Source of the DNA: a virus
Reading direction: 5' to 3' (one strand)
IMG/VR virus record: IMGVR_UViG_3300008625_001464
Coordinates: 1 to 64,000 of that record
DNA: 64,000 nucleotides
Shown here: positions 1 to 64,000 of the stretch, in pieces
Numbering within the stretch: position 1 is the stretch's first letter
How the letters are laid out: each line of letters starts with the position of its first letter
The notes under the pieces: model-generated
The model's input: only the letters and a program-made list of their open reading frames with translations
What the model was told of the DNA's origin: nothing
Database searches by the model: none
Position numbers and translations under genes: made by a program

Positions 1-315
1 ATCGTGCGCGCAATGGACATGATTTTCAACGGCCCTGACGGAATTGATCAGGAGGGATTAAAGATGCTAATGGCAGCTCATCACCATATCACACCAAATG
101 TATTTCTTCCATACGATTCGAACACTCTTGTATGGAATGTGGGAAATGATTGGAATGACAATCCAATCTGGAAGATGCTGCCCTCTCAAGTGAGAGTAAG
201 CGGGGTTGGCCTTAAACGATGGGGAGTGACTGACGAAGAGATAGCACAAGCAAAGGCGAGTAACAACGGCGATGTGCTAGCCCTGCTCCGCGCGGCTAAA
301 AACAGAAATCCCTAA
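1..315 (+). CDS. Hypothetical protein, 5' end outside the window
   Basis: The reading frame is open to the left edge, so the true start may lie upstream; the first possible in-window start is GTG at 4. The visible part is about 103 residues, with many Trp/Asn/His residues in the middle (around NVGNDWNDNPIW) and a helical Ala/Lys-rich C-terminus. I do not recognise the family. The stop is followed after 12 bp by the next gene, which has its own AAGGAAGAG ribosome-binding site. Probably a small phage protein co-transcribed with the two genes downstream. Confidence 0.6.
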   Translation: MVRAMDMIFNGPDGIDQEGLKMLMAAHHHITPNVFLPYDSNTLVWNVGNDWNDNPIWKMLPSQVRVSGVGLKRWGVTDEEIAQAKASNNGDVLALLRAAKNRNP

Positions 316-327
316 AGGAAGAGAGCA

Positions 328-543
328 ATGCAGAAGAAGCCAGTAAAGAGGAAGAAGAGAGTCAAAGAAAGAGACATGCAGTGGGAAGTAAGAGAGGTAG
401 GAGAGAGAGGCTACGGTGTCTTCCTCATGGACGAGTACTGCGCTACAGACGAGCCTGTGTGCTATGGTGTCAGTTACTCCAAAGACACTGCCGACAATCG
501 ATGTGACCGTCTCAACAACCCGCTGCACAGAGAAGATATATGA
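328..543 (+). CDS. Small hypothetical protein, basic N-terminus
   Basis: 71 residues. The first 16 residues are very basic (KKPVKRKKRVKERD), followed by a compact mixed domain with two Cys (YCATDEPVCYG) that could resemble a small beta-rich fold. A good ribosome-binding site (AAGGAAGAG) lies 6-7 bp before the ATG. The stop overlaps the start of the methyltransferase-like gene (ATGA at 540-543), which indicates translational coupling. Function unknown. Confidence 0.65.
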   Translation: MQKKPVKRKKRVKERDMQWEVREVGERGYGVFLMDEYCATDEPVCYGVSYSKDTADNRCDRLNNPLHREDI

Positions 544-1307
544 GTCATTATTTAAAATACGCAAAGAATCGATTCTCCCAGAACGGTGAAGACGGTATCC
601 TAGACCAGCTGTTCAAGGACTTGCATATCGAGGCAGGTATCGTTGTTGAGTTCGGCGCCTGGGATGGTGTGTATCTTAGTAACACTTACCTGTTATGGAG
701 GTACAAGGACTTCGACGCGGTACTGATAGAAAGCGATCTGTGTAAAGCGACAGAACTAGTCTCCGTGACAAGAGGTTTCGATAACGTGGAGGCTGTATAC
801 GCTGCGGTGTCTCCTGTTAAAGACCACAAGAATTCGCTCGACAATATGTTGGATCGTTCTGCCTTTGATGTTACGGAAGACTCGCTTGCGTTGGTCTCTA
901 GTGATATCGACGGATCCGATTATGGCATATTCGAGTCTATGGAACGGCATCTTCCAAAAGTTGCTCTTATCGAGACATCCACCGGACCAGATCCACATTC
1001 TGGTAATTTGAGACAACTGACCGATCTAGCGGAAGCAAAAGGATATACGCTAGTATGTCATACTGGTAATGCGGTCTACGTAAGGAACGATCTTATGCAT
1101 CATCTAGACCATATAGACTTCGTATACGAAGATATGTGTTGTACTGAAGACGATGTAACTGCGCTACAAAATATCGGCTCTGAGGGTAAGAGTCGAATAC
1201 CCACAATATACCGTCCTACCCGTGCGACGACGACTACGTACTTGAATTCTGTTACTAAAGAGATAGCGGCATGCAAGGCCCTCTCTGAGTCGGTGACAGG
1301 TGGCTAA
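540..1307 (+). CDS. FkbM-like SAM-dependent methyltransferase
   Basis: 255 residues. The N-terminal stretch FSQNGEDGILDQLF followed by VVEFGAWDGVYLSNT is the pattern of FkbM-type class I methyltransferases: a Gln/Asn-Gly-Glu-Asp entry motif, then the glycine-containing SAM-binding motif I (EFGAWDG, residues 37-43). Later, SSDIDGSDYGIFESM and the following beta strand fit the usual 'D-I-E-G' acidic motif. FkbM enzymes methylate sugars or small-molecule hydroxyls. The gene lies far from the glycan locus at the right of the window but could serve the same glycans. Start chosen at the ATGA overlap with the upstream gene, with AGAGAAG before it. Substrate is unknown; family assignment fairly secure. 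Confidence 0.75.
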   Translation: MSHYLKYAKNRFSQNGEDGILDQLFKDLHIEAGIVVEFGAWDGVYLSNTYLLWRYKDFDAVLIESDLCKATELVSVTRGFDNVEAVYAAVSPVKDHKNSLDNMLDRSAFDVTEDSLALVSSDIDGSDYGIFESMERHLPKVALIETSTGPDPHSGNLRQLTDLAEAKGYTLVCHTGNAVYVRNDLMHHLDHIDFVYEDMCCTEDDVTALQNIGSEGKSRIPTIYRPTRATTTTYLNSVTKEIAACKALSESVTGG

Positions 1308-1763
1308 ACGACCATATGTCTTGGGTCGACAGGGGTAGTTTTTGCACTAGTGCCCTCGGTCGCTCTCCACGTGGAGTATAAAAAAAAGGGAGAATTGAAA
1401 TCTCTCCTTAGCCCCCGTACGGGTGAGACATTTTTTTGTCTCACTTTTGTATCACATTCTGTAACATTTTTATGTATCATTTGTTACGGTGTTACATTTT
1501 TTTGTAACACTATTCCGTAACATTTATGTCTCACTTCGGTGGATCTCTCACGCTCAACTCCTCTCAAGTATATTATTGTAACATTACACGTCTCACTGTT
1601 CACGACTGTTTTCCACGAGAGCGTACGCTGAGTCTACCCGGCGCGGGGGCGGAAGTGAAAAAAAAGTTTTAACATTATCATGAACAACATCGGCTAACCT
1701 CTTATTATTGGACCACGTTGGGGATGGCTCCTCAACATTAACCATGAAGGATGGAAAAAATAA
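1308..1763. other. 456-bp intergenic region with repeats and hairpins
   Basis: No convincing gene. It holds a CTCCACGTGGAG palindrome (about 1364-1375) and two matched hairpins of identical design: GTGAGACA/TGTCTCAC (1423-1444) and GTGTTACA/TGTAACAC (1489-1510), each an 8-bp perfect stem with a T6 loop, the first followed by TTTT. It also holds several 18-bp GTAACAT...TCAC repeats. The region could contain a terminator for the upstream operon plus a regulator-binding or replication element. No copy of the shared 17-bp-spacer promoter seen elsewhere in the window was found here. Confidence 0.6.
1423..1596. repeat. Cluster of five GTAACAT-type 18-bp repeats
   Basis: Degenerate copies at 1423-1444, 1461-1480, 1489-1510, 1517-1534 and 1578-1596. 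The cleanest is GTAACATTTATGTCTCAC at 1517-1534. Two more copies lie at 7717-7772. The unit is partly self-complementary (GTAACA...TGTTAC / GTCTCAC), so each copy can form a small hairpin. They lie only in intergenic DNA. Likely protein-binding or RNA-structural sites; role unknown. Confidence 0.6.
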
Positions 1764-1988
1764 ATGCCGTATAGCAAGAATCAGTCCACCAAGCGCTTTA
1801 GTTTTGGTATCACACGTAACTCCACCAGCAAGAAGGCTGGCGCGAATGTCGTAACAATCGCAACCAACGCGGACGACAGTATGTACTACTCGACCCCCAC
1901 CACGCAGCTCTCAATGACTGTCAAGGAAGCCCGAGTACTTCAGAGTTTCCTCAACGAGACTCTCGAGAGTGATATCAGCGTAGGGTAA
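1764..1988 (+). CDS. Small hypothetical protein in a monocistronic unit
   Basis: 74 residues, Ser/Thr/Asn-rich, basic near the N-terminus (KNQSTKRFSFGITRNSTSKKAG). AAGGATGG precedes the ATG by about 10 bp. The gene is isolated: a 456-bp intergenic region lies upstream and a strong intrinsic terminator begins 22 bp after the stop, so it appears to be its own transcription unit. Such isolated, terminator-flanked small genes in phages are often highly expressed. Family not recognised. Confidence 0.65.
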   Translation: MPYSKNQSTKRFSFGITRNSTSKKAGANVVTIATNADDSMYYSTPTTQLSMTVKEARVLQSFLNETLESDISVG

Positions 1989-2010
1989 TTTTTTACCGAC
2001 GTGATTTAAA

Positions 2011-2038
2011 GCCGGGGATTTTTCCCCGGCTTTTTTTT
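2011..2038 (+). terminator. Strong intrinsic terminator
   Basis: Perfect 8-bp GC-rich stem GCCGGGGA (2011-2018) / TCCCCGGC (2023-2030) with a TTTT loop, followed by eight T. It ends the unit containing the 74-residue gene. Confidence 0.93.
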
Positions 2039-2039
2039 G

Positions 2040-2390
2040 AACAAAAGGCCGAGCGCTCTTACTATTGAATTGGATCAGGGAGAGGTAAGAAGATGCCGTA
2101 GAAACTCGGGGAATGTGGAAGCGGAAAAAGTCAGCGCGTTGGGGGGACGCAAGGGTGATGTCATCGCCGTGTTTGGGAATGGTGGAACGTCGGCGAAAGC
2201 GGTGACGCAAACGAACCGTCAGACCGCAACATCGCCCGGGTGGTCGGGTCCGAGTTCCGACCACCCACTCCCCCTTCCCTGGTCCGATTTACGGAGGAAA
2301 ATATTTTGCACAGCGCGTGCAAAACTAGTGGTAATGTGGTACAATATAATTGAATGGAGGGATTGGTTCCCCCACTAACTTAGGAAGTAT
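2040..2390 (+). other. 350-bp non-coding region with a 10-bp hairpin
   Basis: It lies between a strong terminator and the next gene. An open frame runs through it, but it starts inside the terminator and lacks a ribosome-binding site, so I do not call a gene. The main structure is GGGTGGTCGG (2238-2247) pairing with CCGACCACCC (2257-2266) around a 9-nt loop, with no T-run after it. The right end holds the promoter of the 2391 gene and a short leader hairpin (about 2356-2373). A small RNA is possible but unproven. Confidence 0.5.
2317..2345 (+). promoter_or_regulatory. Promoter, shared phage motif (copy 1)
   Basis: -35 GTGCAA (2317-2322), 17-bp spacer, -10 TACAAT (2340-2345), followed by ATAATTGAATGG. 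It matches three other copies in this window at every conserved position. The first codon downstream is 46 bp from the -10, leaving a leader with a GGGA/TCCC hairpin. Confidence 0.88.
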
Positions 2391-3206
2391 ATGAGACTCC
2401 GTGACTACAAAGCCCTCCTCGTATCAGACCGCAAAGCGGCGATGCTATTCGATCTAACTGAGCGCCACCCACGCGGACCTGAAGCTAAGCTCCGCGCACG
2501 TGACTACGAGCCACACGAGGGTTATTACAATAACGTCGGTGCTGTGCTGGTGCTGAAAGAGTCTTCAATCCCGGCGACAGCTGAAGGATCACCCGCTACC
2601 GGGGGATGGGACCCTCGCGAGATTTACGAAATCGAATCCGGCGAGTGGGAGCTTAAGCGACTCCTCGAGCGTATCGAAGTACCTGAGGATGTCGGTCGTG
2701 GGTCAACTTGGGGAGTCCAAGATGGCAATCGGAAGCTGTTCCCCGGGGGAGGATCGGCACTGACTCGTAGGTCCCGCCGCGCTAGCGGACGTATCTACCA
2801 AGCGAAGCGGTGGGTCAAGGAAAATATCAAGACTGCTATCTACAGCGTCTCCCTCGGCTACGGCACTGAGGTCCACGTCCACGGTGACAGTGACGAACAA
2901 GCGTTCATGCAGTACGAAATGTTCCTCAAGGGTGGAGTGGCCGGAATCCCGGACGCTCGTAAAGGGTACGACAATCAAGCTCGCTACGTTAAGCCGGCCG
3001 ATAGTCCGACCGCGCTGATGACTCTCAACTCGAAGTTCGTCAATGACATGGACAGTCAGGTTGCTGCTAGCCTGGCTAACATTGAAAAGCTGAAGAAGGA
3101 AGTGGAAGCGATGAAGGCCGCTAGGGAGTTGGTGTACAGCTACTCGGTCAACATGGCAGCTACCTACGGTATCGATGATGATGAAGATGACGAGGCGGCA
3201 GCATAA
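2391..3206 (+). CDS. Hypothetical protein with acidic tail
   Basis: 271 residues, the first gene after promoter copy 1; AGGAAG precedes the ATG. Visible parts are a charged N-terminal region, a basic patch near residues 125-145 (TRRSRRASGR), a probable short coiled coil around 222-245 (IEKLKKEVEAMKAAREL) and a strongly acidic C-terminus (DDDEDDEAAA). Acidic tails of this kind are common in phage nucleic-acid-binding and DNA-mimic proteins, but that is only analogy. Codon third positions favour C/G. It overlaps the next gene by one base (TAATG). Confidence 0.7.
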   Translation: MRLRDYKALLVSDRKAAMLFDLTERHPRGPEAKLRARDYEPHEGYYNNVGAVLVLKESSIPATAEGSPATGGWDPREIYEIESGEWELKRLLERIEVPEDVGRGSTWGVQDGNRKLFPGGGSALTRRSRRASGRIYQAKRWVKENIKTAIYSVSLGYGTEVHVHGDSDEQAFMQYEMFLKGGVAGIPDARKGYDNQARYVKPADSPTALMTLNSKFVNDMDSQVAASLANIEKLKKEVEAMKAARELVYSYSVNMAATYGIDDDEDDEAAA

Positions 3207-3469
3207 TGGAAGAAGAACGTACACTCGGTCCACCTCAGATCCACGTCGGACTGTTCGCTCAAGCACATGAATTCGTGGATGAGTTGTGCGCCGGTATTGT
3301 CTATGGCGCGGCAGTCCAAGAGCTGGCCACACAGCAAGTCAGGATAACCACTGCGCTGGCTGAGACGAAATCTTTGGACGATCCAGGCGTGCAAGAATTG
3401 GCGGAGATTGACATGGAGATGGAATTGAAGTGGCAACTTGCGTCTGAATTGTTTGGTATCGAGGCTTAA
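3206..3469 (+). CDS. Hypothetical helical protein
   Basis: 87 residues, predicted mostly helical (AHEFVDELCAGIVYGAAVQELATQ), acidic. Its ATG shares one base with the stop of the preceding 271-residue gene, so it is translationally coupled and probably acts with it. No recognisable domain. Confidence 0.65.
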   Translation: MEEERTLGPPQIHVGLFAQAHEFVDELCAGIVYGAAVQELATQQVRITTALAETKSLDDPGVQELAEIDMEMELKWQLASELFGIEA

Positions 3470-3507
3470 CTAACACCATATTTAATAAGGAATGGAGGTA
3501 ATGTCGA

Positions 3508-3795
3508 ATGGCAGATAATCTCGCAGTCTTTCACACTCTCTCGAAAACGTTGGATAATACTGAACTACGTGCAGCAATCAATATTCTGATTCGTGAGCGT
3601 AAATCCCGTGATGAGAGAAAGTCCAATGATAATAGGTACTTGCTTAAGGTCGGTGACCGCGTTGAGTGGAACGGTCGAGCTGGGAATGCTACCGGTACTG
3701 TAACGAAGGTCAAGCGTAAGAAGGCTCTCGTCACGGAAGATATAATGAAGAGTCGGTGGGATATCCCGCTTAGCATGCTTACAAAGGTTTCATAG
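3508..3795 (+). CDS. KOW/SH3-like small protein
   Basis: 95 residues. The C-terminal half contains LLKVGDRVEWNGRAGNATGTV, a typical KOW/SH3-barrel pattern (KxGDxVxW...GxxG.V). The N-terminal half is a helical segment (ALRAAINILIRERKSR-like). Such domains bind RNA, ribosome or polymerase partners. It is the first and longest of the 'VGD' proteins found repeatedly between 11.8 and 15.6 kb. GGAGGTAATG precedes the ATG at the proper distance. Confidence 0.7.
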   Translation: MADNLAVFHTLSKTLDNTELRAAINILIRERKSRDERKSNDNRYLLKVGDRVEWNGRAGNATGTVTKVKRKKALVTEDIMKSRWDIPLSMLTKVS

Positions 3796-3803
3796 GAGTC
3801 ATC

Positions 3804-3977
3804 ATGGTTTGGACAGTCATATACAGCGAGGCGACCGTCAGCTATTCGATCACAATCACGACATGTGGCAACGATTACAACGAAGCGTTGCTAGAAGCAG
3901 AACGCCGCAAGCCACTTCACAGTAGTGTCTTCGCCATCCTAAAGGGAAGTCACACAGATACAGTCCGGTTCTACTAA
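3804..3977 (+). CDS. 57-residue hypothetical protein
   Basis: Short gene beginning MVWTVIYSEATVSYSITITT and ending HTDTVRFY. TAGGAG lies 5 bp before the ATG, and the stop is followed by the AAGGAGG ribosome-binding site of the next gene. Beta-rich N-terminus, then a helix (NEALLEAERRKPL). Tight spacing with neighbours on both sides supports a real gene. Function unknown. Confidence 0.6.
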   Translation: MVWTVIYSEATVSYSITITTCGNDYNEALLEAERRKPLHSSVFAILKGSHTDTVRFY

Positions 3978-3987
3978 GGAGGATACC

Positions 3988-4203
3988 GTGTCAGTAGCAG
4001 CAGAGAAGACTAGTCAAGAAAGTAGATCGTATAGGAATTACGATTACATCAGCACGTCGTATTGCGACATGTGCAGGGTTCGAACCAGTGTCGTCAACAT
4101 CGTGGCAACTGGTAGGAAAGTATGTGGCCGCTGCGATGAGGAACACTATCTCATCGTCGGTGAGCTGGAGAAGAACAGGTGGATGAGGACGGGGAGGCGG
4201 TGA
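3988..4203 (+). CDS. Small zinc-ribbon protein
   Basis: 71 residues with a GTG start preceded by a near-perfect AAGGAGG. Two CxxC pairs (CDMC at residues 27-30 and CGRC at 46-49) separated by a beta-hairpin-sized loop form a probable zinc ribbon. The C-terminus is basic (RWMRTGRR), consistent with nucleic-acid binding. It is the last gene before promoter copy 2. Confidence 0.68.
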   Translation: MSVAAEKTSQESRSYRNYDYISTSYCDMCRVRTSVVNIVATGRKVCGRCDEEHYLIVGELEKNRWMRTGRR

Positions 4204-4230
4204 AATAAAGTGAATTTTATTTGCAGCTTC

Positions 4231-4259
4231 GTGCAATTCTTCCCATAATATGGTACAAT
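4231..4259 (+). promoter_or_regulatory. Promoter, shared phage motif (copy 2) with leader hairpin
   Basis: GTGCAA (4231-4236), 17-bp spacer, TACAAT (4254-4259), then ATAAATGAAGGT. Just downstream, GGGGAAAGGA (4272-4281) pairs with TCCTTCTCCCC (4287-4297), a hairpin very close to the expected RNA 5' end that could stabilise the transcript. It drives the MoxR-like gene at 4326. Confidence 0.9.
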
Positions 4260-4325
4260 ATAAATGAAGGTGGGGAAAGGAAGAGGTCCTTCTCCCCCCA
4301 AATAGTCACCCACTAAGGACAAATC

Positions 4326-5414
4326 ATGGACGTCAAAACTCTCAAAACATGTATCGCAGCCCTTCCACCCAATATCGCTGCGCTAATGCGCGGTCCCACC
4401 GGTGTCGGTAAGTCACACGTAGCCAAGGATGTCGCAGATGTCCTCGGGCTCCCATTCCTCGATGTCCGCGGAAGCACCATGGACGAGGCTAAGGTCGGCG
4501 GAATCCCGGATTTCGAGACCTCAAAGGAACGTGGGGTGTCCACCTTCTGTCCTCCCTCTTGGTTCAAGCGCGCTTGCGATGAGCCAGTTCTCCTGATGCT
4601 CGATGAGCTCAACCGCTCGATGCCGCAGGTACAGCAGGCCTTCTTTCAGATTGTCCTGGACCGAGAGCTCGGTAACGACGCTGACGGTGTACCTCTGAGG
4701 CTCCACCCCGGAACGCGTATCATCGCGGCAGTTAACTGCGGTAACGAATACGATGTCAACGACATGGATCCCGCCCTCTTGCGGCGCTTCTGGGTCTGTG
4801 ACCTCGAGCCTACCGTAGCCGACTGGATTGAGTGGGCAACCGAAGCCGGTCTCGATAAGGTCCTGGTGGAGTTCATCCAGCAGAACCCCGAGCACTGGAG
4901 AGTCGACCCCGCCGATGTGGAATCTGGAACGGTCGTTCCTACTCCCGCCTCCTGGCACCGTCTCAGCGACACTCTGGTCTCGGCCGGATTGGAGCCTGCA
5001 AAGATGGCTGGATTCGAGGTTAGCTCGACTACCTACCCTCTGACCATGGGCTTCGTAGGTACGGAAGCTGCGATCTCCTTCGTTGACTTCCTCAAGAACT
5101 ACGAACGTAACATTACCGCAGAGGATGTCCTGGCCGGTAAGGTCACGGCAGAAGATGTCAAGGAGCTCCCCGCTTCTCAGAAGACTGCCCTCATCGACAA
5201 GATCAGCACTCACGCTGCTGAGAACAAGTGGAAGAAGGCAGAGGTCAAGAGGATCGCGGCGTTCGCAACCGAACTCGGTGGTGAGTTCCTGATTGCAACC
5301 TTCACGGCAGTGCAGAGAGCCAACAACATGGCGAACCTGCTCCCCCTCAACAAGTTGATTGGAATGGAAGTAGTCTCCCTGGTCAACGATGCACGGGCAG
5401 TGTCGAAGGACTAA
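4326..5414 (+). CDS. MoxR-type AAA+ ATPase
   Basis: 362 residues. Walker A GPTGVGKS (23-30), Walker B LLMLDELNR (89-97), sensor-1 Asn in AAVNCGN (134-140) and an arginine-finger-like DPALLRRF (148-155) give a complete AAA+ core of the MoxR/CoxD type. MoxR ATPases act as chaperones with a VWA-domain partner, and the next large gene (5744) is exactly such a partner. The gene has its own promoter and a terminator-like hairpin 18 bp after the stop. Codon usage is strongly C/G-ending, unlike the AT-rich right half of the window, which may mean high expression. Family assignment secure; target unknown. Confidence 0.9.
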   Translation: MDVKTLKTCIAALPPNIAALMRGPTGVGKSHVAKDVADVLGLPFLDVRGSTMDEAKVGGIPDFETSKERGVSTFCPPSWFKRACDEPVLLMLDELNRSMPQVQQAFFQIVLDRELGNDADGVPLRLHPGTRIIAAVNCGNEYDVNDMDPALLRRFWVCDLEPTVADWIEWATEAGLDKVLVEFIQQNPEHWRVDPADVESGTVVPTPASWHRLSDTLVSAGLEPAKMAGFEVSSTTYPLTMGFVGTEAAISFVDFLKNYERNITAEDVLAGKVTAEDVKELPASQKTALIDKISTHAAENKWKKAEVKRIAAFATELGGEFLIATFTAVQRANNMANLLPLNKLIGMEVVSLVNDARAVSKD

Positions 5415-5431
5415 AGGGGAATGACGTCCCC

Positions 5432-5470
5432 GGTGTCGGGGGGTGGGTGACCCCCCGGCGCCATCTTTTA
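5432..5470 (+). terminator. Hairpin terminator after the MoxR-like gene
   Basis: A 13-bp stem with two G-U pairs (5432-5444 with 5450-5462) and a GGGTG loop, followed by ATCTTTTA. The T-run is short, so termination may be partial, allowing read-through into the 5486 gene. Confidence 0.7.
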
Positions 5471-5485
5471 TCACCCAGGAAAGAT

Positions 5486-5680
5486 ATGACGAATCAACCC
5501 ACAGATACTGAAGTCATACAAGCTGTCCAACGATGGCTTATAGAAGCACGAGACTTCAGGAATGATGGGTATGTCCAGCACGGGTATAAAGAGAAATTGC
5601 TAGCGGTGCATGCCACCACAACAGCAGCTCTACAAACGCTGGGATTGATCACTAATATTTCCTCAGAAAAGAGTAATTAA
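5486..5680 (+). CDS. 64-residue hypothetical protein
   Basis: I place the start at ATG 5486 because AGGAAAG lies just before it; an upstream in-frame GTG falls in the terminator loop. The protein is a short helical protein (TEVIQAVQRWLIEARDF ... KEKLLAVHATTTAALQTLG). It lies between the AAA+ gene and the promoter of its VWA partner, so it may belong to that system. No family recognised. Confidence 0.62.
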   Translation: MTNQPTDTEVIQAVQRWLIEARDFRNDGYVQHGYKEKLLAVHATTTAALQTLGLITNISSEKSN

Positions 5681-5692
5681 ATCTAACACTTC

Positions 5693-5721
5693 GTGCAATT
5701 GTGCTCAACATGTGGTACAAT
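5693..5721 (+). promoter_or_regulatory. Promoter, shared phage motif (copy 3)
   Basis: GTGCAA (5693-5698), 17-bp spacer, TACAAT (5716-5721), then ATAATTGAAGGTAGGA. The conserved downstream GAAGG here doubles as the ribosome-binding site of the 5744 gene, giving a leader of only about 15-20 nt. Confidence 0.9.
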
Positions 5722-5743
5722 ATAATTGAAGGTAGGAATGGAT

Positions 5744-7162
5744 ATGGCCGCTAAATCAAATACCCCAGAAGCTGGACGCGACATCGGCACGGTAACCCAC
5801 GCTGATAAGGCAACTGCCGCCGCATTCACTCTTAAGCCACACATCGTAGCGATGATGCTCGAAGAGCCCTTCTACGGAAAGGTCCTTCGGAAGGTCTCGA
5901 AGATTCGCACCGAGCAGGTCTCAACCGCCGGTGTTCTCTGCCAAGATGGTGATCTTAAGCTCTGGTGGAACCCACGGTTCATGGCTGGTCTCCGGGCCAA
6001 GCACGTACGTGGAGTCATGAAGCACGAAATGCTCCACCTGGTCTTCGAGCACACCACAACTCGTAAGTTCACTCCTCACATCATCTGGAACTACGCTACC
6101 GACCTGGCTATCAACAGCCACCTGGCCGATGAGCTCCCCGAGTTCTGTCTCCTCCCAGGTCGCGGGTTCAAGGCCCTCACCGCGGAAGATAAGGAAAAAA
6201 TGGGAGAGGAAGCCGTCCGTCGGTATGAACTGGTCTCCGCTAAGATCGAATCCTTCCCGCTGCACATGGCAGGGGAATGGTACTTCGCACGGTTGATGGA
6301 AGACAAGGACGTCGCTGACTCCATCCAGGATCCTAACCCCGATAAGAACGATTGTGAAGGTGATGGTGGCGGCGAAGGTCAGCCTGGAGAGGGTCAGCCC
6401 GGTCAGGGTGGTGGTCCCGGAAACGGAACTCCTCAGATGCCCGGTACTCTCGATGACCACGGTGGGTGGGGAGAGATGACGGACGAAGAGCGTGAGTTCG
6501 TGAAGGCCAAGATCAAGCAGGCCGCCGGCGATGCTGCTCGGGAGTGTGATGCTAAGGGTGGCTGGGGTAACGTCCCCGCGGAACTTCGGAAGAAGATTCG
6601 GGAAGCCCTCATCAGTGAACTTCCCTGGCAGAAGGTGCTGGATCGGTTCCTCGGCTACAGCCGTCGGGCCAACCGGTCTACCAGCTGGTCGACCATCCAC
6701 TCCGCTTACGGTCCCATCACTCCTGGCGCGAAGCGAGGGTACACTTCTTCGGTAGCCACCTACATCGATCAGAGTGGGTCGGTTGGAGATGAGGAGCTTA
6801 CGCTGCTCTTCGGTGAGTTGTCCGGTCTGGCTAAGAAGACTGAGTTCACTTGCTTCCACTTTGACACTGAGATTGATGAGGCCTCCAAGACAGTCTGGAA
6901 GAAGGGTCGGACACAGCCGCCGCACCGGACTCGGGGTGGAGGTACTTGCTTCATCGCTCCTTCCAAGCACGCAAACGATCGGCGGAAGGAGTTCGACGGT
7001 TACGTCATCCTGACGGATGGTTACGCTAGCGACCCCGGTCCCAGCAAGTTGCCCCGGGCATGGATCATCACCCCTGACGGTGCAGTCCAAGACTGGATGA
7101 ACAAGTACAAGAAGGACACCATCATCCACATGAAGTGGCCGGCCAGCAGGGTCGCCGCTTAA
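5744..7162 (+). CDS. DUF2201-type HExxH metallopeptidase-like / VWA protein
   Basis: 472 residues from ATG 5744 (AAGGTAGGA at proper distance; an ATG at 5738 is too close to it). N-terminal domain carries a zinc-protease-like KHEMLHLVFEH (HExxH at 94-98). A Gly/Pro/Gln-rich linker (about 208-230) follows. The C-terminal domain is VWA-like, with DQSGSVG (342-348) as the MIDAS motif and VILTDGYASDPGP near the end. This is the architecture of DUF2201 proteins, the usual partners of MoxR ATPases. Whether the HExxH is catalytic is unknown. Like the ATPase at 4326 it has its own copy of the shared promoter, so the two are probably co-regulated and form one complex. Confidence 0.87.
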   Translation: MAAKSNTPEAGRDIGTVTHADKATAAAFTLKPHIVAMMLEEPFYGKVLRKVSKIRTEQVSTAGVLCQDGDLKLWWNPRFMAGLRAKHVRGVMKHEMLHLVFEHTTTRKFTPHIIWNYATDLAINSHLADELPEFCLLPGRGFKALTAEDKEKMGEEAVRRYELVSAKIESFPLHMAGEWYFARLMEDKDVADSIQDPNPDKNDCEGDGGGEGQPGEGQPGQGGGPGNGTPQMPGTLDDHGGWGEMTDEEREFVKAKIKQAAGDAARECDAKGGWGNVPAELRKKIREALISELPWQKVLDRFLGYSRRANRSTSWSTIHSAYGPITPGAKRGYTSSVATYIDQSGSVGDEELTLLFGELSGLAKKTEFTCFHFDTEIDEASKTVWKKGRTQPPHRTRGGGTCFIAPSKHANDRRKEFDGYVILTDGYASDPGPSKLPRAWIITPDGAVQDWMNKYKKDTIIHMKWPASRVAA

Positions 7163-7176
7163 AATCAGGAGACTAC

Positions 7177-7353
7177 ATGTCTACCACGGAAGTCGAGTTC
7201 ATTATGCTACAGCTGGCGGCTTTTAGCTTCGTCTGCTTTTCAATCGCCTTTGGAATCATTGGTGTGATGCTCAAGCGTAAGGCCAATGGAGAGATCCGGC
7301 CGCGGGTCAAGCGTCATCCTAACGGTCGTGTCATTCGAAACGCACGCGGCTAA
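7177..7353 (+). CDS. Single-pass membrane protein, 58 residues
   Basis: Start at ATG 7177, with TCAGGAGA upstream; an in-frame upstream ATG at 7135 lies inside the preceding gene. A hydrophobic segment of about 20 residues (FIMLQLAAFSFVCFSIAFGI) is followed by a basic tail (KRKANGEIRPRVKRHPNGR), so an N-out/C-in topology is likely. It is 14 bp after the VWA gene and may anchor or accompany it. No family recognised. Confidence 0.65.
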   Translation: MSTTEVEFIMLQLAAFSFVCFSIAFGIIGVMLKRKANGEIRPRVKRHPNGRVIRNARG

Positions 7354-7398
7354 AAACAAAAACATCTAAAGAGCTAATAACTCCAATAGGAGAAGTGA

Positions 7399-7692
7399 AT
7401 GCAACATCGTAAGAAGGTAGAGTGTGCAGACGGATTCACGGTCTCGGTACAGGGTCACGAGGGTGCGTACTGTTCTCCCAGGAACGATGTCGGTCCCTAC
7501 GAGTCTGTCGAGTGCGGGTTCCCAAGTCACTACGATATCCACCTGCAACCCTACGCCGAGGACCCGAGCCGACCGACCGAGACGGTCTACGGTTGGGTCC
7601 CGGCCGTCGTGGTCCAGCTCTGTATCGACTCCCACGGCGGCATGGTCGCCGGGGAGTTGCCACCCTTTGTCCAGGGATACAAATCCGTGTAA
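7399..7692 (+). CDS. Hypothetical protein
   Basis: 97 residues, TAGGAGAAG before the ATG. Beta-rich with several Cys and His (VECADGF, YCSPRNDVG, VECGFPSHYDIH). GC-biased third positions like the AAA+/VWA genes. Last gene before a 300-bp repeat-rich intergenic region. I considered overlapping frames in the same stretch and rejected them because only this frame has a ribosome-binding site. Confidence 0.62.
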   Translation: MQHRKKVECADGFTVSVQGHEGAYCSPRNDVGPYESVECGFPSHYDIHLQPYAEDPSRPTETVYGWVPAVVVQLCIDSHGGMVAGELPPFVQGYKSV

Positions 7693-7996
7693 CAAATAAC
7701 AGATACATGTAACACCGTAACATTTATGTTACACATGGGGTGAACCAAGGGGCCGTAACATTAATGTTTCACCCCCCATACGAGGCCCCTATTTCAAGGC
7801 CCATAGGGGCCTACCTCAAGGGCCCCAAAATTGGCCCCATCTGAGCCCCAAATTTAGGCCCCTCTGTACTCACCCAGAGGCCACTGGTAGGGGTTGCCTT
7901 AGGCGAGGGAAATTTTTTTTTCGAGCTAATTTGAAAACCAAAAGCTAATTTCACACAAAAAATTCTCGAAGCAAATTCTAAAACAGCACCGGTATC
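7693..7996. other. Intergenic region with GTAACAT repeats and GGCCCC hairpins
   Basis: Two 18-bp repeats (7717-7734 and 7755-7772) of the family also seen at 1.4-1.6 kb, the first a perfect GTAACA-TTTA-TGTTAC hairpin. Then about 100 bp packed with GGCCC/GGGCC words: AGGCCCCTAT (7783-7792) pairs with ATAGGGGCCT (7803-7812), and CCTCTG/CAGAGG forms another stem near 7861-7879. An A/T tract (about 7911-7920) follows. It could act as a terminator region, an origin-like element or a binding array. No gene seen. Confidence 0.55.
7717..7772. repeat. Two GTAACAT-type 18-bp repeats
   Basis: GTAACATTTATGTTACAC at 7717-7734 and GTAACATTAATGTTTCAC at 7755-7772, matching the cluster at 1423-1596. The spacing between the two is 38 bp. 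Confidence 0.65.
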
Positions 7997-8173
7997 ATGA
8001 AACATCAACTACACCCAAGAGAAATAAAAGCTCGCACTCTCATGATATTGATCTCCATAGGGCTAGCACTCATCGTGCATTACTTCGCCAATGAGGCGCA
8101 TGATATCCCACCACAGTCAGATTGTGAGTGTATGTGCCCAGACCACCGTGAACACGACACCACCGACCGTTAA
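7997..8173 (+). CDS. Small membrane-anchored protein, 58 residues
   Basis: A basic N-terminus (KHQLHPREIKAR), one hydrophobic helix (TLMILISIGLALIVHYF) and a short polar tail with a CECMC cluster and several His/Asp residues. The Cys/His tail might bind metal. The stop leads directly into the ribosome-binding site of the next gene (AATAAGGAATACC). Ribosome-binding signal of its own is weak, so it may be leaderless-like or poorly translated. Confidence 0.5.
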   Translation: MKHQLHPREIKARTLMILISIGLALIVHYFANEAHDIPPQSDCECMCPDHREHDTTDR

Positions 8174-8186
8174 AATAAGGAATACC

Positions 8187-8621
8187 ATGAGCAAGTACAA
8201 CATCCGCATCAAGCCAAGAGATCTCGCCATAGTGAAAGAGCACATCAAGGATGGGCGTAAGATCGCAGCCATCAAGCACGCGAGGTCGACCGGGAAGCAA
8301 TACCCTCCCCGCGAGAGCTCCATGCCCGAGGAAGAGAACAAGCTGGATTACTCCCCTGCCTTGAAATGCGCGAAAGACGCCGTTGAGGTATTGATGGGAT
8401 CGTGCCAACGACAAGCCGCCCATGCTCTGTTCACCCCTATGTTCAAGATCCTCAGCTTCAAAGTAGAGACCGAAGATGGTACAGTAGAGGTCGATGTCGA
8501 CGAATTGCGCATAAGACTCCTGGATGGCATGAGCGAAATGAGCCTGTCTGAGATGTCCCACATGACTGACCTCGCAGTATACGTTGCCAAGTGGCAAGGT
8601 GATGATGTCGATAATAGTTAA
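8187..8621 (+). CDS. Protein with ribosomal L7/L12 C-terminal-like segment
   Basis: 144 residues from ATG 8187 (ATAAGG upstream). KIAAIKHARS (residues 25-34) and ALKCAKDAVEVLMG (about 57-70) read like the two conserved helices of the L7/L12 C-terminal domain (KIxxIKxVRxxTGLGLKEAKDxVE), interrupted by about 22 extra residues. In ribosomes this domain recruits translational GTPases. The rest is acidic and not recognised. The resemblance is by eye and covers only about 45 residues. Confidence 0.6.
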   Translation: MSKYNIRIKPRDLAIVKEHIKDGRKIAAIKHARSTGKQYPPRESSMPEEENKLDYSPALKCAKDAVEVLMGSCQRQAAHALFTPMFKILSFKVETEDGTVEVDVDELRIRLLDGMSEMSLSEMSHMTDLAVYVAKWQGDDVDNS

Positions 8622-8724
8622 ACGCCGGAAGGTGTATCATTTCGAAGCGCGAAGATCCTATCCCGATCAATCACTTAGCTGGGCCGATACACCTAAGCGG
8701 CGATATCATCTATTTTTATCCTAA
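8605..8724 (+). CDS. Short ORF, possibly the 5' part of a frameshifted gene
   Basis: 39 codons overlapping the end of the preceding gene, with CAAGGT upstream of two consecutive ATG codons (8602, 8605). It encodes a basic peptide (VKRRKVYHFEARRSYPDQ) that ends just where a good protein-like sequence continues in the +1 frame. Either a genuine tiny gene or the first half of the 8750 gene. Confidence 0.4.
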   Translation: MSIIVKRRKVYHFEARRSYPDQSLSWADTPKRRYHLFLS

Positions 8725-8749
8725 CAGTGATTGGGAAACTACTGGTGTC

Positions 8750-8932
8750 GTGTGTCATGATAGCGATGGAGCTGCTTACGATCAATCGGGTACTGCCTTA
8801 TACACAGGTATCGTCGTGAGTAACGTCTACGTGTATACTGCTGACTGTCTGTATTTCTACGACGTGTTATGTGGTGATGGCAGGATCCGGCGCTTGAAAT
8901 CTACGGAGATCTACGGTATCTCAAAGGGATAA
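8750..8932 (+). CDS. SH3-like small protein, start unresolved
   Basis: The frame is protein-like from 8699 onward (SGDIIYFYPNSDWETTGVV then VYVYTADCLYFYDVL), which fits the 'xGDxV' mini SH3 pattern of this phage, but no ATG/GTG/TTG precedes that segment after the stop at 8675-8677. The first standard start, GTG 8750, would cut the domain. A frameshift from the 8605 ORF, a non-standard start or a sequencing indel would explain this. The C-terminus reads RRLKSTEIYGISKG. Confidence 0.5.
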   Translation: MCHDSDGAAYDQSGTALYTGIVVSNVYVYTADCLYFYDVLCGDGRIRRLKSTEIYGISKG

Positions 8933-8947
8933 CTTTTGTTTTTCTTC

Positions 8948-8976
8948 GTGCAAACTGAGCCCACGTGTGGTATAAT
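8948..8976 (+). promoter_or_regulatory. Promoter, shared phage motif (copy 4)
   Basis: GTGCAA (8948-8953), 17-bp spacer, TATAAT (8971-8976), then ATAAATGAAGGT. Its -10 is the consensus hexamer. It fires into a long leader that lacks an obvious protein gene until 9412. Confidence 0.9.
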
Positions 8977-9411
8977 ATAAATGAAGGTCGGGGTAGATAG
9001 TCCTCTTCCCTCTGTTCTTTGAATCTCGTAAAGGAAGTAGCAAATGGCTTGGCTCCACGTGTCCGGCTCAATATTGAGCGGCAAAGCTTAGGATGACGAT
9101 GGTATAAGACCCATCGAGCAAGTAGAGAGCGTCTGACCCGCAAGGGATGTCCGGTTCTCGATCACGCACCTGTGCCAATCACGTGGCCTTTACGCAATAT
9201 TATGAGGAGCTGTTGGGGATACCCAGCAGAGTCGATGGGAGTCGGCAGTCGTCGTTGAAGTCGAAGCTCGCGAGCCAGTTAACTAATGTATCGCGTCTCT
9301 CTGAGGGCTGGTGAACAGTTAAATAACCAATACCCGCATCGTACGGACGGGCTCCCATCTCTCCTCTACCCTTTTACCCATTACACTCTACCCTTTTACC
9401 CATTACACATC
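8977..9411 (+). ncRNA. Candidate structured leader or small RNA with 15-residue ORF
   Basis: About 430 nt transcribed from promoter copy 4. A 15-codon ORF at 9044-9091 (MAWLHVSGSILSGKA) has an excellent AAAGGAAG site. After it come several possible stems: CGATGG/CCATCG (about 9097-9117), CCC-GCAA-GGG with a GNRA loop (about 9139-9148) and CTGTTGGG/CCCAGCAG (9212-9231). A 22-bp tandem repeat lies just before the next gene. I find no tRNA or tmRNA hallmark. Could be a leader-peptide attenuator or an independent RNA. Confidence 0.35.
9364..9407 (+). repeat. Perfect 22-bp tandem repeat, two copies
   Basis: Two identical units, 9364-9385 and 9386-9407, beginning CTCTACCC and ending CCCATTACA. The pyrimidine-rich tract ends 4 bp before the ATG at 9412, in the place where a ribosome-binding site would be expected. 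22 is not a multiple of 3, so it does not behave as a coding repeat. Confidence 0.9.
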
Positions 9412-9969
9412 ATGTCGAATTACGATCCCACTGTACCAATGCTCCGTCAACTGCTGGCTCTCTCTATCCTTGGGAGGCTAGAGGAGGCCGGCTTTGAATT
9501 GGAGCCACCGAAGCGTAAGCTCGTCAAACCCGAGCGAGCGGAGAAGATCTTCTCACGAGTGGTCGGTGACCCGACGACCGGGCTCAAGGTGATGGTATAC
9601 ACGACTGTCATCGGGGATGGTGATACAATGCCCTACGAGGTACGTCTCGCGGGGTCTGATGCTATCCGGGTGTCGGCGGTATATGTGACCAAGGACGGAG
9701 AGACGAGGGGCCTGACAAGCGATAAGAGGGTGAACCGTACGGGAGATATCGAGGACATTGTAGATCGCATGGTGACACGTATGCGTGACGCCTGGCGTAG
9801 CTGCAAGACGGGAGTTCGTTGTCATAGCTGCAATGCTCCTAAGTTCGTTACGAAGAATGGGAAGCAAGTCTGCGCTGAAATCTGCTGGAAGACCGATGAA
9901 GAAAAGGATCGGGACTCTGTGGCTTGGAACTATAGAAAACGTCGCCGGCGCTGGGGTGTCCGGTACTAA
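9412..9969 (+). CDS. Hypothetical protein with Cys cluster
   Basis: 185 residues from ATG 9412; an in-frame ATG at 9286 exists but would translate the tandem repeat. No Shine-Dalgarno is visible before either. The C-terminal part has CHSC followed by CAEIC (about residues 143-162), a probable zinc finger, and a basic end (YRKRRRRWGVRY), suggesting nucleic-acid binding. GC-rich third positions. Family not recognised. Confidence 0.65.
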   Translation: MSNYDPTVPMLRQLLALSILGRLEEAGFELEPPKRKLVKPERAEKIFSRVVGDPTTGLKVMVYTTVIGDGDTMPYEVRLAGSDAIRVSAVYVTKDGETRGLTSDKRVNRTGDIEDIVDRMVTRMRDAWRSCKTGVRCHSCNAPKFVTKNGKQVCAEICWKTDEEKDRDSVAWNYRKRRRRWGVRY

Positions 9970-9981
9970 TGAGGAGAGAAT

Positions 9982-10233
9982 ATGTCTGATGGAAATATTG
10001 TTTATCTAGATCGCGACCAATGTATCGACTTTGGAGTCGAGTACTTTGGCGCGGGGTCGCTATGCGTCCCGGCTGATAGGCTGCTACGCTCAAAGGATTA
10101 CGATCGTGTGCACCGAGATCTGCTCGAACCGCTGGGCCAGAATCTCGTGCACCTCGAGCGGCGTAGCCGCGATGCACCCGGGTGGTTCAATCTTTTCGAA
10201 ACTCCAAGTCGCTCTCCCGCCCAAGGCGGGTAA
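9982..10233 (+). CDS. Hypothetical protein
   Basis: 83 residues, with GAGGAGA well placed before the ATG and 12 bp after the preceding gene. Contains an acidic N-terminus (IVYLDRDQCIDFGVEYFG) and a basic middle (LLRSKDYDRVHRDLLEPL). No domain recognised. Confidence 0.65.
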   Translation: MSDGNIVYLDRDQCIDFGVEYFGAGSLCVPADRLLRSKDYDRVHRDLLEPLGQNLVHLERRSRDAPGWFNLFETPSRSPAQGG

Positions 10234-10244
10234 GAGAAGAATTA

Positions 10245-10454
10245 ATGAAGAAGATCTTCGGTTGGTTTGGTTGGCTCTTTTGCGAATTCGCATTTCGCTT
10301 GTGGGATATATCGACTGACCATGCATGGGAAACCCACTGGATCGCCACGGGGGAGGAGCTTCCTCGCCCCATCCGTCAGCGCCTCGGCGACTTCGTCGCT
10401 CGTATCTTTTACGCTATCGGACGCAAGTTCTATTATTTGGAAGACAGATCATGA
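10245..10454 (+). CDS. Small aromatic-rich, probably membrane-associated protein
   Basis: 69 residues from ATG 10245 (AGAGAAG upstream). The first 20 residues are hydrophobic and aromatic (KKIFGWFGWLFCEFAFRLW), typical of membrane-interface association rather than a clean signal peptide. The rest is polar with basic patches. ATGA overlap with the next gene. Function unknown. Confidence 0.6.
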   Translation: MKKIFGWFGWLFCEFAFRLWDISTDHAWETHWIATGEELPRPIRQRLGDFVARIFYAIGRKFYYLEDRS

Positions 10455-10852
10455 GTGCACATAAGCTGTATCCTGTCAGGGATGAAGACATCCCTCGATA
10501 CATCAACCCACATGACTCCATGGTAAAATTCGCGGAGCGTGAGCGGTGGAAGATCATGCTGACGGGGAAGAAGATCGTTCCGTGGAAGACCGACATGATC
10601 GGTGCACTAGTCAGATACCTCCCAACATTTCAGCACGACATCCGTAGAAATGAAGAGAGTCGACCCCTGCTCGGTGCTATGGGTACTGTCATCTCCGGTG
10701 AGTGGGTCAGTAACGCTTCTGTCGGTACTGATTTCTGTTTTTACAATATTCTCTGGCACGGAGTTGGATGTAGCGAAGACATGTCAGCTCGAGCAGATTT
10801 TCTCACCAAGACCGTACGTGTCGTTGACTTGGTGAGCAAGGAAGATAAGTGA
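10451..10852 (+). CDS. Hypothetical protein
   Basis: 133 residues; I choose ATG 10451, which overlaps the previous stop by 4 bp, over a longer in-frame start at 10325 inside the previous gene. The sequence is globular and mixed (KLYPVRDEDIPRYINPHD at the N-terminus, CFYNILWHGVGCSEDM near the end). No family recognised. Followed within 4 bp by the alpha/beta hydrolase. Confidence 0.62.
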   Translation: MSAHKLYPVRDEDIPRYINPHDSMVKFAERERWKIMLTGKKIVPWKTDMIGALVRYLPTFQHDIRRNEESRPLLGAMGTVISGEWVSNASVGTDFCFYNILWHGVGCSEDMSARADFLTKTVRVVDLVSKEDK

Positions 10853-10856
10853 TATT

Positions 10857-11324
10857 ATGACAAAGATTTTGTTCCTGCACGGAAAGGAATCGAAGCCCGG
10901 TGGCGAAAAGGTTAGTCGGCTCGAGCGAGACGGATACACTATTTTTAACCCCCTATTGACAAAGCACTCGTTCGAAGAGTCTGTTGCAACTGCTCAAGAG
11001 GTTGTTGATACCCAATCGCCCGATATCATTGTGGGCTCGAGCCGCGGGGGTGCAATTGCCATGTGCCTCGAGACGCATGCGCGTCTCGTATTGATCGCTC
11101 CCGCCTGGTCTCACTATCGCCAGACGGCGGGGAAGAAGCTAGCTAGCGACACTGTGGTCCTCCATTCTAGAGATGATACGATTATCAGGTTCGAAGACAG
11201 TAAGCGTCTTGTAGAAGTATACGATGCCACCTTAGTTGAAACAGGTACCGACCATCGGATGAAAGATGAAGAAGCGCTAGAGTCTCTGGCAAGTACAGTA
11301 AGAAGGTGTGTTAATGAAAGTTAG
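10857..11324 (+). CDS. Alpha/beta hydrolase (YqiA/UPF0227-like esterase)
   Basis: 155 residues. KILFLHGKESKPGG at the N-terminus gives the oxyanion-hole HG motif, GSSRGG (60-65) is the nucleophile elbow with Ser62, and LHSRDDTII (102-110) plus TDHRM (131-135, His133) supply the Asp and His of the triad. Compact size and motif order match the short YqiA-type esterases. Substrate unknown; in a phage it could act on host lipids, glycans or a small-molecule ester. It overlaps the next gene by 11 bp. Confidence 0.82.
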   Translation: MTKILFLHGKESKPGGEKVSRLERDGYTIFNPLLTKHSFEESVATAQEVVDTQSPDIIVGSSRGGAIAMCLETHARLVLIAPAWSHYRQTAGKKLASDTVVLHSRDDTIIRFEDSKRLVEVYDATLVETGTDHRMKDEEALESLASTVRRCVNES

Positions 11325-11622
11325 CAATTTCCTGATTGGACTTTTTCTTGGAGCCGTATTCGCTTCTGTCTTTATGTCACATCGCCATGACTCAGAGATA
11401 GAGCAGCGCGATTTCCGATGTAACGAGAGAATATCGAAGATGAGTAGAGACCACCAGACGTATATTAACAATATTGAAGATGTCGATGAAGCATGCGCTG
11501 AGCTGCTTGAACGAAACACAGAGCTGGAGACAGCAGTGGTTGTTCTAAACCAGACAATCATACAAGACGAAGTGAATTGTTTGTGGAGGATTAACCAAGT
11601 TGAAAAGGAGTGCTGCCAATGA
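11314..11622 (+). CDS. Membrane-anchored coiled-coil protein
   Basis: 102 residues from ATG 11314 with AGAAGG about 7 bp upstream. One N-terminal transmembrane helix (FLIGLFLGAVFASVFM) and then a charged helical domain with heptad-like spacing (ISKMSRDHQTYINNIEDVDEACAELLERNTELE). This layout (N-in anchor, periplasmic coiled coil) resembles inner-membrane spanins, but no matching outer-membrane lipoprotein overlaps it, so I leave it as a possibility. ATGA overlap with the DUF2061 gene. Confidence 0.62.
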   Translation: MKVSNFLIGLFLGAVFASVFMSHRHDSEIEQRDFRCNERISKMSRDHQTYINNIEDVDEACAELLERNTELETAVVVLNQTIIQDEVNCLWRINQVEKECCQ

Positions 11623-11810
11623 ACAAGCTGGAAAAAGTAATCGTGTGGAGATTAATCTCTATCGTCATTACTCTCTTTGTGCTATTAGCTGCGACAGGAA
11701 ATATGAAAGCCGCTACATGGGTTACTGTACTTCTTCATGTAGTGTTGACCGCTGCACATCTTACATTCGAATCAGTTTGGGATGAATGGAGGGCTAATGA
11801 TAGTGGGTGA
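11619..11810 (+). CDS. DUF2061 family membrane protein
   Basis: 63 residues from ATG 11619 (AAAAGGAG upstream). KVIVWRLISIVITLFVLLA followed by a second hydrophobic helix and FESVWDEW matches the two-helix DUF2061 pattern (xxxWRxxxxxxT...EHxW-like). This is a short inner-membrane family of unknown function found in bacteria and some phages. The reading frame overlaps both neighbours. Confidence 0.75.
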   Translation: MNKLEKVIVWRLISIVITLFVLLAATGNMKAATWVTVLLHVVLTAAHLTFESVWDEWRANDSG

Positions 11811-12012
11811 TCTAGTACGGCCTAAGGAGTCCCATGCAGACATGTTCTCGTCACATGACGATATCGGTGTGGTTCTAGAGGTACACCATCCAAGAACAGC
11901 CCAACCCGATTATCGAACACCTACATCATTGCTTGTTTTTTTTCCGCATGCTGGATTGAAGAAAAAGTGGTTTCACAAATATGAACTGGAGATGGTTAAT
12001 GTACGCGGGTGA
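11797..12012 (+). CDS. Mini SH3-like 'VGD' protein 1
   Basis: 71 residues from ATG 11797, preceded by TGGAGGG. N-terminus MIVGDLVRPK, then IGVVLEV and a final ELEMVNVRG. This is the compact beta-barrel pattern 'VGD-V-R ... GVV-EV ... L-V' seen in the following genes, with low identity outside those points. First member of the main array. Possible roles are RNA or polymerase binding; unproven. Confidence 0.68.
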   Translation: MIVGDLVRPKESHADMFSSHDDIGVVLEVHHPRTAQPDYRTPTSLLVFFPHAGLKKKWFHKYELEMVNVRG

Positions 12013-12175
12013 TATTGTAAAAGCAGATTCATGGCTAGAGGAAATTGGTGGAAAGGTGGGGATTATCATCTTGGTACATGGCGGAGAGCATTGCAGATCA
12101 GCAAGAGTATTGTTCGACACAGGAATTACTCTCATACGTCTAGACAACTTGAGGCTAGCAAATGAAGGTTGGTGA
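11999..12175 (+). CDS. Mini SH3-like 'AGD' protein 2
   Basis: 58 residues, ATG 11999 with GGAGATGG upstream and a 14-bp overlap with the previous gene. Starts MYAGDIVKAD, central GKVGIIILVHGG, end RLDNLRLANEGW. Diverged member of the array; same spacing of the GD turn, the central hydrophobic strand and the C-terminal L-x-L-x-N motif. Confidence 0.62.
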   Translation: MYAGDIVKADSWLEEIGGKVGIIILVHGGEHCRSARVLFDTGITLIRLDNLRLANEGW

Positions 12176-12320
12176 CTCAGTGATGTTGACAAACGCGGTG
12201 GTGGAGCAGTGGATAAGAATTGGCCTCGTGCTGGGATACTCTCGTGGGATGGTGCTGGTATTTTGGGGGGAAGATTTCCCTTGTGAAGAAGAGTATCCAG
12301 AACAAATACGGGTGGTGTGA
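12162..12320 (+). CDS. Mini SH3-like 'VGD' protein 3
   Basis: 52 residues, starting MKVGDSVMLTNAVVEQW and ending YPEQIRVV, shorter than its siblings. Overlaps the preceding gene by 14 bp and the next by one base. RIGLVLGYSRGMVLVFW supplies the two central strands. Confidence 0.62.
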   Translation: MKVGDSVMLTNAVVEQWIRIGLVLGYSRGMVLVFWGEDFPCEEEYPEQIRVV

Positions 12321-12565
12321 TGAAAATTGGCGATACAGTTAGACAAAACTTCAAGCTCATCGAGTTTAGAGGCAGTAAAGTACCGAAGCGTCCTGATCAA
12401 GTTGGCGTGGTTGTTGAGGTCTCTGACCGCCGACACGAGTTCCCTGAAAAATATGCCAAGTGGGCAGAGTGGCTCGGACGCTCTGTTACTGTGCTGTGGT
12501 CGAATGGAAAGCTAATCGAGAATATGGCAGAGAATTCTTTGGACGTAATCGATGAAAGTCGGTGA
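12320..12565 (+). CDS. Mini SH3-like 'IGD' protein 4
   Basis: 81 residues from ATG 12320 (stop/start overlap TGATG). MKIGDTVRQNFKLIEFRG, then QVGVVVEVSDRR, SVTVLWSNGK and the tail SLDVIDESR. A longer insertion between strands than in proteins 3, 5 and 6. It shares most with protein 5 in the VLW-(S/D)-(N/D)-G turn. Confidence 0.68.
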   Translation: MKIGDTVRQNFKLIEFRGSKVPKRPDQVGVVVEVSDRRHEFPEKYAKWAEWLGRSVTVLWSNGKLIENMAENSLDVIDESR

Positions 12566-12752
12566 TATAGTGGTCGGTCTTGCTCAAGATCCGTGGGGTG
12601 AGGAGGCAACCTGGCACACAGACGTCACGGGGCTCATAATTCGTGTGATTAAAGATGTGGAGTACCCACCTCTTATCGAAGTTTTGTGGGATGACGGTTA
12701 CGTTTCTAAAGTATGCCAAGATGAATTGGGGGTGCTTAATGAAGGTAGGTGA
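12552..12752 (+). CDS. Mini SH3-like 'VGD' protein 5
   Basis: 66 residues, MKVGDIVVGLAQDPWGEE, then TGLIIRVIKDV, IEVLWDDGYVSKV and the tail ELGVLNEGR. Overlaps both neighbours by 14 bp; the DNA encoding LNEG also provides the next start (CTTAATGAAGG). The VLWDDG turn mirrors VLWSNG in protein 4. Confidence 0.7.
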   Translation: MKVGDIVVGLAQDPWGEEATWHTDVTGLIIRVIKDVEYPPLIEVLWDDGYVSKVCQDELGVLNEGR

Positions 12753-12906
12753 CACGGTGCGCTGGAAAAACGTGCGAGTCCATGGGACAGTCATTGGTGT
12801 TGTAGTGAACGAGCTTCGTCACGGCATGAATTCATCTTTCGTAGATGTACTTGTAAATGGAGAAGTGGTACCTGTCAACTGGCTAGCGTTAGAGGTGATT
12901 AAATGA
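12739..12906 (+). CDS. Mini SH3-like 'VGD' protein 6
   Basis: 55 residues, MKVGDTVRWKNVRVHGTVIG followed by VVVNELRHG and VDVLVNGEVVPVNWLALEVIK. It is the clearest SH3/KOW reading of the array (GDTVRW...GTVIGVV...VDVLVNGE). Overlaps the DUF7417-like gene by 4 bp. Confidence 0.7.
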   Translation: MKVGDTVRWKNVRVHGTVIGVVVNELRHGMNSSFVDVLVNGEVVPVNWLALEVIK

Positions 12907-13082
12907 GTGAATACGAAGCAGTTGGAATTGCAGAAGGATTTATTGAGTGTGACGATAACAAGAAGATTATCGAAGCGTGGCAATACTTAATTGATACTGG
13001 TCTATGCTGGCGACTGCAAGGCTGGTTTGGAAGAGCTGCTATGGAAATGATCGAAGAAGGCCTGTGTCACGAAAGCGGATAA
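12903..13082 (+). CDS. Small conserved phage protein (DUF7417-like)
   Basis: 59 residues. VGIAEGFIEC, then EAWQYLIDTGLCWRLQGWFGR and a final GLCHESG. The AWQxLIDTGxxWxLQGWFGR core is one I recognise from many phage genomes as a short protein of unknown function. Its ATG overlaps the stop of the mini SH3-like protein 6. Confidence 0.78.
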   Translation: MSEYEAVGIAEGFIECDDNKKIIEAWQYLIDTGLCWRLQGWFGRAAMEMIEEGLCHESG

Positions 13083-13085
13083 GAA

Positions 13086-13436
13086 ATGATTAGATTCTCT
13101 TTACTAGTTTTATTGCTTAGCTGCGGCCCTAACAAGCTGTTCAAAACCAAGTATCTTTCTCTATCAGAGAGTCCTTGTGTCGACGGCACAGTACTCAACA
13201 TCGAACAAGCAGGATGCGAGAGTTTCTACTGGGGTACAATGTCTAGCGGTGAAGTTCTAAAAATCAGGTGTACATACTCTCCTAACGAAAGCTGGTGGAC
13301 TAGTACATCTTTTTATGCGGTGCCGTACGGCCATCCCCTCATAGAAAGTAGCTGGGGAATGTACTGTGAAGATAGACATGTCAAGATGTTCGCTCTTCCG
13401 CGTGATGTTCGTCTAGACAAAGAGAGTGTTAAATGA
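13086..13436 (+). CDS. Predicted lipoprotein
   Basis: 116 residues. A very short signal peptide (IRFSLLVLLLSCG) with lipobox L10-L11-S12-Cys13. The mature part has several Cys (SPCVDG, AGCESF, IRCTY, MYCED), likely disulfide-bonded in the periplasm, and is beta-rich. It would be attached to the host envelope; roles such as superinfection exclusion or lysis are possible, but nothing specific is recognised. Confidence 0.7.
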   Translation: MIRFSLLVLLLSCGPNKLFKTKYLSLSESPCVDGTVLNIEQAGCESFYWGTMSSGEVLKIRCTYSPNESWWTSTSFYAVPYGHPLIESSWGMYCEDRHVKMFALPRDVRLDKESVK

Positions 13437-13558
13437 CAGAGCGTGAATTTATCCATTGGCTACGAGGATACATCTCTCTTGATGAATCTCTAGATAAACC
13501 ACGTGTAAATAGAATAAGAGAATATTTAAAGCGGGTTCAAGTTGAAACAAAAAATTAA
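13433..13558 (+). CDS. 41-residue hypothetical protein
   Basis: ATGA overlap with the lipoprotein gene. The peptide is helical and charged (MTEREFIHWLRGYISLDESL ... RVNRIREYLKRV). Its position inside a tightly packed operon and the coupled start support translation; otherwise little can be said. Confidence 0.5.
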   Translation: MTEREFIHWLRGYISLDESLDKPRVNRIREYLKRVQVETKN

Positions 13559-13787
13559 AGAATGGGCTGGTAGCTGCCAGCGGTGTGATAGAGAAAGTGA
13601 CGTACATATTATGTCTATGTTTGATATATCTCTTATCTGTATGGAGTGCTTTGAAGAAGAGCAAGTCCACCCAAGGTATGAAGCAGCTCGAGATGCCGAG
13701 CTCAGAGAGTTAAAGAAGGGCAATACGAATTTTGAGGGAATTGGGTATCCGGCAAATGACATTGCAAATGACCCTATCGATTGGTAA
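13542..13787 (+). CDS. Conserved phage zinc-finger protein
   Basis: 81 residues with a TTG start at 13542 that overlaps the previous gene (start not certain). CQRCDRESDVHIMSMFD followed by ICMECFEEE gives two CxxC pairs 17-20 residues apart, and the C-terminal part has KKGNTNFEGIGYP. Short phage proteins with this CxxC...MS-F...CxxC and a later NFxGIG pattern are familiar to me, but their function is unknown. Confidence 0.68.
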   Translation: MKQKIKEWAGSCQRCDRESDVHIMSMFDISLICMECFEEEQVHPRYEAARDAELRELKKGNTNFEGIGYPANDIANDPIDW

Positions 13788-13803
13788 CCACATAAGAAAT
13801 AAA

Positions 13804-14613
13804 ATGAAAGATAAAGCGACAGAGACGCTTGAAAACATTTATCACAGAGGACAAGAAAAAATCTGGGACGGCCGAGTTGTGCTACGAGAACTTGTCGAAA
13901 AACACGGTGCCCCCCACGAGCTACCACCAGGAAAGAAGCGCGCCTTGCAGAATATTTTTGCAGTCATTCTTGCCGGTGAGGCCGCGGCCTGGAAAATATC
14001 TCTTCAATTGGCAGATAGCGTAGAAGAAGTTGAAGCGAGAATGGCTGCGACCAGTCAAGCGCATGACGAGGCGCGCCACTTTTACGTGATGCGAGACTAT
14101 TTGGAGTTGACTGACTACGTTCCCCGTCCCGTACCTCATCCCGTTCGCGAAGCATTGAGGATGGTAGTCTCTACTAAAAATTTATCGAAGAAGCTCCTCG
14201 GTATGCAATTAATGGTTGAACCGGTGGCTCTAACCATCTTTCAAGAGGTCCGACGTACTTCACCTGAACCAATATTGGCTGAGCTGCTTGAGTACTTTGA
14301 GAGGGACGAGGCTCGGCATGTTGCATTGGGCGTCTACCATCTCCCGTCAGTCGTGAAAGATCTATCCACGCCGCAGCTTATCTCTCTTATCATGTGGCAG
14401 ATGAGAGTGTTTATGCTCGAGCTTCATGGATTAAAAGAACTGCGTGAAGATTTTGAAGCCATCGGTCTAGACCCAAAAGACTTATTCGAGCTAGCAGAGA
14501 AAAAACAATTAAGCGCTCTTCAGGATTTTGTTGCCGAGCTGGGACTGAGCCCTAAGGTGTGGGAGCCAATACGTTATTTTATCCGTTGGCAGAAGGAAAG
14601 AATTCTGCAATGA
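13804..14613 (+). CDS. Ferritin-like di-iron carboxylate protein
   Basis: 269 residues from ATG 13804. All six ligands of a ferritin-like/R2-like di-iron site are visible in order: Glu59 (LAGEAAAW), Glu89 and His92 (HDEARHF), Glu139 (MVEPVAL), Glu169 and His172 (RDEARHVALG), in an all-helical protein. Members of this superfamily include ribonucleotide reductase R2, R2-like oxidases and N-oxygenases. It is not an obvious NrdB (too short and no NrdA nearby). A phage oxidase or oxygenase that works on a small molecule or a protein is the best guess. ATGA overlap with the next mini SH3-like gene. Confidence 0.83.
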   Translation: MKDKATETLENIYHRGQEKIWDGRVVLRELVEKHGAPHELPPGKKRALQNIFAVILAGEAAAWKISLQLADSVEEVEARMAATSQAHDEARHFYVMRDYLELTDYVPRPVPHPVREALRMVVSTKNLSKKLLGMQLMVEPVALTIFQEVRRTSPEPILAELLEYFERDEARHVALGVYHLPSVVKDLSTPQLISLIMWQMRVFMLELHGLKELREDFEAIGLDPKDLFELAEKKQLSALQDFVAELGLSPKVWEPIRYFIRWQKERILQ

Positions 14614-14837
14614 GGGTAGGAGATATTGTCAAGGTAAGAGATCATGTTGATATTAATGTGCATCGGTTTTTCGGTTTAGATACGCTCCAAAAAAAGAAAG
14701 AAACGAGGGTCGGTCTTATCATTGATTGCCAAGAGATGTATGATGGTTTCTGCGAATATGAAGTAATTTTTGAGGGGTGGTCTAGTTGGTTCCGTGATCT
14801 AGAGCTTGAGGTGCTTAATGAACAGGATATTCTCTAA
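14610..14837 (+). CDS. Mini SH3-like 'VGD' protein 7
   Basis: 75 residues, MRVGDIVKVRDHVDIN, then RVGLIIDCQEMYDG, YEVIFEGWSSWF and the tail ELEVLNEQDIL. It lies between the di-iron protein and the 2OG oxygenase and overlaps both. The GAGGTGCTTAATGA junction with the next gene is almost the same as the junction between mini SH3-like proteins 5 and 6, which suggests copying together with the gene end. Confidence 0.7.
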   Translation: MRVGDIVKVRDHVDINVHRFFGLDTLQKKKETRVGLIIDCQEMYDGFCEYEVIFEGWSSWFRDLELEVLNEQDIL

Positions 14838-15399
14838 AGAAAATAATGACATTTATAAATTAGACTTTAGATTTGATCAAGAAAAAATGGTTGAAGCTTA
14901 CCACATTGCGGAGGATCGAATCGGATTTTCTAGCGGTGTGGTTAATTGTATAAGCATCACAAAACGAGTTGATGGCTCATCCAGTAATCCTCGTGGAATA
15001 TTTTGGATGAACAATAAAGACTATAAAGAAGTGCAAGTCGAAAAGTACGTTGATGAAACGAAATATAGCAAATTCGAAGAGCTTTTAGAAGACACCTACT
15101 TCAGAAAAGTTTATGATGATATGTCTAGACGTTTTGTGATGGGACGTGTTCGAATATTGCGATTGGGCTCAAGAAAATGTTTAAGCTATCACCGCGATCC
15201 TGAACCGAGAATTCACATTCCGATTATAACAAACCCAGGAAGCATGATGATCGTTAATAATTTCGCAACTCATATGAAGGCAGATGGGTCTGCATATTTT
15301 ATGGACACAACGAAGTACCACACAGCCTTAAACGGCGGAGAAGAAGAACGTATACATCTCGTAGCAACTGTTCTCGAAAGGACAGATGAACGTCGGTGA
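14818..15399 (+). CDS. 2OG-Fe(II) oxygenase, aspartyl/asparaginyl hydroxylase-like
   Basis: 193 residues from ATG 14818. YHRDPEPRIHIPIITNP contains the HxD iron motif (His125, Asp127), the distal His168 lies in KYHTALNGG, and Arg178 (ERIHLV) would bind 2-oxoglutarate. The whole region (HxD - RIHIPI - about 30 residues - HTALN - RIHLV) matches the AspH-type fold. Such enzymes hydroxylate protein side chains or small molecules; phage members are common in marine genomes. The substrate is unknown. Overlaps neighbours on both sides. Confidence 0.82.
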   Translation: MNRIFSKENNDIYKLDFRFDQEKMVEAYHIAEDRIGFSSGVVNCISITKRVDGSSSNPRGIFWMNNKDYKEVQVEKYVDETKYSKFEELLEDTYFRKVYDDMSRRFVMGRVRILRLGSRKCLSYHRDPEPRIHIPIITNPGSMMIVNNFATHMKADGSAYFMDTTKYHTALNGGEEERIHLVATVLERTDERR

Positions 15400-15577
15400 T
15401 TTAGTCAACATAAGGGATCCCATCGACGACACAATAAAATGTGCTGTGCTGCTTTCCGTACCAACAAAAAATCCCTATGTCGGATACACTGCAGTTGTGC
15501 TACTCAACGGTAGAACATTTGAAATACTCTGGGAGACGCTCTTTGAGCTCAACAAAAAAGTGTGGGATGATACTTAA
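15386..15577 (+). CDS. Mini SH3-like 'VGD' protein 8
   Basis: 63 residues, MNVGDLVNIRDPIDDTIK, then YTAVVLLNGRTFEI. Overlaps the oxygenase gene by 14 bp. Last member of the array. It keeps the GD turn and the V-V-L-x-N-G strand-turn but has lost the C-terminal LNE motif. Confidence 0.66.
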   Translation: MNVGDLVNIRDPIDDTIKCAVLLSVPTKNPYVGYTAVVLLNGRTFEILWETLFELNKKVWDDT

Positions 15578-15586
15578 TACATTGGA

Positions 15587-15883
15587 ATGAATAAGGTTGG
15601 CGGGCTCCTTTTTTTATTAACCTTGTGCGCATGCGCGCACACAGGCCCGAGTAGACGCACCGCTGAAAGGTGCACCCCACTGCTCGAAGAAATTCTTATC
15701 ATCCAAGATTTTAGAGAAGAATTAAATCAAGAGATCGCAGTCGCTATCCATAGTCGTAAAGCGGGGGAGCTCACAAAAGAGCAGTACCACGAAATATTTG
15801 AGCTGTGGTTAAGCCGTGAAAACGGATTACGTTCTTACGTGACAGAATTATATGACAGAGCTTACAAGACAGGATGCTTATAG
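15587..15883 (+). CDS. Predicted lipoprotein
   Basis: 98 residues. KVGGLLFLLTLCACAHTG has a lipobox with Cys14 (LTLC) or Cys16 (LCAC). The mature part is helical and charged with a C-terminal Cys. It could be an outer-membrane spanin-like subunit for the anchored coiled-coil protein at 11314, but the two genes are 4 kb apart, so that is weak. RBS is poor. Confidence 0.62.
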   Translation: MNKVGGLLFLLTLCACAHTGPSRRTAERCTPLLEEILIIQDFREELNQEIAVAIHSRKAGELTKEQYHEIFELWLSRENGLRSYVTELYDRAYKTGCL

Positions 15884-15933
15884 TGTGTAAACGTAACAGT
15901 CTATTATTACAATATGTTAAGTGAGGGGTTAGT

Positions 15934-16428
15934 TTGAGTAACATAGTAGAACGAGCTAAACAATTTGCATTGGAACACCACAAGGGTCAAGTTCATGGTC
16001 CGAGACCTTTTTGGCACCACCTTAGAGATGTTGTGAATGTTTTGAAAGAATTCGGCGTGAAGGACGCAGATCTTCTTGCTGCTGCATGGCTTCACGACGT
16101 AGTTGAAGATACATCAGTTACTATAACTAAGGTTAAGACAGAATTTGGTGATCGGGTCGGTGTACTAGTTGATGCATTGACCGACGGTCCGGGAAAGACG
16201 AGAGCAGAAAAGAAAGCGAAGCCGTACCGCATGCTCCCTACAATTCCTGGTGCAACAACAGTGAAGGTAGCTGATCGAATCGCAAACGTCCGTTTTTCCC
16301 ATAAGCAGCACGCGCAACGTTATCTGACATGCTACAAGACAGAGCATCCAGGTTTTTTGAAAGCCCTGCGAGTGCAGGATGAGCTAAAAGAAATGTGGCA
16401 TCATTTAGACTCATTGCTGACCGATTAA
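15934..16428 (+). CDS. HD-domain hydrolase, SpoT/MESH1-like
   Basis: 164 residues, TTG start at 15934 preceded by GAGGGGTT. His29 (FWHHLRDV), HD at 54-55 (AWLHDVVEDT), ED at 58-59 and Asp114 (VKVADRIANV) match the metal and catalytic pattern of the (p)ppGpp hydrolase domain of SpoT and stand-alone MESH1. There is no synthetase domain. A likely role is degrading (p)ppGpp or a related nucleotide, which fits a stress-control theme with the PrkA/SpoVR locus downstream. A terminator follows. Confidence 0.82.
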   Translation: MSNIVERAKQFALEHHKGQVHGPRPFWHHLRDVVNVLKEFGVKDADLLAAAWLHDVVEDTSVTITKVKTEFGDRVGVLVDALTDGPGKTRAEKKAKPYRMLPTIPGATTVKVADRIANVRFSHKQHAQRYLTCYKTEHPGFLKALRVQDELKEMWHHLDSLLTD

Positions 16429-16431
16429 TAT

Positions 16432-16454
16432 AAAGGGCAGTTAGCTCTTTTTTT
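16432..16454 (+). terminator. Intrinsic terminator after the HD gene
   Basis: AAAGGGC (16432-16438), loop AGTTA, GCTCTTT (16444-16450) with one G-U pair, then TTTT. It closes the mini SH3-like array operon. Confidence 0.75.
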
Positions 16455-16643
16455 AGGTTTACAGCAATAATATTAATATGCTGGGGTGACTATTTAGTTG
16501 CAAAGATAGAGCTTTGTGAGAGAGTCGACATTTTGAAGGCTGTAATTGAGGACAGTTCCAGCCAGAAGCAATATTTAGTAACCAGATCACCTGCTTCAGG
16601 TTGTGGTGTGTGTACACGCTTAAGTCCTCGAGGGAATGCTAGA
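16455..16643 (+). other. Leader region of the tagged-protein cluster
   Basis: About 190 bp between the terminator and the first leader-tagged gene. An in-frame upstream start (TTG 16533) would extend the protein, but the leader motif begins at ATG 16644 in this gene as in its ten siblings, so I treat this stretch as non-coding. No promoter of the GTGCAA/TACAAT type is present. A different, perhaps late, promoter class is expected here. Confidence 0.45.
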
Positions 16644-16979
16644 ATGAAAATAACAAAAAGACACCTTAGAAAGATTATTAAAGAAGCCATTAATGAGGCC
16701 CGTGAACCGATGACTCCGGATTATGTTTTTAATGCATTGACGAAGGGAAAAAGCGCTCGCACAGGGACGCCGTTCATCGATACAGCTATGGACGGACTCG
16801 CGACCGGTGATGGTCGCATAGTCGCCAATGCTATTATGGACGCGCTATGGGTTGATGATCCTCCCGTGGGTGCAGATAAAGAATTAGAAGGTCTCGTGCT
16901 TGACCTACCTCCCGACGCTGACGAATACGATCTAGCTGCCGTCGCAGCAGAGTGGGGAACCCGGCACTTCAGAGGCTAA
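16644..16979 (+). CDS. Leader-tagged protein 1
   Basis: 111 residues starting MKITKRHLRKIIKEAINEA. After the leader the protein is acidic and helical (GLATGDGRIVANAIMDALW ... LEGLVLDLPPDADEY). GAGGGA precedes the ATG. The leader contains the I-K-E tripeptide expected of a T4-type prohead protease site. The remainder is not recognised. Confidence 0.7.
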   Translation: MKITKRHLRKIIKEAINEAREPMTPDYVFNALTKGKSARTGTPFIDTAMDGLATGDGRIVANAIMDALWVDDPPVGADKELEGLVLDLPPDADEYDLAAVAAEWGTRHFRG

Positions 16980-17004
16980 AGACTTTATTTAGGAGAATAA
17001 TGTT

Positions 17005-17415
17005 ATGTTAGAACTATTACAAGCGTGCTGGAATTTAGTAGCAGGACTTGTTGCGTCTCTTTGGGGACTAGTGGTTACGGTATCGGTTTTAGTTGGTGAT
17101 GTTTTGCTACATCTTCATACCGACGCTCCTCGTCTTGAGGGGTTGGTGGTTGGTGTCACGCTAGCGTGGTTGCTTCTTCGCCGAGATCGTCATCCGGTAT
17201 TACGCGTCTTAAGTGCACCTTTGAAATTGGTGCTCGATGTTTTAGACCTCGCCTGGGATCAGGTTGTAGAAGTAGCAAGTGATGGTTGGAATATCATTAA
17301 CGGTTCCATTCGAGGAGCGGTAGGTTGGTGTTGGGGTAAGATTTCCAGCACTGGCTCATGGGTAATGAATAGATTACGTGCGCTCAAAGCACGATTAGAA
17401 AAAGCTGGAGAATAA
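17005..17415 (+). CDS. Membrane protein without the leader
   Basis: 136 residues, TAGGAGAATAATGTT start context. Two hydrophobic segments (WNLVAGLVASLWGLVVTVSVLVG and GLVVGVTLAWLLL), then an amphipathic helical domain rich in Trp and a basic C-terminus (RLRALKARLEKAGE). It sits between tagged proteins 1 and 2, so it may belong to the same particle. No family recognised; it could also be a holin-like protein. Confidence 0.65.
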   Translation: MLELLQACWNLVAGLVASLWGLVVTVSVLVGDVLLHLHTDAPRLEGLVVGVTLAWLLLRRDRHPVLRVLSAPLKLVLDVLDLAWDQVVEVASDGWNIINGSIRGAVGWCWGKISSTGSWVMNRLRALKARLEKAGE

Positions 17416-17416
17416 A

Positions 17417-17830
17417 ATGAAGATGTCCAAAAGACAATTAAGAAAAATTATTAGAGAAGTAGCTGCAGAGTCTGAACACGGTGACTTTTCAAAGAATTCC
17501 ATAATCCGAGCCGCCCGGCCGGAGATCAGCGGTTTCAGTCCTGACGGCAGCTCTGGCAGTTCTGGTTATCCTGGCCCTGCCGATTGGAAGTTGTATCCAC
17601 CAGAAACCATGGACGAAGCTGAAGGCTGGATCGCCGCTGCTATAGAGATGAACGATGGGTTGATGAAGGCTGAAGAAGCCCTTGAGAAAGGAGAGTTCTA
17701 CGAGGCGCGAGATGCTTTTGTTAAATATGTCTATCCTGTGCAGATAAAATTTGAAGAGCACGGTGCCGCAGATACCGAAGGTAGAAGGGTAGCTGCTTCG
17801 TGGCTGGAAGATAAAGGATTTAGATGGTAA
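17417..17830 (+). CDS. Leader-tagged protein 2
   Basis: 137 residues starting MKMSKRQLRKIIREVAAES. After the leader comes a flexible Ser/Gly/Pro stretch (DGSSGSSGYPGPAD), then a helical domain (AIEMNDGLMKAEEALEKGEFYEARDAF) reminiscent of a single TPR-like hairpin. ATG follows the preceding stop by one base. Confidence 0.72.
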   Translation: MKMSKRQLRKIIREVAAESEHGDFSKNSIIRAARPEISGFSPDGSSGSSGYPGPADWKLYPPETMDEAEGWIAAAIEMNDGLMKAEEALEKGEFYEARDAFVKYVYPVQIKFEEHGAADTEGRRVAASWLEDKGFRW

Positions 17831-17831
17831 A

Positions 17832-18290
17832 ATGAAAATTACAAAGAGACAGCTCAAAAGAATTATTAGAGAAGAAAAACGAAAAATGATGGATGAGTGT
17901 CCTGGTGATATGGACATGGGTCACTCCGCTGACGTCGTTGAAATTAGTCCAGAACCCGTTGAGTCTGATTCTGGGTTGATGGCAGAGACAACCTCTGCTG
18001 ACGGTGAGCTAGTTGTTGAAATGGAACTAGCAAGTAGGGCCCTCGAACAAGTTGTTGAGTCAGTCCAGAATGCTGCTCATCTATGCCCGGATTGTACCGG
18101 TCCAGTAGCTGCTCAAGCTCAGATAATGGAAGCAATGGTCGCACAGGCCGAAGCCCTCCAGGAGATGCTGGAGGCACAAGCTGGTCTTGTTGCAGAATCT
18201 GTTGAACTTGACTTTACAGGCGATGTCGGTGAGCTTCCTGGTGAAGATGCCTTCGCTATAGGTTACACAGCCGGCTCTCAAGGGTTATAA
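17832..18290 (+). CDS. Leader-tagged protein 3
   Basis: 152 residues starting MKITKRQLKRIIREEKRKMM. The rest is very acidic and Ala/Gln/Glu-rich (VVEMELASRALEQVVESVQN; MVAQAEALQEMLEAQAGL), predicted coiled coil, resembling scaffold or internal-protein composition. TAAAATG junction with the previous gene. Confidence 0.72.
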   Translation: MKITKRQLKRIIREEKRKMMDECPGDMDMGHSADVVEISPEPVESDSGLMAETTSADGELVVEMELASRALEQVVESVQNAAHLCPDCTGPVAAQAQIMEAMVAQAEALQEMLEAQAGLVAESVELDFTGDVGELPGEDAFAIGYTAGSQGL

Positions 18291-18295
18291 TACAA

Positions 18296-18829
18296 ATGAA
18301 GGTTACACGACAGCGCCTCAGACAGATCATCAAGGAAGAGCTTGGTTCAATCGTAACGGGTAGGGAAAAAGGGATGCAAGTTTCAGAGCACCCACCTGCA
18401 GGGACAACAGGTCTGGAGATTGGAGATGTCGTGTATCTTACACCTGAGGCATACGGTGATGCTGACCTACATAAGTTTGGTAGCGATTGGCCACCGATAA
18501 CAGTCACAGAACTTGGCAACGTCGAAGATCTCCACGGTACAACTGTACCTGCGAAAACAGACCCACCGTCTGACTGGGATTGGGTCGCTGGTGCAACCGG
18601 GCCTGGATTTGTTGGAGAGTATGAAGCTGCTCCAGGTCTTGGGAACCACGAAGATCTTGTTTTTCCGATGCATGCTATCGATTGGGAATACACAAAACGA
18701 GGACCCAAAGAACCGTGGAAGATGCCTCCGGGACCAGGAATGTACGTCGGCGGATCCGAGCAATGGGATAACGTTACAGAGTCATATTCATTGTTAGACG
18801 CGCTAGGGTTAAGGAAGACACCAAAATGA
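18296..18829 (+). CDS. Leader-tagged protein 4
   Basis: 177 residues starting MKVTRQRLRQIIKEELGSI. The body is different from its siblings: Pro/Gly/Trp-rich and apparently globular (GLEIGDVVYLTPEAYGD ... WDWVAGATGPGFVGEYEAAP). The GDVVYLTPEAYG part could be a beta-barrel. Overlaps the giant protein gene by 4 bp. Confidence 0.72.
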   Translation: MKVTRQRLRQIIKEELGSIVTGREKGMQVSEHPPAGTTGLEIGDVVYLTPEAYGDADLHKFGSDWPPITVTELGNVEDLHGTTVPAKTDPPSDWDWVAGATGPGFVGEYEAAPGLGNHEDLVFPMHAIDWEYTKRGPKEPWKMPPGPGMYVGGSEQWDNVTESYSLLDALGLRKTPK

Positions 18830-21657
18830 AAACGCAATTTTACGGTGCGGCGCTTACGCGGAGGCTGCAGGAAGAGCGGGAAACAATATTATTTGAATTA
18901 GCTAAGGAGAAGAAAAGCTTACGTCTTTTGTTCGAAGCTTCAGGTAATCCCCAGTTCGATGCGTTAGCTCTTCAATTAGAGCTGATCCAATTAAATGAGT
19001 TCATTCTACCTGAAAGTCGCCTTCTGGTTTCCTGTGGTCTGGATCTAAAGAGTAGAATTGTTGAGGGGACCGTCAGGGAAATTCAAGAATATTATGAGTT
19101 AACTGACGAAGAAGCCGAGGTACTACGCGAGGGATTTTGGGATGCTGTCCAGTCTGGAATTGGAAACTTTGCGGGTGGCGTTGATAAAGTTTTAAAGAAA
19201 GTTAAACTAAAGAAAGAGCCCGCGGGGTGGGACCAGGCACAAAAGATATTTCAAAAAGTTGCAGAAAAAGAAGGAAACCAAGTAGTCAAAGACCTTGTGA
19301 AAGCAATTGACGAGGAAGCCAGAGAGCTTGAATCAGGTCTCGGTTCTGGAAAGAACGACCTTACTTTTCCGTACAACAAGCATTCAAATGTGTTCCAGTC
19401 TGGTGTTAATACAATCGCTTCCGTTTACGACACCGTTGTCGACGCGACAGACAAAGATGCAGGTGCTGAGGGGTATCTCCCTGTTGAAGTAGCCAACGAG
19501 ATAATCGAGCAATTGCGGATTATTGTCAACAAATATATCGCTGATGTTGAACGAGAAAAAGGTGGGATGTACGTTTCTTTCGGAGGAACAGGCGAGGCTA
19601 TAGCAGACGAAAAAGCATTGCCAGCTCGAGAAGCCTACACCCGTTACGAAAGATTACTTCAAGAAGCAGAAGAGGGTGAAGCGCAGTTAGACCCAGAAGA
19701 GGAATACGAAAAGATTATGCGGGGTCAAGATTCCCCCACATTTAAGCGTATGTCTTCTATGAAGGCGCCTGTGATTATTGCTGGACTTGGTGTTTCGCTT
19801 GCCGCGCTGGGGTGGATGTCACAAATGCCCTGGTTCCAGGATCTTATTTTACGGATTCTAGGTCTAGAGAAACCTACAGGCCCAAAGATTGTAGATGAAA
19901 TCAAGGCCGCACCTCCCTTTCAGTTTTCGGGTGACTTAAAAAGCGGAGAAGGACTGACACAGTTTTTCGAAAGAGCCGTTGAAGGTGCTCCCGATCTCGG
20001 TCCGAATGCATCATCAGATAATTTTCTTAAAGTTGCTGAAAAGCTCGGCGGGGGTGATCTTGACAAGGGCCTAAAAAATATAGCATCTTTTACAGAGGGT
20101 GCAGGTGATCCTGGTGCTGCATACACCGCGCTAAAGGGTTTAGCAGATAGTGGCAAGTCAATGCCCATCGGAGAATTCTTCAAACAGGCAACAGAAATGT
20201 CTGGCACAGGTGGTACAATTTTTGCAGTCCACCCTGGTGAGAAGATAGCACAGGGTGTTGCAAAGAAAGTTGTTAAAGAGGTTGTTAAGGGTGGTGTAAA
20301 GTCTGCCGGCGGCGGTGGCGCCGCGGCGGCAGTAGCCACAATGACAGCTGCAGGACCTATTTTAGCCGGTATTGGTCTTGGTGCTGTTGTCGCCGGTGCA
20401 TCGTTAGCTGCGATCCGACAGCGGGCCAAGAAAAAATCTCGAATGGGAGTATTGAACGATTTGTTAGCTACGCTGAATTTGGTCGAACCAAAACCGGTGG
20501 ACCTACCTCCCCAGGAAGATGTAACGGTCCAGGTTGTGCTTACCAACCCCGAAGAGGGTGAGGTAGTCGAAGGTCGCAGATACAACAAGTATAGCCTCGT
20601 AAATGCCCTGTATGACCCCATGGACGAAGCGACGGTGGTGGCCATGGCTGGTCTTGAGGGTGACCCTGACTTAGAGAAGACAGGCGGAAAATTGAGTTTT
20701 ATGTTACCAAGCGTTGCTTTAACTGATCCCGCGCCGAAAGTAGCGGACATCGACGAAATTCCAGATGTCATTAAAGGAATTAATGCTAAGTTACCTGATT
20801 TAGATCTGGACGATCCGACGGTAAATGTAAAAGTTGTTGACAACAGAAAAGCAAAAAAGACGAAACCAGTTAAGCCTCCCGTTCCAGTTGTTCCTGACAA
20901 TATTGCAAAGGGAGAGCATGCAGTCTGCGTATTCACTGTAAAGGATGGTGCAGAGGTATGGAGAATCTTAAAGAAGGTAACGTATAGGAAATATGCTTCT
21001 GATGCGAAGAAATCCGGTGATAAGGATGCACCAAAGTTTGCTGATCGCTACAAGCGATATGACGATATTCTAGCCAGCCTAAGAGCCGACGGCGTGTTCG
21101 TTGATACTCCCGAGCTAGAGAAAGAGTTAACGCAAATTTCCAGTGGACCTCAGGGAGATCAGTACAAAGCAACCTACACCAGGACCCGAAAGAACAAGAA
21201 GACAGGTGAAACCACTCGCAAAAAGTCAGTGACAGGTGGGTACACAACAGCTGGAGAAGTTGCCTCAATCGGTGATATCAGGAAGAACATTAAGGGTGCA
21301 GGAAACAAGCGCCCCCGCGGGGTAGACAAGTACACAGTGATTTACCTTGTAGGAAATGATGTACTAAGTGCTGTTGAAAAAGCTGGAATGAGCAAGGACG
21401 AGGCAAAGAATATCATCATGGCAGCCCTGTCAAAATGGTCAAACGACGAAAAGCGTCCTAAGATGAAAGACCTCGGTGTAACAGACGACGCAGTAGCTGG
21501 CGTTTTACGGTCGGCTAGCCTTGCAGAAACCTATCAAATATCTACCGGCCGACAGAGAGTTATGGTGGTAGGTGTGAAACAATTCTCAAAGATCCTAAGA
21601 GAAAACCATGCCGCAAATGAATTGGGAAGGTGGCAAAAGTTAGCAGGGATCAGATGA
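18826..21657 (+). CDS. Large (943-residue) membrane-associated virion-type protein
   Basis: Starts MKTQFYGAALTRRLQEE with AAGGAAG upstream; it lacks the MKITKRQ leader but sits in the middle of the tagged cluster. Helical N-terminal 300 residues. One transmembrane segment follows at about 313-350 (APVIIAGLGVSLAALGW), then a second, glycine/alanine-rich one at about 495-530. A basic/mixed C-terminal half has Lys-rich linkers and ends NELGRWQKLAGIR. Size and membrane segments recall phage internal (ejected) virion proteins. That is inference; no domain was recognised. Confidence 0.72.
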   Translation: MKTQFYGAALTRRLQEERETILFELAKEKKSLRLLFEASGNPQFDALALQLELIQLNEFILPESRLLVSCGLDLKSRIVEGTVREIQEYYELTDEEAEVLREGFWDAVQSGIGNFAGGVDKVLKKVKLKKEPAGWDQAQKIFQKVAEKEGNQVVKDLVKAIDEEARELESGLGSGKNDLTFPYNKHSNVFQSGVNTIASVYDTVVDATDKDAGAEGYLPVEVANEIIEQLRIIVNKYIADVEREKGGMYVSFGGTGEAIADEKALPAREAYTRYERLLQEAEEGEAQLDPEEEYEKIMRGQDSPTFKRMSSMKAPVIIAGLGVSLAALGWMSQMPWFQDLILRILGLEKPTGPKIVDEIKAAPPFQFSGDLKSGEGLTQFFERAVEGAPDLGPNASSDNFLKVAEKLGGGDLDKGLKNIASFTEGAGDPGAAYTALKGLADSGKSMPIGEFFKQATEMSGTGGTIFAVHPGEKIAQGVAKKVVKEVVKGGVKSAGGGGAAAAVATMTAAGPILAGIGLGAVVAGASLAAIRQRAKKKSRMGVLNDLLATLNLVEPKPVDLPPQEDVTVQVVLTNPEEGEVVEGRRYNKYSLVNALYDPMDEATVVAMAGLEGDPDLEKTGGKLSFMLPSVALTDPAPKVADIDEIPDVIKGINAKLPDLDLDDPTVNVKVVDNRKAKKTKPVKPPVPVVPDNIAKGEHAVCVFTVKDGAEVWRILKKVTYRKYASDAKKSGDKDAPKFADRYKRYDDILASLRADGVFVDTPELEKELTQISSGPQGDQYKATYTRTRKNKKTGETTRKKSVTGGYTTAGEVASIGDIRKNIKGAGNKRPRGVDKYTVIYLVGNDVLSAVEKAGMSKDEAKNIIMAALSKWSNDEKRPKMKDLGVTDDAVAGVLRSASLAETYQISTGRQRVMVVGVKQFSKILRENHAANELGRWQKLAGIR

Positions 21658-21986
21658 AAATCACAAGGCGACAGCTAAGAAGAATAATCAAAGAGCAGAT
21701 GTCAAACCCACAGGTTGGGTTTAAGCCGCTGGAGTCTTTCCAGATCCCATATCGCAATTATGGGTATGAGGGTCGTAGGATCATTGATCGAGATCGAGCG
21801 TGGCTTGAATTTGTTCCAAAGGGTTCACCACCAAAGACTCAAGAAGACATGTTTAGAACAGTAACACTTTTAGATAGCGATGATCCAGAAATAGGGCTCG
21901 CTATGGCAACTGTGCACGCTCCGAAGTCTGCCGGTCCGGTGGAAAGCTATGACGTTTACAGCGTATACGCTACCACTACAGGATAA
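21654..21986 (+). CDS. Leader-tagged protein 5
   Basis: 110 residues from ATG 21654 (ATGA overlap), MKITRRQLRRIIKEQMSN, then a small beta-rich domain (YRNYGYEGRRIIDRDRAWLE ... YDVYSVYATT). No acidic coiled coil here, showing that the leader is attached to different folds. Confidence 0.72.
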   Translation: MKITRRQLRRIIKEQMSNPQVGFKPLESFQIPYRNYGYEGRRIIDRDRAWLEFVPKGSPPKTQEDMFRTVTLLDSDDPEIGLAMATVHAPKSAGPVESYDVYSVYATTTG

Positions 21987-21989
21987 ATA

Positions 21990-22289
21990 ATGAAAATTAC
22001 TCGCCGCCAGCTTAGAAGAATTATTAGGGAAGCGATCCACGATCCTGGTGATGATGCGCTTATCGATACCCTTATATTTGGGTGGGAACAGTCGGGCATC
22101 GCCGATCCAGATCTCCCCCCCCAGCGGAAAGGAGACGCAGCTCTGGCATGGGTTTCTAAGAATGAGCCAGATATTGCACGTCAAATTAACGCACTTTCTA
22201 CTCATAAGCTAAAAGCCTTGTACAGCGCGGCATTTGACGAAGATGCAGACCGCGGTCATAAAACAAGCGCGATGGACTGGAATAGATAA
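21990..22289 (+). CDS. Leader-tagged protein 6
   Basis: 99 residues, MKITRRQLRRIIREAIHDPG, then a helical body (DALIDTLIFGWEQSGI ... QINALSTHKLKALYSAAF). The first 25 nt of coding DNA are almost identical to those of tagged protein 7, a recent copying signal. Confidence 0.72.
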   Translation: MKITRRQLRRIIREAIHDPGDDALIDTLIFGWEQSGIADPDLPPQRKGDAALAWVSKNEPDIARQINALSTHKLKALYSAAFDEDADRGHKTSAMDWNR

Positions 22290-22666
22290 TGAAAATTACT
22301 CGCCGCCAGCTTAGACAGATAATTCGAGAGTCTATCTTGGAAGAGAGGAAAGGCGCATCAGCATCTGATATCGCTCGTTTCAAACCACAGCTTATTGAGT
22401 GGACAGAGATTCTAATCGATGAATTGGCTGAGGCGGTACCTACTATGAAAGAGATGAGTGAGAAGGCTCGGACAAATATGGTGCGAAGCCTTGCTGACAA
22501 AGTTTCTGTTGAGCTAACTGGCTTGACAAGCGGCATGAGTTATTCTTCGCAGAAGCGAATTGAAAAAAGAGCTGAGGATAAAGCTCATCAGAAATGGGAC
22601 AGAGACCGAAGAGCTCGAGCGTCAAATGTACGTTATTATGGTGAGTGGGAAGGATTTTCAGGGTAA
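22289..22666 (+). CDS. Leader-tagged protein 7
   Basis: 125 residues, MKITRRQLRQIIRESILEE, then a helical, Lys/Arg/Glu-rich body (SEKARTNMVRSLADKVSVEL ... KRIEKRAEDKAHQKWDRDR). Its ATG overlaps the preceding TAA by one base. Basic C-terminus may contact DNA. Confidence 0.72.
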   Translation: MKITRRQLRQIIRESILEERKGASASDIARFKPQLIEWTEILIDELAEAVPTMKEMSEKARTNMVRSLADKVSVELTGLTSGMSYSSQKRIEKRAEDKAHQKWDRDRRARASNVRYYGEWEGFSG

Positions 22667-22667
22667 A

Positions 22668-22946
22668 ATGAAGATTACAAAAAATCAGATTAGAAGAATT
22701 CTCAAAGAAACCATGTACAATTTGTGGGCAAATTACAGTCCTGAATCGATCAAGGCAGCCGAGGCGGCCTTAAATATTTTAGGCCATGACCCGAACGTTC
22801 GCGGTGCAGAAGTTGAAAATGAAATTCACAATTATCTAGAGAATACCCTTGGCATGAGCTCATCAAGCGATGAAATTTTTGCTATCGGTGATGAAGCAAT
22901 GGAAGCAGCAGAAGTGATGCTTGGTCTTCCGAAGGATACGCTCTAA
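22668..22946 (+). CDS. Leader-tagged protein 8
   Basis: 92 residues from ATG 22668, MKITKNQIRRILKETMYNLW; the leader has Ile/Leu exchanges but keeps the L-K-E site. The rest is acidic and helical (SIKAAEAALNILGHDPN ... EAMEAAEVMLGLPK). Confidence 0.7.
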   Translation: MKITKNQIRRILKETMYNLWANYSPESIKAAEAALNILGHDPNVRGAEVENEIHNYLENTLGMSSSSDEIFAIGDEAMEAAEVMLGLPKDTL

Positions 22947-23242
22947 TGAAAATTACCACTAGACAGCTTAGAAGTCTCATCCGCGAAGTTCTTATTAAAG
23001 AACAAGTTGTCGGCTATACAGCTCCAGAAGAAAAAGGGGATGATGACGATGGTGGTGGATACTTAGATGTGGGTGATATGGGAGTTGACATCTCTCAATC
23101 GTCTGAGGAAGGAACGCAAGCATCAGGACAAGCAGTGAAGAGTCTAACGCAGCAGCGACAACAAGATCTAGATACTGGTGATGTCGAGGCAGCCGAATCA
23201 GATGAACAACAACTGTCAGCAGCTCAAAAGATGAGAGGATAA
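22946..23242 (+). CDS. Leader-tagged protein 9
   Basis: 98 residues, MKITTRQLRSLIREVLIKEQ, followed by an intrinsically disordered, acidic and Gln/Ser-rich body (EEKGDDDDGGGYLD ... SLTQQRQQDLDTGD). TAATG junction with the previous gene. Confidence 0.7.
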   Translation: MKITTRQLRSLIREVLIKEQVVGYTAPEEKGDDDDGGGYLDVGDMGVDISQSSEEGTQASGQAVKSLTQQRQQDLDTGDVEAAESDEQQLSAAQKMRG

Positions 23243-23243
23243 A

Positions 23244-23867
23244 ATGAAAGTTACAAAAAGACAACTATTAAAGATTATACGCGAAGAGGCCGAAGCGTCA
23301 GACGAAGCCGGCTCGGTAACTGTCACCACTGAAACTGATGAAGTTGATGAAAATGACGAACAAATGAAGCACGATGATGATGGGGATGTCACGGAATCTT
23401 TTCGTAGAGAGCTGCGACGTATCGTAAGAAAAGAATATCGACGAGGAATCCGTGAGGGCCGGACCGGGCACGCTGTGGGGACTGGCTTTGCAGGATGGAG
23501 ACCGTCGAGTCGTCCCAATTTTGCAACATCATATTCCAGCGAAGCAAAATACGCGGATTCGAGATATCAGACTCATCCCAAGTATAAAACAGGTGAGCTG
23601 GATACGCTGGCTGAGGTACAGGGGTGGACTTCCGAATATACGTTGGAGAGTAACGAGAGTGGTGCTTTGAGAACAAAGGCTCGTATCGATCACGGCTCTG
23701 TTGTTGTAGAGTTCGGACATTCAATGACTTTAAGACTAGACGCTGACGATACTTTTGCGCTATCTAAATTACTACAGGACGCCGCGAGCAGACTCGCCAT
23801 CGACGAACGAGAATACATCACATTACGTGATCCGCAAGCAGGCGGTCTCACAGAGGAAGACTACTAG
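23244..23867 (+). CDS. Leader-tagged protein 10, with internal leader-like motif
   Basis: 207 residues, MKVTKRQLLKIIREEAEAS, then an acidic segment, and at about residues 52-72 a second basic motif (RRELRRIVRKEYRRGIREG) that echoes the leader. The C-terminal 110 residues look like a compact domain (VEFGHSMTLRLDADDTFALS). If the leader is a protease tag, the internal copy would give a second cut between acidic spacer and domain. Confidence 0.72.
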   Translation: MKVTKRQLLKIIREEAEASDEAGSVTVTTETDEVDENDEQMKHDDDGDVTESFRRELRRIVRKEYRRGIREGRTGHAVGTGFAGWRPSSRPNFATSYSSEAKYADSRYQTHPKYKTGELDTLAEVQGWTSEYTLESNESGALRTKARIDHGSVVVEFGHSMTLRLDADDTFALSKLLQDAASRLAIDEREYITLRDPQAGGLTEEDY

Positions 23868-23870
23868 AGC

Positions 23871-24011
23871 ATGGCGAACCCACTTAAAAAAATCCGTGAC
23901 TGGATGGAATGGAGGGGTCTTACACCCAAAGATGCCCTTGGTGCCTTAGTTCCAATGGCTTTCCTGGTTGGAATAACGCTATTGTTTTTATGGGGAGCGT
24001 GGCAGGCATGA
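23871..24011 (+). CDS. 46-residue membrane protein
   Basis: Amphipathic N-terminus (NPLKKIRDWMEWRG) and one transmembrane helix (LVPMAFLVGITLLFLWGAW). Its stop overlaps the ATG of the next (lipoprotein) gene by 4 bp. A small anchored peptide paired with a lipoprotein could be an envelope-spanning pair, but the lipoprotein is short, so this is only a suggestion. Confidence 0.55.
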   Translation: MANPLKKIRDWMEWRGLTPKDALGALVPMAFLVGITLLFLWGAWQA

Positions 24012-24205
24012 ACCATACGGCACCATTGGTGGGAATTCTTTTGATGGCTGGTTGCCCAAAGAAAATCGAAGAAGAAAAACCGGTGCATATTTGGCCTACT
24101 GACCCGATTAGACTAGAGCTGCCAGAAGAAGATTATGATCTAGAAGATTTACCAGAAGCTGGAGAAGATACCGGCGCTAAGGAAGAAAGCAATGAAATTC
24201 ACTAA
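24008..24205 (+). CDS. Small acidic lipoprotein
   Basis: 65 residues from ATG 24008. PLVGILLMAGCPKK gives a lipobox at Cys16 (M-A-G-C). The mature part is acidic and Pro-rich (LELPEEDYDLEDLPEAGED), probably extended. It overlaps the next tagged gene by 14 bp. Confidence 0.62.
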   Translation: MNHTAPLVGILLMAGCPKKIEEEKPVHIWPTDPIRLELPEEDYDLEDLPEAGEDTGAKEESNEIH

Positions 24206-24887
24206 GCGACAAATTTTAAGAATTATACATGAAGAAGTTAAAGGTCTCGAAGATCTTGAAGGCGTTGATAGCATTGAGGGTATCGAATCACCAGTTGACG
24301 TCGAAGCAGTTGAAGATGCCTGGGCTGGTGGCGAGAACATAGTCGAGCCCATGGACCATTCAGAAGCGGGTGGTGGTGAAAAAGAACCAACCACAGGAGT
24401 TGAGGTCCAAGAAATAGTCGAACGTGTTGCTCGTAAACTACGAATCAAGCGGCTTATTAAAGAAATTGATTGGGTTGATCCTATGGCATTCTTACCAGAC
24501 GCAGAAGCAACAGAACAAGCTTGGGCTGCAGGAGATAGACTTTCACTCATGATCGATCAGCCGGGTCTAGTTGGCGAAGAAGAACCAGCAGAGGAGAGCG
24601 AAGAAGAAATTTCTGAACGGATTCTTCGAAAGGTACGACTTAAGAAATTAGTGCGGGAAGCAGAAGAAGAAGCTGCTCCAGCTAATCCTGAAGCGAAGAC
24701 AACAGCAGGGAAAAAAGCTGGTAAAGCCCTCGATAAAAGTGGCGTTCAACCTTTACTAATCGCGATTGATGAAGCAGGATCAGAGGCAGCAGTGGAAGAA
24801 ATATTGACTCAACTAATCGGTCAGCTTTCAGATGATGGGAAAAAGTATCTTAAGAAAGCAATGTCAGATATTATTCGAGCACAATAA
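24192..24887 (+). CDS. Leader-tagged protein 11 with tandem internal duplication
   Basis: 231 residues, MKFTKRQILRIIHEEVKGL. Two tandem units of about 55 residues follow. Each runs from an acidic 'EA-E-AWA-G' start (AVEDAWAGGEN; ATEQAWAAGDR) to a basic, leader-like end (VARKLRIKRLIKE; ILRKVRLKKLVRE). So the leader-like basic motif occurs three times, about 60-80 residues apart. The C-terminal 65 residues are helical (SGVQPLLIAIDEAGSEAAVEE). Consistent with a polyprotein-like precursor cut at each I/V-x-E site; inference only. Confidence 0.75.
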   Translation: MKFTKRQILRIIHEEVKGLEDLEGVDSIEGIESPVDVEAVEDAWAGGENIVEPMDHSEAGGGEKEPTTGVEVQEIVERVARKLRIKRLIKEIDWVDPMAFLPDAEATEQAWAAGDRLSLMIDQPGLVGEEEPAEESEEEISERILRKVRLKKLVREAEEEAAPANPEAKTTAGKKAGKALDKSGVQPLLIAIDEAGSEAAVEEILTQLIGQLSDDGKKYLKKAMSDIIRAQ

Positions 24888-24895
24888 GAGTACAC

Positions 24896-25174
24896 TCACG
24901 CTACTTCTTTTAATATTTTTATAGCTCTTAATTTTAAGGACTTTGGACAAGCCTTAATAAAAGCTTCTGTCTTACGAGCAGTAGATTGAGATAACCCTGC
25001 TATGGAATCAAGCAGCAGGACCGGTCTTCTTGTTCGAGTGTACTTGGCACCTTTTGTTGAATTATTATGCTCCCATAACCTGCGCTCCAAACCCGTTGTG
25101 ATGCCGCAGTATAAAGAACCGTCTTTGCATTCGACCAGATAGACAGACCACAAAATTTCTTTTTTGTATGACAT
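24896..25174 (-). CDS. GIY-YIG nuclease (YhbQ-like)
   Basis: 92 residues on the minus strand. SVYLVECKDGSLYCGIT has the G-x-Y-x-G version of the GIY-YIG core, followed by Arg31-Arg32 (GLERRLWEHN) and KYTRTRRPV, and a Glu in KTEAFIK. The compact single-domain form matches YhbQ/UPF0213. Role in phages is typically DNA cutting, or homing-like mobility. Its start codon region overlaps the divergent plus-strand gene at 25168, so one short sequence serves both starts. The protein ends next to the tagged cluster. Confidence 0.8.
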   Translation of the reverse strand: MSYKKEILWSVYLVECKDGSLYCGITTGLERRLWEHNNSTKGAKYTRTRRPVLLLDSIAGLSQSTARKTEAFIKACPKSLKLRAIKILKEVA

Positions 25175-25491
25175 CTAAAGATAATAAAAGAAAATTCAAA
25201 CCAGGACAACTGGTCCTTACAGATTCCCATGCTGGTGTACAGGTGAAGGTAAAGCTTACAAAGCGTGACAGCCAGGATCTGGGGTGGTTCGGGGTCCTCA
25301 CAGATAAAGAAGATGCCAAGGCGTTAAAGGAGGCCGGGGTACCTTGGATCGAGCCAGAAAAAGATGAGACCTTTACGTACGACTACCAAATACTTAAACT
25401 TGTCTACAGGAGTAGAAAAAAACTAGAGGTTCGTGAAACTAATGGAAAACGTACTATCCGGAAGCGCAGGTCAAAACGATCAGAAAGATAA
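25168..25491 (+). CDS. Hypothetical basic protein, possibly SH3-like
   Basis: 107 residues. KFKPGQLVLTDSHAGVQVKV begins like an SH3-type barrel, and the C-terminal end is very basic (KRTIRKRRSKRSER), pointing to nucleic-acid binding. Divergent from and overlapping with the GIY-YIG gene. No Shine-Dalgarno is seen because the upstream bases are the start of that gene. Confidence 0.58.
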   Translation: MTSKDNKRKFKPGQLVLTDSHAGVQVKVKLTKRDSQDLGWFGVLTDKEDAKALKEAGVPWIEPEKDETFTYDYQILKLVYRSRKKLEVRETNGKRTIRKRRSKRSER

Positions 25492-25492
25492 A

Positions 25493-25741
25493 ATGATCGG
25501 ACCATTCGACGCTGCTCGTGAGGATGCTTTAAAGTTTATTTGTGGGATGCAAACGTTTTCAACATTTCAAGCTATTGCCGACCGGCTTGCGTTGTTAGAT
25601 GCGTTGACAAACATGTCACTTATAAAATCTGGAACGCTTGTAGAATATGAAACCGTTTTAAATCAGCACAACGCCGAGATTAAAGAAATAGAGAGCGTCA
25701 TTGCAGTATTTTGCTCTCTCCCCGATGCACCTCAAGCTTGA
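25493..25741 (+). CDS. Helical hypothetical protein
   Basis: 82 residues from ATG 25493, one base after the preceding stop (TAAAATG, the same junction type as in the tagged cluster). Earlier in-frame starts at 25433 and 25442 overlap the previous gene. Helical (DALKFICGMQTFSTFQAIADR ... LNQHNAEIKEIESVIAVF). Converges and overlaps by 10 bp with the minus-strand lipoprotein gene. Confidence 0.58.
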   Translation: MIGPFDAAREDALKFICGMQTFSTFQAIADRLALLDALTNMSLIKSGTLVEYETVLNQHNAEIKEIESVIAVFCSLPDAPQA

Positions 25742-26643
25742 GAGTCGATACCGTAGGTAACCTCTACTAAGGCACCCGGATCAGGTGCAGTTGTAAAGAA
25801 AACAGTGTTTATCTGCTGATCGTAGTCCCACGCACTTTCAGCGATCTGGGCCTCGTCTATGAATACTGTGATTGTCTCTATAACAGGAGTGAATGTTAAT
25901 TCGATTTCTTCAATCGGTTCGTAAGCCTTACTAGCTTCCTCTACGCCGGGAGTCCAGTCATCATCGCATATATCAACTTCGACTCCATTAAAATCTCTTG
26001 CTAATTCAAGGTAAGCTTCCCCCACTTGGTCAGCGCAAGAACTTTCATCTAACCCAACGATTGATGCGACATATACCCTAGATCGGATGCTAGTTATCCA
26101 ATCAGCAAATGTTGCTGCTGTCCAGCTAAATGACTGTTCATCTTCGTCTGAAACAAACACAACTAGTAAAGCAGCTGTATTACGCATCCAGGTAGATGAG
26201 TACGCACCTAGCTCCATGTAAGAATGAACTGCTTCGAAACCGGCTTCGCCCCAAGAGCTATAACCAGTGCCAAGTGCGTTTAATGCGTCGGTTGCGTCGA
26301 CGATATCATCACCAGGCACGAGTGGAAACGTTGAATTAGAAAGCGCTTCATCAGGATCTGCGCTGATTATTCCCAATCGCCAAGATGTTGTTATTGGCAA
26401 ACTTGTTAACATTTCTTCCAGTCCCAACAAAAGCTGCGTGTCATGATTATTCATACTTCCAGATCGATCAATAACCCATAGGATATCGTACCCGTCTGTT
26501 TCATCTGGCTGAATAAATGAGTCGACCCACAGCTGTGGATACGTCTCAACGGGTACCTCATATGTTAGTATATTATCAGATGTGCACCCAAGCCCACTAA
26601 GCAAAGTTGTGGCTAAGAGAAGTAAAAATGTAAAGCCCCTCAT
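25732..26643 (-). CDS. VWA-domain lipoprotein
   Basis: 303 residues, minus strand, with AGGAGGAAG before the ATG. Signal peptide with Cys20 (LSGLGC; Gly at -3 is not ideal). The VWA domain begins DILWVIDRSGSMNNHD (MIDAS Asp59-x-Ser61-x-Ser63), continues through LGIISADPDE and VVFVSDEDEQS, and the last 80 residues form a beta-rich domain (EIELTFTPVIETITVFID). This looks like surface VWA lipoproteins of predatory and fruiting delta-type bacteria, i.e. a host-derived gene. Possible roles are adhesion, receptor masking or superinfection exclusion. Confidence 0.82.
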   Translation of the reverse strand: MRGFTFLLLLATTLLSGLGCTSDNILTYEVPVETYPQLWVDSFIQPDETDGYDILWVIDRSGSMNNHDTQLLLGLEEMLTSLPITTSWRLGIISADPDEALSNSTFPLVPGDDIVDATDALNALGTGYSSWGEAGFEAVHSYMELGAYSSTWMRNTAALLVVFVSDEDEQSFSWTAATFADWITSIRSRVYVASIVGLDESSCADQVGEAYLELARDFNGVEVDICDDDWTPGVEEASKAYEPIEEIELTFTPVIETITVFIDEAQIAESAWDYDQQINTVFFTTAPDPGALVEVTYGIDSQA

Positions 26644-26700
26644 CTCTTCCTCCTATTTTAACTATAGGAAAAAAAAATCAATTTCCGTGTGTACTTTTAC

Positions 26701-26742
26701 CTTGTGGTGATTATCTTTTATATGTTCCCCCGGATTGGGGAA
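26701..26742 (+). promoter_or_regulatory. Possible heat-shock-type promoter or operator
   Basis: CTTGTGG (26701-26707) and CCCCCGGATT (26727-26736) loosely resemble the sigma32 boxes (CTTGAAA and CCCCAT-T), with a spacer about 2 bp longer than usual. TTCCCC (26725-26730) and GGGGAA (26737-26742) form a 6-bp inverted repeat. It lies upstream of the Hsp20 gene. Weak evidence. Confidence 0.3.
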
Positions 26743-26779
26743 TTATAAAGATAAAAGTTAATCTGGAGGTAATTTAACA

Positions 26780-27250
26780 ATGAATCTTTTTCCTGTTACT
26801 CGTATGAGTATTCTTAATCCCGTCTCTGAGTTTGATCGTGTTTTTGATGCACTTTTGAATGCAACCACAGCCACCCGTGCTAGCACGGCGGCGGGATCTC
26901 CCAGCGCATATGATGATATGCGTACGCCTACTATCCCTCGCGCAAATATTCTAGAAAGTAAGGGAGGGTACTCAATCGAGATGGCCGTGCCCGGGTTTTC
27001 TCGAGGTGATTTCAACATTTCTGTTGATGATAATGTACTGACTGTATCCGTCAGCTCTGAAGATACGCCAGAATATACGGACGCTCTAAAGCGACAAGAG
27101 TTTAACTACGCCTCATTTGAGCGTAGCTGGACGTTGCCTGATGGAGTGAGTGCTGGTGGAATTGACGCTGAATATAATTCGGGTATTCTTTCTCTAAGCA
27201 TTCCTGTTGAGTCTAAGTCTGCGCGGAAGCTTCAGATTGAAGTTAAGTAA
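26780..27250 (+). CDS. Small heat shock protein (Hsp20/alpha-crystallin)
   Basis: 156 residues, CTGGAGG before the ATG. The crystallin domain runs from about residue 52 (IPRANILESKGGYSIEMAVPG) through DNVLTVSVSSE to AEYNSGILSLSIP (the conserved A-x-x-x-N-G-x-L motif; here Tyr-Asn-Ser-Gly) and a short C-terminal extension (ARKLQIEVK). sHsps hold unfolding proteins; T4-like cyanophages also carry them. It has its own upstream region and a strong terminator, so it is expressed independently of the flanking minus-strand genes. Confidence 0.92.
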   Translation: MNLFPVTRMSILNPVSEFDRVFDALLNATTATRASTAAGSPSAYDDMRTPTIPRANILESKGGYSIEMAVPGFSRGDFNISVDDNVLTVSVSSEDTPEYTDALKRQEFNYASFERSWTLPDGVSAGGIDAEYNSGILSLSIPVESKSARKLQIEVK

Positions 27251-27270
27251 AAGAACGAATATGTTCTTTC

Positions 27271-27300
27271 AAGCGGCCCGGAATTCCGGGCCGCTTTTGT
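27271..27300 (+). terminator. Strong intrinsic terminator of the Hsp20 gene
   Basis: Perfect 26-bp palindrome (27271-27296), 11-bp stem with AATT loop, followed by TTTGTTTG. Because it is fully symmetric it could also stop transcription from the other side. Confidence 0.9.
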
Positions 27301-27402
27301 TTGTGCTGCTATATTTAAGCGTGCTGGATCCTCTTATGTAGACGATTACATTTATTACGAATGCTAAGTTGTGAGTACTAATTTGAAGAAGGAAATTCTG
27401 TT

Positions 27403-27573
27403 ATGCAAAACCCAAGGCATTCACAAACATTATACCACCTGCGAAAGTCGTTATTATCGCTCACAAGAGCAAGAAGCAATGCGTTAGCTGCAGGAAATTT
27501 TGAGACTGCGCATGCACTAAAGAAGTGCATCGAGATTATCACGACTCAGATTAAACTGCAGAATTTAAAATGA
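27403..27573 (+). CDS. 56-residue helical protein
   Basis: GAAGGAAAT before the ATG and an ATGA overlap with the next gene support translation. Helical, basic, with LRKSLLSLTRARSNALAAGN and FETAHALKKCIEIITTQI, which resembles the two-helix UvrB/UvrC-interaction (UVR) pattern only loosely. Function unknown. Confidence 0.6.
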   Translation: MQNPRHSQTLYHLRKSLLSLTRARSNALAAGNFETAHALKKCIEIITTQIKLQNLK

Positions 27574-27872
27574 AAAAGATCAAAGAAGAAATCGGTAGAA
27601 ATTATAAAACAATCGACCCAACGCCTATTGACTTTTTCCACGATTCTCGAGTGAGCGTTGAAATATCTCCAACAGGTCTTGGGGACTTCGCTGTGTCGAT
27701 TACAGCTCCTGAGTTAAAATATAAGTCTGGTATGAGAAAGTTCGGATCAGAGGAAGAAGCAACAGCGTTTGCAAGAAACGAGTATACTCGTCTGATCACG
27801 CAGATTAATAACGCAAATACGCTGGAAGAACGACTGTTTATTCGAGTTCTTCAACGTCTACAAAGAAAGTGA
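27570..27872 (+). CDS. Hypothetical protein
   Basis: 100 residues. N-terminal basic helix, a beta-rich centre (RVSVEISPTGLGDFAVSITAP) and a helical C-terminus (EEERLFIRVLQRLQRK-like). Coupled to the preceding 56-residue gene and converging with the protease gene (15-bp overlap). No family recognised. Confidence 0.65.
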   Translation: MKKIKEEIGRNYKTIDPTPIDFFHDSRVSVEISPTGLGDFAVSITAPELKYKSGMRKFGSEEEATAFARNEYTRLITQINNANTLEERLFIRVLQRLQRK

Positions 27873-28655
27873 AGCTTTTCCAGCCAACACAAAATTTCTT
27901 AATGCTGGTGTTACGCATCCAATAGTGAATTCATCAAACGATATTGCTGCGCCGCTTATTATAGATATGATTTCGCCGTCTTCATTTAGTATTGGAGACC
28001 CGCTACTACCAGGCGCAGCTGGTACAGAGAATATGTATATGTCTGAGACTTGTCCCACAAAGTATCCATCAAAGACTGGAACTGCTAATGGAACAGCCAA
28101 GTTGTGTGGCGATGACATGGTATAAATTTTTTCGTGCAAGATAACATCATCATCTGCAACCTGTAGCTCTGGACCCAGGTTTGCATCTGCTATCAACATG
28201 CACAAATCGTTGTTTGAGTCAACGGCTATGATTGTGCCATATCCCTCTCTACCAAAGCCAGACTGAAGATGCATTTTATATTGTATGCTTAGATCTTTCG
28301 TTACTGGAGTTGAGTTTCCAGGCGCGCTACAAACATGTCCAGCTGTCAGGACCAGCGAACGACCATCATGCTCACCGATGATCACACCAGAACCGGTTGC
28401 AGATATTCCTGCAACTGGTTCTCCAGCAGGAGCGCAGTTTATTTTGTTATCATCGCAAGCAAGGTTGTAAAGATCAATGTCCTGTGTTACCATTATAAAC
28501 GATTCAATAGGAAACTTATCAGATGCTGTCTGCACCGTTGGACTTCGAAGCACCGCCCCGAGCTTCATAGCATACATCAAGTTAGCAGCACCCAGCACTG
28601 TTGCTACAAAGCAAAGTGACAAAAAAACAGTACGGCTAGTCAAGAAATTTCGCAT
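27858..28655 (-). CDS. Trypsin-like serine protease, membrane-anchored
   Basis: 265 residues, minus strand, AGGGG before the ATG. One N-terminal hydrophobic segment (VFLSLCFVATVLGAANLMYA) acts as signal anchor. Catalytic His107 (LTAGHVCS), Asp150 (NNDLCML) and Ser218 (APGSSGSP) give the full S1-type triad in HtrA-like order, but there is no PDZ domain. Cys pairs suggest a periplasmic location. Possible roles: envelope protein processing, exclusion of competing phages or quality control. Moron-like placement. Confidence 0.85.
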   Translation of the reverse strand: MRNFLTSRTVFLSLCFVATVLGAANLMYAMKLGAVLRSPTVQTASDKFPIESFIMVTQDIDLYNLACDDNKINCAPAGEPVAGISATGSGVIIGEHDGRSLVLTAGHVCSAPGNSTPVTKDLSIQYKMHLQSGFGREGYGTIIAVDSNNDLCMLIADANLGPELQVADDDVILHEKIYTMSSPHNLAVPLAVPVFDGYFVGQVSDIYIFSVPAAPGSSGSPILNEDGEIISIISGAAISFDEFTIGCVTPALRNFVLAGKASLSL

Positions 28656-28780
28656 GTGCCCCTATTAATATCTATTGGTCGGTTTCTTTTTAGTTCCGTA
28701 CATAGCTAAATGGTTCTCCTGATATTTGCGCAAGATTGTAAATTACTAGAAAAGTCCTTACGATATAATATGGATAACAT

Positions 28781-30409
28781 ATGAGCTTTACGTATAACGG
28801 GTACTTTCCGTATCCATCAATTAGAGACCAGCAGTCAGAAGCTGTCGACTTTATCTTAGATTCTTTCATTAATAAACAAAAGCGTTTTGTTATTTTGGAA
28901 GCAGGGACTGGTGTGGGGAAAAGTGCTGTAGGTCTCACGGTTGCTCGTTATATGACCGCGAATTTCTCGCCGAAGGGGGAGAGTGTTGCTGGTGGATATT
29001 TCCTCACAACTCAAAAAATCCTACAGCAACAATACATCAATGATTTTGGTGGAACAGCTGGAGCGATGAAGTCGATTATGTCTTCAACAAACTACAAGTG
29101 CAGCTATAACAAGAAGGCCACTTGTGCTGAAAGTTTACGAGCATTAAGGACGGCAGAAAAAGGATCACCGTTTTGGAGAGCATGCACGTTTAGTTGCAAG
29201 TATAGAAAAACAAAAGATGAATTTATTCAGTCTTCCGAAGGCGTCACCAATTTTCCATACTTTCTGGCAGAAACGCAGTACGCGGGAAAGCTAAAACAGC
29301 GACAAGTTCTTGTGATTGATGAAGCTCACAACGCATGTGGAGAGCTCAGCAAATTTATTGAAATAACAATATCAGATAAATTTTGCAAGGACTTTCTAAA
29401 ATTTCCGTTACCAACTGGGGGCACCCCCGCTCAATACATCAAGTGGATAAAAGACACGTACGTTCCAGCCATCGCTTCGAGGCTTAAGCATCTTGAGCAA
29501 ATGATGGAAAAATATGTTGGTCTAAAAGACAAGATGCGTAGCGGAGAATTTGCTAACGTTGCAAAGAAATTCGAGATGTTAGATAAGCATGTATGTAAAA
29601 TGCGGAGATTTCTAAAGCTATACTCTACTGATAACTGGGTGTTAAATGAAATTCCCGCAGATGGAAGGTCAGGAAGAAAAATAGAATTTAAGCCTATTGA
29701 TGTTGCTCCCTTTTCAAGCGAAATGCTTCTAAATTATGGCGACCACGTTTTGCTTATGTCTGCCACGATATTAGACGCGGAAGCGTTTGTGGAAATGTTG
29801 GGTATACCCAAAGACCAGTACACCTTTATTTCTATGCCCACACCATTCCCGCCCGAGAATCGTCCTGTTTTTTATTCTGGTATGGGGAAAATGAGCTCTA
29901 AAACGATCGAAGAAACGTTACCCAAGATGGCACAGGCAGTAAAAGCGATTCTTGAGCAGCACAAGGGTGAGAAGGGTATCATTCACTGCCATTCTTACAG
30001 GATCGTGAATTATCTTAAAAAGAACATCCGCAGCAAGAGATTGCTTTCCCATAATTCTGATAATCGCGATGCGATATTAGAAAAGCATCGAAAATCAAAA
30101 TCTGCAACGGTTTTGTTATCACCCTCTATGACAGAGGGTGTTGATTTGCACGGTGATTTAAGCCGGTTTCAAATCATATGTAAGATACCATACCCATATT
30201 TGGGCGATAAACTTATAAGAAAAAAAATGAATAAGTGGAAGTGGTGGTATCCACTGCAGACGGCCAAAACTATTGTACAAGGAACAGGCAGGTCTGTTAG
30301 ATCGCTAGATGACACTGCTGTAACGTACATCTTAGATTCTGACTGGGAGCTTTTTTACAATCGAAATCGAAATATATTTCCAGATTCTTTTAGGGAGTCA
30401 TTAAAATGA
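28781..30409 (+). CDS. DinG/XPD-like superfamily 2 helicase
   Basis: 542 residues. Walker A AGTGVGKS (41-48), DEAH box VIDEAHN (178-184), and motif VI QGTGRSVRS near the C-terminus. Between motifs I and II lie four Cys (107, 115, 135, 139), the arrangement of the 4Fe-4S cluster in XPD/DinG helicases. These are 5'-3' DNA helicases acting in repair or recombination. It begins a plus-strand run of coupled genes (next start overlaps by 4 bp). Confidence 0.88.
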   Translation: MSFTYNGYFPYPSIRDQQSEAVDFILDSFINKQKRFVILEAGTGVGKSAVGLTVARYMTANFSPKGESVAGGYFLTTQKILQQQYINDFGGTAGAMKSIMSSTNYKCSYNKKATCAESLRALRTAEKGSPFWRACTFSCKYRKTKDEFIQSSEGVTNFPYFLAETQYAGKLKQRQVLVIDEAHNACGELSKFIEITISDKFCKDFLKFPLPTGGTPAQYIKWIKDTYVPAIASRLKHLEQMMEKYVGLKDKMRSGEFANVAKKFEMLDKHVCKMRRFLKLYSTDNWVLNEIPADGRSGRKIEFKPIDVAPFSSEMLLNYGDHVLLMSATILDAEAFVEMLGIPKDQYTFISMPTPFPPENRPVFYSGMGKMSSKTIEETLPKMAQAVKAILEQHKGEKGIIHCHSYRIVNYLKKNIRSKRLLSHNSDNRDAILEKHRKSKSATVLLSPSMTEGVDLHGDLSRFQIICKIPYPYLGDKLIRKKMNKWKWWYPLQTAKTIVQGTGRSVRSLDDTAVTYILDSDWELFYNRNRNIFPDSFRESLK

Positions 30410-30897
30410 AAGTTTATCAAAACGTTGAAGACCTACGAGCGTATATCGACGCCACTGGGTGGGGCGCAGATATCCCGGTCTATATTACCAGTGGTGGATT
30501 TGACCCACTTCACATTGGACACTTGCGGTGTATCTTGGAAACAGCTGATAAGGCAGATCTAGACGGTGGTGTTGTTGTGGTGGTTGTTAACGGCGACGGA
30601 TTCTTACAGCGAAAAAAGGGAGCGGTGTTTATGCCAGAAGATGAGCGTTGCGAAATAATTGCAGGGATTCGGGGAGTCGACGCAGTCGTAAAATGGGACG
30701 ATGGTAGCCAAACAGTCATCGGTGCGATTGAAGTGCTTAAGCCGAATTACTTCACGAAGGGTGGAGACAGGGCATCACCAGAAGATATTCCAGAATGGGA
30801 TATATGTCAAGAAGTTGGGTGCAAAGTACTTTTTAACGTTGGTGGGAAGAAAATACAAAGCTCTTCATGGTTGGTTGGTAGCGATAGCACAAGGTGA
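30406..30897 (+). CDS. HIGH-motif nucleotidyltransferase (RfaE-C/cytidylyltransferase-like)
   Basis: 163 residues. SGGFDPLHIGHLR (29-41) contains the HxGH signature. MPEDERCEIIAGIRGVDAVV and YFTKGGDRAS match the 'ER' and 'KGGD' segments of the RfaE/HldE C-terminal and glycerol-3-phosphate cytidylyltransferase families. It would transfer NMP to a phosphorylated sugar, such as ADP-heptose or CDP-glycerol. It may supply activated sugars to the glycan locus 24 kb downstream, though it is co-transcribed with the helicase. Confidence 0.82.
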   Translation: MKVYQNVEDLRAYIDATGWGADIPVYITSGGFDPLHIGHLRCILETADKADLDGGVVVVVVNGDGFLQRKKGAVFMPEDERCEIIAGIRGVDAVVKWDDGSQTVIGAIEVLKPNYFTKGGDRASPEDIPEWDICQEVGCKVLFNVGGKKIQSSSWLVGSDSTR

Positions 30898-30939
30898 AAT
30901 ATTTAAGTGATATAATATGGTTGGAGCTGGAGAACAATT

Positions 30940-31368
30940 ATGAAAAAAAAAGAGTTTCACGGTGCTGGATTTTTCTTAATAGATCCTGCAACGAATCTTA
31001 TGTTGGCGCTCGTTAACAATCATGGGCTTTATGATTTTCCGAAGGGTGTTAAAGAGCCTGGGGAGCTACCATTAGAAACAGCAACAAGAGAATGCTTCGA
31101 AGAATGCTCTATATTAATAGAAGAAGAAGAGTTGATGAGCTGCGGTCCTTTTAGAGAAGGTGGACTAATAATGTTTTGCGCAGAAACGTCAAAGAAGCCA
31201 GTAATTTTCCCAAATGAAAAAACTGGTATCTTAGAGCATGCGTCATATGAGTGGGTAAAACCAGAAGTGTTTAAAGAAAGTTGTGTTGGATATCTAAAGC
31301 CGATGCTTCAGAAAATTGTGTCATCGCTGGCAGACCAATCACACCCTCTAGTCTCGGACCATACTTAA
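30940..31368 (+). CDS. Nudix hydrolase
   Basis: 142 residues. The Nudix box is G36-x5-E42-x7-RE(50-51)-x2-EE(54-55), i.e. GVKEPGELPLETATRECFEE, with Ser in place of the usual late Gly. Fold context FPKGVKEPGE and HASYEWV are typical of the diadenosine-tetraphosphate/MutT-like subgroup. It probably cleaves nucleoside diphosphate-X compounds. TATAAT (30911-30916) lies upstream but no matching -35 was found. Confidence 0.88.
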   Translation: MKKKEFHGAGFFLIDPATNLMLALVNNHGLYDFPKGVKEPGELPLETATRECFEECSILIEEEELMSCGPFREGGLIMFCAETSKKPVIFPNEKTGILEHASYEWVKPEVFKESCVGYLKPMLQKIVSSLADQSHPLVSDHT

Positions 31369-31381
31369 GCACAGGGATAGC

Positions 31382-32548
31382 ATGTCAATTTTTCAAAGAC
31401 ACAAGACAATCGCTGATCGATCTGCTGGAGATCGATCCCGACATCGCAAAAAAATTGAGCGCGCTATTAAAGAGGGTATCTATAATATCGTTGCAGAAGA
31501 ATCCATAATAGGAAAAGAGGGAAAGAAGAAATTTCGGATTCCTGTCCGCGGTATTAAGGAGTATCGTTTTGTCTATGGTGACAACGGATCAAAAAGAGTG
31601 GGCTCTGCGCAGGGTAAAGATGTCAAGCGTGGACAAGTGATCGGTAAAAAAGAGCAAGCAGAAGCTCCCGGAGAAGGCGAGGCTGGAAACCAGAAAGGAG
31701 AAGAGTATTACGAAGTAGAGCTTACGCTAGACCAATTATCAGAATATCTTTTCAAAGATTTAGAGCTTCCAAACTTTGAAAAAAAGAAAAACATGAATGT
31801 GATATCGAAAAAGATCAAACGTCATGGCTACAGAAGCAAAGGTATCCGACCACGATTAGACAAAAAAAAGACTGTAGTTGAAAAACTTAAGCGAAAAAAT
31901 AAAAGCAAATTTATTTCAAGTGCAGAAAAGCAAGAAGAAGAAAGTTTCCCGTTCCACGATAATGACCTAAAGTATAGACACTACAAGGTTCACGAGAAAA
32001 AAAGCTCTAATGCAGTCATATTCTTCTTAATGGATATTTCAGGATCGATGTCAAAGCCAAAAAAATATCTAGCGCGAAGCTTCTTTTTTCTGTTATATCA
32101 TTTTATTAGAGCGAGATATGATACAGTTGATTTAGTTTTTGTGGCTCATGATGTAGAGGCCTACGAAGTGACAGAAGAACAATTTTTTGGACGAGGATCT
32201 TCAGGGGGAACACTGGTATCCAGCGCGCTGAGCATGACAGATAACGTTATATCATCTAGATATCACCCTAATAGTTGGAATGTATATATTTTTCAGTGCT
32301 CTGATGGTGATAACTGGCCTACTGATAACCAGAAGACGACTGAGCTAGCAAATCGGTTGCTTGAAAAAGTTCAATTTTTTGGATATTGTCAAATAGAGCC
32401 GAACGCAGAAAGAGCCGCTCACCCCAACCATGGCAGCTTACAAGAAGTGTATCAGCCTCTTATAGGACAAAAGTTTAAAACTGCTGAGGTCAGCTCAAAA
32501 GAGCATATCTGGCCAGCATTTAGAACGTTTTTTGGAAATGATTTATGA
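31382..32548 (+). CDS. yeaH: YeaH-like (UPF0229/DUF444) VWA-type protein
   Basis: 388 residues, slightly shorter than E. coli YeaH. Basic N-terminus (RHRKKIERAIKEGIYNIVAEE), FRIPVRGIKEYRF-type motif, a Gly/Glu/Lys linker, then a VWA-like domain with FFLMDISGSMSKPKKY (MIDAS Asp218-x-Ser220-x-Ser222) and YIFQCSDGDNWPTDN. This is the conserved partner of the PrkA/YeaG kinase and SpoVR/YcgB, both encoded directly downstream. Overlaps the SpoVR gene by 4 bp. First gene of the three-gene module. Confidence 0.9.
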   Translation: MSIFQRHKTIADRSAGDRSRHRKKIERAIKEGIYNIVAEESIIGKEGKKKFRIPVRGIKEYRFVYGDNGSKRVGSAQGKDVKRGQVIGKKEQAEAPGEGEAGNQKGEEYYEVELTLDQLSEYLFKDLELPNFEKKKNMNVISKKIKRHGYRSKGIRPRLDKKKTVVEKLKRKNKSKFISSAEKQEEESFPFHDNDLKYRHYKVHEKKSSNAVIFFLMDISGSMSKPKKYLARSFFFLLYHFIRARYDTVDLVFVAHDVEAYEVTEEQFFGRGSSGGTLVSSALSMTDNVISSRYHPNSWNVYIFQCSDGDNWPTDNQKTTELANRLLEKVQFFGYCQIEPNAERAAHPNHGSLQEVYQPLIGQKFKTAEVSSKEHIWPAFRTFFGNDL

Positions 32549-33855
32549 GCGCTAATTTCTTAAAATCTCTTGAAGCGTGGGATGAAAAGATAGTCAAGCT
32601 AGCTAGCGAATACGGGTTAGATTGGTTTCCTATCATTTATGAAACCTGTGACTATTATGAGATGATTGGTAACATGGCATATCACGGCATGCCCACGCAT
32701 TATAGGCATTGGAGCTTCGGGAAATCATTCGAGCGTACCCATGCAATGTATGATGCTGGACTAGAGGGTCTTCCATACGAACTAATAATAAACAGCGATC
32801 CTTCGTTAGCCTACTTGATGGAAGAAAACCCATTGTACTTACAAGTTTTGATTATGTGCCACTGCGTTGGTCACTCAGATTTTTTTAAGAACAATATTAC
32901 TTTTGCAAATACAGGGCCAGACCATATTCTATTACGCATGCGCAATGCAAAGAGATTTGTCGACGGTCTAATAGAAGATCCTTCAATCGGTGTACAAAGG
33001 GTAGAAGAAATTCTAGATGCTGCTCATGCCCTTTCTCTTCAAGTGCCAAGACGTTATAAAAAATATGTGACGCAGAAAGAACAAAAAATGCACTTAATTC
33101 ATGATATCAAAAACGGTAAATATGAGAATGCTGACATAACACCCAGCCCTAAAGCAATACCGGTTAGTCCAGAGCAAAATATTTTGGCATTCCTCGCCGA
33201 GTGCAGTCCTCATCTCGAAGACTGGGAGCGGGAGCTATTACACTTCGCGCGCGAGGATGCTGAATATTTCATGCCACAAATTAGGACAAAGATCATGAAT
33301 GAAGGGTGGGCGTCATTTTGGCATTACAGATTGATGCACGACCTTCAGCTCCCAACCTCGATGCATATTCCTTTTCTCAAAATGCACAATGAAGTTACAA
33401 AACCTCACCTGGGGAGCATTAACCCTTACCATTTGGGATTTTATCTTTTTAGAAAAATAGAAGAGCGCCACGGGCTAAAAGAATGTTTCATCGCAAGAGA
33501 AGCATTAAATGATGAATCGTTTATAAGACAATATTTAACAGAGGAAGATTGTGTTAATTTAAACTTGTTTACGTTTGGACTGGACAAAAAAAGCTATGTA
33601 ATAGAGGATGTATCGGATGAACCTGGATGGAAATCAGTGAAAGAAAACCTAATCAAACAGGTTTCTGCGAATAATATTCCTTCAATTATAGTTGACAGAG
33701 TGGACAGCGCAAACATACTGTGCTTGAAACACGATCATGACGGCCGCGATTTGGAGCTAGAGTATGCAGAATCAGTTATTGAACACATCACAACGTTATG
33801 GGGGGATGTAGTTAAACTTGATACGTTCATTGAAGATGAGCCATTTGAGATTTAA
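32545..33855 (+). CDS. spoVR: SpoVR/YcgB family protein
   Basis: 436 residues, compared with about 470-510 in bacterial homologues. Signature stretches are all present: LDWFPIIYETCDYYEMIG, THYRHWSFGK, LIINSDPSLAYLMEEN, MCHCVGHSDFFKNN and NEGWASFWHYRLMHDL. The many conserved His/Glu residues suggest a metal site. In Bacillus SpoVR affects spore cortex and in enterobacteria YcgB is starvation-induced; biochemical function is not established. Stop and next ATG are 14 bp apart. Confidence 0.93.
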   Translation: MSANFLKSLEAWDEKIVKLASEYGLDWFPIIYETCDYYEMIGNMAYHGMPTHYRHWSFGKSFERTHAMYDAGLEGLPYELIINSDPSLAYLMEENPLYLQVLIMCHCVGHSDFFKNNITFANTGPDHILLRMRNAKRFVDGLIEDPSIGVQRVEEILDAAHALSLQVPRRYKKYVTQKEQKMHLIHDIKNGKYENADITPSPKAIPVSPEQNILAFLAECSPHLEDWERELLHFAREDAEYFMPQIRTKIMNEGWASFWHYRLMHDLQLPTSMHIPFLKMHNEVTKPHLGSINPYHLGFYLFRKIEERHGLKECFIAREALNDESFIRQYLTEEDCVNLNLFTFGLDKKSYVIEDVSDEPGWKSVKENLIKQVSANNIPSIIVDRVDSANILCLKHDHDGRDLELEYAESVIEHITTLWGDVVKLDTFIEDEPFEI

Positions 33856-33869
33856 TACGGAGCAAAAAT

Positions 33870-35804
33870 ATGTCAAAGAATAAGAGCAAATATCTTGATA
33901 TCATTACTAGTCAAAGAAAAAAGAAGTCTTCTGAAAAGTTTGAGGGAAGTTTGCTTGACTATTTTGCACTCTTAGAAAAGAATCCATCGTTAGCTGACCG
34001 CGCGCATAAGAGGCTTTACGATGTTATAACGTCACACGGGGTCTCAGTACTTGAAGACGAAGACCCACGAAAGTACAAGCTTTTTGATGGTGACAATGTT
34101 AAGATTTATGATTATTTCGCTGATGAATTTTTTGGAATGGAAAATGTTATTTCAAAAATCTTAAGATACCTGAGGTCTGCTGCGCATAATGGTGAAGAGT
34201 CCAGACAGGTGTTATTATTAATGGGTCCAGTTGGTGCCGGGAAATCTGCTTTAACAGAGCATATCAAAGCTTCGCTTGAAAGTGTAAAATATTATCACCT
34301 AAAAGACGATCCGCAGAGAGGCGATCCACTACAGCTAGTTCCGCGATCGCTACGGAAACGTTTCAGCAAGATGCTTAACGTTTCAATTGAGGGAGATATT
34401 TCTCCTGTTGCCAGGTTCTTATTGTTCGAAAAGTACGAGGGGTCTTACGAAGAATTTGAAGTTGTTGAAACAACATTCTCTCAACGTGCTCGTCGGGGGA
34501 TCGCAACAGTACCGCCAATGGATGCAAACAGCCAAGATGTTTCAGTGTTAATTGGGTCAGAAGACATTTCGAAGCTAGACAAATATTCTGAAGATGACCC
34601 CCGGGCGCTATCCCTAAATGGTGCGTTTAACGTCGGTAACAGAGGGCTGGTCGAACTTGTGGAGGTCTTTAAGAACGAAATTGAGTTTCTCCATACTATC
34701 ATTACTGCAACACAGGAGAAGAGGATTCCTTCCCCCGGAAAGCATGACATGCTACACTTCGACGGTGTTATTCTTGCTCATTGTAATGAAGCCGAATGGA
34801 ACCGGTTTCAAAGCGAACATACAAACGAGGCAATATTAGATAGAATTGTTAAAGTTGAAGTACCGTATGTTCTAGAGCTAGCGCAAGAAATGAAGATATA
34901 TCAAAAAATTCTTGATCGTTCCCATTTTTCTTCTCATATCGCGCCTCATACACTTCGTGTGGCGTCAATGTTTTCTATTCTTAGTCGGCTCCATGCTAGC
35001 CAAAAGTGCGATCTTCTTACGAAGCTTAAGATTTATAACGGCGAAGATGTTGTTGAAAAGGGTCGTGTCAAAAAAATTGATATTAAAGACCTAAGAGACG
35101 AAGCTCCGCATGAGGGAATGCAGGGTATTTCAACGCGCTTTATAATGAAGGCTATCGATAATGCTTTGAGCGATTCTGATAAAGATTTTATTACTCCTGT
35201 TTCTATTCTTGACTCATTAGTGAAGCAGGTCAAAGAGCAACTTACTGATTTTGATTTTCAAAACCACTGTCTAGATCTGCTCAGAAATACCGTACGTGAC
35301 GAGTATCTTCGTATGCTGGAAAACGAAATTGCAAAAGCGTTTATAACAGCATACGAAGAACAAGCACAGGCTATTTTCGAAAATTACCTCGACAATGCCG
35401 AAGCCTTCACAACTCACTCTAAAATGAAAGACAAAGTAACAAAGGAAGAGCGCACCCCTGACGAAGAATTTATGAAAGCAATTGAGGGAGCGATCGGGGT
35501 GAGCAATTCTGGAAGAGAGGGCTTCAGGGCTGACGTTACCGCATATATGTTTTCAAAAATGAGACGTGGCGAAGTTGTAGACTATACATCTTATGAACCG
35601 TTAAAAGACGCAATCGAAACATATCTCATCACATCTGTGAAAGATCTGGCACGAATTGTTACAAAATCAAAAACAAGAGATGACGACCAAAAACAAAAGT
35701 ACTCAAGCATGGTACAAACGCTGATCGACGAATATGGTTATACAGCTGCGTCCGCGGAAGAGATCTTGGTGTTCGCCAGCAATAACTTATGGAGAGATAG
35801 CTAA
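33870..35804 (+). CDS. prkA: PrkA/YeaG-type AAA+ serine protein kinase
   Basis: 644 residues, the same size as E. coli YeaG. N-terminal PrkA AAA+ domain with Walker A GPVGAGKS (119-126), the segment EGDISPVARFLLFEKYEG and VELVEVFKNEIEFLHTIITATQE, and a Walker-B-like region FDGVILAHCNEAEW typical of PrkA. The helical C-terminal domain follows (GISTRFIMKAIDNALSD; LLRNTVRDEYLRMLENE). Both ends appear complete, with no truncation. Known members phosphorylate themselves and partner proteins under starvation. With YeaH and SpoVR this is a complete set. Confidence 0.94.
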   Translation: MSKNKSKYLDIITSQRKKKSSEKFEGSLLDYFALLEKNPSLADRAHKRLYDVITSHGVSVLEDEDPRKYKLFDGDNVKIYDYFADEFFGMENVISKILRYLRSAAHNGEESRQVLLLMGPVGAGKSALTEHIKASLESVKYYHLKDDPQRGDPLQLVPRSLRKRFSKMLNVSIEGDISPVARFLLFEKYEGSYEEFEVVETTFSQRARRGIATVPPMDANSQDVSVLIGSEDISKLDKYSEDDPRALSLNGAFNVGNRGLVELVEVFKNEIEFLHTIITATQEKRIPSPGKHDMLHFDGVILAHCNEAEWNRFQSEHTNEAILDRIVKVEVPYVLELAQEMKIYQKILDRSHFSSHIAPHTLRVASMFSILSRLHASQKCDLLTKLKIYNGEDVVEKGRVKKIDIKDLRDEAPHEGMQGISTRFIMKAIDNALSDSDKDFITPVSILDSLVKQVKEQLTDFDFQNHCLDLLRNTVRDEYLRMLENEIAKAFITAYEEQAQAIFENYLDNAEAFTTHSKMKDKVTKEERTPDEEFMKAIEGAIGVSNSGREGFRADVTAYMFSKMRRGEVVDYTSYEPLKDAIETYLITSVKDLARIVTKSKTRDDDQKQKYSSMVQTLIDEYGYTAASAEEILVFASNNLWRDS

Positions 35805-36058
35805 TGTCAAAAATTGGGTTTAGCGAGGGGCTATTAGTGTTTGCAATAGCTGCATTATGGCACAATCAGATACTGGCCATTATTGCGATGAGTTTGGCAA
35901 TTTTCGGTGCAGTCGTTCGTGTATCAATAGAGCAAAATCAAAAAGCTAAAGAAAACGAAGCAAAGGCGGAGGCGGCAAAATTATTGAATGAACAAGTTCA
36001 AGAAGTCGGCGATGCCATTGGCAGCGTTTTTAGGAAAAAAAAGAATAATTTTCACTGA
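35804..36058 (+). CDS. Membrane-anchored coiled-coil protein
   Basis: 84 residues. One transmembrane segment (LLVFAIAALWHNQILAIIAM) followed by an Ala/Glu/Lys coiled coil (IEQNQKAKENEAKAEAAKLL) and a basic end (FRKKKNNFH). Its start overlaps the prkA stop, so it probably belongs to the same module and may tether it to the inner membrane. No homologue recognised. Confidence 0.65.
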   Translation: MSKIGFSEGLLVFAIAALWHNQILAIIAMSLAIFGAVVRVSIEQNQKAKENEAKAEAAKLLNEQVQEVGDAIGSVFRKKKNNFH

Positions 36059-36066
36059 GGCTTCTT

Positions 36067-37404
36067 ATGGACCTGTACGCCTCAGTTGTTGCCGGCGAAG
36101 AAGCTGATAAAGTTACTCGTGCAGCTGTAAATTCTATCGATCACCTTATAAATGATTTGCGTGACAATCGAAATTCAATAATTCTTGGTCATAGATTGCA
36201 TACACTTGGGTGGTCTGATTCTTTTCGTCTTCTCATTGACGGCTTAGATGCATGTCCACTAGTATACCGAAATTTAATATTAAATTCAGCTCACACTATA
36301 TATCGTCAGTGCTCACTGGCTGTTCCGCTTTACCTTGTTACACTACAAGAATTATTAAAAAATCACAAAAGAGAAGAGCTAACAAAAAAGCTTAGAGCTA
36401 CTATTGATAAGCAAGTTCTTCATAAAAAAAGAGTTTCTTCTATAGCTGCGAAAGATGTATGGAAAAAAACAGTCCATGATGAATTAACAAACCAGATTTT
36501 GTGTGTTTTATCAGATGCAATTGATTCAGCGGGGGCACTGGGCGCTATAGAGCTAAAAAGAGACAAGTCACTTCGTGTAGAGGTTGACGAGGGTGTTGTT
36601 GTGTCTGCATCTATCCACCCTCAATTTGCCGCTAGGGTTTCTAGTTTTCTTAGATTAGAAGACTGCAAGGTTGTTGTCATTGACGGAGCTGTTACAAGCG
36701 TCGGTGAATTGAACAGGCTGTTAGTACGTGCAAATGAGAGCAAGCTAAAAATTGCAATATTTGCCAGCCAGTTCTCTGATGAAGTGCTGAATACGCTGGT
36801 AGTGAATTGGCAGCAGGGAAAGCTAATAGTCGTTCCTGCAATTTTCAATGAAGATCTTGATGATATTAACCAGGTTAGAGATCTTGCTTCTACTGCTGGT
36901 GTTATACCAATTTCAACAGACGTAGGTAATTCATTGTCATCACTTGATATCGATGAAGTTAAAGAGATGAAAGGAGTGATATTTGATAACATACGAAAGC
37001 AGTGTGAAATTATTTTAGACACCGATAGTCTGGGAAGAGTTCTTACATTGAGAGCGGAATTACAGACAAAGAGAAGTAAAGAAGAAGTTGAAGACATTAA
37101 AGACGTTTTGGCTAGTCGCTTAACCAAGCTAACAAGCAGAAAAACAACAATCTATATTCCCTGCGAATCTGATGAGTTCGGGCTAGTTAAAGATAGAGCT
37201 GCTAGCTTATTTACATTTGTGAAGTGTTGCGCAAATGAAGGTGTTATCCACACTCACGAAATCTATAAAGATGTGGGTGCCAGTACGCTCCCACAGCTGC
37301 CTATTTTTTTACCAGCTTACTCTGCACACCTTTCTATTCTTAAAGCAATTACAGACTGTGAACAGATACATAAAATTGGTGCATTAATTTTAGTGGATCG
37401 GTGA
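36067..37404 (+). CDS. Divergent GroEL-like chaperonin, ATPase residues apparently lost
   Basis: 445 residues (GroEL is about 548). By hand alignment to GroEL, VEVDEGVVVSASIHPQF (171-187) matches VVEGMxFDRGYLSPYF, LNTLVVNWQQGKLIVVPAI (241-259) matches LATLVVNxxRGxxKVAAV, DINQVRDLASTAGVIPIS matches the next apical helix-strand, and ASRLTKLTSRKTTIYIP matches ERxAKLxGGVAVIxVG. DRAASLFTFVKCCANEGVI matches the start of the C-terminal equatorial helix. The GDGTT nucleotide motif is absent (CSLAVPL at the expected place) and the catalytic Asp398 position is not Asp. So apical and intermediate parts are kept and the ATPase is probably dead. Partner unknown. Confidence 0.72.
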   Translation: MDLYASVVAGEEADKVTRAAVNSIDHLINDLRDNRNSIILGHRLHTLGWSDSFRLLIDGLDACPLVYRNLILNSAHTIYRQCSLAVPLYLVTLQELLKNHKREELTKKLRATIDKQVLHKKRVSSIAAKDVWKKTVHDELTNQILCVLSDAIDSAGALGAIELKRDKSLRVEVDEGVVVSASIHPQFAARVSSFLRLEDCKVVVIDGAVTSVGELNRLLVRANESKLKIAIFASQFSDEVLNTLVVNWQQGKLIVVPAIFNEDLDDINQVRDLASTAGVIPISTDVGNSLSSLDIDEVKEMKGVIFDNIRKQCEIILDTDSLGRVLTLRAELQTKRSKEEVEDIKDVLASRLTKLTSRKTTIYIPCESDEFGLVKDRAASLFTFVKCCANEGVIHTHEIYKDVGASTLPQLPIFLPAYSAHLSILKAITDCEQIHKIGALILVDR

Positions 37405-37877
37405 TGCCGAAAGAGCTAGAAGAAAAACATTGGTTCAATGGAAGCTCTTCGCCAGTGAGTTTTTGTGATATAATTGAAAGCATTAAAGAGCACGCTGAAT
37501 TCGAATTGTTTGTCGGGTGTGATTCTCATAAGATCAGTGAAAAATATATTTTTGCTACAGTGATTGCGTTGCACAAACCCGGTAAGGGGGGACATTTTTT
37601 CTTTTATAGGAGAAAAGTAAAAGATAAGCGCTTTGACAATATTAAGATAAGACTGCTGGAAGAGACAGAGTTGGCCATCAGCGTGGCAAGATTAGTAAGA
37701 GAGTATTTCCCAACAAAGGCTGTTGCCGTGCATCTCGACATTAACGCTGATCCGTGTTACCGATCAGCAGCAGTATTACGACCAGCTACATCATACGTAA
37801 TTTCTTCAGGGTTTCAGGTAGCGATTAAGCCTCTATCTTGGGCTTCTTCAAGCCTGGCGGATGCTTTTGCAAAATAA
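37404..37877 (+). CDS. YkuK-like (DUF458) RNase H-fold protein
   Basis: 157 residues from ATG 37404 (TGATG overlap with the chaperonin-like gene). LFVGCDSHKISEKYIFATVI gives the first acidic strand, AVHLDINADPCYRSA the second, and SSGFQVAIKPLSWASSSLADAF the third conserved block. That is the order in Bacillus YkuK, assigned to the RNase H-like fold. Activity of the family is unclear. As in Bacillus, where ykuK is stress/sporulation-linked, it sits next to a SpoVR/PrkA set here. Confidence 0.78.
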   Translation: MPKELEEKHWFNGSSSPVSFCDIIESIKEHAEFELFVGCDSHKISEKYIFATVIALHKPGKGGHFFFYRRKVKDKRFDNIKIRLLEETELAISVARLVREYFPTKAVAVHLDINADPCYRSAAVLRPATSYVISSGFQVAIKPLSWASSSLADAFAK

Positions 37878-37933
37878 TTTGTTTACTTGCTAAGCATCAG
37901 CCTTAAATTTGTTGAAGGATTATGGAGGGAAAT

Positions 37934-38143
37934 ATGAACCCACAAGAAGTGCGAGACTTAGTTCATAATATTATTAATTTTACAGGTGATGAAGTTGGCA
38001 GGAAGCTTGTTGAAACCACAACTGTATCGTGGAGTGAAAATAATAATGTTGATGTGTTGACCAACGAACAAGCGCAAGCAATATTGGCGGCATTAACAGA
38101 GACTATAAGACAGTCAGCATTCACAATTTTGTCAAAGTATTAA
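37934..38143 (+). CDS. Small hypothetical protein
   Basis: 69 residues; ATG 37934 follows ATGGAGGGA, so I prefer it to the upstream in-frame ATG at 37922. Helical, acidic (NPQEVRDLVHNIINFTGDEV ... LTNEQAQAILAALTETI). No family recognised. Confidence 0.66.
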   Translation: MNPQEVRDLVHNIINFTGDEVGRKLVETTTVSWSENNNVDVLTNEQAQAILAALTETIRQSAFTILSKY

Positions 38144-38151
38144 TTGCTAAA

Positions 38152-38616
38152 ATGCGTGGTATAAAGCACATCATAGAGTGTAGATGTATTTTGCCTACGT
38201 TAAAAAATAAGAAAGACCCACCATTACATCAGTTTGTAGTTTTTTCTGTTATAGATGATAATGACAAGGTATGCGAAAAATATGCTCAATGTAATAATTG
38301 CGGCGTAGTACACAAAGTATACGATTTATGCAAATCAGAAATTTTAGCATCAAGAGAAGAATTAAAGAGCGCGCTTACAATTGAAGATATTAAATTTACA
38401 CTTCCAGAATCTGTCGCTGGCATTTTAGAAAATTATGAATGTGACTTACCAACATACGAGCATGTAAAATTTATGTACGATTTTAATGTAAAGGGCGAAT
38501 TTACAATTTTGACAAAGGAACAAGAAGGCTCCAAAATAGAAGGAAAGATCCTTAGGTACAAAGAGGGAAAAACATTTTCCATAGAACCCTTTGTCTCCAC
38601 CACTGAAATAAAATGA
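38152..38616 (+). CDS. Hypothetical protein with N-terminal zinc-binding Cys
   Basis: 154 residues. ECRCILPTLKNKKDPPLHQF and, further on, YAQCNNCGVVHKVYDLCKSE form a CxC...CxxC...C set, a probable zinc ribbon with a beta insert. The rest is beta/helix mixed (TYEHVKFMYDFNVKGEFTIL). I have seen similar short phage proteins but know no function. ATGA overlap with the next gene. Confidence 0.68.
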   Translation: MRGIKHIIECRCILPTLKNKKDPPLHQFVVFSVIDDNDKVCEKYAQCNNCGVVHKVYDLCKSEILASREELKSALTIEDIKFTLPESVAGILENYECDLPTYEHVKFMYDFNVKGEFTILTKEQEGSKIEGKILRYKEGKTFSIEPFVSTTEIK

Positions 38617-38873
38617 AGACTATTACCGAAAAAATCAAAGCAAAAAAAGATGCGGAATGGCTAAACGAAACCAAAGAATCTCGTGAAATTACAAAAGAAA
38701 TTTTAAAATACGGTGTGTCTCAATCACAGATAAAAACCATCATTAAGTTATTGGCGCTCGAACTTGAAGATGTTCCAACAATGAAAGCAATTTCAGAAAT
38801 TTTATCTGAAAATGTTAACGAGCCGTTAGATACAGTTAATATACTTCAACCGGGAGGGAAAACAAATGAGTGA
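38613..38873 (+). CDS. Helical hypothetical protein
   Basis: 86 residues, lysine/glutamate-rich helices (KIKAKKDAEWLNETKESREI; SQIKTIIKLLALELEDV). Its stop overlaps the start of the Hc1-like gene by 8 bp. Possibly an adaptor; unrecognised. Confidence 0.63.
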   Translation: MKTITEKIKAKKDAEWLNETKESREITKEILKYGVSQSQIKTIIKLLALELEDVPTMKAISEILSENVNEPLDTVNILQPGGKTNE

Positions 38874-39060
38874 TTCTAACAATATTCTTGAGAATTGGGA
38901 AAGCATTAAAGAGCTTGTAAATGCTTTGGAGCTTGACATTCATAAGAATGCGAATGGAAACAAGTCTGCTGGAGTCCGCGCAAGAAGAGGTCTTCGTCAA
39001 CTTAAGAATGATGCTGGCTCTCTTGTTAAGTTGACGCTAAGCGTAGAAAAAGCAGATTAA
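38866..39060 (+). CDS. Histone H1-like (Hc1-type) protein
   Basis: 64 residues. SIKELVNALELDIHKNANGN followed by KSAGVRARRGLRQLKNDAGS matches the short Hc1-like proteins common in Bacteroidota and many phages (GNKxAGxRxRKxLxxLKxLxx), here with fewer lysines. These proteins are presumed DNA binding. A strong terminator follows 33 bp after the stop. Confidence 0.72.
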   Translation: MSDSNNILENWESIKELVNALELDIHKNANGNKSAGVRARRGLRQLKNDAGSLVKLTLSVEKAD

Positions 39061-39092
39061 TCAAATTCTACCGTAGTATATCCTTTTAAGAG

Positions 39093-39117
39093 GGAGGGCT
39101 TTGCCCTCCTTTTTTTT
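39093..39117 (+). terminator. Intrinsic terminator
   Basis: GGAGGGC (39093-39099), loop TTT, GCCCTCC (39103-39109), then eight T. It ends the long plus-strand operon beginning near 28.8 kb and protects the minus-strand regulator gene. Confidence 0.9.
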
Positions 39118-39137
39118 GTTTTTTTGAAACGCAATAC

Positions 39138-39464
39138 TTAATGTTTGTGATGGGGGCCCTTAAATTCTTTGAGTGTTTTTGGGCCCGAGGTTTTCAAAAA
39201 TTGCTTCGCTGCTTTCTCGATTTGACAAATACGCATCCTGGTAACATTAAACATGTCTCCCACCTCTTGCAACGTAAACGGTCCGGTTCGCGCAGCCAGA
39301 ATGATACAGTTATGATGCTTTTCATTTTCCATGGCATGCCAATAACGACATGAAGTTTTTTCGCACATCTGACCCGCTTCTTTATGCGCCGCAAAGCAAG
39401 TCATACCCTCGATTATCTCAGGCTCATCGATGTTATCATTTTTTAGTGAATCATTATTATCCAT
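39138..39464 (-). CDS. Sigma-70 region 4-like transcription regulator
   Basis: 108 residues, minus strand, AGAGGAAGC before the ATG. FTLQEVGDMFNVTRMRICQIE (63-83) is the helix-turn-helix of sigma-70 region 4 (TLEEVGxxFGVTRERIRQIE). Regions 2 and 3 are absent. The N-terminal part has four Cys (23, 34, 39, 53) in a probable zinc knob (SCRYWH). Proteins with only region 4 may bind -35 elements with a host polymerase or act as anti-sigma/regulators. It is transcribed divergently from the PhoH-like gene. Confidence 0.8.
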   Translation of the reverse strand: MDNNDSLKNDNIDEPEIIEGMTCFAAHKEAGQMCEKTSCRYWHAMENEKHHNCIILAARTGPFTLQEVGDMFNVTRMRICQIEKAAKQFLKTSGPKTLKEFKGPHHKH

Positions 39465-39534
39465 ATAGCTTCCTCTTAGTTCGATCTAACGTTATTCTAA
39501 AAGGAAACAATTGCATTTTTCAAGGAGAATAAAT

Positions 39535-40842
39535 TTGAAAGATAAAAGAAAGAGGTTTGTCTTAGACACGAGTGTATTGCTGTACGATAAAAAAGCCATC
39601 CATTCGTTCCCTGGAAATGATGTTATCTTACCTCTACAAGTGATGGATGAGCTTGATAGATTTAAAGAAAAATCTGGAATTGTAGGAGAAGCAGCAAGAT
39701 ATATCAATCGATTTCTCGATGACTTGCGTGACATTGGGCGACTAGACGAAGGAGTGGAAGTACCTGATGAGTATTCAGAAAAACAAACAATTCGTATTAC
39801 ACTTAATGATAACAAGAGCATGTTACCCCCCGGGTTAGCTCATGATAGCGGCGATAATATGATACTAGCCACATGTATGAATGAGAAGGCCAAGGGGGAT
39901 GCAGATGCCATCGTGGTCATCACCAAGGACATCAACCTAAGGGTAAAGTGCGATGCACTTGGAATACGATCTGAGGACTATTACAAGGACCATATAGAAG
40001 TAGGTCAGGTGGAATATTCTGGATGGCGAAAGATTACGATCGTTAAAGAAGAGATTGATAATTTTTTCAAAAATGGTGTGATCGATATTGACGGAGATTT
40101 TTTCCCAAATGAGTTTGTTGTTTTAAGCGATGGTGGAAACTCATCAGCTTTGTCAATGCATCGTAAGGGACGTCTACACTCATTAGAATGTAAGCCGGCA
40201 CCTATGATGTCAAATTTTGAAGCAAAAAATAAAGAGCAGGCTTTCGCGGCTGAGGCCTTGTTACGAAGTGATATTCCGTTAGTGAGCTTAACAGGTCTAG
40301 CAGGTTCCGGTAAAACCTACGTTGCGCTAATGGCTGGACTCGATGGAATTCAGCGCGGGAACTACGATCGTATTGTAATAAGTCGTTCTATCCAGCCCGT
40401 TGGTCGAGAACTCGGCTTTTTACCAGGAGATGTTGATGATAAAATGCAGCCCTGGCTGGCACCGATTTTAGATAATTTTCGAACTATGTTATCAGACAAA
40501 GATTACACATACTTCCAGTTGATGAAAGATCGTGGTGAGCTCGAGGTTGCGCCGCTGGCGTACATCCGCGGGCGAACATTCAACAACTCATTTATTATCG
40601 TTGATGAAGCACAGAATGCAACAATCCACGAATTGAAAACCCTCATCACCAGGGTGGGGAAAAATTCAAAGATTGTTTTGCTAGGTGATACTGACCAGAT
40701 AGATACACCGTATATAAATAAATTGAGCAATGGGTTGTCTATCGTAGTACATAAATTCAAAAATGAACCGGATGCTGCACACATCAAATTGGTAAGAGGT
40801 CAAAGATCAAATATAGCTTCTAGGGCTTCTGCTATTCTTTAA
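39535..40842 (+). CDS. phoH: PIN-PhoH protein (PhoH2-type)
   Basis: 435 residues from TTG 39535 with AAGGAG 7 bp upstream. N-terminal PIN nuclease domain: FVLDTSVLL (Asp11), VMDELD (Asp38/Glu39), HDSGDN (Asp104/107), ITKDINL (Asp132). C-terminal PhoH ATPase: LTGLAGSGKT (Walker A 254-261), FIIVDEAQNA (Walker B) and VLLGDTDQID. PhoH2-type proteins couple an RNA helicase to an RNase. PhoH-like genes are widespread in phages. This full PIN fusion is the YlaK/PhoH2 form. Confidence 0.93.
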   Translation: MKDKRKRFVLDTSVLLYDKKAIHSFPGNDVILPLQVMDELDRFKEKSGIVGEAARYINRFLDDLRDIGRLDEGVEVPDEYSEKQTIRITLNDNKSMLPPGLAHDSGDNMILATCMNEKAKGDADAIVVITKDINLRVKCDALGIRSEDYYKDHIEVGQVEYSGWRKITIVKEEIDNFFKNGVIDIDGDFFPNEFVVLSDGGNSSALSMHRKGRLHSLECKPAPMMSNFEAKNKEQAFAAEALLRSDIPLVSLTGLAGSGKTYVALMAGLDGIQRGNYDRIVISRSIQPVGRELGFLPGDVDDKMQPWLAPILDNFRTMLSDKDYTYFQLMKDRGELEVAPLAYIRGRTFNNSFIIVDEAQNATIHELKTLITRVGKNSKIVLLGDTDQIDTPYINKLSNGLSIVVHKFKNEPDAAHIKLVRGQRSNIASRASAIL

Positions 40843-40876
40843 CTTCTCGTTCACATATTTAGTTCAGAGGTGGTTT

Positions 40877-41236
40877 ATGTCTAGCGCACGCACTAAGAAA
40901 TATAATAGGAATAGATACAGGAAAACCTACCAACCCGTGCGTGCATTGCCCGTTTGGGGGATTCATTCTGATAAGGAAATCGTATTAGAGACGTTGCGCG
41001 TTTCGTTTAAGGGCTTAGACGAAATTACCTTTACTCTTAACGGAAGATACAGCAGTCTACCAGGTATTGTGGTAACACCCATCGGTTCGACAGCTGATCT
41101 TGGAGACGTCAACATCTTCATCTCTTCGTTAACACTTGGTAGCGTACCATCGGGCGGAGGAAAATCCGTGTCGGTAGTACTGGGCGCGAGCACTCATTTC
41201 GAGGGTGACGTTTTCGTACAGGCATTAATGATATGA
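40877..41236 (+). CDS. Small virion/fibre-associated protein
   Basis: 119 residues, AGAGGTGG before the ATG. After a basic N-terminus (TKKYNRNRYRKTYQ), a beta-sandwich-like segment LPGIVVTPIGSTADLGDVNI is closely echoed by MPSLVLTPIGTNANVNVFV in the next gene. So the two are partial paralogues that probably share an attachment module. First gene of the fibre locus; overlaps the next by 4 bp. Confidence 0.7.
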   Translation: MSSARTKKYNRNRYRKTYQPVRALPVWGIHSDKEIVLETLRVSFKGLDEITFTLNGRYSSLPGIVVTPIGSTADLGDVNIFISSLTLGSVPSGGGKSVSVVLGASTHFEGDVFVQALMI

Positions 41237-42348
41237 TATTTAATCAAACAGACCACATCATTGCCCACGGCTCCTTTGAGATTCTAGATGAATACGATAG
41301 CGTGAGTTTTTATGTACCGGGTTATAAAAATTCAATGCCGTCGCTAGTGCTGACGCCCATTGGGACGAATGCTAATGTGAACGTCTTTGTTGATGAGTCG
41401 GCAACAGCTTACACGACATCGACATACGATCTCACAAAACCCTTTTTCAGCAAAGATGGTGAGCCCTTCAACCTGTACGATCCCAATACTGCCGCCTGGG
41501 CCGATGATGACTACCCGCACAAGGGTACGCTGGTGGCCTGGTGGCGGCTAAATGAAGATATAACAGGTGACGGTATAGCCAAGGACAGCGGAGCGAATGG
41601 CGCATATGATGGATCACAACCTACATCCGCCGATCGACCAACATTTTCTCAGACATTGTTTCCATCTCGTTATGTCCAGAGTGGTAGTTGTACATTTGAC
41701 GGTACAACAGACCATATCGAACTTGGTGGTTTCTGGGATAGTATTATAGGAAACGGCACCAATGGAACGTCGCAAATGACGTTTTCAGCTTGGGTCTATC
41801 GCGACATCACCGCTAGTGGTACTCAGACCATCATCTCGTTCGGTGGGACAGACGTGCTGCTCTATCTGAGCGGCGAAGACGTCAAATTCTACACCCTCTG
41901 GGGATCAGGTCCCTCCGCGGTTACGTGGGAAGCGACTTCATATGTGGTGCCTATCAATACATGGACTCATGTGGTCGTGACATATGACGCCACCGACGCA
42001 ACCAATAATCCACGCATTTATATCGATGGAAATCTCAGCAACGCTACCGAAACTGGGACTACCCCAGTTGCCCCTTGGTACGGTATCGCTGGGGATTCCT
42101 ATATTGGCGCGTACTCCGCAACCCCAGCCGGACCGTGGAACGGCCAGATAGCTGACGTTGCCGTATGGAACTCAATCTTGACGGGAACACAAATAAAGGC
42201 AATCTACAACGCTAGCATAGCGGGTATCGAGCCCAGCGAGGGATGGTCATTTACAGTGAGACGCTCTTCCGATGTCGGTAACCAAACTATTCATTGGCAA
42301 TCAATTGCCCCGGACGGCATAAGAGCCCCCAACATTAGGTCAATATAA
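41233..42348 (+). CDS. Fibre-associated protein with LamG-type lectin domain
   Basis: 371 residues. Residues about 1-65 resemble the 119-residue protein upstream. Residues about 95-335 form a concanavalin A/LamG-like domain: LVAWWRLNED, SCTFDGTTDHIEL, MTFSAWVYRD, NTWTHVVVTYDA, PRIYIDGNL and GQIADVAVWNSILT. The end (FTVRRSSDVGNQTIHWQS) is a further beta strand set. This is the layout of phage receptor-binding or decoration proteins that recognise glycans. Confidence 0.82.
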   Translation: MIFNQTDHIIAHGSFEILDEYDSVSFYVPGYKNSMPSLVLTPIGTNANVNVFVDESATAYTTSTYDLTKPFFSKDGEPFNLYDPNTAAWADDDYPHKGTLVAWWRLNEDITGDGIAKDSGANGAYDGSQPTSADRPTFSQTLFPSRYVQSGSCTFDGTTDHIELGGFWDSIIGNGTNGTSQMTFSAWVYRDITASGTQTIISFGGTDVLLYLSGEDVKFYTLWGSGPSAVTWEATSYVVPINTWTHVVVTYDATDATNNPRIYIDGNLSNATETGTTPVAPWYGIAGDSYIGAYSATPAGPWNGQIADVAVWNSILTGTQIKAIYNASIAGIEPSEGWSFTVRRSSDVGNQTIHWQSIAPDGIRAPNIRSI

Positions 42349-42349
42349 G

Positions 42350-45300
42350 ATGGCAAAAGACTTTCGCACAAATCAGATTAGAACCTCAACGATCATCGGT
42401 TCCGGATCGCTCAGCACAGCAACACCATCAGGTCATCAGGTTGGGTTAGTAATATGTAGCGGCTCGGGCGCATCGGATTTCGATGGAGGATATGTAGACC
42501 CCAATATACTCAAGTTCGTAGGCGATGATGTCTGGATGGTCGTTAGTGGTACAGCTGACCATACTTCGTATATGGCAGAACAAAAACCTGCTGGTGGGTC
42601 TGTCTTGTTCCTGGGTGACGTCGTAGTTAGCGGAACGCTGTGGGCTGAAAGAAGCGTCATCGAAGTTGACAACCAAGTTATCGGTGACATGATGGTACCG
42701 AACGCGTTGGTGGCCGGCACCGAACCTGAGGATCTAGCGGGTGGGGTAGCAGCCAAACTTCTTGTCGATCCGTTCACAACGAACGCAGGAGGAACTGGAA
42801 CGCAGGATGGTACAGTATCGTTCAATATCGTTACAGCGCCCGGCGCTGGTGTCGCTTGGAGATACGACGGCACATTAAAGACAGACGTTTTCTTCCACGT
42901 TTCAGGTAGCCGTGACGTAAGGAATACTAACAATAGGGGTCTTGCACTGTTCGACGGTGACGTGCACGTCTCAGGTAACTTCAGTGTCGATGAAGGCGGT
43001 ACCTTCACCACAGACATTATTCTCGATAACGATACGACCGCCCCTCCTGTCATAAAGCATGCTAAGGATTACGGCGGCAGTGGTGAGGTGGTCTATAGCG
43101 AGTACGCGATTAGAAACGTGGACTCCGGTCCGAGCTGGTGGCATCTCGACATTGTACACTCTGGAGCGAATGCTTCTCCCAGCGGCATAGACTCTGGCAT
43201 AAGACTGAAGGTAAACGACGGTGCTACAGATCTTGCAGATCGATCGGCATTCGTTGTATCAGCATCAGGTGATATTGCCATTGACCCAGGGAAAGAGATA
43301 AGGTTCGCTGGCAGAAGCGGCGGGTATGGACCACATATCGAATATAATGTGCCAGATAGTTCCTCACCGACCAATTACGCCAATGGGCAACTTGCCTTTA
43401 AGCATTATTATTCATCACTTGACACCCCAACATCATTCAACTTTACGGGTGGTGTAGTAACAGCGTCGAATGGAATTTACTTACCTGATGCGGATACATT
43501 TGGAGGTGATTATATCGCCTCGGCCCGAGGGCAAACTCGGGGAATTATGTTCGCGGGTAGCTCTGGAGACGACGGTGATGGAGTCGGCCCAGGCGATGCA
43601 GGGATATATTACAACGAAGATAACCTAGTAAATGAAGTCTTGGGCGGAACTTATAACACTCTGTGCATGGTCGCGTCGAATACCGGCTCCAACATCCATA
43701 TCGAAGCTGGAAATTATTTAACCTTACGTGCCGGAACGCGCGCTGAGCCGGGTGATATCGAGATCAGTGGTTCGAATGACATGTGGCTCAGGGCCCTCGG
43801 GTCACTTAGGGCAGATGTTGAAACAAATATACTCATGGTTCCGCAAGGTTACACAACTTTTGCGGGGGATCTTGCCGCTGTTCCTACCCCACAAGGTGAC
43901 GTCAAGTTCTTTGTTTCAGGTGCGGTTGGTGGAAAACATGGGGGATCAAGAAGCATAGCGCTATTCGGTGGGGACCTTGTCACGAGTGGAGTCCTTTATG
44001 TTGATGGTACCACAGGCGACGGCGGCGCTCCTGTTTACGGTGGTTCTGCTCTGGTCCTGCGTGGGGGTATTACATGGGATATGAGCGGATCGACGGATCC
44101 CGATGGAGATTCCTGGATATGGGAAAATAGTGACGATCTCTTTGTGAAGGGGAGAGACCACCTCTATCTTCATGCTTCAGGTACTGCTGGTTCTGGTACC
44201 GTAACAGTGTCTGGATCGGTTGCTGATGTCTATGCCGCGGCGGGTAGTGCTACGGTAAGCGGTTCTAATCAAGTTATCCTCCTCGCTGGTAATGATGTAC
44301 TCTCTACAGCGGCCGATGACCATGTGTTCATAAGCGGTGAAACGGCATTCTTTGCAGGTGACGACAAGTCGGTTCCTGTCGCTGCTAGCGATGTTCACTT
44401 CTTAGTCTCTGGCTCGCTAAATACAAGACATACCTCAACGAGGGGTACAGCATTATTCACCGGTGATCTTGTCACGAGTGGAGTCCTTTATGCTGACGGT
44501 GCTATCACTGATGGTGGCGCACCTGGATATGGTGGATCCAGTTTGGTCCTCCGTAACGGAATCGCATGGGATGTATCGGGTTCTGCTGGAGACAATGGTC
44601 AAGCCTGGTTGTGGGAATTTGGCGATGTTCTTTACTTGAAGGGCAAAGATGGTGTAACTCTCCACGCATCTGGTACAGACGGTTCTGGAACAGCAAATAT
44701 AAGCGGATCAATTGTCAATGTTTATGCAGGCGCAGGGAGTGCTACTTTAAGCTCATCTCTAGATACCTTCATCAAGTCTGGCGATGATATTGTACTGTCG
44801 GCATCTGACAAGATCTTCATGTATCCCGAAGGCGGAAAGATCTACGCGGCAGAGAATACAGCTGTTGGCTACAATCAGTGCACAATTGATTTAACAGTTC
44901 CTGCCTTCCAACTGAGAGCCTCAGACTCAGATTATTTCCAGATTGATGTGGGCGCTGATGGTAGCACCATATTCACTACGGTGGATGGAGACGCCAATGC
45001 GGCGAACTTGACCATGAACGTCGATGGTGCCGTTGACATAAACGCAGTGAGTAATGTGACACTTGACGTTTCGGCCGGCCCTATCTCAATCGGAACTACT
45101 GCAGTTGCGCAACAAATAACAATCGGTGGAGACACCAGCACCCGGACCGAGATTGAGCTGAACGCGATAGCTATAGACGTTAATGCCGGAAGCGGCGGTG
45201 TAGACATCGGAGCGGGTGGTGACATAACGTTAAGCGGCTCCGGCGATCTGGAGCTAATCGGAACCACCGGCGTTACGATTCGGGGTGATGTATCACTAAC

Positions 45301-48300
45301 AGACAACCTAACTGTATTTGGTGATTTCATTAAGGGTCACGTCATATCAGCATCGATCCAGGATCCAGTTCTTCTATTGAACTCTGGATCACTCACCAGT
45401 AATTCTGGTGGTGGTATCGCCATTGCATCTGGATCAAACATCGCCAATGTAGCATTAGTGTTTGGACGTGATGTAAGCAATAACAATTCCTTTCTGGCTG
45501 GTCGATTAGATGTCCAAGACGGTGATGAGATAGATTTCACCGGAGCAGTTCCGGTGGATCTCAGAGCGGCGGGTCTACGAATAAGAAACATGCTATTCGT
45601 AACTTCGAGTCATGGTAGCGGTGGTGGTAACTTCGATATTGATGTTAATAACCCTACCGATGGGAAGCTTACAGTCTATACAGGCGATGGCAGCTTACTT
45701 CTTTCATCGTCGGGTGGTAACGCTGCTCTTGAATCTAGCGGTGGAACAGCTAGTCTAAGCGCTTCTGCAGACACGAACGTCGTCGCGGGGCAAGACGTTA
45801 AGATTAAGTCGACAAGAGCCGTAAGAGTTATGGGTAACGAGGCCGGGAACAGCCACCCGTCGCTTAAGCCTGACATCGCATTCTACGTTTCTGGAGCAAT
45901 CGGCTCTCAAGGTGGGGCAACAAGAGGCACCTCGGTTTTCGGTGGGGATCTTGTCATCAGTGGAAACACTCACACAGAAAACATCTACGCTGGGGAGTAC
46001 ATCTACCACAGAGATGATGACGATACGTTTATAAGACTCCAGGGCGACGACGTCATGGTTAACGTAGGCGGAACTACTTTCATAAAGATGTCCGAGCTTG
46101 CGGCTGCACAAGACAAGGTCGTTATAAACGGTGGTCAGAGTGATATAGACTTTAGAGTCGCTTCGGTAAATCGGTCTGGGGCATTGCTCGTCGACGCAGC
46201 CGCGGATCAGGTCCTTATATTATCTGGCGGTGGAGACTCTTCTGCTAACGAGGCGAATTATTCTGACACCGCGTTCTTTGTCTCTGGTAGTGTGGGCTCT
46301 AAGGACGGCGGTAGCAAAGGCGCGGCGCTGTTCGGCGGAGATCTCGCTACCAGCGGTGCGCTCTATATCATGGGTAGCGTATCCGACGGGGCTGGTGATG
46401 CAAGCTTAGTGCTTTCAAATGGAATCACTTGGAACCTCGACTCAAGTGGTGTCGGTGACGCGTGGATATACGAAGATTCCAACGATCTTTTTGTGAAGGG
46501 TCGCGACGATCTATACCTCCACGCATCAGGTGCTGCTGGCTCTCTTGGGACAATGCAACTCTCTGGCTCTGTGGTGAATATATTTGCTGGCGCTGGCGAC
46601 GTTGCAGTCAGCGGATCTGACGATATTTCATTGCAGGCTGGCGATTATATGTTCACAACAGTCGCTCAGGCGGCGCTCTTTAACGGAGGCGGCAGAACAG
46701 GTTTTGACGCGGTGGGCTCAGATACGGTCTTCTTTGTTTCGGGCGCGATTGGTTCGAAAGATGGGACGACAAGAGGGACGACAGTCGTCGGTGGAGACCT
46801 GGTCGTTTCGGGCGCAATATCTCTCCTGACAGATATCTCGCTAGGCGACGGTGTGGACCTTGCCCTAGACGCTGGTGATAAATTTTACTTCAACGGTCTT
46901 AGCGGTGATCAATTTATTACTGGAGACGGCACCACTCTTACGATCGATGGTGATGACACCGTCACAGTGGACTACGATGTCGACACTAATTTCCAGCGCG
47001 GTGGTGTCGCACAGCTCACCATGGGCAGCTCAGGCTTTGTATGGAACGAAGATGGACTGGCGGGGACCGCTGTAGACTTTAGGGTAGAGTCGAACACAAG
47101 AGAAGGTGCAATATTCATTGACGCTTCTGAAGATCAAGTGCTTATTTTGTCTGGTGGGGGTGACTCATCAGATAATGAAGCCTCCTATACTGATACTGCG
47201 TTCTTTGTCTCCGGTAGTGTTGGGTCGAAGGGCGGTGGAAGCAAGGGCGCGGCCCTCTTCGGAGGAGATCTTGTTCTTAGTGGAAATCTACACGCGGCCG
47301 AATACATCTATCATGATGGAGACGATGACACTTTCCTAAGACTCCAGGCTGACAATATCATTGCGAATGTGGGTGGCTTGCAATTCTTGAAGATGAAGGA
47401 AGCAAGTCAGGATGAATTCGTCATTAACGAGGGCGCAAATGATATAGATTTCCGAGTTCAATCATCCAACCTCCAGGGAATGTTACTGTTAGATGCTGCC
47501 GAGGACCAGCTTCTGCTTGGTACAAATTCCACCGATGCAAGTGGTGAAAGTCTTGGCACTGATACGAATATATTCATATCAGGATCGATCGATTCTATGG
47601 ATTCCACGACAAAGGGAACCGCGGTATTCGGTGGAGACCTCTATGTATCAGGTACAGCCAACCTACAAGCAGTGCAGCTTGGTAACCTTACTCTCACAAA
47701 CACAAACGCATATCTCAGATTCTATGACACGGATCATTACGTAAGAAAGAATGGCACGAATGTAGAATTTAGAGACTCGGCTGGAGGAACCACTTACACA
47801 CTCACTCAGCTTGCAGCACTTTCCGTCACGGACAACACAGATGTATTCTCCATCACTCATGGTGTGCCGTCATACGTCGTTACGACTGGGTCGTTCTCCT
47901 TCGACACAGATGGGAGGCCCACCAACTACACACCCGGTGCGGGGGGGCCAGGAGCCGACACATATTTCTTCATAAGCGGCTCGAAGGGTGTGAAAGATAC
48001 CGCCACTCGGGGGGCTGCTGTCTTTGGTGGCGATACACTTACATCTGGAACGATATATCTCGGTAAGCAATCCGCTGATGATGCGCCTTCGACAGTCACA
48101 GCTAACGCAATCGCACTCTACGCTTCTGCTAGCGCAGGTGTTACTCAACTCTACTTTAGAAACTCAGTGACCGAAACAAAGATCGGTTCAGGCGGCAGCC
48201 TTGACGACGCGTATGACACCCCCGCGGGCGGAGGGTCGCCAAGTACGGGTGCCGGCGCAGTTATAACAGTCGATGGACAACCAGTTCAGTTTGTTAATAC

Positions 48301-48796
48301 CGGAACAAATATAGCAGTTGCAATAACAGGATCATTAGCTTTCCAAGATACCTCCAGTAACTCAACACCCCCAATGGTTAAGAGCCTCACTGAGGGTTCT
48401 GATCTGAAATTCGGTAACTACATATCAGGCGGAGGATCAGTTAGTGAAGTATTCAAGCTCACCGGTGGGGCTGGAAACATTATGTTGGCGTCTAATAAAA
48501 AAGTTGCTTTCTCACCATCGGAGACGAATGCATTCTTGGCGCACAAGACGATCTCTTCTCATGGTGGTACGACCAGCGCAGTGGCTACCCGTAACTTCGT
48601 TCCGGATGTCGACAATACTTACACATTGGGAACGGCAGCGTATCGCTGGTCCGATATATATACGGGCGACTTACATCTTAAGAATGATCGCGGGGACTGG
48701 ACAATACTCGAGGAAGCTGATATGTTGGTTGTAGTTAATAACCTAACAGGAAAAAGATACAAAATGAATCTCACACCCCTCGAGGAGAACGAATAA
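42350..48796 (+). CDS. Giant repeat fibre protein, 2148 residues
   Basis: Starts MAKDFRTNQIRTSTIIGSGS. A 'F-x-SGS-gs-(about 8)-G-alFGGDL-x-SG' motif recurs about nine times (e.g. FFVSGSVGSKDGGSKGAALF). Longer 120-160-residue modules are repeated at about 525-650, 685-810 and 1340-1430 (GGSALVLRGGITWD; DDLFVKGRDHLYLHASG), so the gene grew by module duplication. Exact DNA repeats of about 25 bp are visible near 43977 and 44468. The C-terminus (NTYTLGTAAYRWSDIYTG, DLHLKNDRGDWTI, VVNNLTGKRYKM) is the classic fibre end found in T4-like cyanophages. No chaperone/peptidase S74 domain seen. Confidence 0.88.
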   Translation: MAKDFRTNQIRTSTIIGSGSLSTATPSGHQVGLVICSGSGASDFDGGYVDPNILKFVGDDVWMVVSGTADHTSYMAEQKPAGGSVLFLGDVVVSGTLWAERSVIEVDNQVIGDMMVPNALVAGTEPEDLAGGVAAKLLVDPFTTNAGGTGTQDGTVSFNIVTAPGAGVAWRYDGTLKTDVFFHVSGSRDVRNTNNRGLALFDGDVHVSGNFSVDEGGTFTTDIILDNDTTAPPVIKHAKDYGGSGEVVYSEYAIRNVDSGPSWWHLDIVHSGANASPSGIDSGIRLKVNDGATDLADRSAFVVSASGDIAIDPGKEIRFAGRSGGYGPHIEYNVPDSSSPTNYANGQLAFKHYYSSLDTPTSFNFTGGVVTASNGIYLPDADTFGGDYIASARGQTRGIMFAGSSGDDGDGVGPGDAGIYYNEDNLVNEVLGGTYNTLCMVASNTGSNIHIEAGNYLTLRAGTRAEPGDIEISGSNDMWLRALGSLRADVETNILMVPQGYTTFAGDLAAVPTPQGDVKFFVSGAVGGKHGGSRSIALFGGDLVTSGVLYVDGTTGDGGAPVYGGSALVLRGGITWDMSGSTDPDGDSWIWENSDDLFVKGRDHLYLHASGTAGSGTVTVSGSVADVYAAAGSATVSGSNQVILLAGNDVLSTAADDHVFISGETAFFAGDDKSVPVAASDVHFLVSGSLNTRHTSTRGTALFTGDLVTSGVLYADGAITDGGAPGYGGSSLVLRNGIAWDVSGSAGDNGQAWLWEFGDVLYLKGKDGVTLHASGTDGSGTANISGSIVNVYAGAGSATLSSSLDTFIKSGDDIVLSASDKIFMYPEGGKIYAAENTAVGYNQCTIDLTVPAFQLRASDSDYFQIDVGADGSTIFTTVDGDANAANLTMNVDGAVDINAVSNVTLDVSAGPISIGTTAVAQQITIGGDTSTRTEIELNAIAIDVNAGSGGVDIGAGGDITLSGSGDLELIGTTGVTIRGDVSLTDNLTVFGDFIKGHVISASIQDPVLLLNSGSLTSNSGGGIAIASGSNIANVALVFGRDVSNNNSFLAGRLDVQDGDEIDFTGAVPVDLRAAGLRIRNMLFVTSSHGSGGGNFDIDVNNPTDGKLTVYTGDGSLLLSSSGGNAALESSGGTASLSASADTNVVAGQDVKIKSTRAVRVMGNEAGNSHPSLKPDIAFYVSGAIGSQGGATRGTSVFGGDLVISGNTHTENIYAGEYIYHRDDDDTFIRLQGDDVMVNVGGTTFIKMSELAAAQDKVVINGGQSDIDFRVASVNRSGALLVDAAADQVLILSGGGDSSANEANYSDTAFFVSGSVGSKDGGSKGAALFGGDLATSGALYIMGSVSDGAGDASLVLSNGITWNLDSSGVGDAWIYEDSNDLFVKGRDDLYLHASGAAGSLGTMQLSGSVVNIFAGAGDVAVSGSDDISLQAGDYMFTTVAQAALFNGGGRTGFDAVGSDTVFFVSGAIGSKDGTTRGTTVVGGDLVVSGAISLLTDISLGDGVDLALDAGDKFYFNGLSGDQFITGDGTTLTIDGDDTVTVDYDVDTNFQRGGVAQLTMGSSGFVWNEDGLAGTAVDFRVESNTREGAIFIDASEDQVLILSGGGDSSDNEASYTDTAFFVSGSVGSKGGGSKGAALFGGDLVLSGNLHAAEYIYHDGDDDTFLRLQADNIIANVGGLQFLKMKEASQDEFVINEGANDIDFRVQSSNLQGMLLLDAAEDQLLLGTNSTDASGESLGTDTNIFISGSIDSMDSTTKGTAVFGGDLYVSGTANLQAVQLGNLTLTNTNAYLRFYDTDHYVRKNGTNVEFRDSAGGTTYTLTQLAALSVTDNTDVFSITHGVPSYVVTTGSFSFDTDGRPTNYTPGAGGPGADTYFFISGSKGVKDTATRGAAVFGGDTLTSGTIYLGKQSADDAPSTVTANAIALYASASAGVTQLYFRNSVTETKIGSGGSLDDAYDTPAGGGSPSTGAGAVITVDGQPVQFVNTGTNIAVAITGSLAFQDTSSNSTPPMVKSLTEGSDLKFGNYISGGGSVSEVFKLTGGAGNIMLASNKKVAFSPSETNAFLAHKTISSHGGTTSAVATRNFVPDVDNTYTLGTAAYRWSDIYTGDLHLKNDRGDWTILEEADMLVVVNNLTGKRYKMNLTPLEENE

Positions 48797-51700
48797 TGCC
48801 TGTTGTTACTTCTGTTATAAGCGGTTCTAATGATAGTTTAATTCTATCAGGTGGGGTGAACGAGGGAGTTCACCTTACTGGGTCTGTTTTCTTTAAGAAT
48901 GCCGCTAAGTTTGGTGGTGGTTACGGTGACTCTGGGGTAACCATCACATCAGCCGGCGCAGTTTCTGCAGATGGGAATGTAGTAGCCGGCGGAAATATAA
49001 CAATTGGCGGAAATATCTCTGGAGACGGAGACGAAAGCAAAACTATTTTCGCAGAAACGGCTACTTCTTCAAACACGATTACAATCGGTGGTGGTGGTAA
49101 GGTCGTCGCGTCTGGAGACTTGCAGATTACCCACACGGGTTCATTTGGTGCGCTGCAGGTCGGAACAGATTACGATGGTAACAATGTTCCTGATGCTGGA
49201 TATCCGTTCAGAGTGTCAAATGATGCTGATGACGTAGGAATAGTCATTGATGCTGGAAACAACAAGGTCGCTTCGCTTCTTTTTTCTGAGCGAAGTCTAG
49301 AAACCGCGGCACCTGGATGGTTTGTAGACCACAATGCAGACGTTAAAAATAGATCATCATGGCGCACACAGGGCGAAGAGCAAGGCCAGGGTGCGATAGT
49401 AATTCATAATGACCTAAAATCTGTAAGAATCGGTGGGGGTGATATTGCAGGCGATGGGTATGACGCGGAGAGTCTTGTCATCACAAGCTCTGACTATCGT
49501 GATCCGTCAATGATTCGTATTCGTACCAAGCACGGTTCCCGAAGCAAAGAAGCGTATCCTGCAATTTCGTGGATGATGGAAGCAGCCACAAGCACCAACA
49601 CTGGTCATTGGGTTATGGGAATTGATCCCTACTCTGACGGTGATGGTGATAGCGCTGGCGAGTATCTCAAGATAAACGCATCAAGTCCCGGCAGCTCAAC
49701 TGGTATGTCAAATACTACTGCAATGACATTTAGAAAGGGTGGCGATGACGCAGCTGTAGGCGTTGGAGGCTCCACTAACAGCAGATCCTTAATTCCTACG
49801 GGCACGCTCCACGTGGAAAATGCGAAAGCCATCGCGTACTCGATGACCAAAGATCTGACAAGCGCGCAGCTCTTCATTGGAAACTCATATAACTCAACAA
49901 ACGCTGCATCGGCCGGAATATATCTTGACGTGTCATCTGACTCAGATGATACAAAGCACTCTGCTCACTTGATAGCTGTTAGCAACGGCGTTGCAGCAGA
50001 ACATACTGCGTATTTCTCACTTGGCCTGTATGACGGTTCTGGAAACGCAAACTCAACAAGAAGTCGATTTAGGGTGGACGACCAAGGTGGCGCTCTTTTT
50101 ATAAGCGGTACTAACCCATCCGCTGGAGCTGGTTGGCCGAAACCAGAAGTCTCGAATAATGAGGTAAACGTTGAGGTACCGTCTGGGTCGCTGACGCTGT
50201 TATCTAATGTGAATTTTGCCAGCCAGCCAACGCTCAACTTTGTGGCTTGGCCCGCCAACGCATACGCTGCCCGATCAGTCACCTCTGGTCAAGAAATGGG
50301 CAGAATTTCTTGGTGGAGTTCCGATACGGATCTTTCTGAAGGGGAGCGAGTTGGTGCATTTATAGAAGCGGTTGCAGACGCTAACCATACAGCCGTTGCC
50401 AAGTCTCCAATGAAGCTAGATTTCTACACTAGGGGAAATGCCGCGGCAAGCCCAGACGTAAGACTGTCAATCAGCTCGAGCGGCAGGGTGACCATAGCTG
50501 GTGACGCGGATGTTGGTGGCGATCTTACTGTTGAGGGTAACGATATCAAGGACTCCGGTGGGAACGCAGCTGTCACATTTGACGGTTCACAAAATACGAC
50601 GTTGGGTGGCAATTTGACGGGGTCCAATGCTCTCCTGTCAGGTGACCTCAACCTGGGTACGGGTATTGCCTTCCAGCAAGCCAGCTCTAATCTCACTGTT
50701 GAAGTAACAAATAGTATCGTACTAGACTCAGACAGCGGATTTGTCCACATCAAAGATGGCGGTGCTAGCCACTTTAAGTTTGATTGCAACAATACAGCAT
50801 TCACGATCTACGATGACACGTTCGCAGCAGATTATCTTTCATTCCAAGTTGCGGCAGATGGCGCGTCGACGATCTCGACAGGTGATAACGGATCGGGTGA
50901 GTCAGGTCACTTAACGCTGGCCCCGGATGGAGAAATATATCTGGAAACTAAGGGAGCTGTGCACGGTCCTATAGACTTACCCTTATCTATGTCTTCCGAT
51001 AAGAGCATGATCCTTCAAACTGATGCGGATGGTGATGACACGGGTGACGTCAGTACGATGCATTGGGATTTCCTACGCTATACAACACTCGTCGCCCAGA
51101 TGAATGGTTACGGTGATCTTTGGCTCAATGGTGATCTTACTATTGAGGGTAACGATCTTAGGGACTCTGGTGATAACGCTGTCATTACCTTTGATGGTTC
51201 CGGTAACGTTCACAACAACGTTAAGTTCAATAACGGCTTGACAGTCGGAAGTACGAAATATCTTTACGACGATACGGGTGGTGCCCTATATTTCGCCGGA
51301 AGCACACACCTCCAGACAGCTGGTGATTTCACAGTTGGTGGCAATCTTAAGAAGGGCACACTGACAATCACTGCCAATGAAATCGATGCGTCTTCCGGCG
51401 ATCTCACATTAGACGTTGCAGGGGACATCGCGTTGGACGCCGCAGGCGATCAGATAGCGTTTAAAGATAGCGGTGTCACACGTCTGACCGTTGATATGAC
51501 AGAGAGTCTTCCAGTACTAAGTGGTAGCGGTGACTTTTACATTAAGTCAAGCGAGTCTCTTATCTTCCAAATTGACACAGATAACAACGGATCGGAGAAA
51601 TATTCATTCCTGGATGGTGCTGGGACTGAAGTCTTTAGTATCGCTGAAACTGGAACGCTCTTTGTATCCGGGAATGTGATCCAAGATAGCGGTGGAAACA

Positions 51701-54231
51701 ACAACATCTTATTCGATGGTGATGGTCACACTACAATAAATACCACCACCACGTTAACAGCTACTGGCGGGGGACAGTTGACAATCCAGGGTACAGCAAC
51801 CACGAACAACAACGCCACTGCTTCCTCTAACAACACTGCCACTGTTTTAATCGAACCAGCCTCAATAACTGCCGCTGCTCATGTAAGCAGAATTTCATCC
51901 CTTCAGATCGATGAACCAAATATTAGCACAGGCGGTAATTCTATAGCTGAGGCGGCCGCTCTATGGATTGATGCACCCCCAACGGAAGCTGTCGGTAAAT
52001 ATTTGACTTCCAACGCGTCAGGACAACAGATAGATAATTTAGCGGCATATTTTTCTGGGTCTATCAGGTCTAACACTAGCTGGGTCGGAGAAAATGTCCT
52101 TGCAGAGGCGGACAATATCTATAAAAATGACAGCTCCTTGCCCGGTTCATACCTCTCTACCGCCCGTGATACTTCCACTGCGGCCGCGGCCGATGTCCCG
52201 ACAGTAAGAAATCTCTTGGCGACACATGACGGAAAGACCACTGGTAATTATGCCATCAGCATCGGCGGCGCTAGCGGCGATAATTACAATTGGCCGGCCG
52301 ATGTTGTACCGAGGTGGGGATTGAATCCTTCATCTACAACCAATGATGGTACAACTGCAATTGACGTCTGGACAGGATACCTTCCAGGAACTCTAACTAC
52401 TGGCGCCACGACCTCTTGGTCGGCAAGCGCAAATGCTCATAATTTGCATGGCGGCAGTGCCGCATCTTCGCTAGGGGACTCTTCATCTGATACGACACCA
52501 GATCATGATGCCGCTAAACACACATTAGATCCGATCGGCGGAGACGTCGTCGACGCACATATAGAAGTTCATAACGGCTATTCTTCGGGAAACAACGGTA
52601 TTCGTTTCGCCCTTGGTAATTTTATAAACCAAGGTACATATTCTGCTACTCCTAATGCTAATTCTGATAATTTCGTCTTTCATTTTACATGCTGGACTGA
52701 TAATGCCAGTTGGGAGAGCAGTGATGACTTCATTGTATATTTTACTAAATCCGATGGCACCCAGCTAAGTGCTACTAATATTACAGTCCTCGCCCGGAAA
52801 GTTTCGAATTCGGCTACTTGGGAAAATTCTGATGCCACCACCGACACCGGCAGTGCTACAGCAAATGTTGAGTTTCGTCCTCAAGATACTTCCGGGTGTG
52901 TTCTTGCCAGTTCGGCCTTAGGGGAGGGGTTCGCGAATAGGGCTCAAGTAAAAATCACCGTCCAGGCATCGAACATGGGTTCTCTCAGTCATGTGTTTAT
53001 AGCAAACTCCGCGACTGGGAACGTCGAAAAACTTCATATTTCCAATGTGTTTGCTTTTGCTTACGACACAGGAGCTAACCCTCCGTACGAAGACGTCGCA
53101 GCGAAAACTTATCTTGATAATGATACCCCAGGAACTGCTGGGAATATTGCAACCGCTCTAGAATTTAATAATGCAGTTTATACTGGCGCTGAAGGCGCTT
53201 CGTGGACCACCCTAAGGTTTCTGATGTCGACTGGTGGCGCAGCAATTGACCAACCAGATAGTGACGGAGCCATGAGCGCCATGAGCAATAACGAACACGC
53301 CGTCTTTATGGTTTCGTACGACGGCGGTACAAATTACAGCACAGCGGATTGGAAGTGGAGAAAGTATACCGCCACAGGCGCGCCGCCAGCAGTACCTTCC
53401 CACGGCCTTGGCCAAGATTACTGGATCGATCTGGCCAATAACGGTGTTATTGACGGTTCGGAAATGGGCTATGAATGGCAATGGTTTGAAATAGATCTTC
53501 CGCTGGACTCTGAACATGATCTTTCATCGTTTAGAGGTAGGTTTGGCTGCGATGCAACGTCTGAAGACAGGGGGTTTGCTGTACATCAACATTCTATTAA
53601 CCAGTATCACCAACAGGGTGTCAAAACTTATCGTGATGCAAACTCAATTGTTCATGAAACGTTTTCAGGAAAACAGGATATAGAGTGGAAAGCCAGAAGT
53701 TATGCTAACGAAGGGACTACCAACACTTGGCTCAAGTATGATGCTACCGCAGAAACTGTCTCACTTGGAACCATGGCGCCGGCGCTGTCTGGAAGTCATA
53801 ACATTTATGCACCGGCTTATATTTCTGTCACTAGTGGGGAAACGTCATCTACTCTCACAAACGTACAAAATGTTTGGGACGAAGCCAATTATCCCGGGGG
53901 CAACATAACCTATGACCAGCATGTACAACAAGGGATTACATACACTGCCTCTAACGGAAGATTTACCGTCGATGCAGCTGGAGTATACGACGTCACTTTC
54001 GTTGGTATCCTAGAAGCGCAGTCCACAGACTGCAGTCTTCTCCTATATGTCAACACCACTGCAGAAATAACGGCGACAACCCAAGTCCACACATCAGTCG
54101 ATCCAGTGGAGAGAACCCTCACAGGAATATTTCACCTGAATGCTAATGACTACATCCAGATTTATATAGATGACACTTCTGGCGGTACTGTCAATACCGG
54201 GTCGACAATTAGTATTAGAAAAATTGGTTAA
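48796..54231 (+). CDS. Giant repeat fibre protein with C1q-like tip, 1811 residues
   Basis: Overlaps the preceding stop by one base. The N-terminus (PVVTSVISGSNDSLILSGGV) is not shared with the 2148-residue protein, but 'LF/FVSG' phase repeats are. A GDLTVEGNDIKDSGGNAAV-type module occurs at about 575, 779 and (shorter) 961. The last about 140 residues read as a TNF/C1q-like jelly roll (ITYTASNGRFTVDAAGVYDV, FVGILEAQSTDCSLLLYV, GIFHLNANDYIQIYID). It is likely trimeric and receptor-binding. Confidence 0.86.
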   Translation: MPVVTSVISGSNDSLILSGGVNEGVHLTGSVFFKNAAKFGGGYGDSGVTITSAGAVSADGNVVAGGNITIGGNISGDGDESKTIFAETATSSNTITIGGGGKVVASGDLQITHTGSFGALQVGTDYDGNNVPDAGYPFRVSNDADDVGIVIDAGNNKVASLLFSERSLETAAPGWFVDHNADVKNRSSWRTQGEEQGQGAIVIHNDLKSVRIGGGDIAGDGYDAESLVITSSDYRDPSMIRIRTKHGSRSKEAYPAISWMMEAATSTNTGHWVMGIDPYSDGDGDSAGEYLKINASSPGSSTGMSNTTAMTFRKGGDDAAVGVGGSTNSRSLIPTGTLHVENAKAIAYSMTKDLTSAQLFIGNSYNSTNAASAGIYLDVSSDSDDTKHSAHLIAVSNGVAAEHTAYFSLGLYDGSGNANSTRSRFRVDDQGGALFISGTNPSAGAGWPKPEVSNNEVNVEVPSGSLTLLSNVNFASQPTLNFVAWPANAYAARSVTSGQEMGRISWWSSDTDLSEGERVGAFIEAVADANHTAVAKSPMKLDFYTRGNAAASPDVRLSISSSGRVTIAGDADVGGDLTVEGNDIKDSGGNAAVTFDGSQNTTLGGNLTGSNALLSGDLNLGTGIAFQQASSNLTVEVTNSIVLDSDSGFVHIKDGGASHFKFDCNNTAFTIYDDTFAADYLSFQVAADGASTISTGDNGSGESGHLTLAPDGEIYLETKGAVHGPIDLPLSMSSDKSMILQTDADGDDTGDVSTMHWDFLRYTTLVAQMNGYGDLWLNGDLTIEGNDLRDSGDNAVITFDGSGNVHNNVKFNNGLTVGSTKYLYDDTGGALYFAGSTHLQTAGDFTVGGNLKKGTLTITANEIDASSGDLTLDVAGDIALDAAGDQIAFKDSGVTRLTVDMTESLPVLSGSGDFYIKSSESLIFQIDTDNNGSEKYSFLDGAGTEVFSIAETGTLFVSGNVIQDSGGNNNILFDGDGHTTINTTTTLTATGGGQLTIQGTATTNNNATASSNNTATVLIEPASITAAAHVSRISSLQIDEPNISTGGNSIAEAAALWIDAPPTEAVGKYLTSNASGQQIDNLAAYFSGSIRSNTSWVGENVLAEADNIYKNDSSLPGSYLSTARDTSTAAAADVPTVRNLLATHDGKTTGNYAISIGGASGDNYNWPADVVPRWGLNPSSTTNDGTTAIDVWTGYLPGTLTTGATTSWSASANAHNLHGGSAASSLGDSSSDTTPDHDAAKHTLDPIGGDVVDAHIEVHNGYSSGNNGIRFALGNFINQGTYSATPNANSDNFVFHFTCWTDNASWESSDDFIVYFTKSDGTQLSATNITVLARKVSNSATWENSDATTDTGSATANVEFRPQDTSGCVLASSALGEGFANRAQVKITVQASNMGSLSHVFIANSATGNVEKLHISNVFAFAYDTGANPPYEDVAAKTYLDNDTPGTAGNIATALEFNNAVYTGAEGASWTTLRFLMSTGGAAIDQPDSDGAMSAMSNNEHAVFMVSYDGGTNYSTADWKWRKYTATGAPPAVPSHGLGQDYWIDLANNGVIDGSEMGYEWQWFEIDLPLDSEHDLSSFRGRFGCDATSEDRGFAVHQHSINQYHQQGVKTYRDANSIVHETFSGKQDIEWKARSYANEGTTNTWLKYDATAETVSLGTMAPALSGSHNIYAPAYISVTSGETSSTLTNVQNVWDEANYPGGNITYDQHVQQGITYTASNGRFTVDAAGVYDVTFVGILEAQSTDCSLLLYVNTTAEITATTQVHTSVDPVERTLTGIFHLNANDYIQIYIDDTSGGTVNTGSTISIRKIG

Positions 54232-54411
54232 TTGATCAATTAAATTATTAAATTAGAAAAATTTACTAAAGAAAACAGATATACTGGATTACTGAGGAGC
54301 TGAATTCAGAATTAGAATAATAGCTCTGTAAAATTTGTACAGGAAAATAATTCAATTTCTTTTCTTTATACAGTGGCCCGCCAGGGGTTATTATTCTGGT
54401 GAGGTACCTGA

Positions 54412-56334
54412 ATGTTTAGTAGTCCGTTTGAAACCAACACAGTAACAATTGATCAATCTGCTGATGTTGTATTCGTTGCAGACATGTTTGTTGAAGATTA
54501 CGTAGGTGGAGCTGAATTAACCACAGAAGCGTTAGCATCTTCCTCAGGCTTGAATGTACAGAAATTACATGCAGCACATGTCACAATGGAACTGTTGGCC
54601 GCTGGAGTGGAAAAATATTGGATATTTGGAAATTTCAGTTCGCTTAATCCAGAACTAATTCCTAGTATAGTGGGGAATATGAAATATTCTATTCTAGAAT
54701 ATGACTATAAGTTCTGTGCATATCGTTCAATAGAAAAACACAAGTTTGAAACAGGAAATGAATGTAACTGTCATGATCAAATTCATGGTAAAATTATATC
54801 ATCTTTCTTCCACGGTGCCCAGTCTATCTGGTGGATGAGCGAAGAACAAGAACAAAGATATTTAGAGAGATTTCCTTTCTTGTCAGAAAATACAAGGGTT
54901 GTTCTTAGCAGCGTATTTGATGAAAGTTTCTTTGCTGCTATCAAGGTATTGACTGAGCAAAATAAAGACACAGAAAAGAAAGGATGGATTGTCCTCGGTT
55001 CTGATTCTTGGATTAAGGGTGCCGGCGCTGCAGAAGCCTATTGTCAGGAAAACAATTTAGAGTATGAGGTTGTTTGGAATATTCCGTATCAAGATATTCT
55101 TCAGAAGCTAGCTGTTGCACAAGGATTCGTTTACCTTCCAGAGGGTGGTGATACATGTCCGCGAATGGTAATTGAGGCAAAGCTTTTGGGATGTGAGCTA
55201 GTATTGAATGACCACGTTCAACATAAGGACGAAGAATGGTTTACTTCTTCTTCGATTATAGACACATTGTCGTATTTGTACGCAGCTCGTAATCGATTCT
55301 GGAGCACGATTAAAAATACAATGAACTATGTTCCAACGCTTAGTGGATATGTGACTGTTAGAAATGCAAATGATATGGGATATCCATGGAAGGCTTGTAT
55401 AGAGTCAATGCTCGGATTTTGTAATGAGGTTGTTGTTGTAGACGGTGGTTCAACCGACAACACTTGGGAGGAGCTGGAAGCGTATTCAAGAGATGAATCG
55501 CGATTAGTCGTTAAGCGTTTCGCAATTGATCCGACACACCCAAGCTTTGCATATGAATCTGATGGTAAATTAAAGGCTCGCGCAAGAGAGCTATGCACTA
55601 GCGACTATTGTTGGCAAATGGACGCTGATGAAATTGTGCATGAAACAGACTATGCAAAAATTCATCAAATCTTAATGTCATTTCCGAAGCTTATCGATGT
55701 TATTGCGTTACCTATTATTGAGTATTGGGGGTCGATTGAGAAAGTTAGGGTTGATGTGAATCCTTGGAAATGGCGTTTGAGCAGGAACCTGCCACACATC
55801 ACACAAGGTATACCAGCAGATTTGCGTCGGTTTGATGATGATGGTAATGAGTACGCTGCATTTGGCACTGACACGTGCGATTACATCCATGCCGAATCAC
55901 GGGAGAGACTACAGTTTTGGTCATTTTACTCTCAGGATGTACATGAAATGAGGGCTGCGTCGCTGTCAGGGAACGCAGATGCTTTAGAAGCATACGAAGA
56001 GTGGTTTAACGCCGTTGTCGATCATCTCCCCGGCGTACACCATTATTCATGGTTTGACATTGGTAATAAGATAAAGCAATATAAGAAGCACTGGGGGGCG
56101 TTTTGGAAAAGCCAATATCGTCATGATGCTGAGGACACCGCCGAGAACAACGTCATGTTTGATAAGCCGTGGGAGGAAGTGACGGATAACGATATTGATA
56201 ATTTGGCAGTTCGATTGGCTGATCAACTTGGTGGGTGGATATTTCACAGAAAGATTGATTTTTCTGAACCGACACCACACATAACGATTAATAGAGAACA
56301 TCCCGTTGCATTTCTTAAGAAGCACTCAGGTTAG
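54412..56334 (+). CDS. Two-domain glycosyltransferase (GT4-like + GT2)
   Basis: 640 residues. N-terminal half: ADVVFVADMFVEDYVGGAEL, GWIVLGSDSWIKGA and YLPEGGDTCPRMVIEAKLLG are GT-B (GT4) signatures, the last being the nucleotide-sugar E-x7-E region. C-terminal half: VVVVDGGSTDNTWEELE and WQMDADEIVHE (DxD motif) form a GT-A (GT2) domain. Two enzymes are fused, so two consecutive sugar additions may be made by one protein. GGTGAGG precedes the ATG. First gene of the glycan locus after a 180-bp gap with no strong signal. Confidence 0.85.
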   Translation: MFSSPFETNTVTIDQSADVVFVADMFVEDYVGGAELTTEALASSSGLNVQKLHAAHVTMELLAAGVEKYWIFGNFSSLNPELIPSIVGNMKYSILEYDYKFCAYRSIEKHKFETGNECNCHDQIHGKIISSFFHGAQSIWWMSEEQEQRYLERFPFLSENTRVVLSSVFDESFFAAIKVLTEQNKDTEKKGWIVLGSDSWIKGAGAAEAYCQENNLEYEVVWNIPYQDILQKLAVAQGFVYLPEGGDTCPRMVIEAKLLGCELVLNDHVQHKDEEWFTSSSIIDTLSYLYAARNRFWSTIKNTMNYVPTLSGYVTVRNANDMGYPWKACIESMLGFCNEVVVVDGGSTDNTWEELEAYSRDESRLVVKRFAIDPTHPSFAYESDGKLKARARELCTSDYCWQMDADEIVHETDYAKIHQILMSFPKLIDVIALPIIEYWGSIEKVRVDVNPWKWRLSRNLPHITQGIPADLRRFDDDGNEYAAFGTDTCDYIHAESRERLQFWSFYSQDVHEMRAASLSGNADALEAYEEWFNAVVDHLPGVHHYSWFDIGNKIKQYKKHWGAFWKSQYRHDAEDTAENNVMFDKPWEEVTDNDIDNLAVRLADQLGGWIFHRKIDFSEPTPHITINREHPVAFLKKHSG

Positions 56335-56348
56335 CCAGGAAGGATTCA

Positions 56349-57131
56349 ATGGCTAAGGTCAGTATTGTACTAGCAGTTCACAATGGCGGAAAAACGATCG
56401 GTCGAGCACTTAAGTCCGTTGCTGAGCAGACGTATCGGGATTTTGAAACAATTTTAGTGGACAACAATTGTACTGATAATACACTTGAGATAGCAAAAGA
56501 ATATTCTGAGACTGCGAACATACGAGTTGTTAAGTGCAAGACTCCTGGCCATCCAGCAGCTTTAAACACTGGGATATACAACAGCGATTCTCCTTATATC
56601 GCTCGACAAGACGATGATGACTATTGGTATCCAAGTAAGCTAGAGAAGCAGGTCGCATTTTTAGATTCAAATCCAGAAGTAGGTGTTCTGGGAACTCGAA
56701 TACGATTAGTGAATGCGGCCGGCGAAGAAGAAGAGCTTGGATCAATGGGGCGCCCAGTTGTGTACCCGCCTGATGATCACAATATCAAGTATTTTTTGAT
56801 CCAAGGGCAGAACGCTTTTTGTCATTCTTCTGTTGTCATGAGACGAGAGGTGCCGCTAATAGCTGGTGGTTATAGTGAGCATTTTCCACTAGCGCAAGAT
56901 ATGCATTTATGGTTAAAGGCTATACCATATTTCGCCTTTGCAAATTTACCAGAAGTATTAGTTGATTACACTCAGGCACCGACCGACTGGGACAATCAAA
57001 AATATGATCCGAGAGTTGTCAGAGTTTTGTCGACGATGTATTACCAACTATACAAACTTCAGGGTGTAATTTCTGGTGATAGGCAGGAAGTGATTTACGA
57101 TTGGGAGATTGAAAGGAAATATGAGCGATAG
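56349..57131 (+). CDS. GT2 family glycosyltransferase
   Basis: 260 residues, CAGGAAGG before the ATG. KVSIVLAVHNGGKTIGRALK and ETILVDNNCTDNT at the N-terminus, ARQDDDDYWYPSKLEKQ with the metal-binding DxD, and LPLAQDMHLWLKAIPY (acceptor/ED motif) give a complete small GT2 fold. The stop lies inside the next gene (11-bp overlap). Confidence 0.92.
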   Translation: MAKVSIVLAVHNGGKTIGRALKSVAEQTYRDFETILVDNNCTDNTLEIAKEYSETANIRVVKCKTPGHPAALNTGIYNSDSPYIARQDDDDYWYPSKLEKQVAFLDSNPEVGVLGTRIRLVNAAGEEEELGSMGRPVVYPPDDHNIKYFLIQGQNAFCHSSVVMRREVPLIAGGYSEHFPLAQDMHLWLKAIPYFAFANLPEVLVDYTQAPTDWDNQKYDPRVVRVLSTMYYQLYKLQGVISGDRQEVIYDWEIERKYER

Positions 57132-58263
57132 TCAATGGGCACCCAAAGCGCTAAAAGATATGATCAATTTCGATGGTACTGCTCCTGAAATCGATTGGCG
57201 ACTCTTAGGACAGGGTCGGTTGCTGGATAGGTGCACACGTTCCAATCCAGAGCTCACTTTTATGATACCTTTCGCTGCAGATTCTTTATCACGGGTAATC
57301 AATTTATGTCTTGTTGTATCGCACTTATTGATGAACACCAGTTCAAAGATTCTTCTTACAATAGCAGACGTAAATTACACACTGGATGAATTACAAAATA
57401 ACCCGAGACTTGGTAACAACGGTAGAAACTGGAATTACGAGGGTTATTTTTTTGCTACGCTTGCTCAATGGTGGGGTGGCGACACCTTTGAAAAGGTAGC
57501 GCTTGGTCGGCTCACTGTAATATTACGACCCCGGAAACCTGGAGAACCATTTCATCGAACACTTTATCTTAATGATATGCTTGAGCAAGTTACAACTCGA
57601 TATGTCGCAAATTTAGACGCCGACGTCTTAATCGACGCATCGACGATCAGGCTGGCACAGACTATGTTAAGCACCACACTGGATGGAGATGGCGTTGCTG
57701 ATTTTATTTATCCATACGGTCATGGCCAGTATTCTTTAAGGGTATGGGCAAAGCACCAGCTTGAGACCTCAAGCGCCCCCGACGGCCACCGCGAAGCTGA
57801 AGAAGCAGCTTCAGCGGAGTTGGCATATGCAATCATTGAATTGATTGCAAAAGACAATATTGATTTGTTATATTATCAAAATACAATATTAGACGTAGTG
57901 AGTGTTCCCTGGTCATCGGCCTTTGGTCACATATTTTTTGCGAAGACAGAAGCTTATTTGAGGGCGTACGGAGAGAATGAGAATTTTGTTTCGTGGGGTG
58001 CTGAAGATATAGAGAGGTTTACTAGGTTTTCGAAGCTTGGGTTTAAAGTTATGAGATTTCCTTATCCTGTTGTACATCTCGAGCATCCTCGAGGTCTTGA
58101 TTCTGGAAAGTCTAATCCGCATTTTCAATCGAATGAAGACTTGTGGGTTTCGCTACAAGACAAAGATGTTGATTGGATCAAGAATTATTATGAAAATTGT
58201 GAATATTACAAAGCTCGAAAATGGAAGAGCCTGGACATGGGTGAATTATTTAAATGGCAATAG
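57121..58263 (+). CDS. GT-A glycosyltransferase, galactosyltransferase-C-like
   Basis: 380 residues from ATG 57121 (AAGGAAAT upstream; an earlier ATG at 57109 is too close to it). FMIPFAADSLSRVINLCLV, RPGEPFHRTLYLNDML-like centre, ANLDADVLID (DxD) and FVSWGAEDIERFTRFSKLGF with VVHLEHPRG. The WGAED motif is the catalytic region of GT7-type/polypeptide and galactosyltransferase C-terminal domains. It is clearly homologous to the gene at 59084; this pair flanks the fucosyltransferase. Confidence 0.85.
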   Translation: MSDSQWAPKALKDMINFDGTAPEIDWRLLGQGRLLDRCTRSNPELTFMIPFAADSLSRVINLCLVVSHLLMNTSSKILLTIADVNYTLDELQNNPRLGNNGRNWNYEGYFFATLAQWWGGDTFEKVALGRLTVILRPRKPGEPFHRTLYLNDMLEQVTTRYVANLDADVLIDASTIRLAQTMLSTTLDGDGVADFIYPYGHGQYSLRVWAKHQLETSSAPDGHREAEEAASAELAYAIIELIAKDNIDLLYYQNTILDVVSVPWSSAFGHIFFAKTEAYLRAYGENENFVSWGAEDIERFTRFSKLGFKVMRFPYPVVHLEHPRGLDSGKSNPHFQSNEDLWVSLQDKDVDWIKNYYENCEYYKARKWKSLDMGELFKWQ

Positions 58264-58274
58264 GTGAAAATTAG

Positions 58275-59075
58275 ATGTTTTTTTATTCTGAATTAGGAAA
58301 AAATGGAAGGATTGGAAATCAAATGTTCCAATATGCCACGCTTTTTGCGTTGGGCAAAAATAGACAAATTGACATTGGTATACCTGCCGCTGCAGTTGAG
58401 GTGTTTAAGAATACTACAAAGCCGCTTAGTATTGTTGAGGCCTTCCCCAATTTGTCCGCGAAAAAAATAGACGACATTGAGGCTAAAGGGCAATATCAAG
58501 AAGAGAGCTTTTTATTTTCACCAAACCTGTTTTTGTTAATGGACAATTGTGATATTCATGGTTACTTCCAGTCTCCCCTTTACTTCTCTAAATTCCAGGA
58601 GGAGTTGAGAGAAGAGTTTCAATTTAGCAGAGATATAGATTCTGTTGCTCAAGGAAAAATAGATGATATTCGATCTTCTGATTCTCTTGTATGTGCCGTA
58701 CATTTCAGGCGCTCCGATTATCTAGAGTTCCCAAATTTTCACACTAATCTAGAAGCAGAATACTACAACACGGCAATCTCGATTATGCTAAATAAATTTC
58801 CTGACATTAAATTTGTAGCGTTTTCAGATGATGCTGAGTGGCTTCAAGAGACTTTGCCCCCAGAGATTTTGGCTTCCCCAGGTGAAAACCAATTCGAAGA
58901 TATGTGTATGATGACTAAATGTGACGCTCACGTAATCGCTAATTCTTCGTTTAGCTGGTGGGGGGCTTGGTTATCAACAAGTACTAATCTTGTTATCGCG
59001 CCCCAGCGCTGGTTTGGTCCTGAGGGGCCGAAAGACTGGAGTACAATTTACCCACCGGGATGGGGCTTGCTGTAG
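58275..59075 (+). CDS. Alpha-1,2-fucosyltransferase-like protein (GT11)
   Basis: 266 residues. GKNGRIGNQMFQYATLFALG matches the GT11 N-terminal GGLGNQMFQYA signature, VCAVHFRRSDY is the HxRRxDY donor motif, and VIANSSFSWWGAWLS is the conserved C-terminal N-S-x-x-S-W-W block. It would transfer fucose from GDP-fucose to galactose. No GDP-fucose synthesis genes are in the window, so the host must supply the donor, or genes lie beyond the right edge. Confidence 0.92.
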   Translation: MFFYSELGKNGRIGNQMFQYATLFALGKNRQIDIGIPAAAVEVFKNTTKPLSIVEAFPNLSAKKIDDIEAKGQYQEESFLFSPNLFLLMDNCDIHGYFQSPLYFSKFQEELREEFQFSRDIDSVAQGKIDDIRSSDSLVCAVHFRRSDYLEFPNFHTNLEAEYYNTAISIMLNKFPDIKFVAFSDDAEWLQETLPPEILASPGENQFEDMCMMTKCDAHVIANSSFSWWGAWLSTSTNLVIAPQRWFGPEGPKDWSTIYPPGWGLL

Positions 59076-59083
59076 GAGAAATA

Positions 59084-60049
59084 ATGTCTTGGTTTCCAGA
59101 TGATATGAAAAATGCTGAGTGGGGTAACGTAGAGCTCGATACAGAGAGTACGTTATACAAATTGCTGTACCGTCCTGATGAGAAAAAACTCGACTTGAGC
59201 GATCACACATTTATTATTCCATATGCAACAGATTCTTATGTAAGATTATGGAATCTTGTAACCAGCGTTTTATACCTGCGAATTCATACATCTGCCAATA
59301 TACTGATTTTCGCAGCAGAAGACCCAACTCTCAATATAGAACAAAATTTAGTTGCTGGGTTACAAGGCTTGTACACACCGAATATTACAAATGAATTTCT
59401 CCAAAAATTTATTGAAAGAGTAAAAATAATAAGTGCTACTCGTTCGACTGATCAACCGTTCCATCGTACACGCTATTTGAATGAAATGTTGGCAGTCGTA
59501 GATACACCGTATGTCGTAAATTTCGATGCAGACATATTGCTTCCATTGGGAACAATGGCAGTTTCTGCATTGGCACTTAGAGATGAAAATGCTGACTTTG
59601 TTTATCCGTATGGTCATGGTAAGAACCAGCTTCGTCTTTTTATTGAAGATGACATGTCATCTGATAGAAAGATTGTAGACGCTATTATCCATTCTGATTT
59701 TGGTGGTATATTAAACGACCGCGGTCTTAGGTGGGGCGCAGCCTACGGCCAGGCGATATTTGCGAATACAGAGAAGTACAAACAAGCTGGCGGAGAAAAT
59801 GAGGAATTTATTTCGTGGGGTGCCGAAGATGTTGAACGGTTTGTAAGGTTTATGAAGCTAGAGTATAATGTTTTAAGGCTACCATCTATCGTTTATCACT
59901 TAGAGCACCCACGAGGTCCTGATTCTGGTGTGACAAATCCAGCATTTCGACACAATGAACAGCTGTGGGAAACGCTTCAAAAAATGAGCAAAGACGAATT
60001 GATTGAATATTACAGCAAGTGTGGCTACCTAAAGAATCGCGGTTGGTAA
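59084..60049 (+). CDS. GT-A glycosyltransferase, paralogue of the 57121 gene
   Basis: 321 residues from ATG 59084 (TAGGAGAAATA upstream). TFIIPYATDSYVRLWNLVTS, QPFHRTRYLNEMLAVVDTPY, VNFDADILL (DxD), FISWGAEDVERFVRFMKLEY and YHLEHPRGPDSGVTNP repeat the pattern of the earlier enzyme almost block by block. A duplication followed by divergence, presumably for different acceptors. Confidence 0.87.
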   Translation: MSWFPDDMKNAEWGNVELDTESTLYKLLYRPDEKKLDLSDHTFIIPYATDSYVRLWNLVTSVLYLRIHTSANILIFAAEDPTLNIEQNLVAGLQGLYTPNITNEFLQKFIERVKIISATRSTDQPFHRTRYLNEMLAVVDTPYVVNFDADILLPLGTMAVSALALRDENADFVYPYGHGKNQLRLFIEDDMSSDRKIVDAIIHSDFGGILNDRGLRWGAAYGQAIFANTEKYKQAGGENEEFISWGAEDVERFVRFMKLEYNVLRLPSIVYHLEHPRGPDSGVTNPAFRHNEQLWETLQKMSKDELIEYYSKCGYLKNRGW

Positions 60050-60053
60050 TAAA

Positions 60054-61451
60054 ATGAGTTTTGCTGATTATTTCAAGGAAGTGTTTTATAAAAGGTTGTT
60101 TCAACCCCAATTGCCAGCAACGAGACCTCGCAATAGAGCAGATTCTTTGTTAAAGGTATTCGAAATTCTGGACGAAAGAAGTAAGAATGGCCAAGATTTT
60201 TTTCGCATTGTAGAAACGGGTACTGCTAGAGCAGACCATGGCCATTTGTGCTTTGGCGGTGACGGATGCTGTACTTACATTTTTGATAAGTTTGTGAATC
60301 ATTATGATGGTGAAGTATTATCCGTTGATATCAATGAAAAAAATTGTCGGTATTCCACCTCTATTACTTCACAGAAAACAGTATTATACCATCAAGACTC
60401 CGTGGAGATGCTTTGGTCAATGCCAGAAGCCGACAAGGTGGACCTTCTTTATTTGGACACCATTGATTTTGATCCTGAAAATCCGTATCCTTCTATGTCT
60501 CAATGTATGAAAGAGCTTTGTGCTGCTATGAAAAATTTAAGACCTGAGTCCATAGTCATTATCGATTCTCATGATCCGCTCTTTACGGGAGGAAAGATGT
60601 GCAAGAGCTTGTACGTCAAGAACTTTATGAGTGATATAAAAGCAGATCTACTTTTTGAAGATTATCAAATTGGGTGGATTTTCGAAAGTGACGACACCAA
60701 TATAGACGAAAAAGATACCAGTACGAATAAAAACGTCGATATGTCTGTAATGACTGAGACTCGTCATGCCGCGGCTCAAGAATACGAATGGGCTGCGACA
60801 GTTGACTGGGTAGGACATGCTCTTCCTACTTTGAATCATTGGGTCGAGGAGAGGAATGATACAGAATATTGGTGCGGTGAATCGGGTGAAATGGCCAACC
60901 TAAATCAATTTTTTCTTAATGATGAAGATGTTTGGTTAAAATTTGCAAAAGAAATTCAGGATAAGACTTTGTTGGAAATTGGGGGGTCTTGTTTTGGAAC
61001 AGTGGCTAGATGGAGCTTTATAAAGACTCGTATACATATTGAGCCGTTGTTACCGAAGATTAATCCTTTCCTTGAGAAAGCGCTCCAAGGCCGCGACTCC
61101 TGGTACAAGGATGTAATCGAGTATCCAGTTTGTGCCGAAGAATTTATATCTGAGCTCGAAGATAGAATTGATGGGTGCATTTATACTAGAAATTGTCTTG
61201 ATCACACCAAGAATCCCTGGGCAATTTTAGACAATATTGGTCGGTATGCTAAAAAGGGTTGTTATTTGTTATTGTGGACTGAAATAGCACACCTCGATGG
61301 TGGGGATGTTGGTCATATAGACATAACTCATAATCCTGAAGATTTAGAGAGCTATATCAAGAATTTGGGCTTTGAAATTATAAGACCAGTCGTTGTTGGG
61401 AATTTAGAGCATACACTAGAATATGGTTGTTTTGCCATAAAGAATGAGTAA
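60054..61451 (+). CDS. Double-domain SAM-dependent methyltransferase-like protein
   Basis: 465 residues. The N-terminal domain has FRIVETGTARADHGHLCF (motif I: ETGTARADHG), GEVLSVDINEKNC and VDLLYLDTIDFDPEN, of a type seen in class I enzymes. The C-terminal domain has TLLEIGGSCFGTVARWSF (motif I: EIGGSCFG), IDGCIYTRNCLDHTKNPW and KKGCYLLLWTEIAHLDGGDV, typical of a second Rossmann methyltransferase. Two methyltransferases fused, or one active and one degenerate. Likely glycan methylation. Confidence 0.78.
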   Translation: MSFADYFKEVFYKRLFQPQLPATRPRNRADSLLKVFEILDERSKNGQDFFRIVETGTARADHGHLCFGGDGCCTYIFDKFVNHYDGEVLSVDINEKNCRYSTSITSQKTVLYHQDSVEMLWSMPEADKVDLLYLDTIDFDPENPYPSMSQCMKELCAAMKNLRPESIVIIDSHDPLFTGGKMCKSLYVKNFMSDIKADLLFEDYQIGWIFESDDTNIDEKDTSTNKNVDMSVMTETRHAAAQEYEWAATVDWVGHALPTLNHWVEERNDTEYWCGESGEMANLNQFFLNDEDVWLKFAKEIQDKTLLEIGGSCFGTVARWSFIKTRIHIEPLLPKINPFLEKALQGRDSWYKDVIEYPVCAEEFISELEDRIDGCIYTRNCLDHTKNPWAILDNIGRYAKKGCYLLLWTEIAHLDGGDVGHIDITHNPEDLESYIKNLGFEIIRPVVVGNLEHTLEYGCFAIKNE

Positions 61452-62229
61452 TATGGAATTTGAAACGATATATTGCAATTACGCTGATGAAAATTATGAG
61501 CATCATCAAAGAAACATGGTGAACCATGTGATTGAAAACGGTATATTCGATTACGTTTGTGACTACACAAGGGAATGGCTTGTGACGACAGAATTTTATA
61601 AAGAAAATAAGTCCATTTTAGATAGAGAGCGCTTAGCTGGGTATATGCTATGGAAACCGTTTATTATTTTAGACGTTTTAGAGAAAGCAAAAGAAAACCA
61701 GATTGTTGTTTATATGGACGTGGGTGATGTGCCCAACAAGGGTATTTCGGATTATGTAAAAAAATGGATGAAAAATAACGATTTATTAATTACGTTGGGC
61801 GGAAACAAAAATCGTCAAATGACGAAAAGAGACACCTTTATTTTAATGGATTGTGAAGAAGAAAAATATTATAACGCTATTCAAGTCGAGGCGGGTTTCT
61901 TTGCAGCAAAGAAAACTACAAGTAATATTGCTTTTATTCGGGAGTGGCTAGAATATTGTAAGGATGAGAGAATACTAACAGATATTCCAAACCAGCTCGG
62001 CGTCTCTAATTTTGATGAGTTTATAGATCATCGTCATGATCAAAGTATTTTGTCACTTTTACAAGTAAAATATAATATCCAAACATCTTCTAAGCATAGA
62101 GGATACGTGGGGTTTAACGTTAATATGCACAAAAAGGGTCACAAGTACGCAAATGGCGGGTCTAGTATTGGGACATCTGGGATATTTTCCCATTGGAATA
62201 ATCGTGGGGAGTGGAGAGCAGAAGAATGA
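61444..62229 (+). CDS. Putative GT-A-type transferase of the glycan locus
   Basis: 261 residues. LAGYMLWKPFIILDVLEK followed by IVVYMDVGD (DxD-like) and DHRHDQSILSLLQVKY matches a group of capsule/LPS transferase-like proteins with the pattern WKP-x-I-x-x...D-x-G-D...HR-D-Q-S. Overlaps neighbours by 8 and 4 bp. Donor and acceptor are unknown; the assignment rests on these three motifs only. Confidence 0.65.
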   Translation: MSNMEFETIYCNYADENYEHHQRNMVNHVIENGIFDYVCDYTREWLVTTEFYKENKSILDRERLAGYMLWKPFIILDVLEKAKENQIVVYMDVGDVPNKGISDYVKKWMKNNDLLITLGGNKNRQMTKRDTFILMDCEEEKYYNAIQVEAGFFAAKKTTSNIAFIREWLEYCKDERILTDIPNQLGVSNFDEFIDHRHDQSILSLLQVKYNIQTSSKHRGYVGFNVNMHKKGHKYANGGSSIGTSGIFSHWNNRGEWRAEE

Positions 62230-62552
62230 GTAGTGATAAAAAGACATATGTGTTTGATTTGGATAATACGCTATGCGACACGAAGCGAAACGCTGATGAT
62301 ACAGCGTGGGGGTATTTAGACTCTAAGCCACATCTCGACAGAATAGAGAGAGTAAATGAGCTGTTTCAACAAGGTCACACAATCATTATAGAGACAGCTC
62401 GTGGCTCGTTTTCCAAGGTTAATTGGTATATCCAGACCCATGAGCAATTAACGTCGTGGGGCCTGAAATTCCATCAGTTAAGAACGGGCGTAAAATTTGC
62501 TGCCGACTATTTTATTGATGACAAGGCAATAAATTCAGAGGAGTTTTTTTAG
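62226..62552 (+). CDS. HAD-like phosphatase of capsule/LPS type
   Basis: 108 residues from ATG 62226 (overlaps previous stop). YVFDLDNTLCDTK is HAD motif I, IIIETARGS supplies the Thr of motif II, and ADYFIDDKAI the C-terminal acidic motif. The short single-domain form is found beside capsule gene clusters, where it dephosphorylates sugar phosphates or acts on a carbohydrate intermediate. Confidence 0.84.
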   Translation: MSSDKKTYVFDLDNTLCDTKRNADDTAWGYLDSKPHLDRIERVNELFQQGHTIIIETARGSFSKVNWYIQTHEQLTSWGLKFHQLRTGVKFAADYFIDDKAINSEEFF

Positions 62553-63889
62553 TGGCCGCCGAGATAGCAGCTTCGAATAGGCACATACCACTTTTCAAAA
62601 AGACCTATTATGGTTTAGTTCCTTTTGAGAGACGATACGGAAGCGCTTTCGATAAGACTTACAAGTTCTTATGCGAGTCTGAGTCATGGACTTTGCAGAG
62701 ACTTCTAGATTATCAACACGTCCAATTTAAGCTACTCATTTCTCATGTGTATAAGAACGTTCCATATTATAGGCGTTTAATGAATGAAAGGGGTCTTACT
62801 ATTGATTCGTTTCGAACCATCGAAGACCTTCATTTGCTGCCGTATCTTACTAAAGAAATTATTAGAGACAATATTCAAGATCTAATCGCAACAAACATGA
62901 ATGATCGCCCGGTCGAGTTTAGAACAAGCGGCTCAACAGGAAAGAAGTTAGTATTCTATGGCACTGACGATCTTTATAAAAAAGAAGCCGCGTTTATTTT
63001 AAGGGCTTTTCGCTCCCACGGTGCGACGATGTACGATAAGCCCAGTGTGTGGATACGAAGGTACGTTCCTAAGAACAATAACTCTCCGCTTTGGTATTAC
63101 GATCATGAGCTCAGGCGCCTATACATGTCTGCTTACAATATCAATTCTGATACCATCAAGGATTATGTCACAGAGATTAATCGAAAGAAATATCACACTT
63201 TAGTTGGCTACCCGTCAAGCATCTATATTTTTGCATGTATGTGCGAAGAATCAGGCTTATATCCGGCCGGTATAGAGGCAATCCATGTAGCATCAGAAAA
63301 AATGCTGGATAAATGGAAAGACAAAATCGAAGAAGTTTTTGGGATAATTCCAAAGGCTCATTATGGTATGCAGGAAAAAGTTGTATTGCACCATCAGACG
63401 TCGCATTCGACTGCTTATATCGAAAATTTTGAGTATGGCATTACTGAATTTGATAATACCGAAGGTCAAAATGTTATTGTAGGTACAGGATTTTTAAATT
63501 ACTATATGCCTTTTATTCGATATCGCACAAGTGATGTGGGGATACTGAACCCGGATGGGGCCCCCTATCGTATGTTAGATATCGATGGAAGATGTGACGA
63601 TATTCTTGTTTCAAAAAATGGTGCCCGCCTTCCTGGTGTTAATTTTTATACGATGATGTACAAGATTGACGGTGTAAAAATGTTCCAGATTATTCAGAAG
63701 ACCAGGGAAACAATCGAATTTCTTTTAGTGCCCAATGAACACTACACAGAGGAAACGATATTAGAAATAACAACAGGCTTAAAACAGAGATTAGGAAATT
63801 TAGATATTAGTGTTCAAGTAGTCGAGAAAATCAAAAGAAGCCACGATACTGGCAAAATCAGGTGCATATTCAATGAGTGTGAAAGCTAA
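62552..63889 (+). CDS. CapK-like AMP-dependent ligase
   Basis: 445 residues, GTG start with GAGGAG upstream and overlapping the HAD gene by one base. FRTSGSTGKKLVFYGT (P-loop-like AMP-binding motif), AIHVASEKMLDKW, HYGMQEKVVLHHQ and FIRYRTSDVGILN match the phenylacetate-CoA-ligase/CapK family found in capsule loci. CapK proteins are thought to adenylate or transfer acyl or sugar-acid groups. The biochemical role of this group is not firmly known. Confidence 0.87.
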   Translation: MAAEIAASNRHIPLFKKTYYGLVPFERRYGSAFDKTYKFLCESESWTLQRLLDYQHVQFKLLISHVYKNVPYYRRLMNERGLTIDSFRTIEDLHLLPYLTKEIIRDNIQDLIATNMNDRPVEFRTSGSTGKKLVFYGTDDLYKKEAAFILRAFRSHGATMYDKPSVWIRRYVPKNNNSPLWYYDHELRRLYMSAYNINSDTIKDYVTEINRKKYHTLVGYPSSIYIFACMCEESGLYPAGIEAIHVASEKMLDKWKDKIEEVFGIIPKAHYGMQEKVVLHHQTSHSTAYIENFEYGITEFDNTEGQNVIVGTGFLNYYMPFIRYRTSDVGILNPDGAPYRMLDIDGRCDDILVSKNGARLPGVNFYTMMYKIDGVKMFQIIQKTRETIEFLLVPNEHYTEETILEITTGLKQRLGNLDISVQVVEKIKRSHDTGKIRCIFNECES

Positions 63890-64000
63890 AAAGCGGGTGA
63901 TGTCTTTAGAGCCCTACAACGTCGGAAAACGATTTGAATTACCCGTTGGGTGGGAATGCTTTGATTGGAATGAATCTGCATTTCCTCCAACTCCTCATGT
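63873..64000 (+). CDS. PLP-dependent aminotransferase, 3' end outside window
   Basis: The first about 42 residues are visible (ATG 63873, overlapping the previous gene by 17 bp). VMSLEPYNVGKRFELPVGWE and then FDWNESAFPPTPHV, where the D-W-N-E-(x)-(x)-PPTP pattern resembles the substrate-binding entry of histidinol-phosphate-type class I/II aminotransferases. It probably makes an amino sugar or related nucleotide-sugar precursor in this locus. Confidence 0.6.
   Translation, partial: MSVKAKKRVMSLEPYNVGKRFELPVGWECFDWNESAFPPTPH

Follow-up and report, generated by a model that had tools for sequence, protein, structure and literature searches.

Eleven genes in a 64,000-nucleotide stretch of viral DNA (the whole stretch that was analyzed, called the window here) encode proteins that start with one common N-terminal leader, and this leader is probably a T4-type propeptide which targets proteins to the capsid. 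We applied a regular expression for the leader at every position of both strands and obtained exactly the 11 genes named in the first-pass annotation, all starting with ATG. At Met codons the expression matched 11 times in the real window and not once in 100 dinucleotide-block and 100 codon shuffles. The strict consensus of that annotation fits 10 of the 11 leaders and fails for the gene at 22946 (MKITTRQLRSLIRE), because this leader carries T at position 5. Since the longest open reading frames of the genes at 16644, 21654, and 22668 begin upstream at TTG or GTG, their ATG starts were assigned from the leader. The bodies had been described as unrelated, and when compared from residue 23 onward they gave indeed no mutual BLASTP match at E ≤ 0.05. 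Family searches of the window proteins yielded nothing above noise. The body pI is 4.1–5.0 in 10 of the 11 proteins and 7.9 in one.

The leader genes of the window

All genes described here lie on the + strand, and a slash marks the end of the leader or a candidate cut site. Leader protein 1 (16644..16979, 111 aa) begins with MKITKRHLRKIIKE/A at 16644–16685, and family searches gave no family below E 0.05. It is followed by a 136-aa protein without leader (17005..17415), flanked by leader genes, for which there were only weak PHROG matches, the best one (E 0.024) being to a family without assigned function. Leader proteins 2 (17417..17830, 137 aa, MKMSKRQLRKIIRE/V at 17417–17458), 3 (17832..18290, 152 aa, MKITKRQLKRIIRE/E at 17832–17873, with a candidate second site MMDE/C at residue 22), and 4 (18296..18829, 177 aa, MKVTRQRLRQIIKE/E) come next. 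The 943-aa protein (18826..21657) does not carry this leader and contains a possible cut site LLFE/AS at residue 37; it matches no family, and among the close relatives and seven genomes its sole homolog is the copy of the same phage.

Downstream of it lie leader proteins 5 (21654..21986, 110 aa, MKITRRQLRRIIKE/Q), 6 (21990..22289, 99 aa, MKITRRQLRRIIRE/A), 7 (22289..22666, 125 aa, MKITRRQLRQIIRE/S), 8 (22668..22946, 92 aa, MKITKNQIRRILKE/T), 9 (22946..23242, 98 aa, MKITTRQLRSLIREVLIKE/Q), and 10 (23244..23867, 207 aa, MKVTKRQLLKIIRE/E), the last one with an internal leader-like motif ELRRIVRKEYRRGIRE/G. Two small proteins without leader, a 46-aa single-span protein (23871..24011) and a 65-aa protein with the lipobox-like N terminus LLMAGC (24008..24205), precede leader protein 11 (24192..24887, 231 aa, MKFTKRQILRIIHE/E), in which there are two internal leader-like motifs, LRIKRLIKE and LRKVRLKKLVRE/A. 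The genes named in that annotation as lying among the leader genes are thus all present: the 943-aa reading frame at 18826, a membrane-type protein each at 17005 and 23871, and the lipobox-like protein at 24008, the membrane and lipobox types being judged by eye.

Protease and capsid genes

The 98,649-bp record holding the window lies within a 254,743-bp phage record at 99.98% identity. A prohead protease, for which a search of the genome had been proposed, is present in this near-identical longer record: a profile search placed a Peptidase_S77 gene (T4 gp21-type prohead protease) at 145039–145461 with an E value of 2.3e-25 and 86.4 bits against a curated cut-off of 27 (PF03420). The same record encodes a gp23-type major capsid protein (E 1.4e-66), and both genes are located outside the 98.6-kb record. 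H85 and S140 of gp21, which we take to be the catalytic residues, are invariant in an alignment of T4 with 22 recovered proteases, that is, with 22 of the 26 S77 loci, the other 4 being missed by the recovery motif and left out. By eye, no T4-like late promoter was seen upstream of the head and leader genes.

Among the matches listed, an S77 gene is present in 31 of the 67 records of at least 20 kb that bear the leader, and in 19 of the 21 of at least 100 kb. In control viral records, fetched by an arbitrary 14-mer and not selected for absence of the leader, the numbers were 7 of 55 and 2 of 6 (p = 7e-5 and 0.011 against the leader-bearing records), p-values which are too small because the rows are related; records below 20 kb are left out of these counts. 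Several pairs (G014/G045, G024/G046, and G003/G048) look near-identical. Many of the 36 leader records without an S77 match are fragments. The association may mark a phage clade alone. Searches for gp23 covered 50 of the 67 leader records and gave 21 matches, 20 of them above the cut-off.

The putative cut site

The 22 rows of capsid proteins analyzed (20 records) all show a motif [VIL]-L-[RK]-E/[SAQ] in alignment with FLTE/A, the cleavage site of T4 gp23, and from this alignment we infer that the major capsid protein would be cut at [VIL]-L-[RK]-E. The leader ends in I-I-[KR]-E, often followed by Ala or Ser or by a nearby second L-x-E. With position 14 left unscored, Glu14 occurs in 483 of 512 leaders among the matches listed (Asp in 3, Gln in 7). 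The loci were fetched by a pattern containing Glu14; for leaders outside this pattern the count is 274 of 303. Leaders without Glu14 carry a replacement [LI]xE at residues 15–26 in 21 of 29 cases, as compared with 42 of 150 leaders having Glu14 and a residue other than Glu at position 15 (p = 1e-5). In these 150 leaders the P1′ residue is Ala or Ser in 103.

Unlike the site of the major capsid protein, the leader has Glu at P1′ in 346 of 512 cases. A second [LIVMF]2-x-E, with its Glu mostly at residues 18–27, is found in 109 of 211 leaders with Glu15, and 59 of the 211 are without any [LI]xE at residues 16–36; these counts, like the leader logo, come from rows chosen by regular expression, and the logo includes reading frames truncated by the ends of the loci. 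As roughly every other leader with Glu15 holds such a second motif, the cut would probably not always be at Glu14. The link between Glu15 and a second site could instead reflect leader subfamilies.

There is a second leader class, LLREYIRELLxE, with Glu at a position which was not part of the search in 42 of 44 cases, two more cases with probable GTG starts being left out of the count. The helical moment of the leader lies modestly above that of shuffled sequences, being reached by 2.4% of the shuffles for the class-1 core and by 7.8% for the 22-residue class-1 consensus; the corresponding values are 1.2% for class 2, 11.7% for T4 IPIII, and 50% for the head-module gene near the protease that carries a looser form of the leader.

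Leaders and bodies in other records

The same leader is found on hundreds of differing bodies across IMG/VR viral contigs, a lower bound. We counted at least 468 bodies falling into at least 311 clusters; one cluster (53 bodies) results from single linkage and may be bridged. The seven genomes examined hold 6–30 class-1 leader reading frames each. A minority of the bodies match AAA_33, HD_4, RNase_T, Zeta_toxin, HNH, RMF, and also PolyA_pol, and one body matches a tape-measure family (E 2.7e-4), which we counted against the capsid-targeting reading.

Occurrence of the leader in non-phage genomes had been named as an argument against packaging. In GTDB genomes the exact pattern gave 8 stretches, spread over 5 contigs. 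At least two of these contigs belong to phages, and the other three are short; the leader-bearing MAGs G051 and G054 gave no S77 match. T4 as well as RM378, immuto, and Mel-JY01, drawn from the isolates nearest by capsid protein, gave 0 matches to the class-1 pattern with up to 3 mismatches allowed. Flavobacterium phage immuto, a cultured relative, nevertheless has a common leader of its own, MEN(T)FDLKKFLVEN[KR]LT, on three proteins which are not related to one another. A 20-residue consensus query found no match in the isolate collection, which is no evidence of absence because low-complexity filtering may be the cause. Searches of the open PMC literature gave no paper with the leader strings, and none of the titles and abstracts listed describes the leader.

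Related bodies swap or lose their leaders, and the junction coincides with the Glu boundary. The body of the protein at 22946 occurs in another phage behind a class-2-like leader (MNPLRLFIREILKE/Q) instead of a class-1 leader. The body of the protein at 22289 is also found in other phages. In one case it is fused behind a domain of HD type (judged by eye), and a leader-like motif joins the two; the connection is made through a shared relative (G024:196853).

Interpretation

The reading of the leader as a capsid-targeting and cleaved peptide, put forward in the first-pass annotation, has strong sequence support from the S77 protease, the motif of the capsid protein, the constraint on Glu with its replacement nearby, the leader swaps, and the looser leader on a head-module gene; the cut would probably not be at Glu14 in every case. 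Judged from the sequences, it is likely that the leader proteins are packaged into the head and cleaved. The leader, that is, the basic and probably helical N-terminal 14–27 residues or so, would bind a component of the core or scaffold as the prohead core forms and thereby pull the protein into the prohead. The S77 protease would then cut an I/L-x-E site on the C-terminal side of its Glu, namely at Glu14 if residue 15 is Ala, Ser, or Thr and otherwise often at a second L-x-E at residues 18–27 or so. The freed body would remain in the head alongside the DNA and probably be ejected into the host upon infection. That the bodies are delivered into the host and function early in infection we infer most tentatively of all parts of this reading.

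The looser leader-like motif on the conserved head-module gene one or two positions downstream of the protease, present at 19 of the 26 S77 loci, would also suit a tag for assembly of the prohead core, the proteins being extra scaffold or core components which fill a large head, give it its shape, and are degraded or retained, and not effectors. Many of the window bodies are acidic, and the proteins at 24192 and 23244 would be cut up scaffold-style at their internal leader-like motifs. We nevertheless consider this unlikely in view of the high diversity of the bodies and of the minority of enzyme and regulator families listed above, which would not be needed in a scaffold. Somewhat less probable still is that the leader docks its protein to some other structure of the phage (a replication site, the membrane, RNA polymerase, or an internal compartment) and that I/L-x-E stays uncut. 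Acidic partners could be bound by a basic helix of this kind and Glu is common at P1′, but a docking peptide would not account for the strong retention of Glu14 with Asp and Gln being rare, for the usual replacement of a lost Glu close by, for two leader classes which share the end motif and exchange on one body, or for the recurrence of this motif in the capsid protein, where it aligns with the maturation site.

The first 27 nucleotides of the genes at 21990 and 22289 are identical, as might be expected if the leader were a DNA-level cassette (a recombination or expression signal) of recently duplicated genes and the peptide had no function. The 11 bodies of the window, however, are unrelated. 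In four genomes, position 3 of the leader codons diverges about twice as much as positions 1 and 2, and therefore the peptide is the conserved entity; moreover, 33–50% of the codon pairs for the same residue use different codons. We therefore rejected the cassette, which we regard as very improbable.

For the capsid-targeting propeptide a broader form can be proposed, to which we give slightly less than an even chance. Large gp23/S77 phages, forming a widespread lineage, would have a general head import with at least two interchangeable N-terminal labels, bringing in tens of proteins per virion, among them enzymes acting on RNA or nucleotides (tRNA-end/poly(A) polymerase type, exonuclease, kinase/Zeta type, HD) and a ribosome modulation factor; some of the proteins would enter as multi-leader fusions and be split in the prohead, and the proteins would be injected. 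The label would then mark hundreds of unknown effectors of the first minutes of infection from sequence alone. Most genes of large environmental phages are without an assigned role. Should the leader indeed serve as a label for head import, a large number of orphan proteins could be sorted as virion-carried without homology, the start of their mature forms could be predicted, the long-standing question of phage injection of molecules other than DNA would become testable across uncultured viruses, and new tags for loading phage heads would be available.

Comparison with known systems

Moraphages are, as described in a part of PMC12619734, large aquatic phages whose core genes include those for the major capsid protein and for a protease of the prohead core, and by this description they resemble the leader-bearing phages; in the main text of that paper the term "N-terminal" is absent. 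SPN3US and phiKZ have a diverged gp21-type protease, the first 15 residues of gp53 and gp54 are shared, and the cleavage motif is A-X-E or S-X-E (PMC5694885, in part). The likeness thus lies in the protease and in identical N termini on two diverged head proteins; gp53 and gp54 are, however, paralogs, and the motif is not of the L/I-x-E type. An excerpt of PMC10052503 gives the SPN3US propeptides as mostly 111–254 residues long and as short in gp45 and gp225 only.

The capsid-targeting sequence of T4 (IPI–III and Alt, cut by gp21), for which the role and the L/I-X-E cleavage rule are given in a part of PMC9026906, is likewise a short common N-terminal propeptide on differing proteins, ends in L/I-x-E, and occurs in a phage that encodes gp23 as well as a protease of the S77 family. 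The leader system would be an enlarged form of T4 capsid targeting and not a separate kind. The leader sequence itself differs, and beyond MK...I-x-E we found no homology to the T4 sequence (MKTYQEFIAE/A in IPII and IPIII), so that the resemblance is one of layout only. In contrast to T4, leaders often contain a pair of candidate sites, reaching as far as residue 27, a second leader class is present, and each of the seven genomes examined has 6–30 class-1 leader reading frames as compared with three internal proteins and Alt. PMC9026906 (in part) describes the internal proteins of T4 as basic, whereas most bodies of the window are acidic (10 of 11, pI 4.1–5.0). T4 gp24, which belongs to the head and carries a short propeptide (PMC5694885, in part), is a vertex shell protein and not cargo, unlike the proposed leader proteins; its propeptide MAKINELLRE/S ends in LLRE/S, the motif of many of the capsid proteins analyzed here.

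Leader genes in the window and head genes of its phage

A regular expression for the N-terminal leader, a basic, probably helical stretch of 14-15 residues, was run at every position on both strands of the window and matched only at 11 ATG codons at 16644-24887. These are exactly the genes to which the first-pass annotation had assigned one common leader, and 200 shuffled windows gave no match. The bodies, i.e., the protein parts beyond the leader, had been called unrelated, and in agreement with this no mutual similarity was found among them at E ≤ 0.05. Searches of PHROGs and Pfam, each covering ten window proteins and not all 11 leader proteins, gave no convincing family for the proteins scanned. 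Leader-like motifs recur inside two of the leader proteins (24192-24887 and 23244-23867), as if these were to be cut into pieces. Immediately upstream of the cluster lies a leaderless protein (15934-16428) which by eye resembles an HD hydrolase; BLAST matched it to none of the leader proteins. The window also encodes a protein that by eye looks like a lipoprotein and has a VWA-like DRSGSM motif (25732-26643, minus strand), and two adjoining, very long ORFs (42350-48796, 2148 aa, and 48796-54231, 1811 aa).

The window's record (98,649 bp) is contained at 99.98% in the 254,743-bp record IMGVR_UViG_3300007770_001284, in which the head genes stand in T4-like order. Terminase-like (140492), portal-like (142121) and acidic scaffold-like (148008) genes, all named from order and sequence and not by family search, accompany the gp23 capsid protein (149802, E = 1.4e-66) and a Peptidase_S77 (T4 gp21-type) prohead protease (144949-145575, E = 2.3e-25), so that the protease which the first-pass annotation proposed to look for in the rest of the genome is present. 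By a position-specific score the same record has 17 ORFs with leader-like starts and its shuffled copy none. A protein of about 135-153 aa with a looser leader, starting like MAKVSRSTLKTLVKECLFEILLE/A, is encoded one or two genes downstream of the protease. Its start motif occurs in 19 of 26 S77 loci searched, the motif written for that start being the search term and several loci being near-duplicates, and takes a looser form in the smaller-genome group; the score for the window's leader type (class 1) reaches this protein in five of seven large genomes. Some S77 proteases of these loci have N termini (MSKKLLREYYELC) that themselves resemble the class-2 leader described below.

Distribution of the leader

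At least 119 stretches in IMG/VR match the exact leader codon pattern, and a looser expression yields 419 distinct leader ORFs (median 110 aa) in 118 of these loci. Scored leader ORFs numbered 17, 30, 20, 6, 11, 27 and 13 in genomes G001, G009, G024, G013, G049, G007 and G045, respectively; one shuffled copy of each of these seven large genomes gave none at threshold, and the reversed pattern had no match in 23 records. With up to three mismatches the class-1 pattern was not found in T4 or in the isolates RM378, immuto and Mel-JY01.

Occurrence in non-phage genomes with no packaging context had been named as evidence against a packaging role. GTDB genomes hold eight exact-match stretches on five contigs of four MAGs. 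One contig (305,838 bp) also has S77 and another is identical to an IMG/VR record of equal length over the 7,318 bases compared, which links these two to phages; the remaining three are short. Because of these outcomes we regard the leader as a phage feature, at least mainly. Over 42 bases, leader DNA at L275:1381-1422 (MAG UBA6535, DJKT01000043) and at G054:C55:12522-12563 does not differ from that of two leaders of the window's phage, and because of this identity the bacterial MAG may hold pieces of a close relative.

A second leader class and the body families

The class-2 leader, M-x-LLREYI[RK]E-[LIM]-[LI]-x-E, occurs in the window's phage. When its final Glu was left free in the scan, Glu stood there in 42 of 44 distinct N-terminal cases, some of them near-duplicates. 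In another phage the body of 22946 follows a class-2-like leader, MNPLRLFIREILKE, and in a third it is preceded by MRVTEYRLRNVIREILRE; the alignment of its relatives picks up again at ...E/QVVGYT. A protein that looks HD-type by eye begins with a class-1-like leader in one phage and with class-2-like starts in two others, and in two further phages it shows no obvious leader. The class-1-like form is fused to a 22289-related body, and the junction holds a leader-like motif. Judged from these sequences, the two classes appear to be interchangeable.

Clustering of the 468 bodies gave 311 clusters, of which 246 are singletons. Among the 150 longest of 310 cluster representatives Pfam recognized 12 families with one or two proteins each, namely AAA_33, HD_4, RNase_T, Zeta_toxin, HNH (two models), DNA_pol_B_exo1, tRNA_lig_CPD, RMF, Peptidase_M78 and EF-hand (two models). 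PHROGs gave 36 families, with one or two proteins in each of the 25 listed, a tape-measure match (2.7e-4) among them. PolyA_pol with its RNA-binding domain, RNase_T, Rv2179c-like and DUF2608 were found among 37 class-2 proteins. These families suit a takeover of nucleic-acid metabolism and translation better than scaffolding; bodies without a family are the majority. A Zeta-toxin/AAA_33 kinase-like protein (L021:5912-6793; G001 225912-226793, minus strand) carries a class-1 and then a class-2-like leader. A PolyA_pol-type nucleotidyltransferase (L021:11296-12933; G001 231296-232933) has a class-2-like leader, and its N-terminal region is extra, because the isolate matches listed start only at residues 155-189.

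Protease and probable cut site

Of 67 leader-bearing records that reach 20 kb, 31 encode S77 (24/50 plus 7/17), and of the 21 that reach 100 kb, 19 do; among control viral records, retrieved with an arbitrary 14-mer, the corresponding counts are 7 of 55 and 2 of 6. The equivalents of gp21 H85 and S140 are conserved without exception across T4 and the 22 proteases recovered. The presence of S77 is a necessary condition for a leader that is cut, and its association with the leader may be only shared ancestry.

According to PMC9026906, gp21 cleaves after L/I-X-E and 65 residues are removed from T4 gp23. In 22 of 22 major capsid protein rows (20 leader-bearing records) the residues aligned with this maturation site are [VIL]-L-[RK]-E-[SAQ], and the leader ends in I-I-[KR]-E, which upholds the earlier assignment of this ending to the cut-site type. 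Glu14 is found in 483 of 512 leaders with position 14 unscored, the loci having been fetched with a pattern that includes it, and in 274 of the 303 leaders not matching that pattern; among the 150 with Glu14 whose next residue is not Glu, 103 have Ala or Ser there.

A second [LIVMF]2-x-E follows at residues 15-34 in 109 of 211 leaders with Glu15 versus 12 of 79 without. Among 296 cluster representatives 127 have this motif in residues 15-35, and two later segments of the proteins gave 21 and 38. The residue after this candidate cut is S/A/Q/G in 66/130 cases versus 33/159 deeper in the bodies. A substitute [LI]xE at residues 15-26 occurs in 21 of 29 leaders lacking Glu14 versus 42 of 150 with Glu14 and no Glu15. 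Such a one-site-or-other pattern would be expected if selection favored one good cut; against this counts that [LI]xE is missing from residues 16-36 in 59 of 211 Glu15 leaders, and leader subfamilies could be the source of part of the second-site pattern.

Probable capsid targeting and its precedent

The best reading of these sequences is that the leader is a T4-style capsid-targeting propeptide which has grown into a general cargo system. Tagged proteins would be imported into the head and their leader cut off, and by analogy with T4 the cargo would be delivered into the host. T4 ejects many internal proteins and Alt, its IPI blocks host restriction, and the capsid targeting sequence is suggested to allow T4-like phages to take in various proteins (PMC9026906). 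The principle of capsid-targeting leaders is already known; in the titles, abstracts and passages searched we found no description of the leader itself, of its scale, of a second class or of leader swapping. In the Flavobacterium phage immuto (150 of 160 kb scanned) three proteins with unrelated bodies share another leader, FDLKKFLVE/N. They lie at L427:1803-2318, L429:3806-4354 and L429:18632-18931 and start with MEN(T)FDLKKFLVEN[KR]LTxNS, which includes L-V-E; one of the three genes directly precedes the terminase gene. Immuto thus offers a culturable test of the shared-leader principle.
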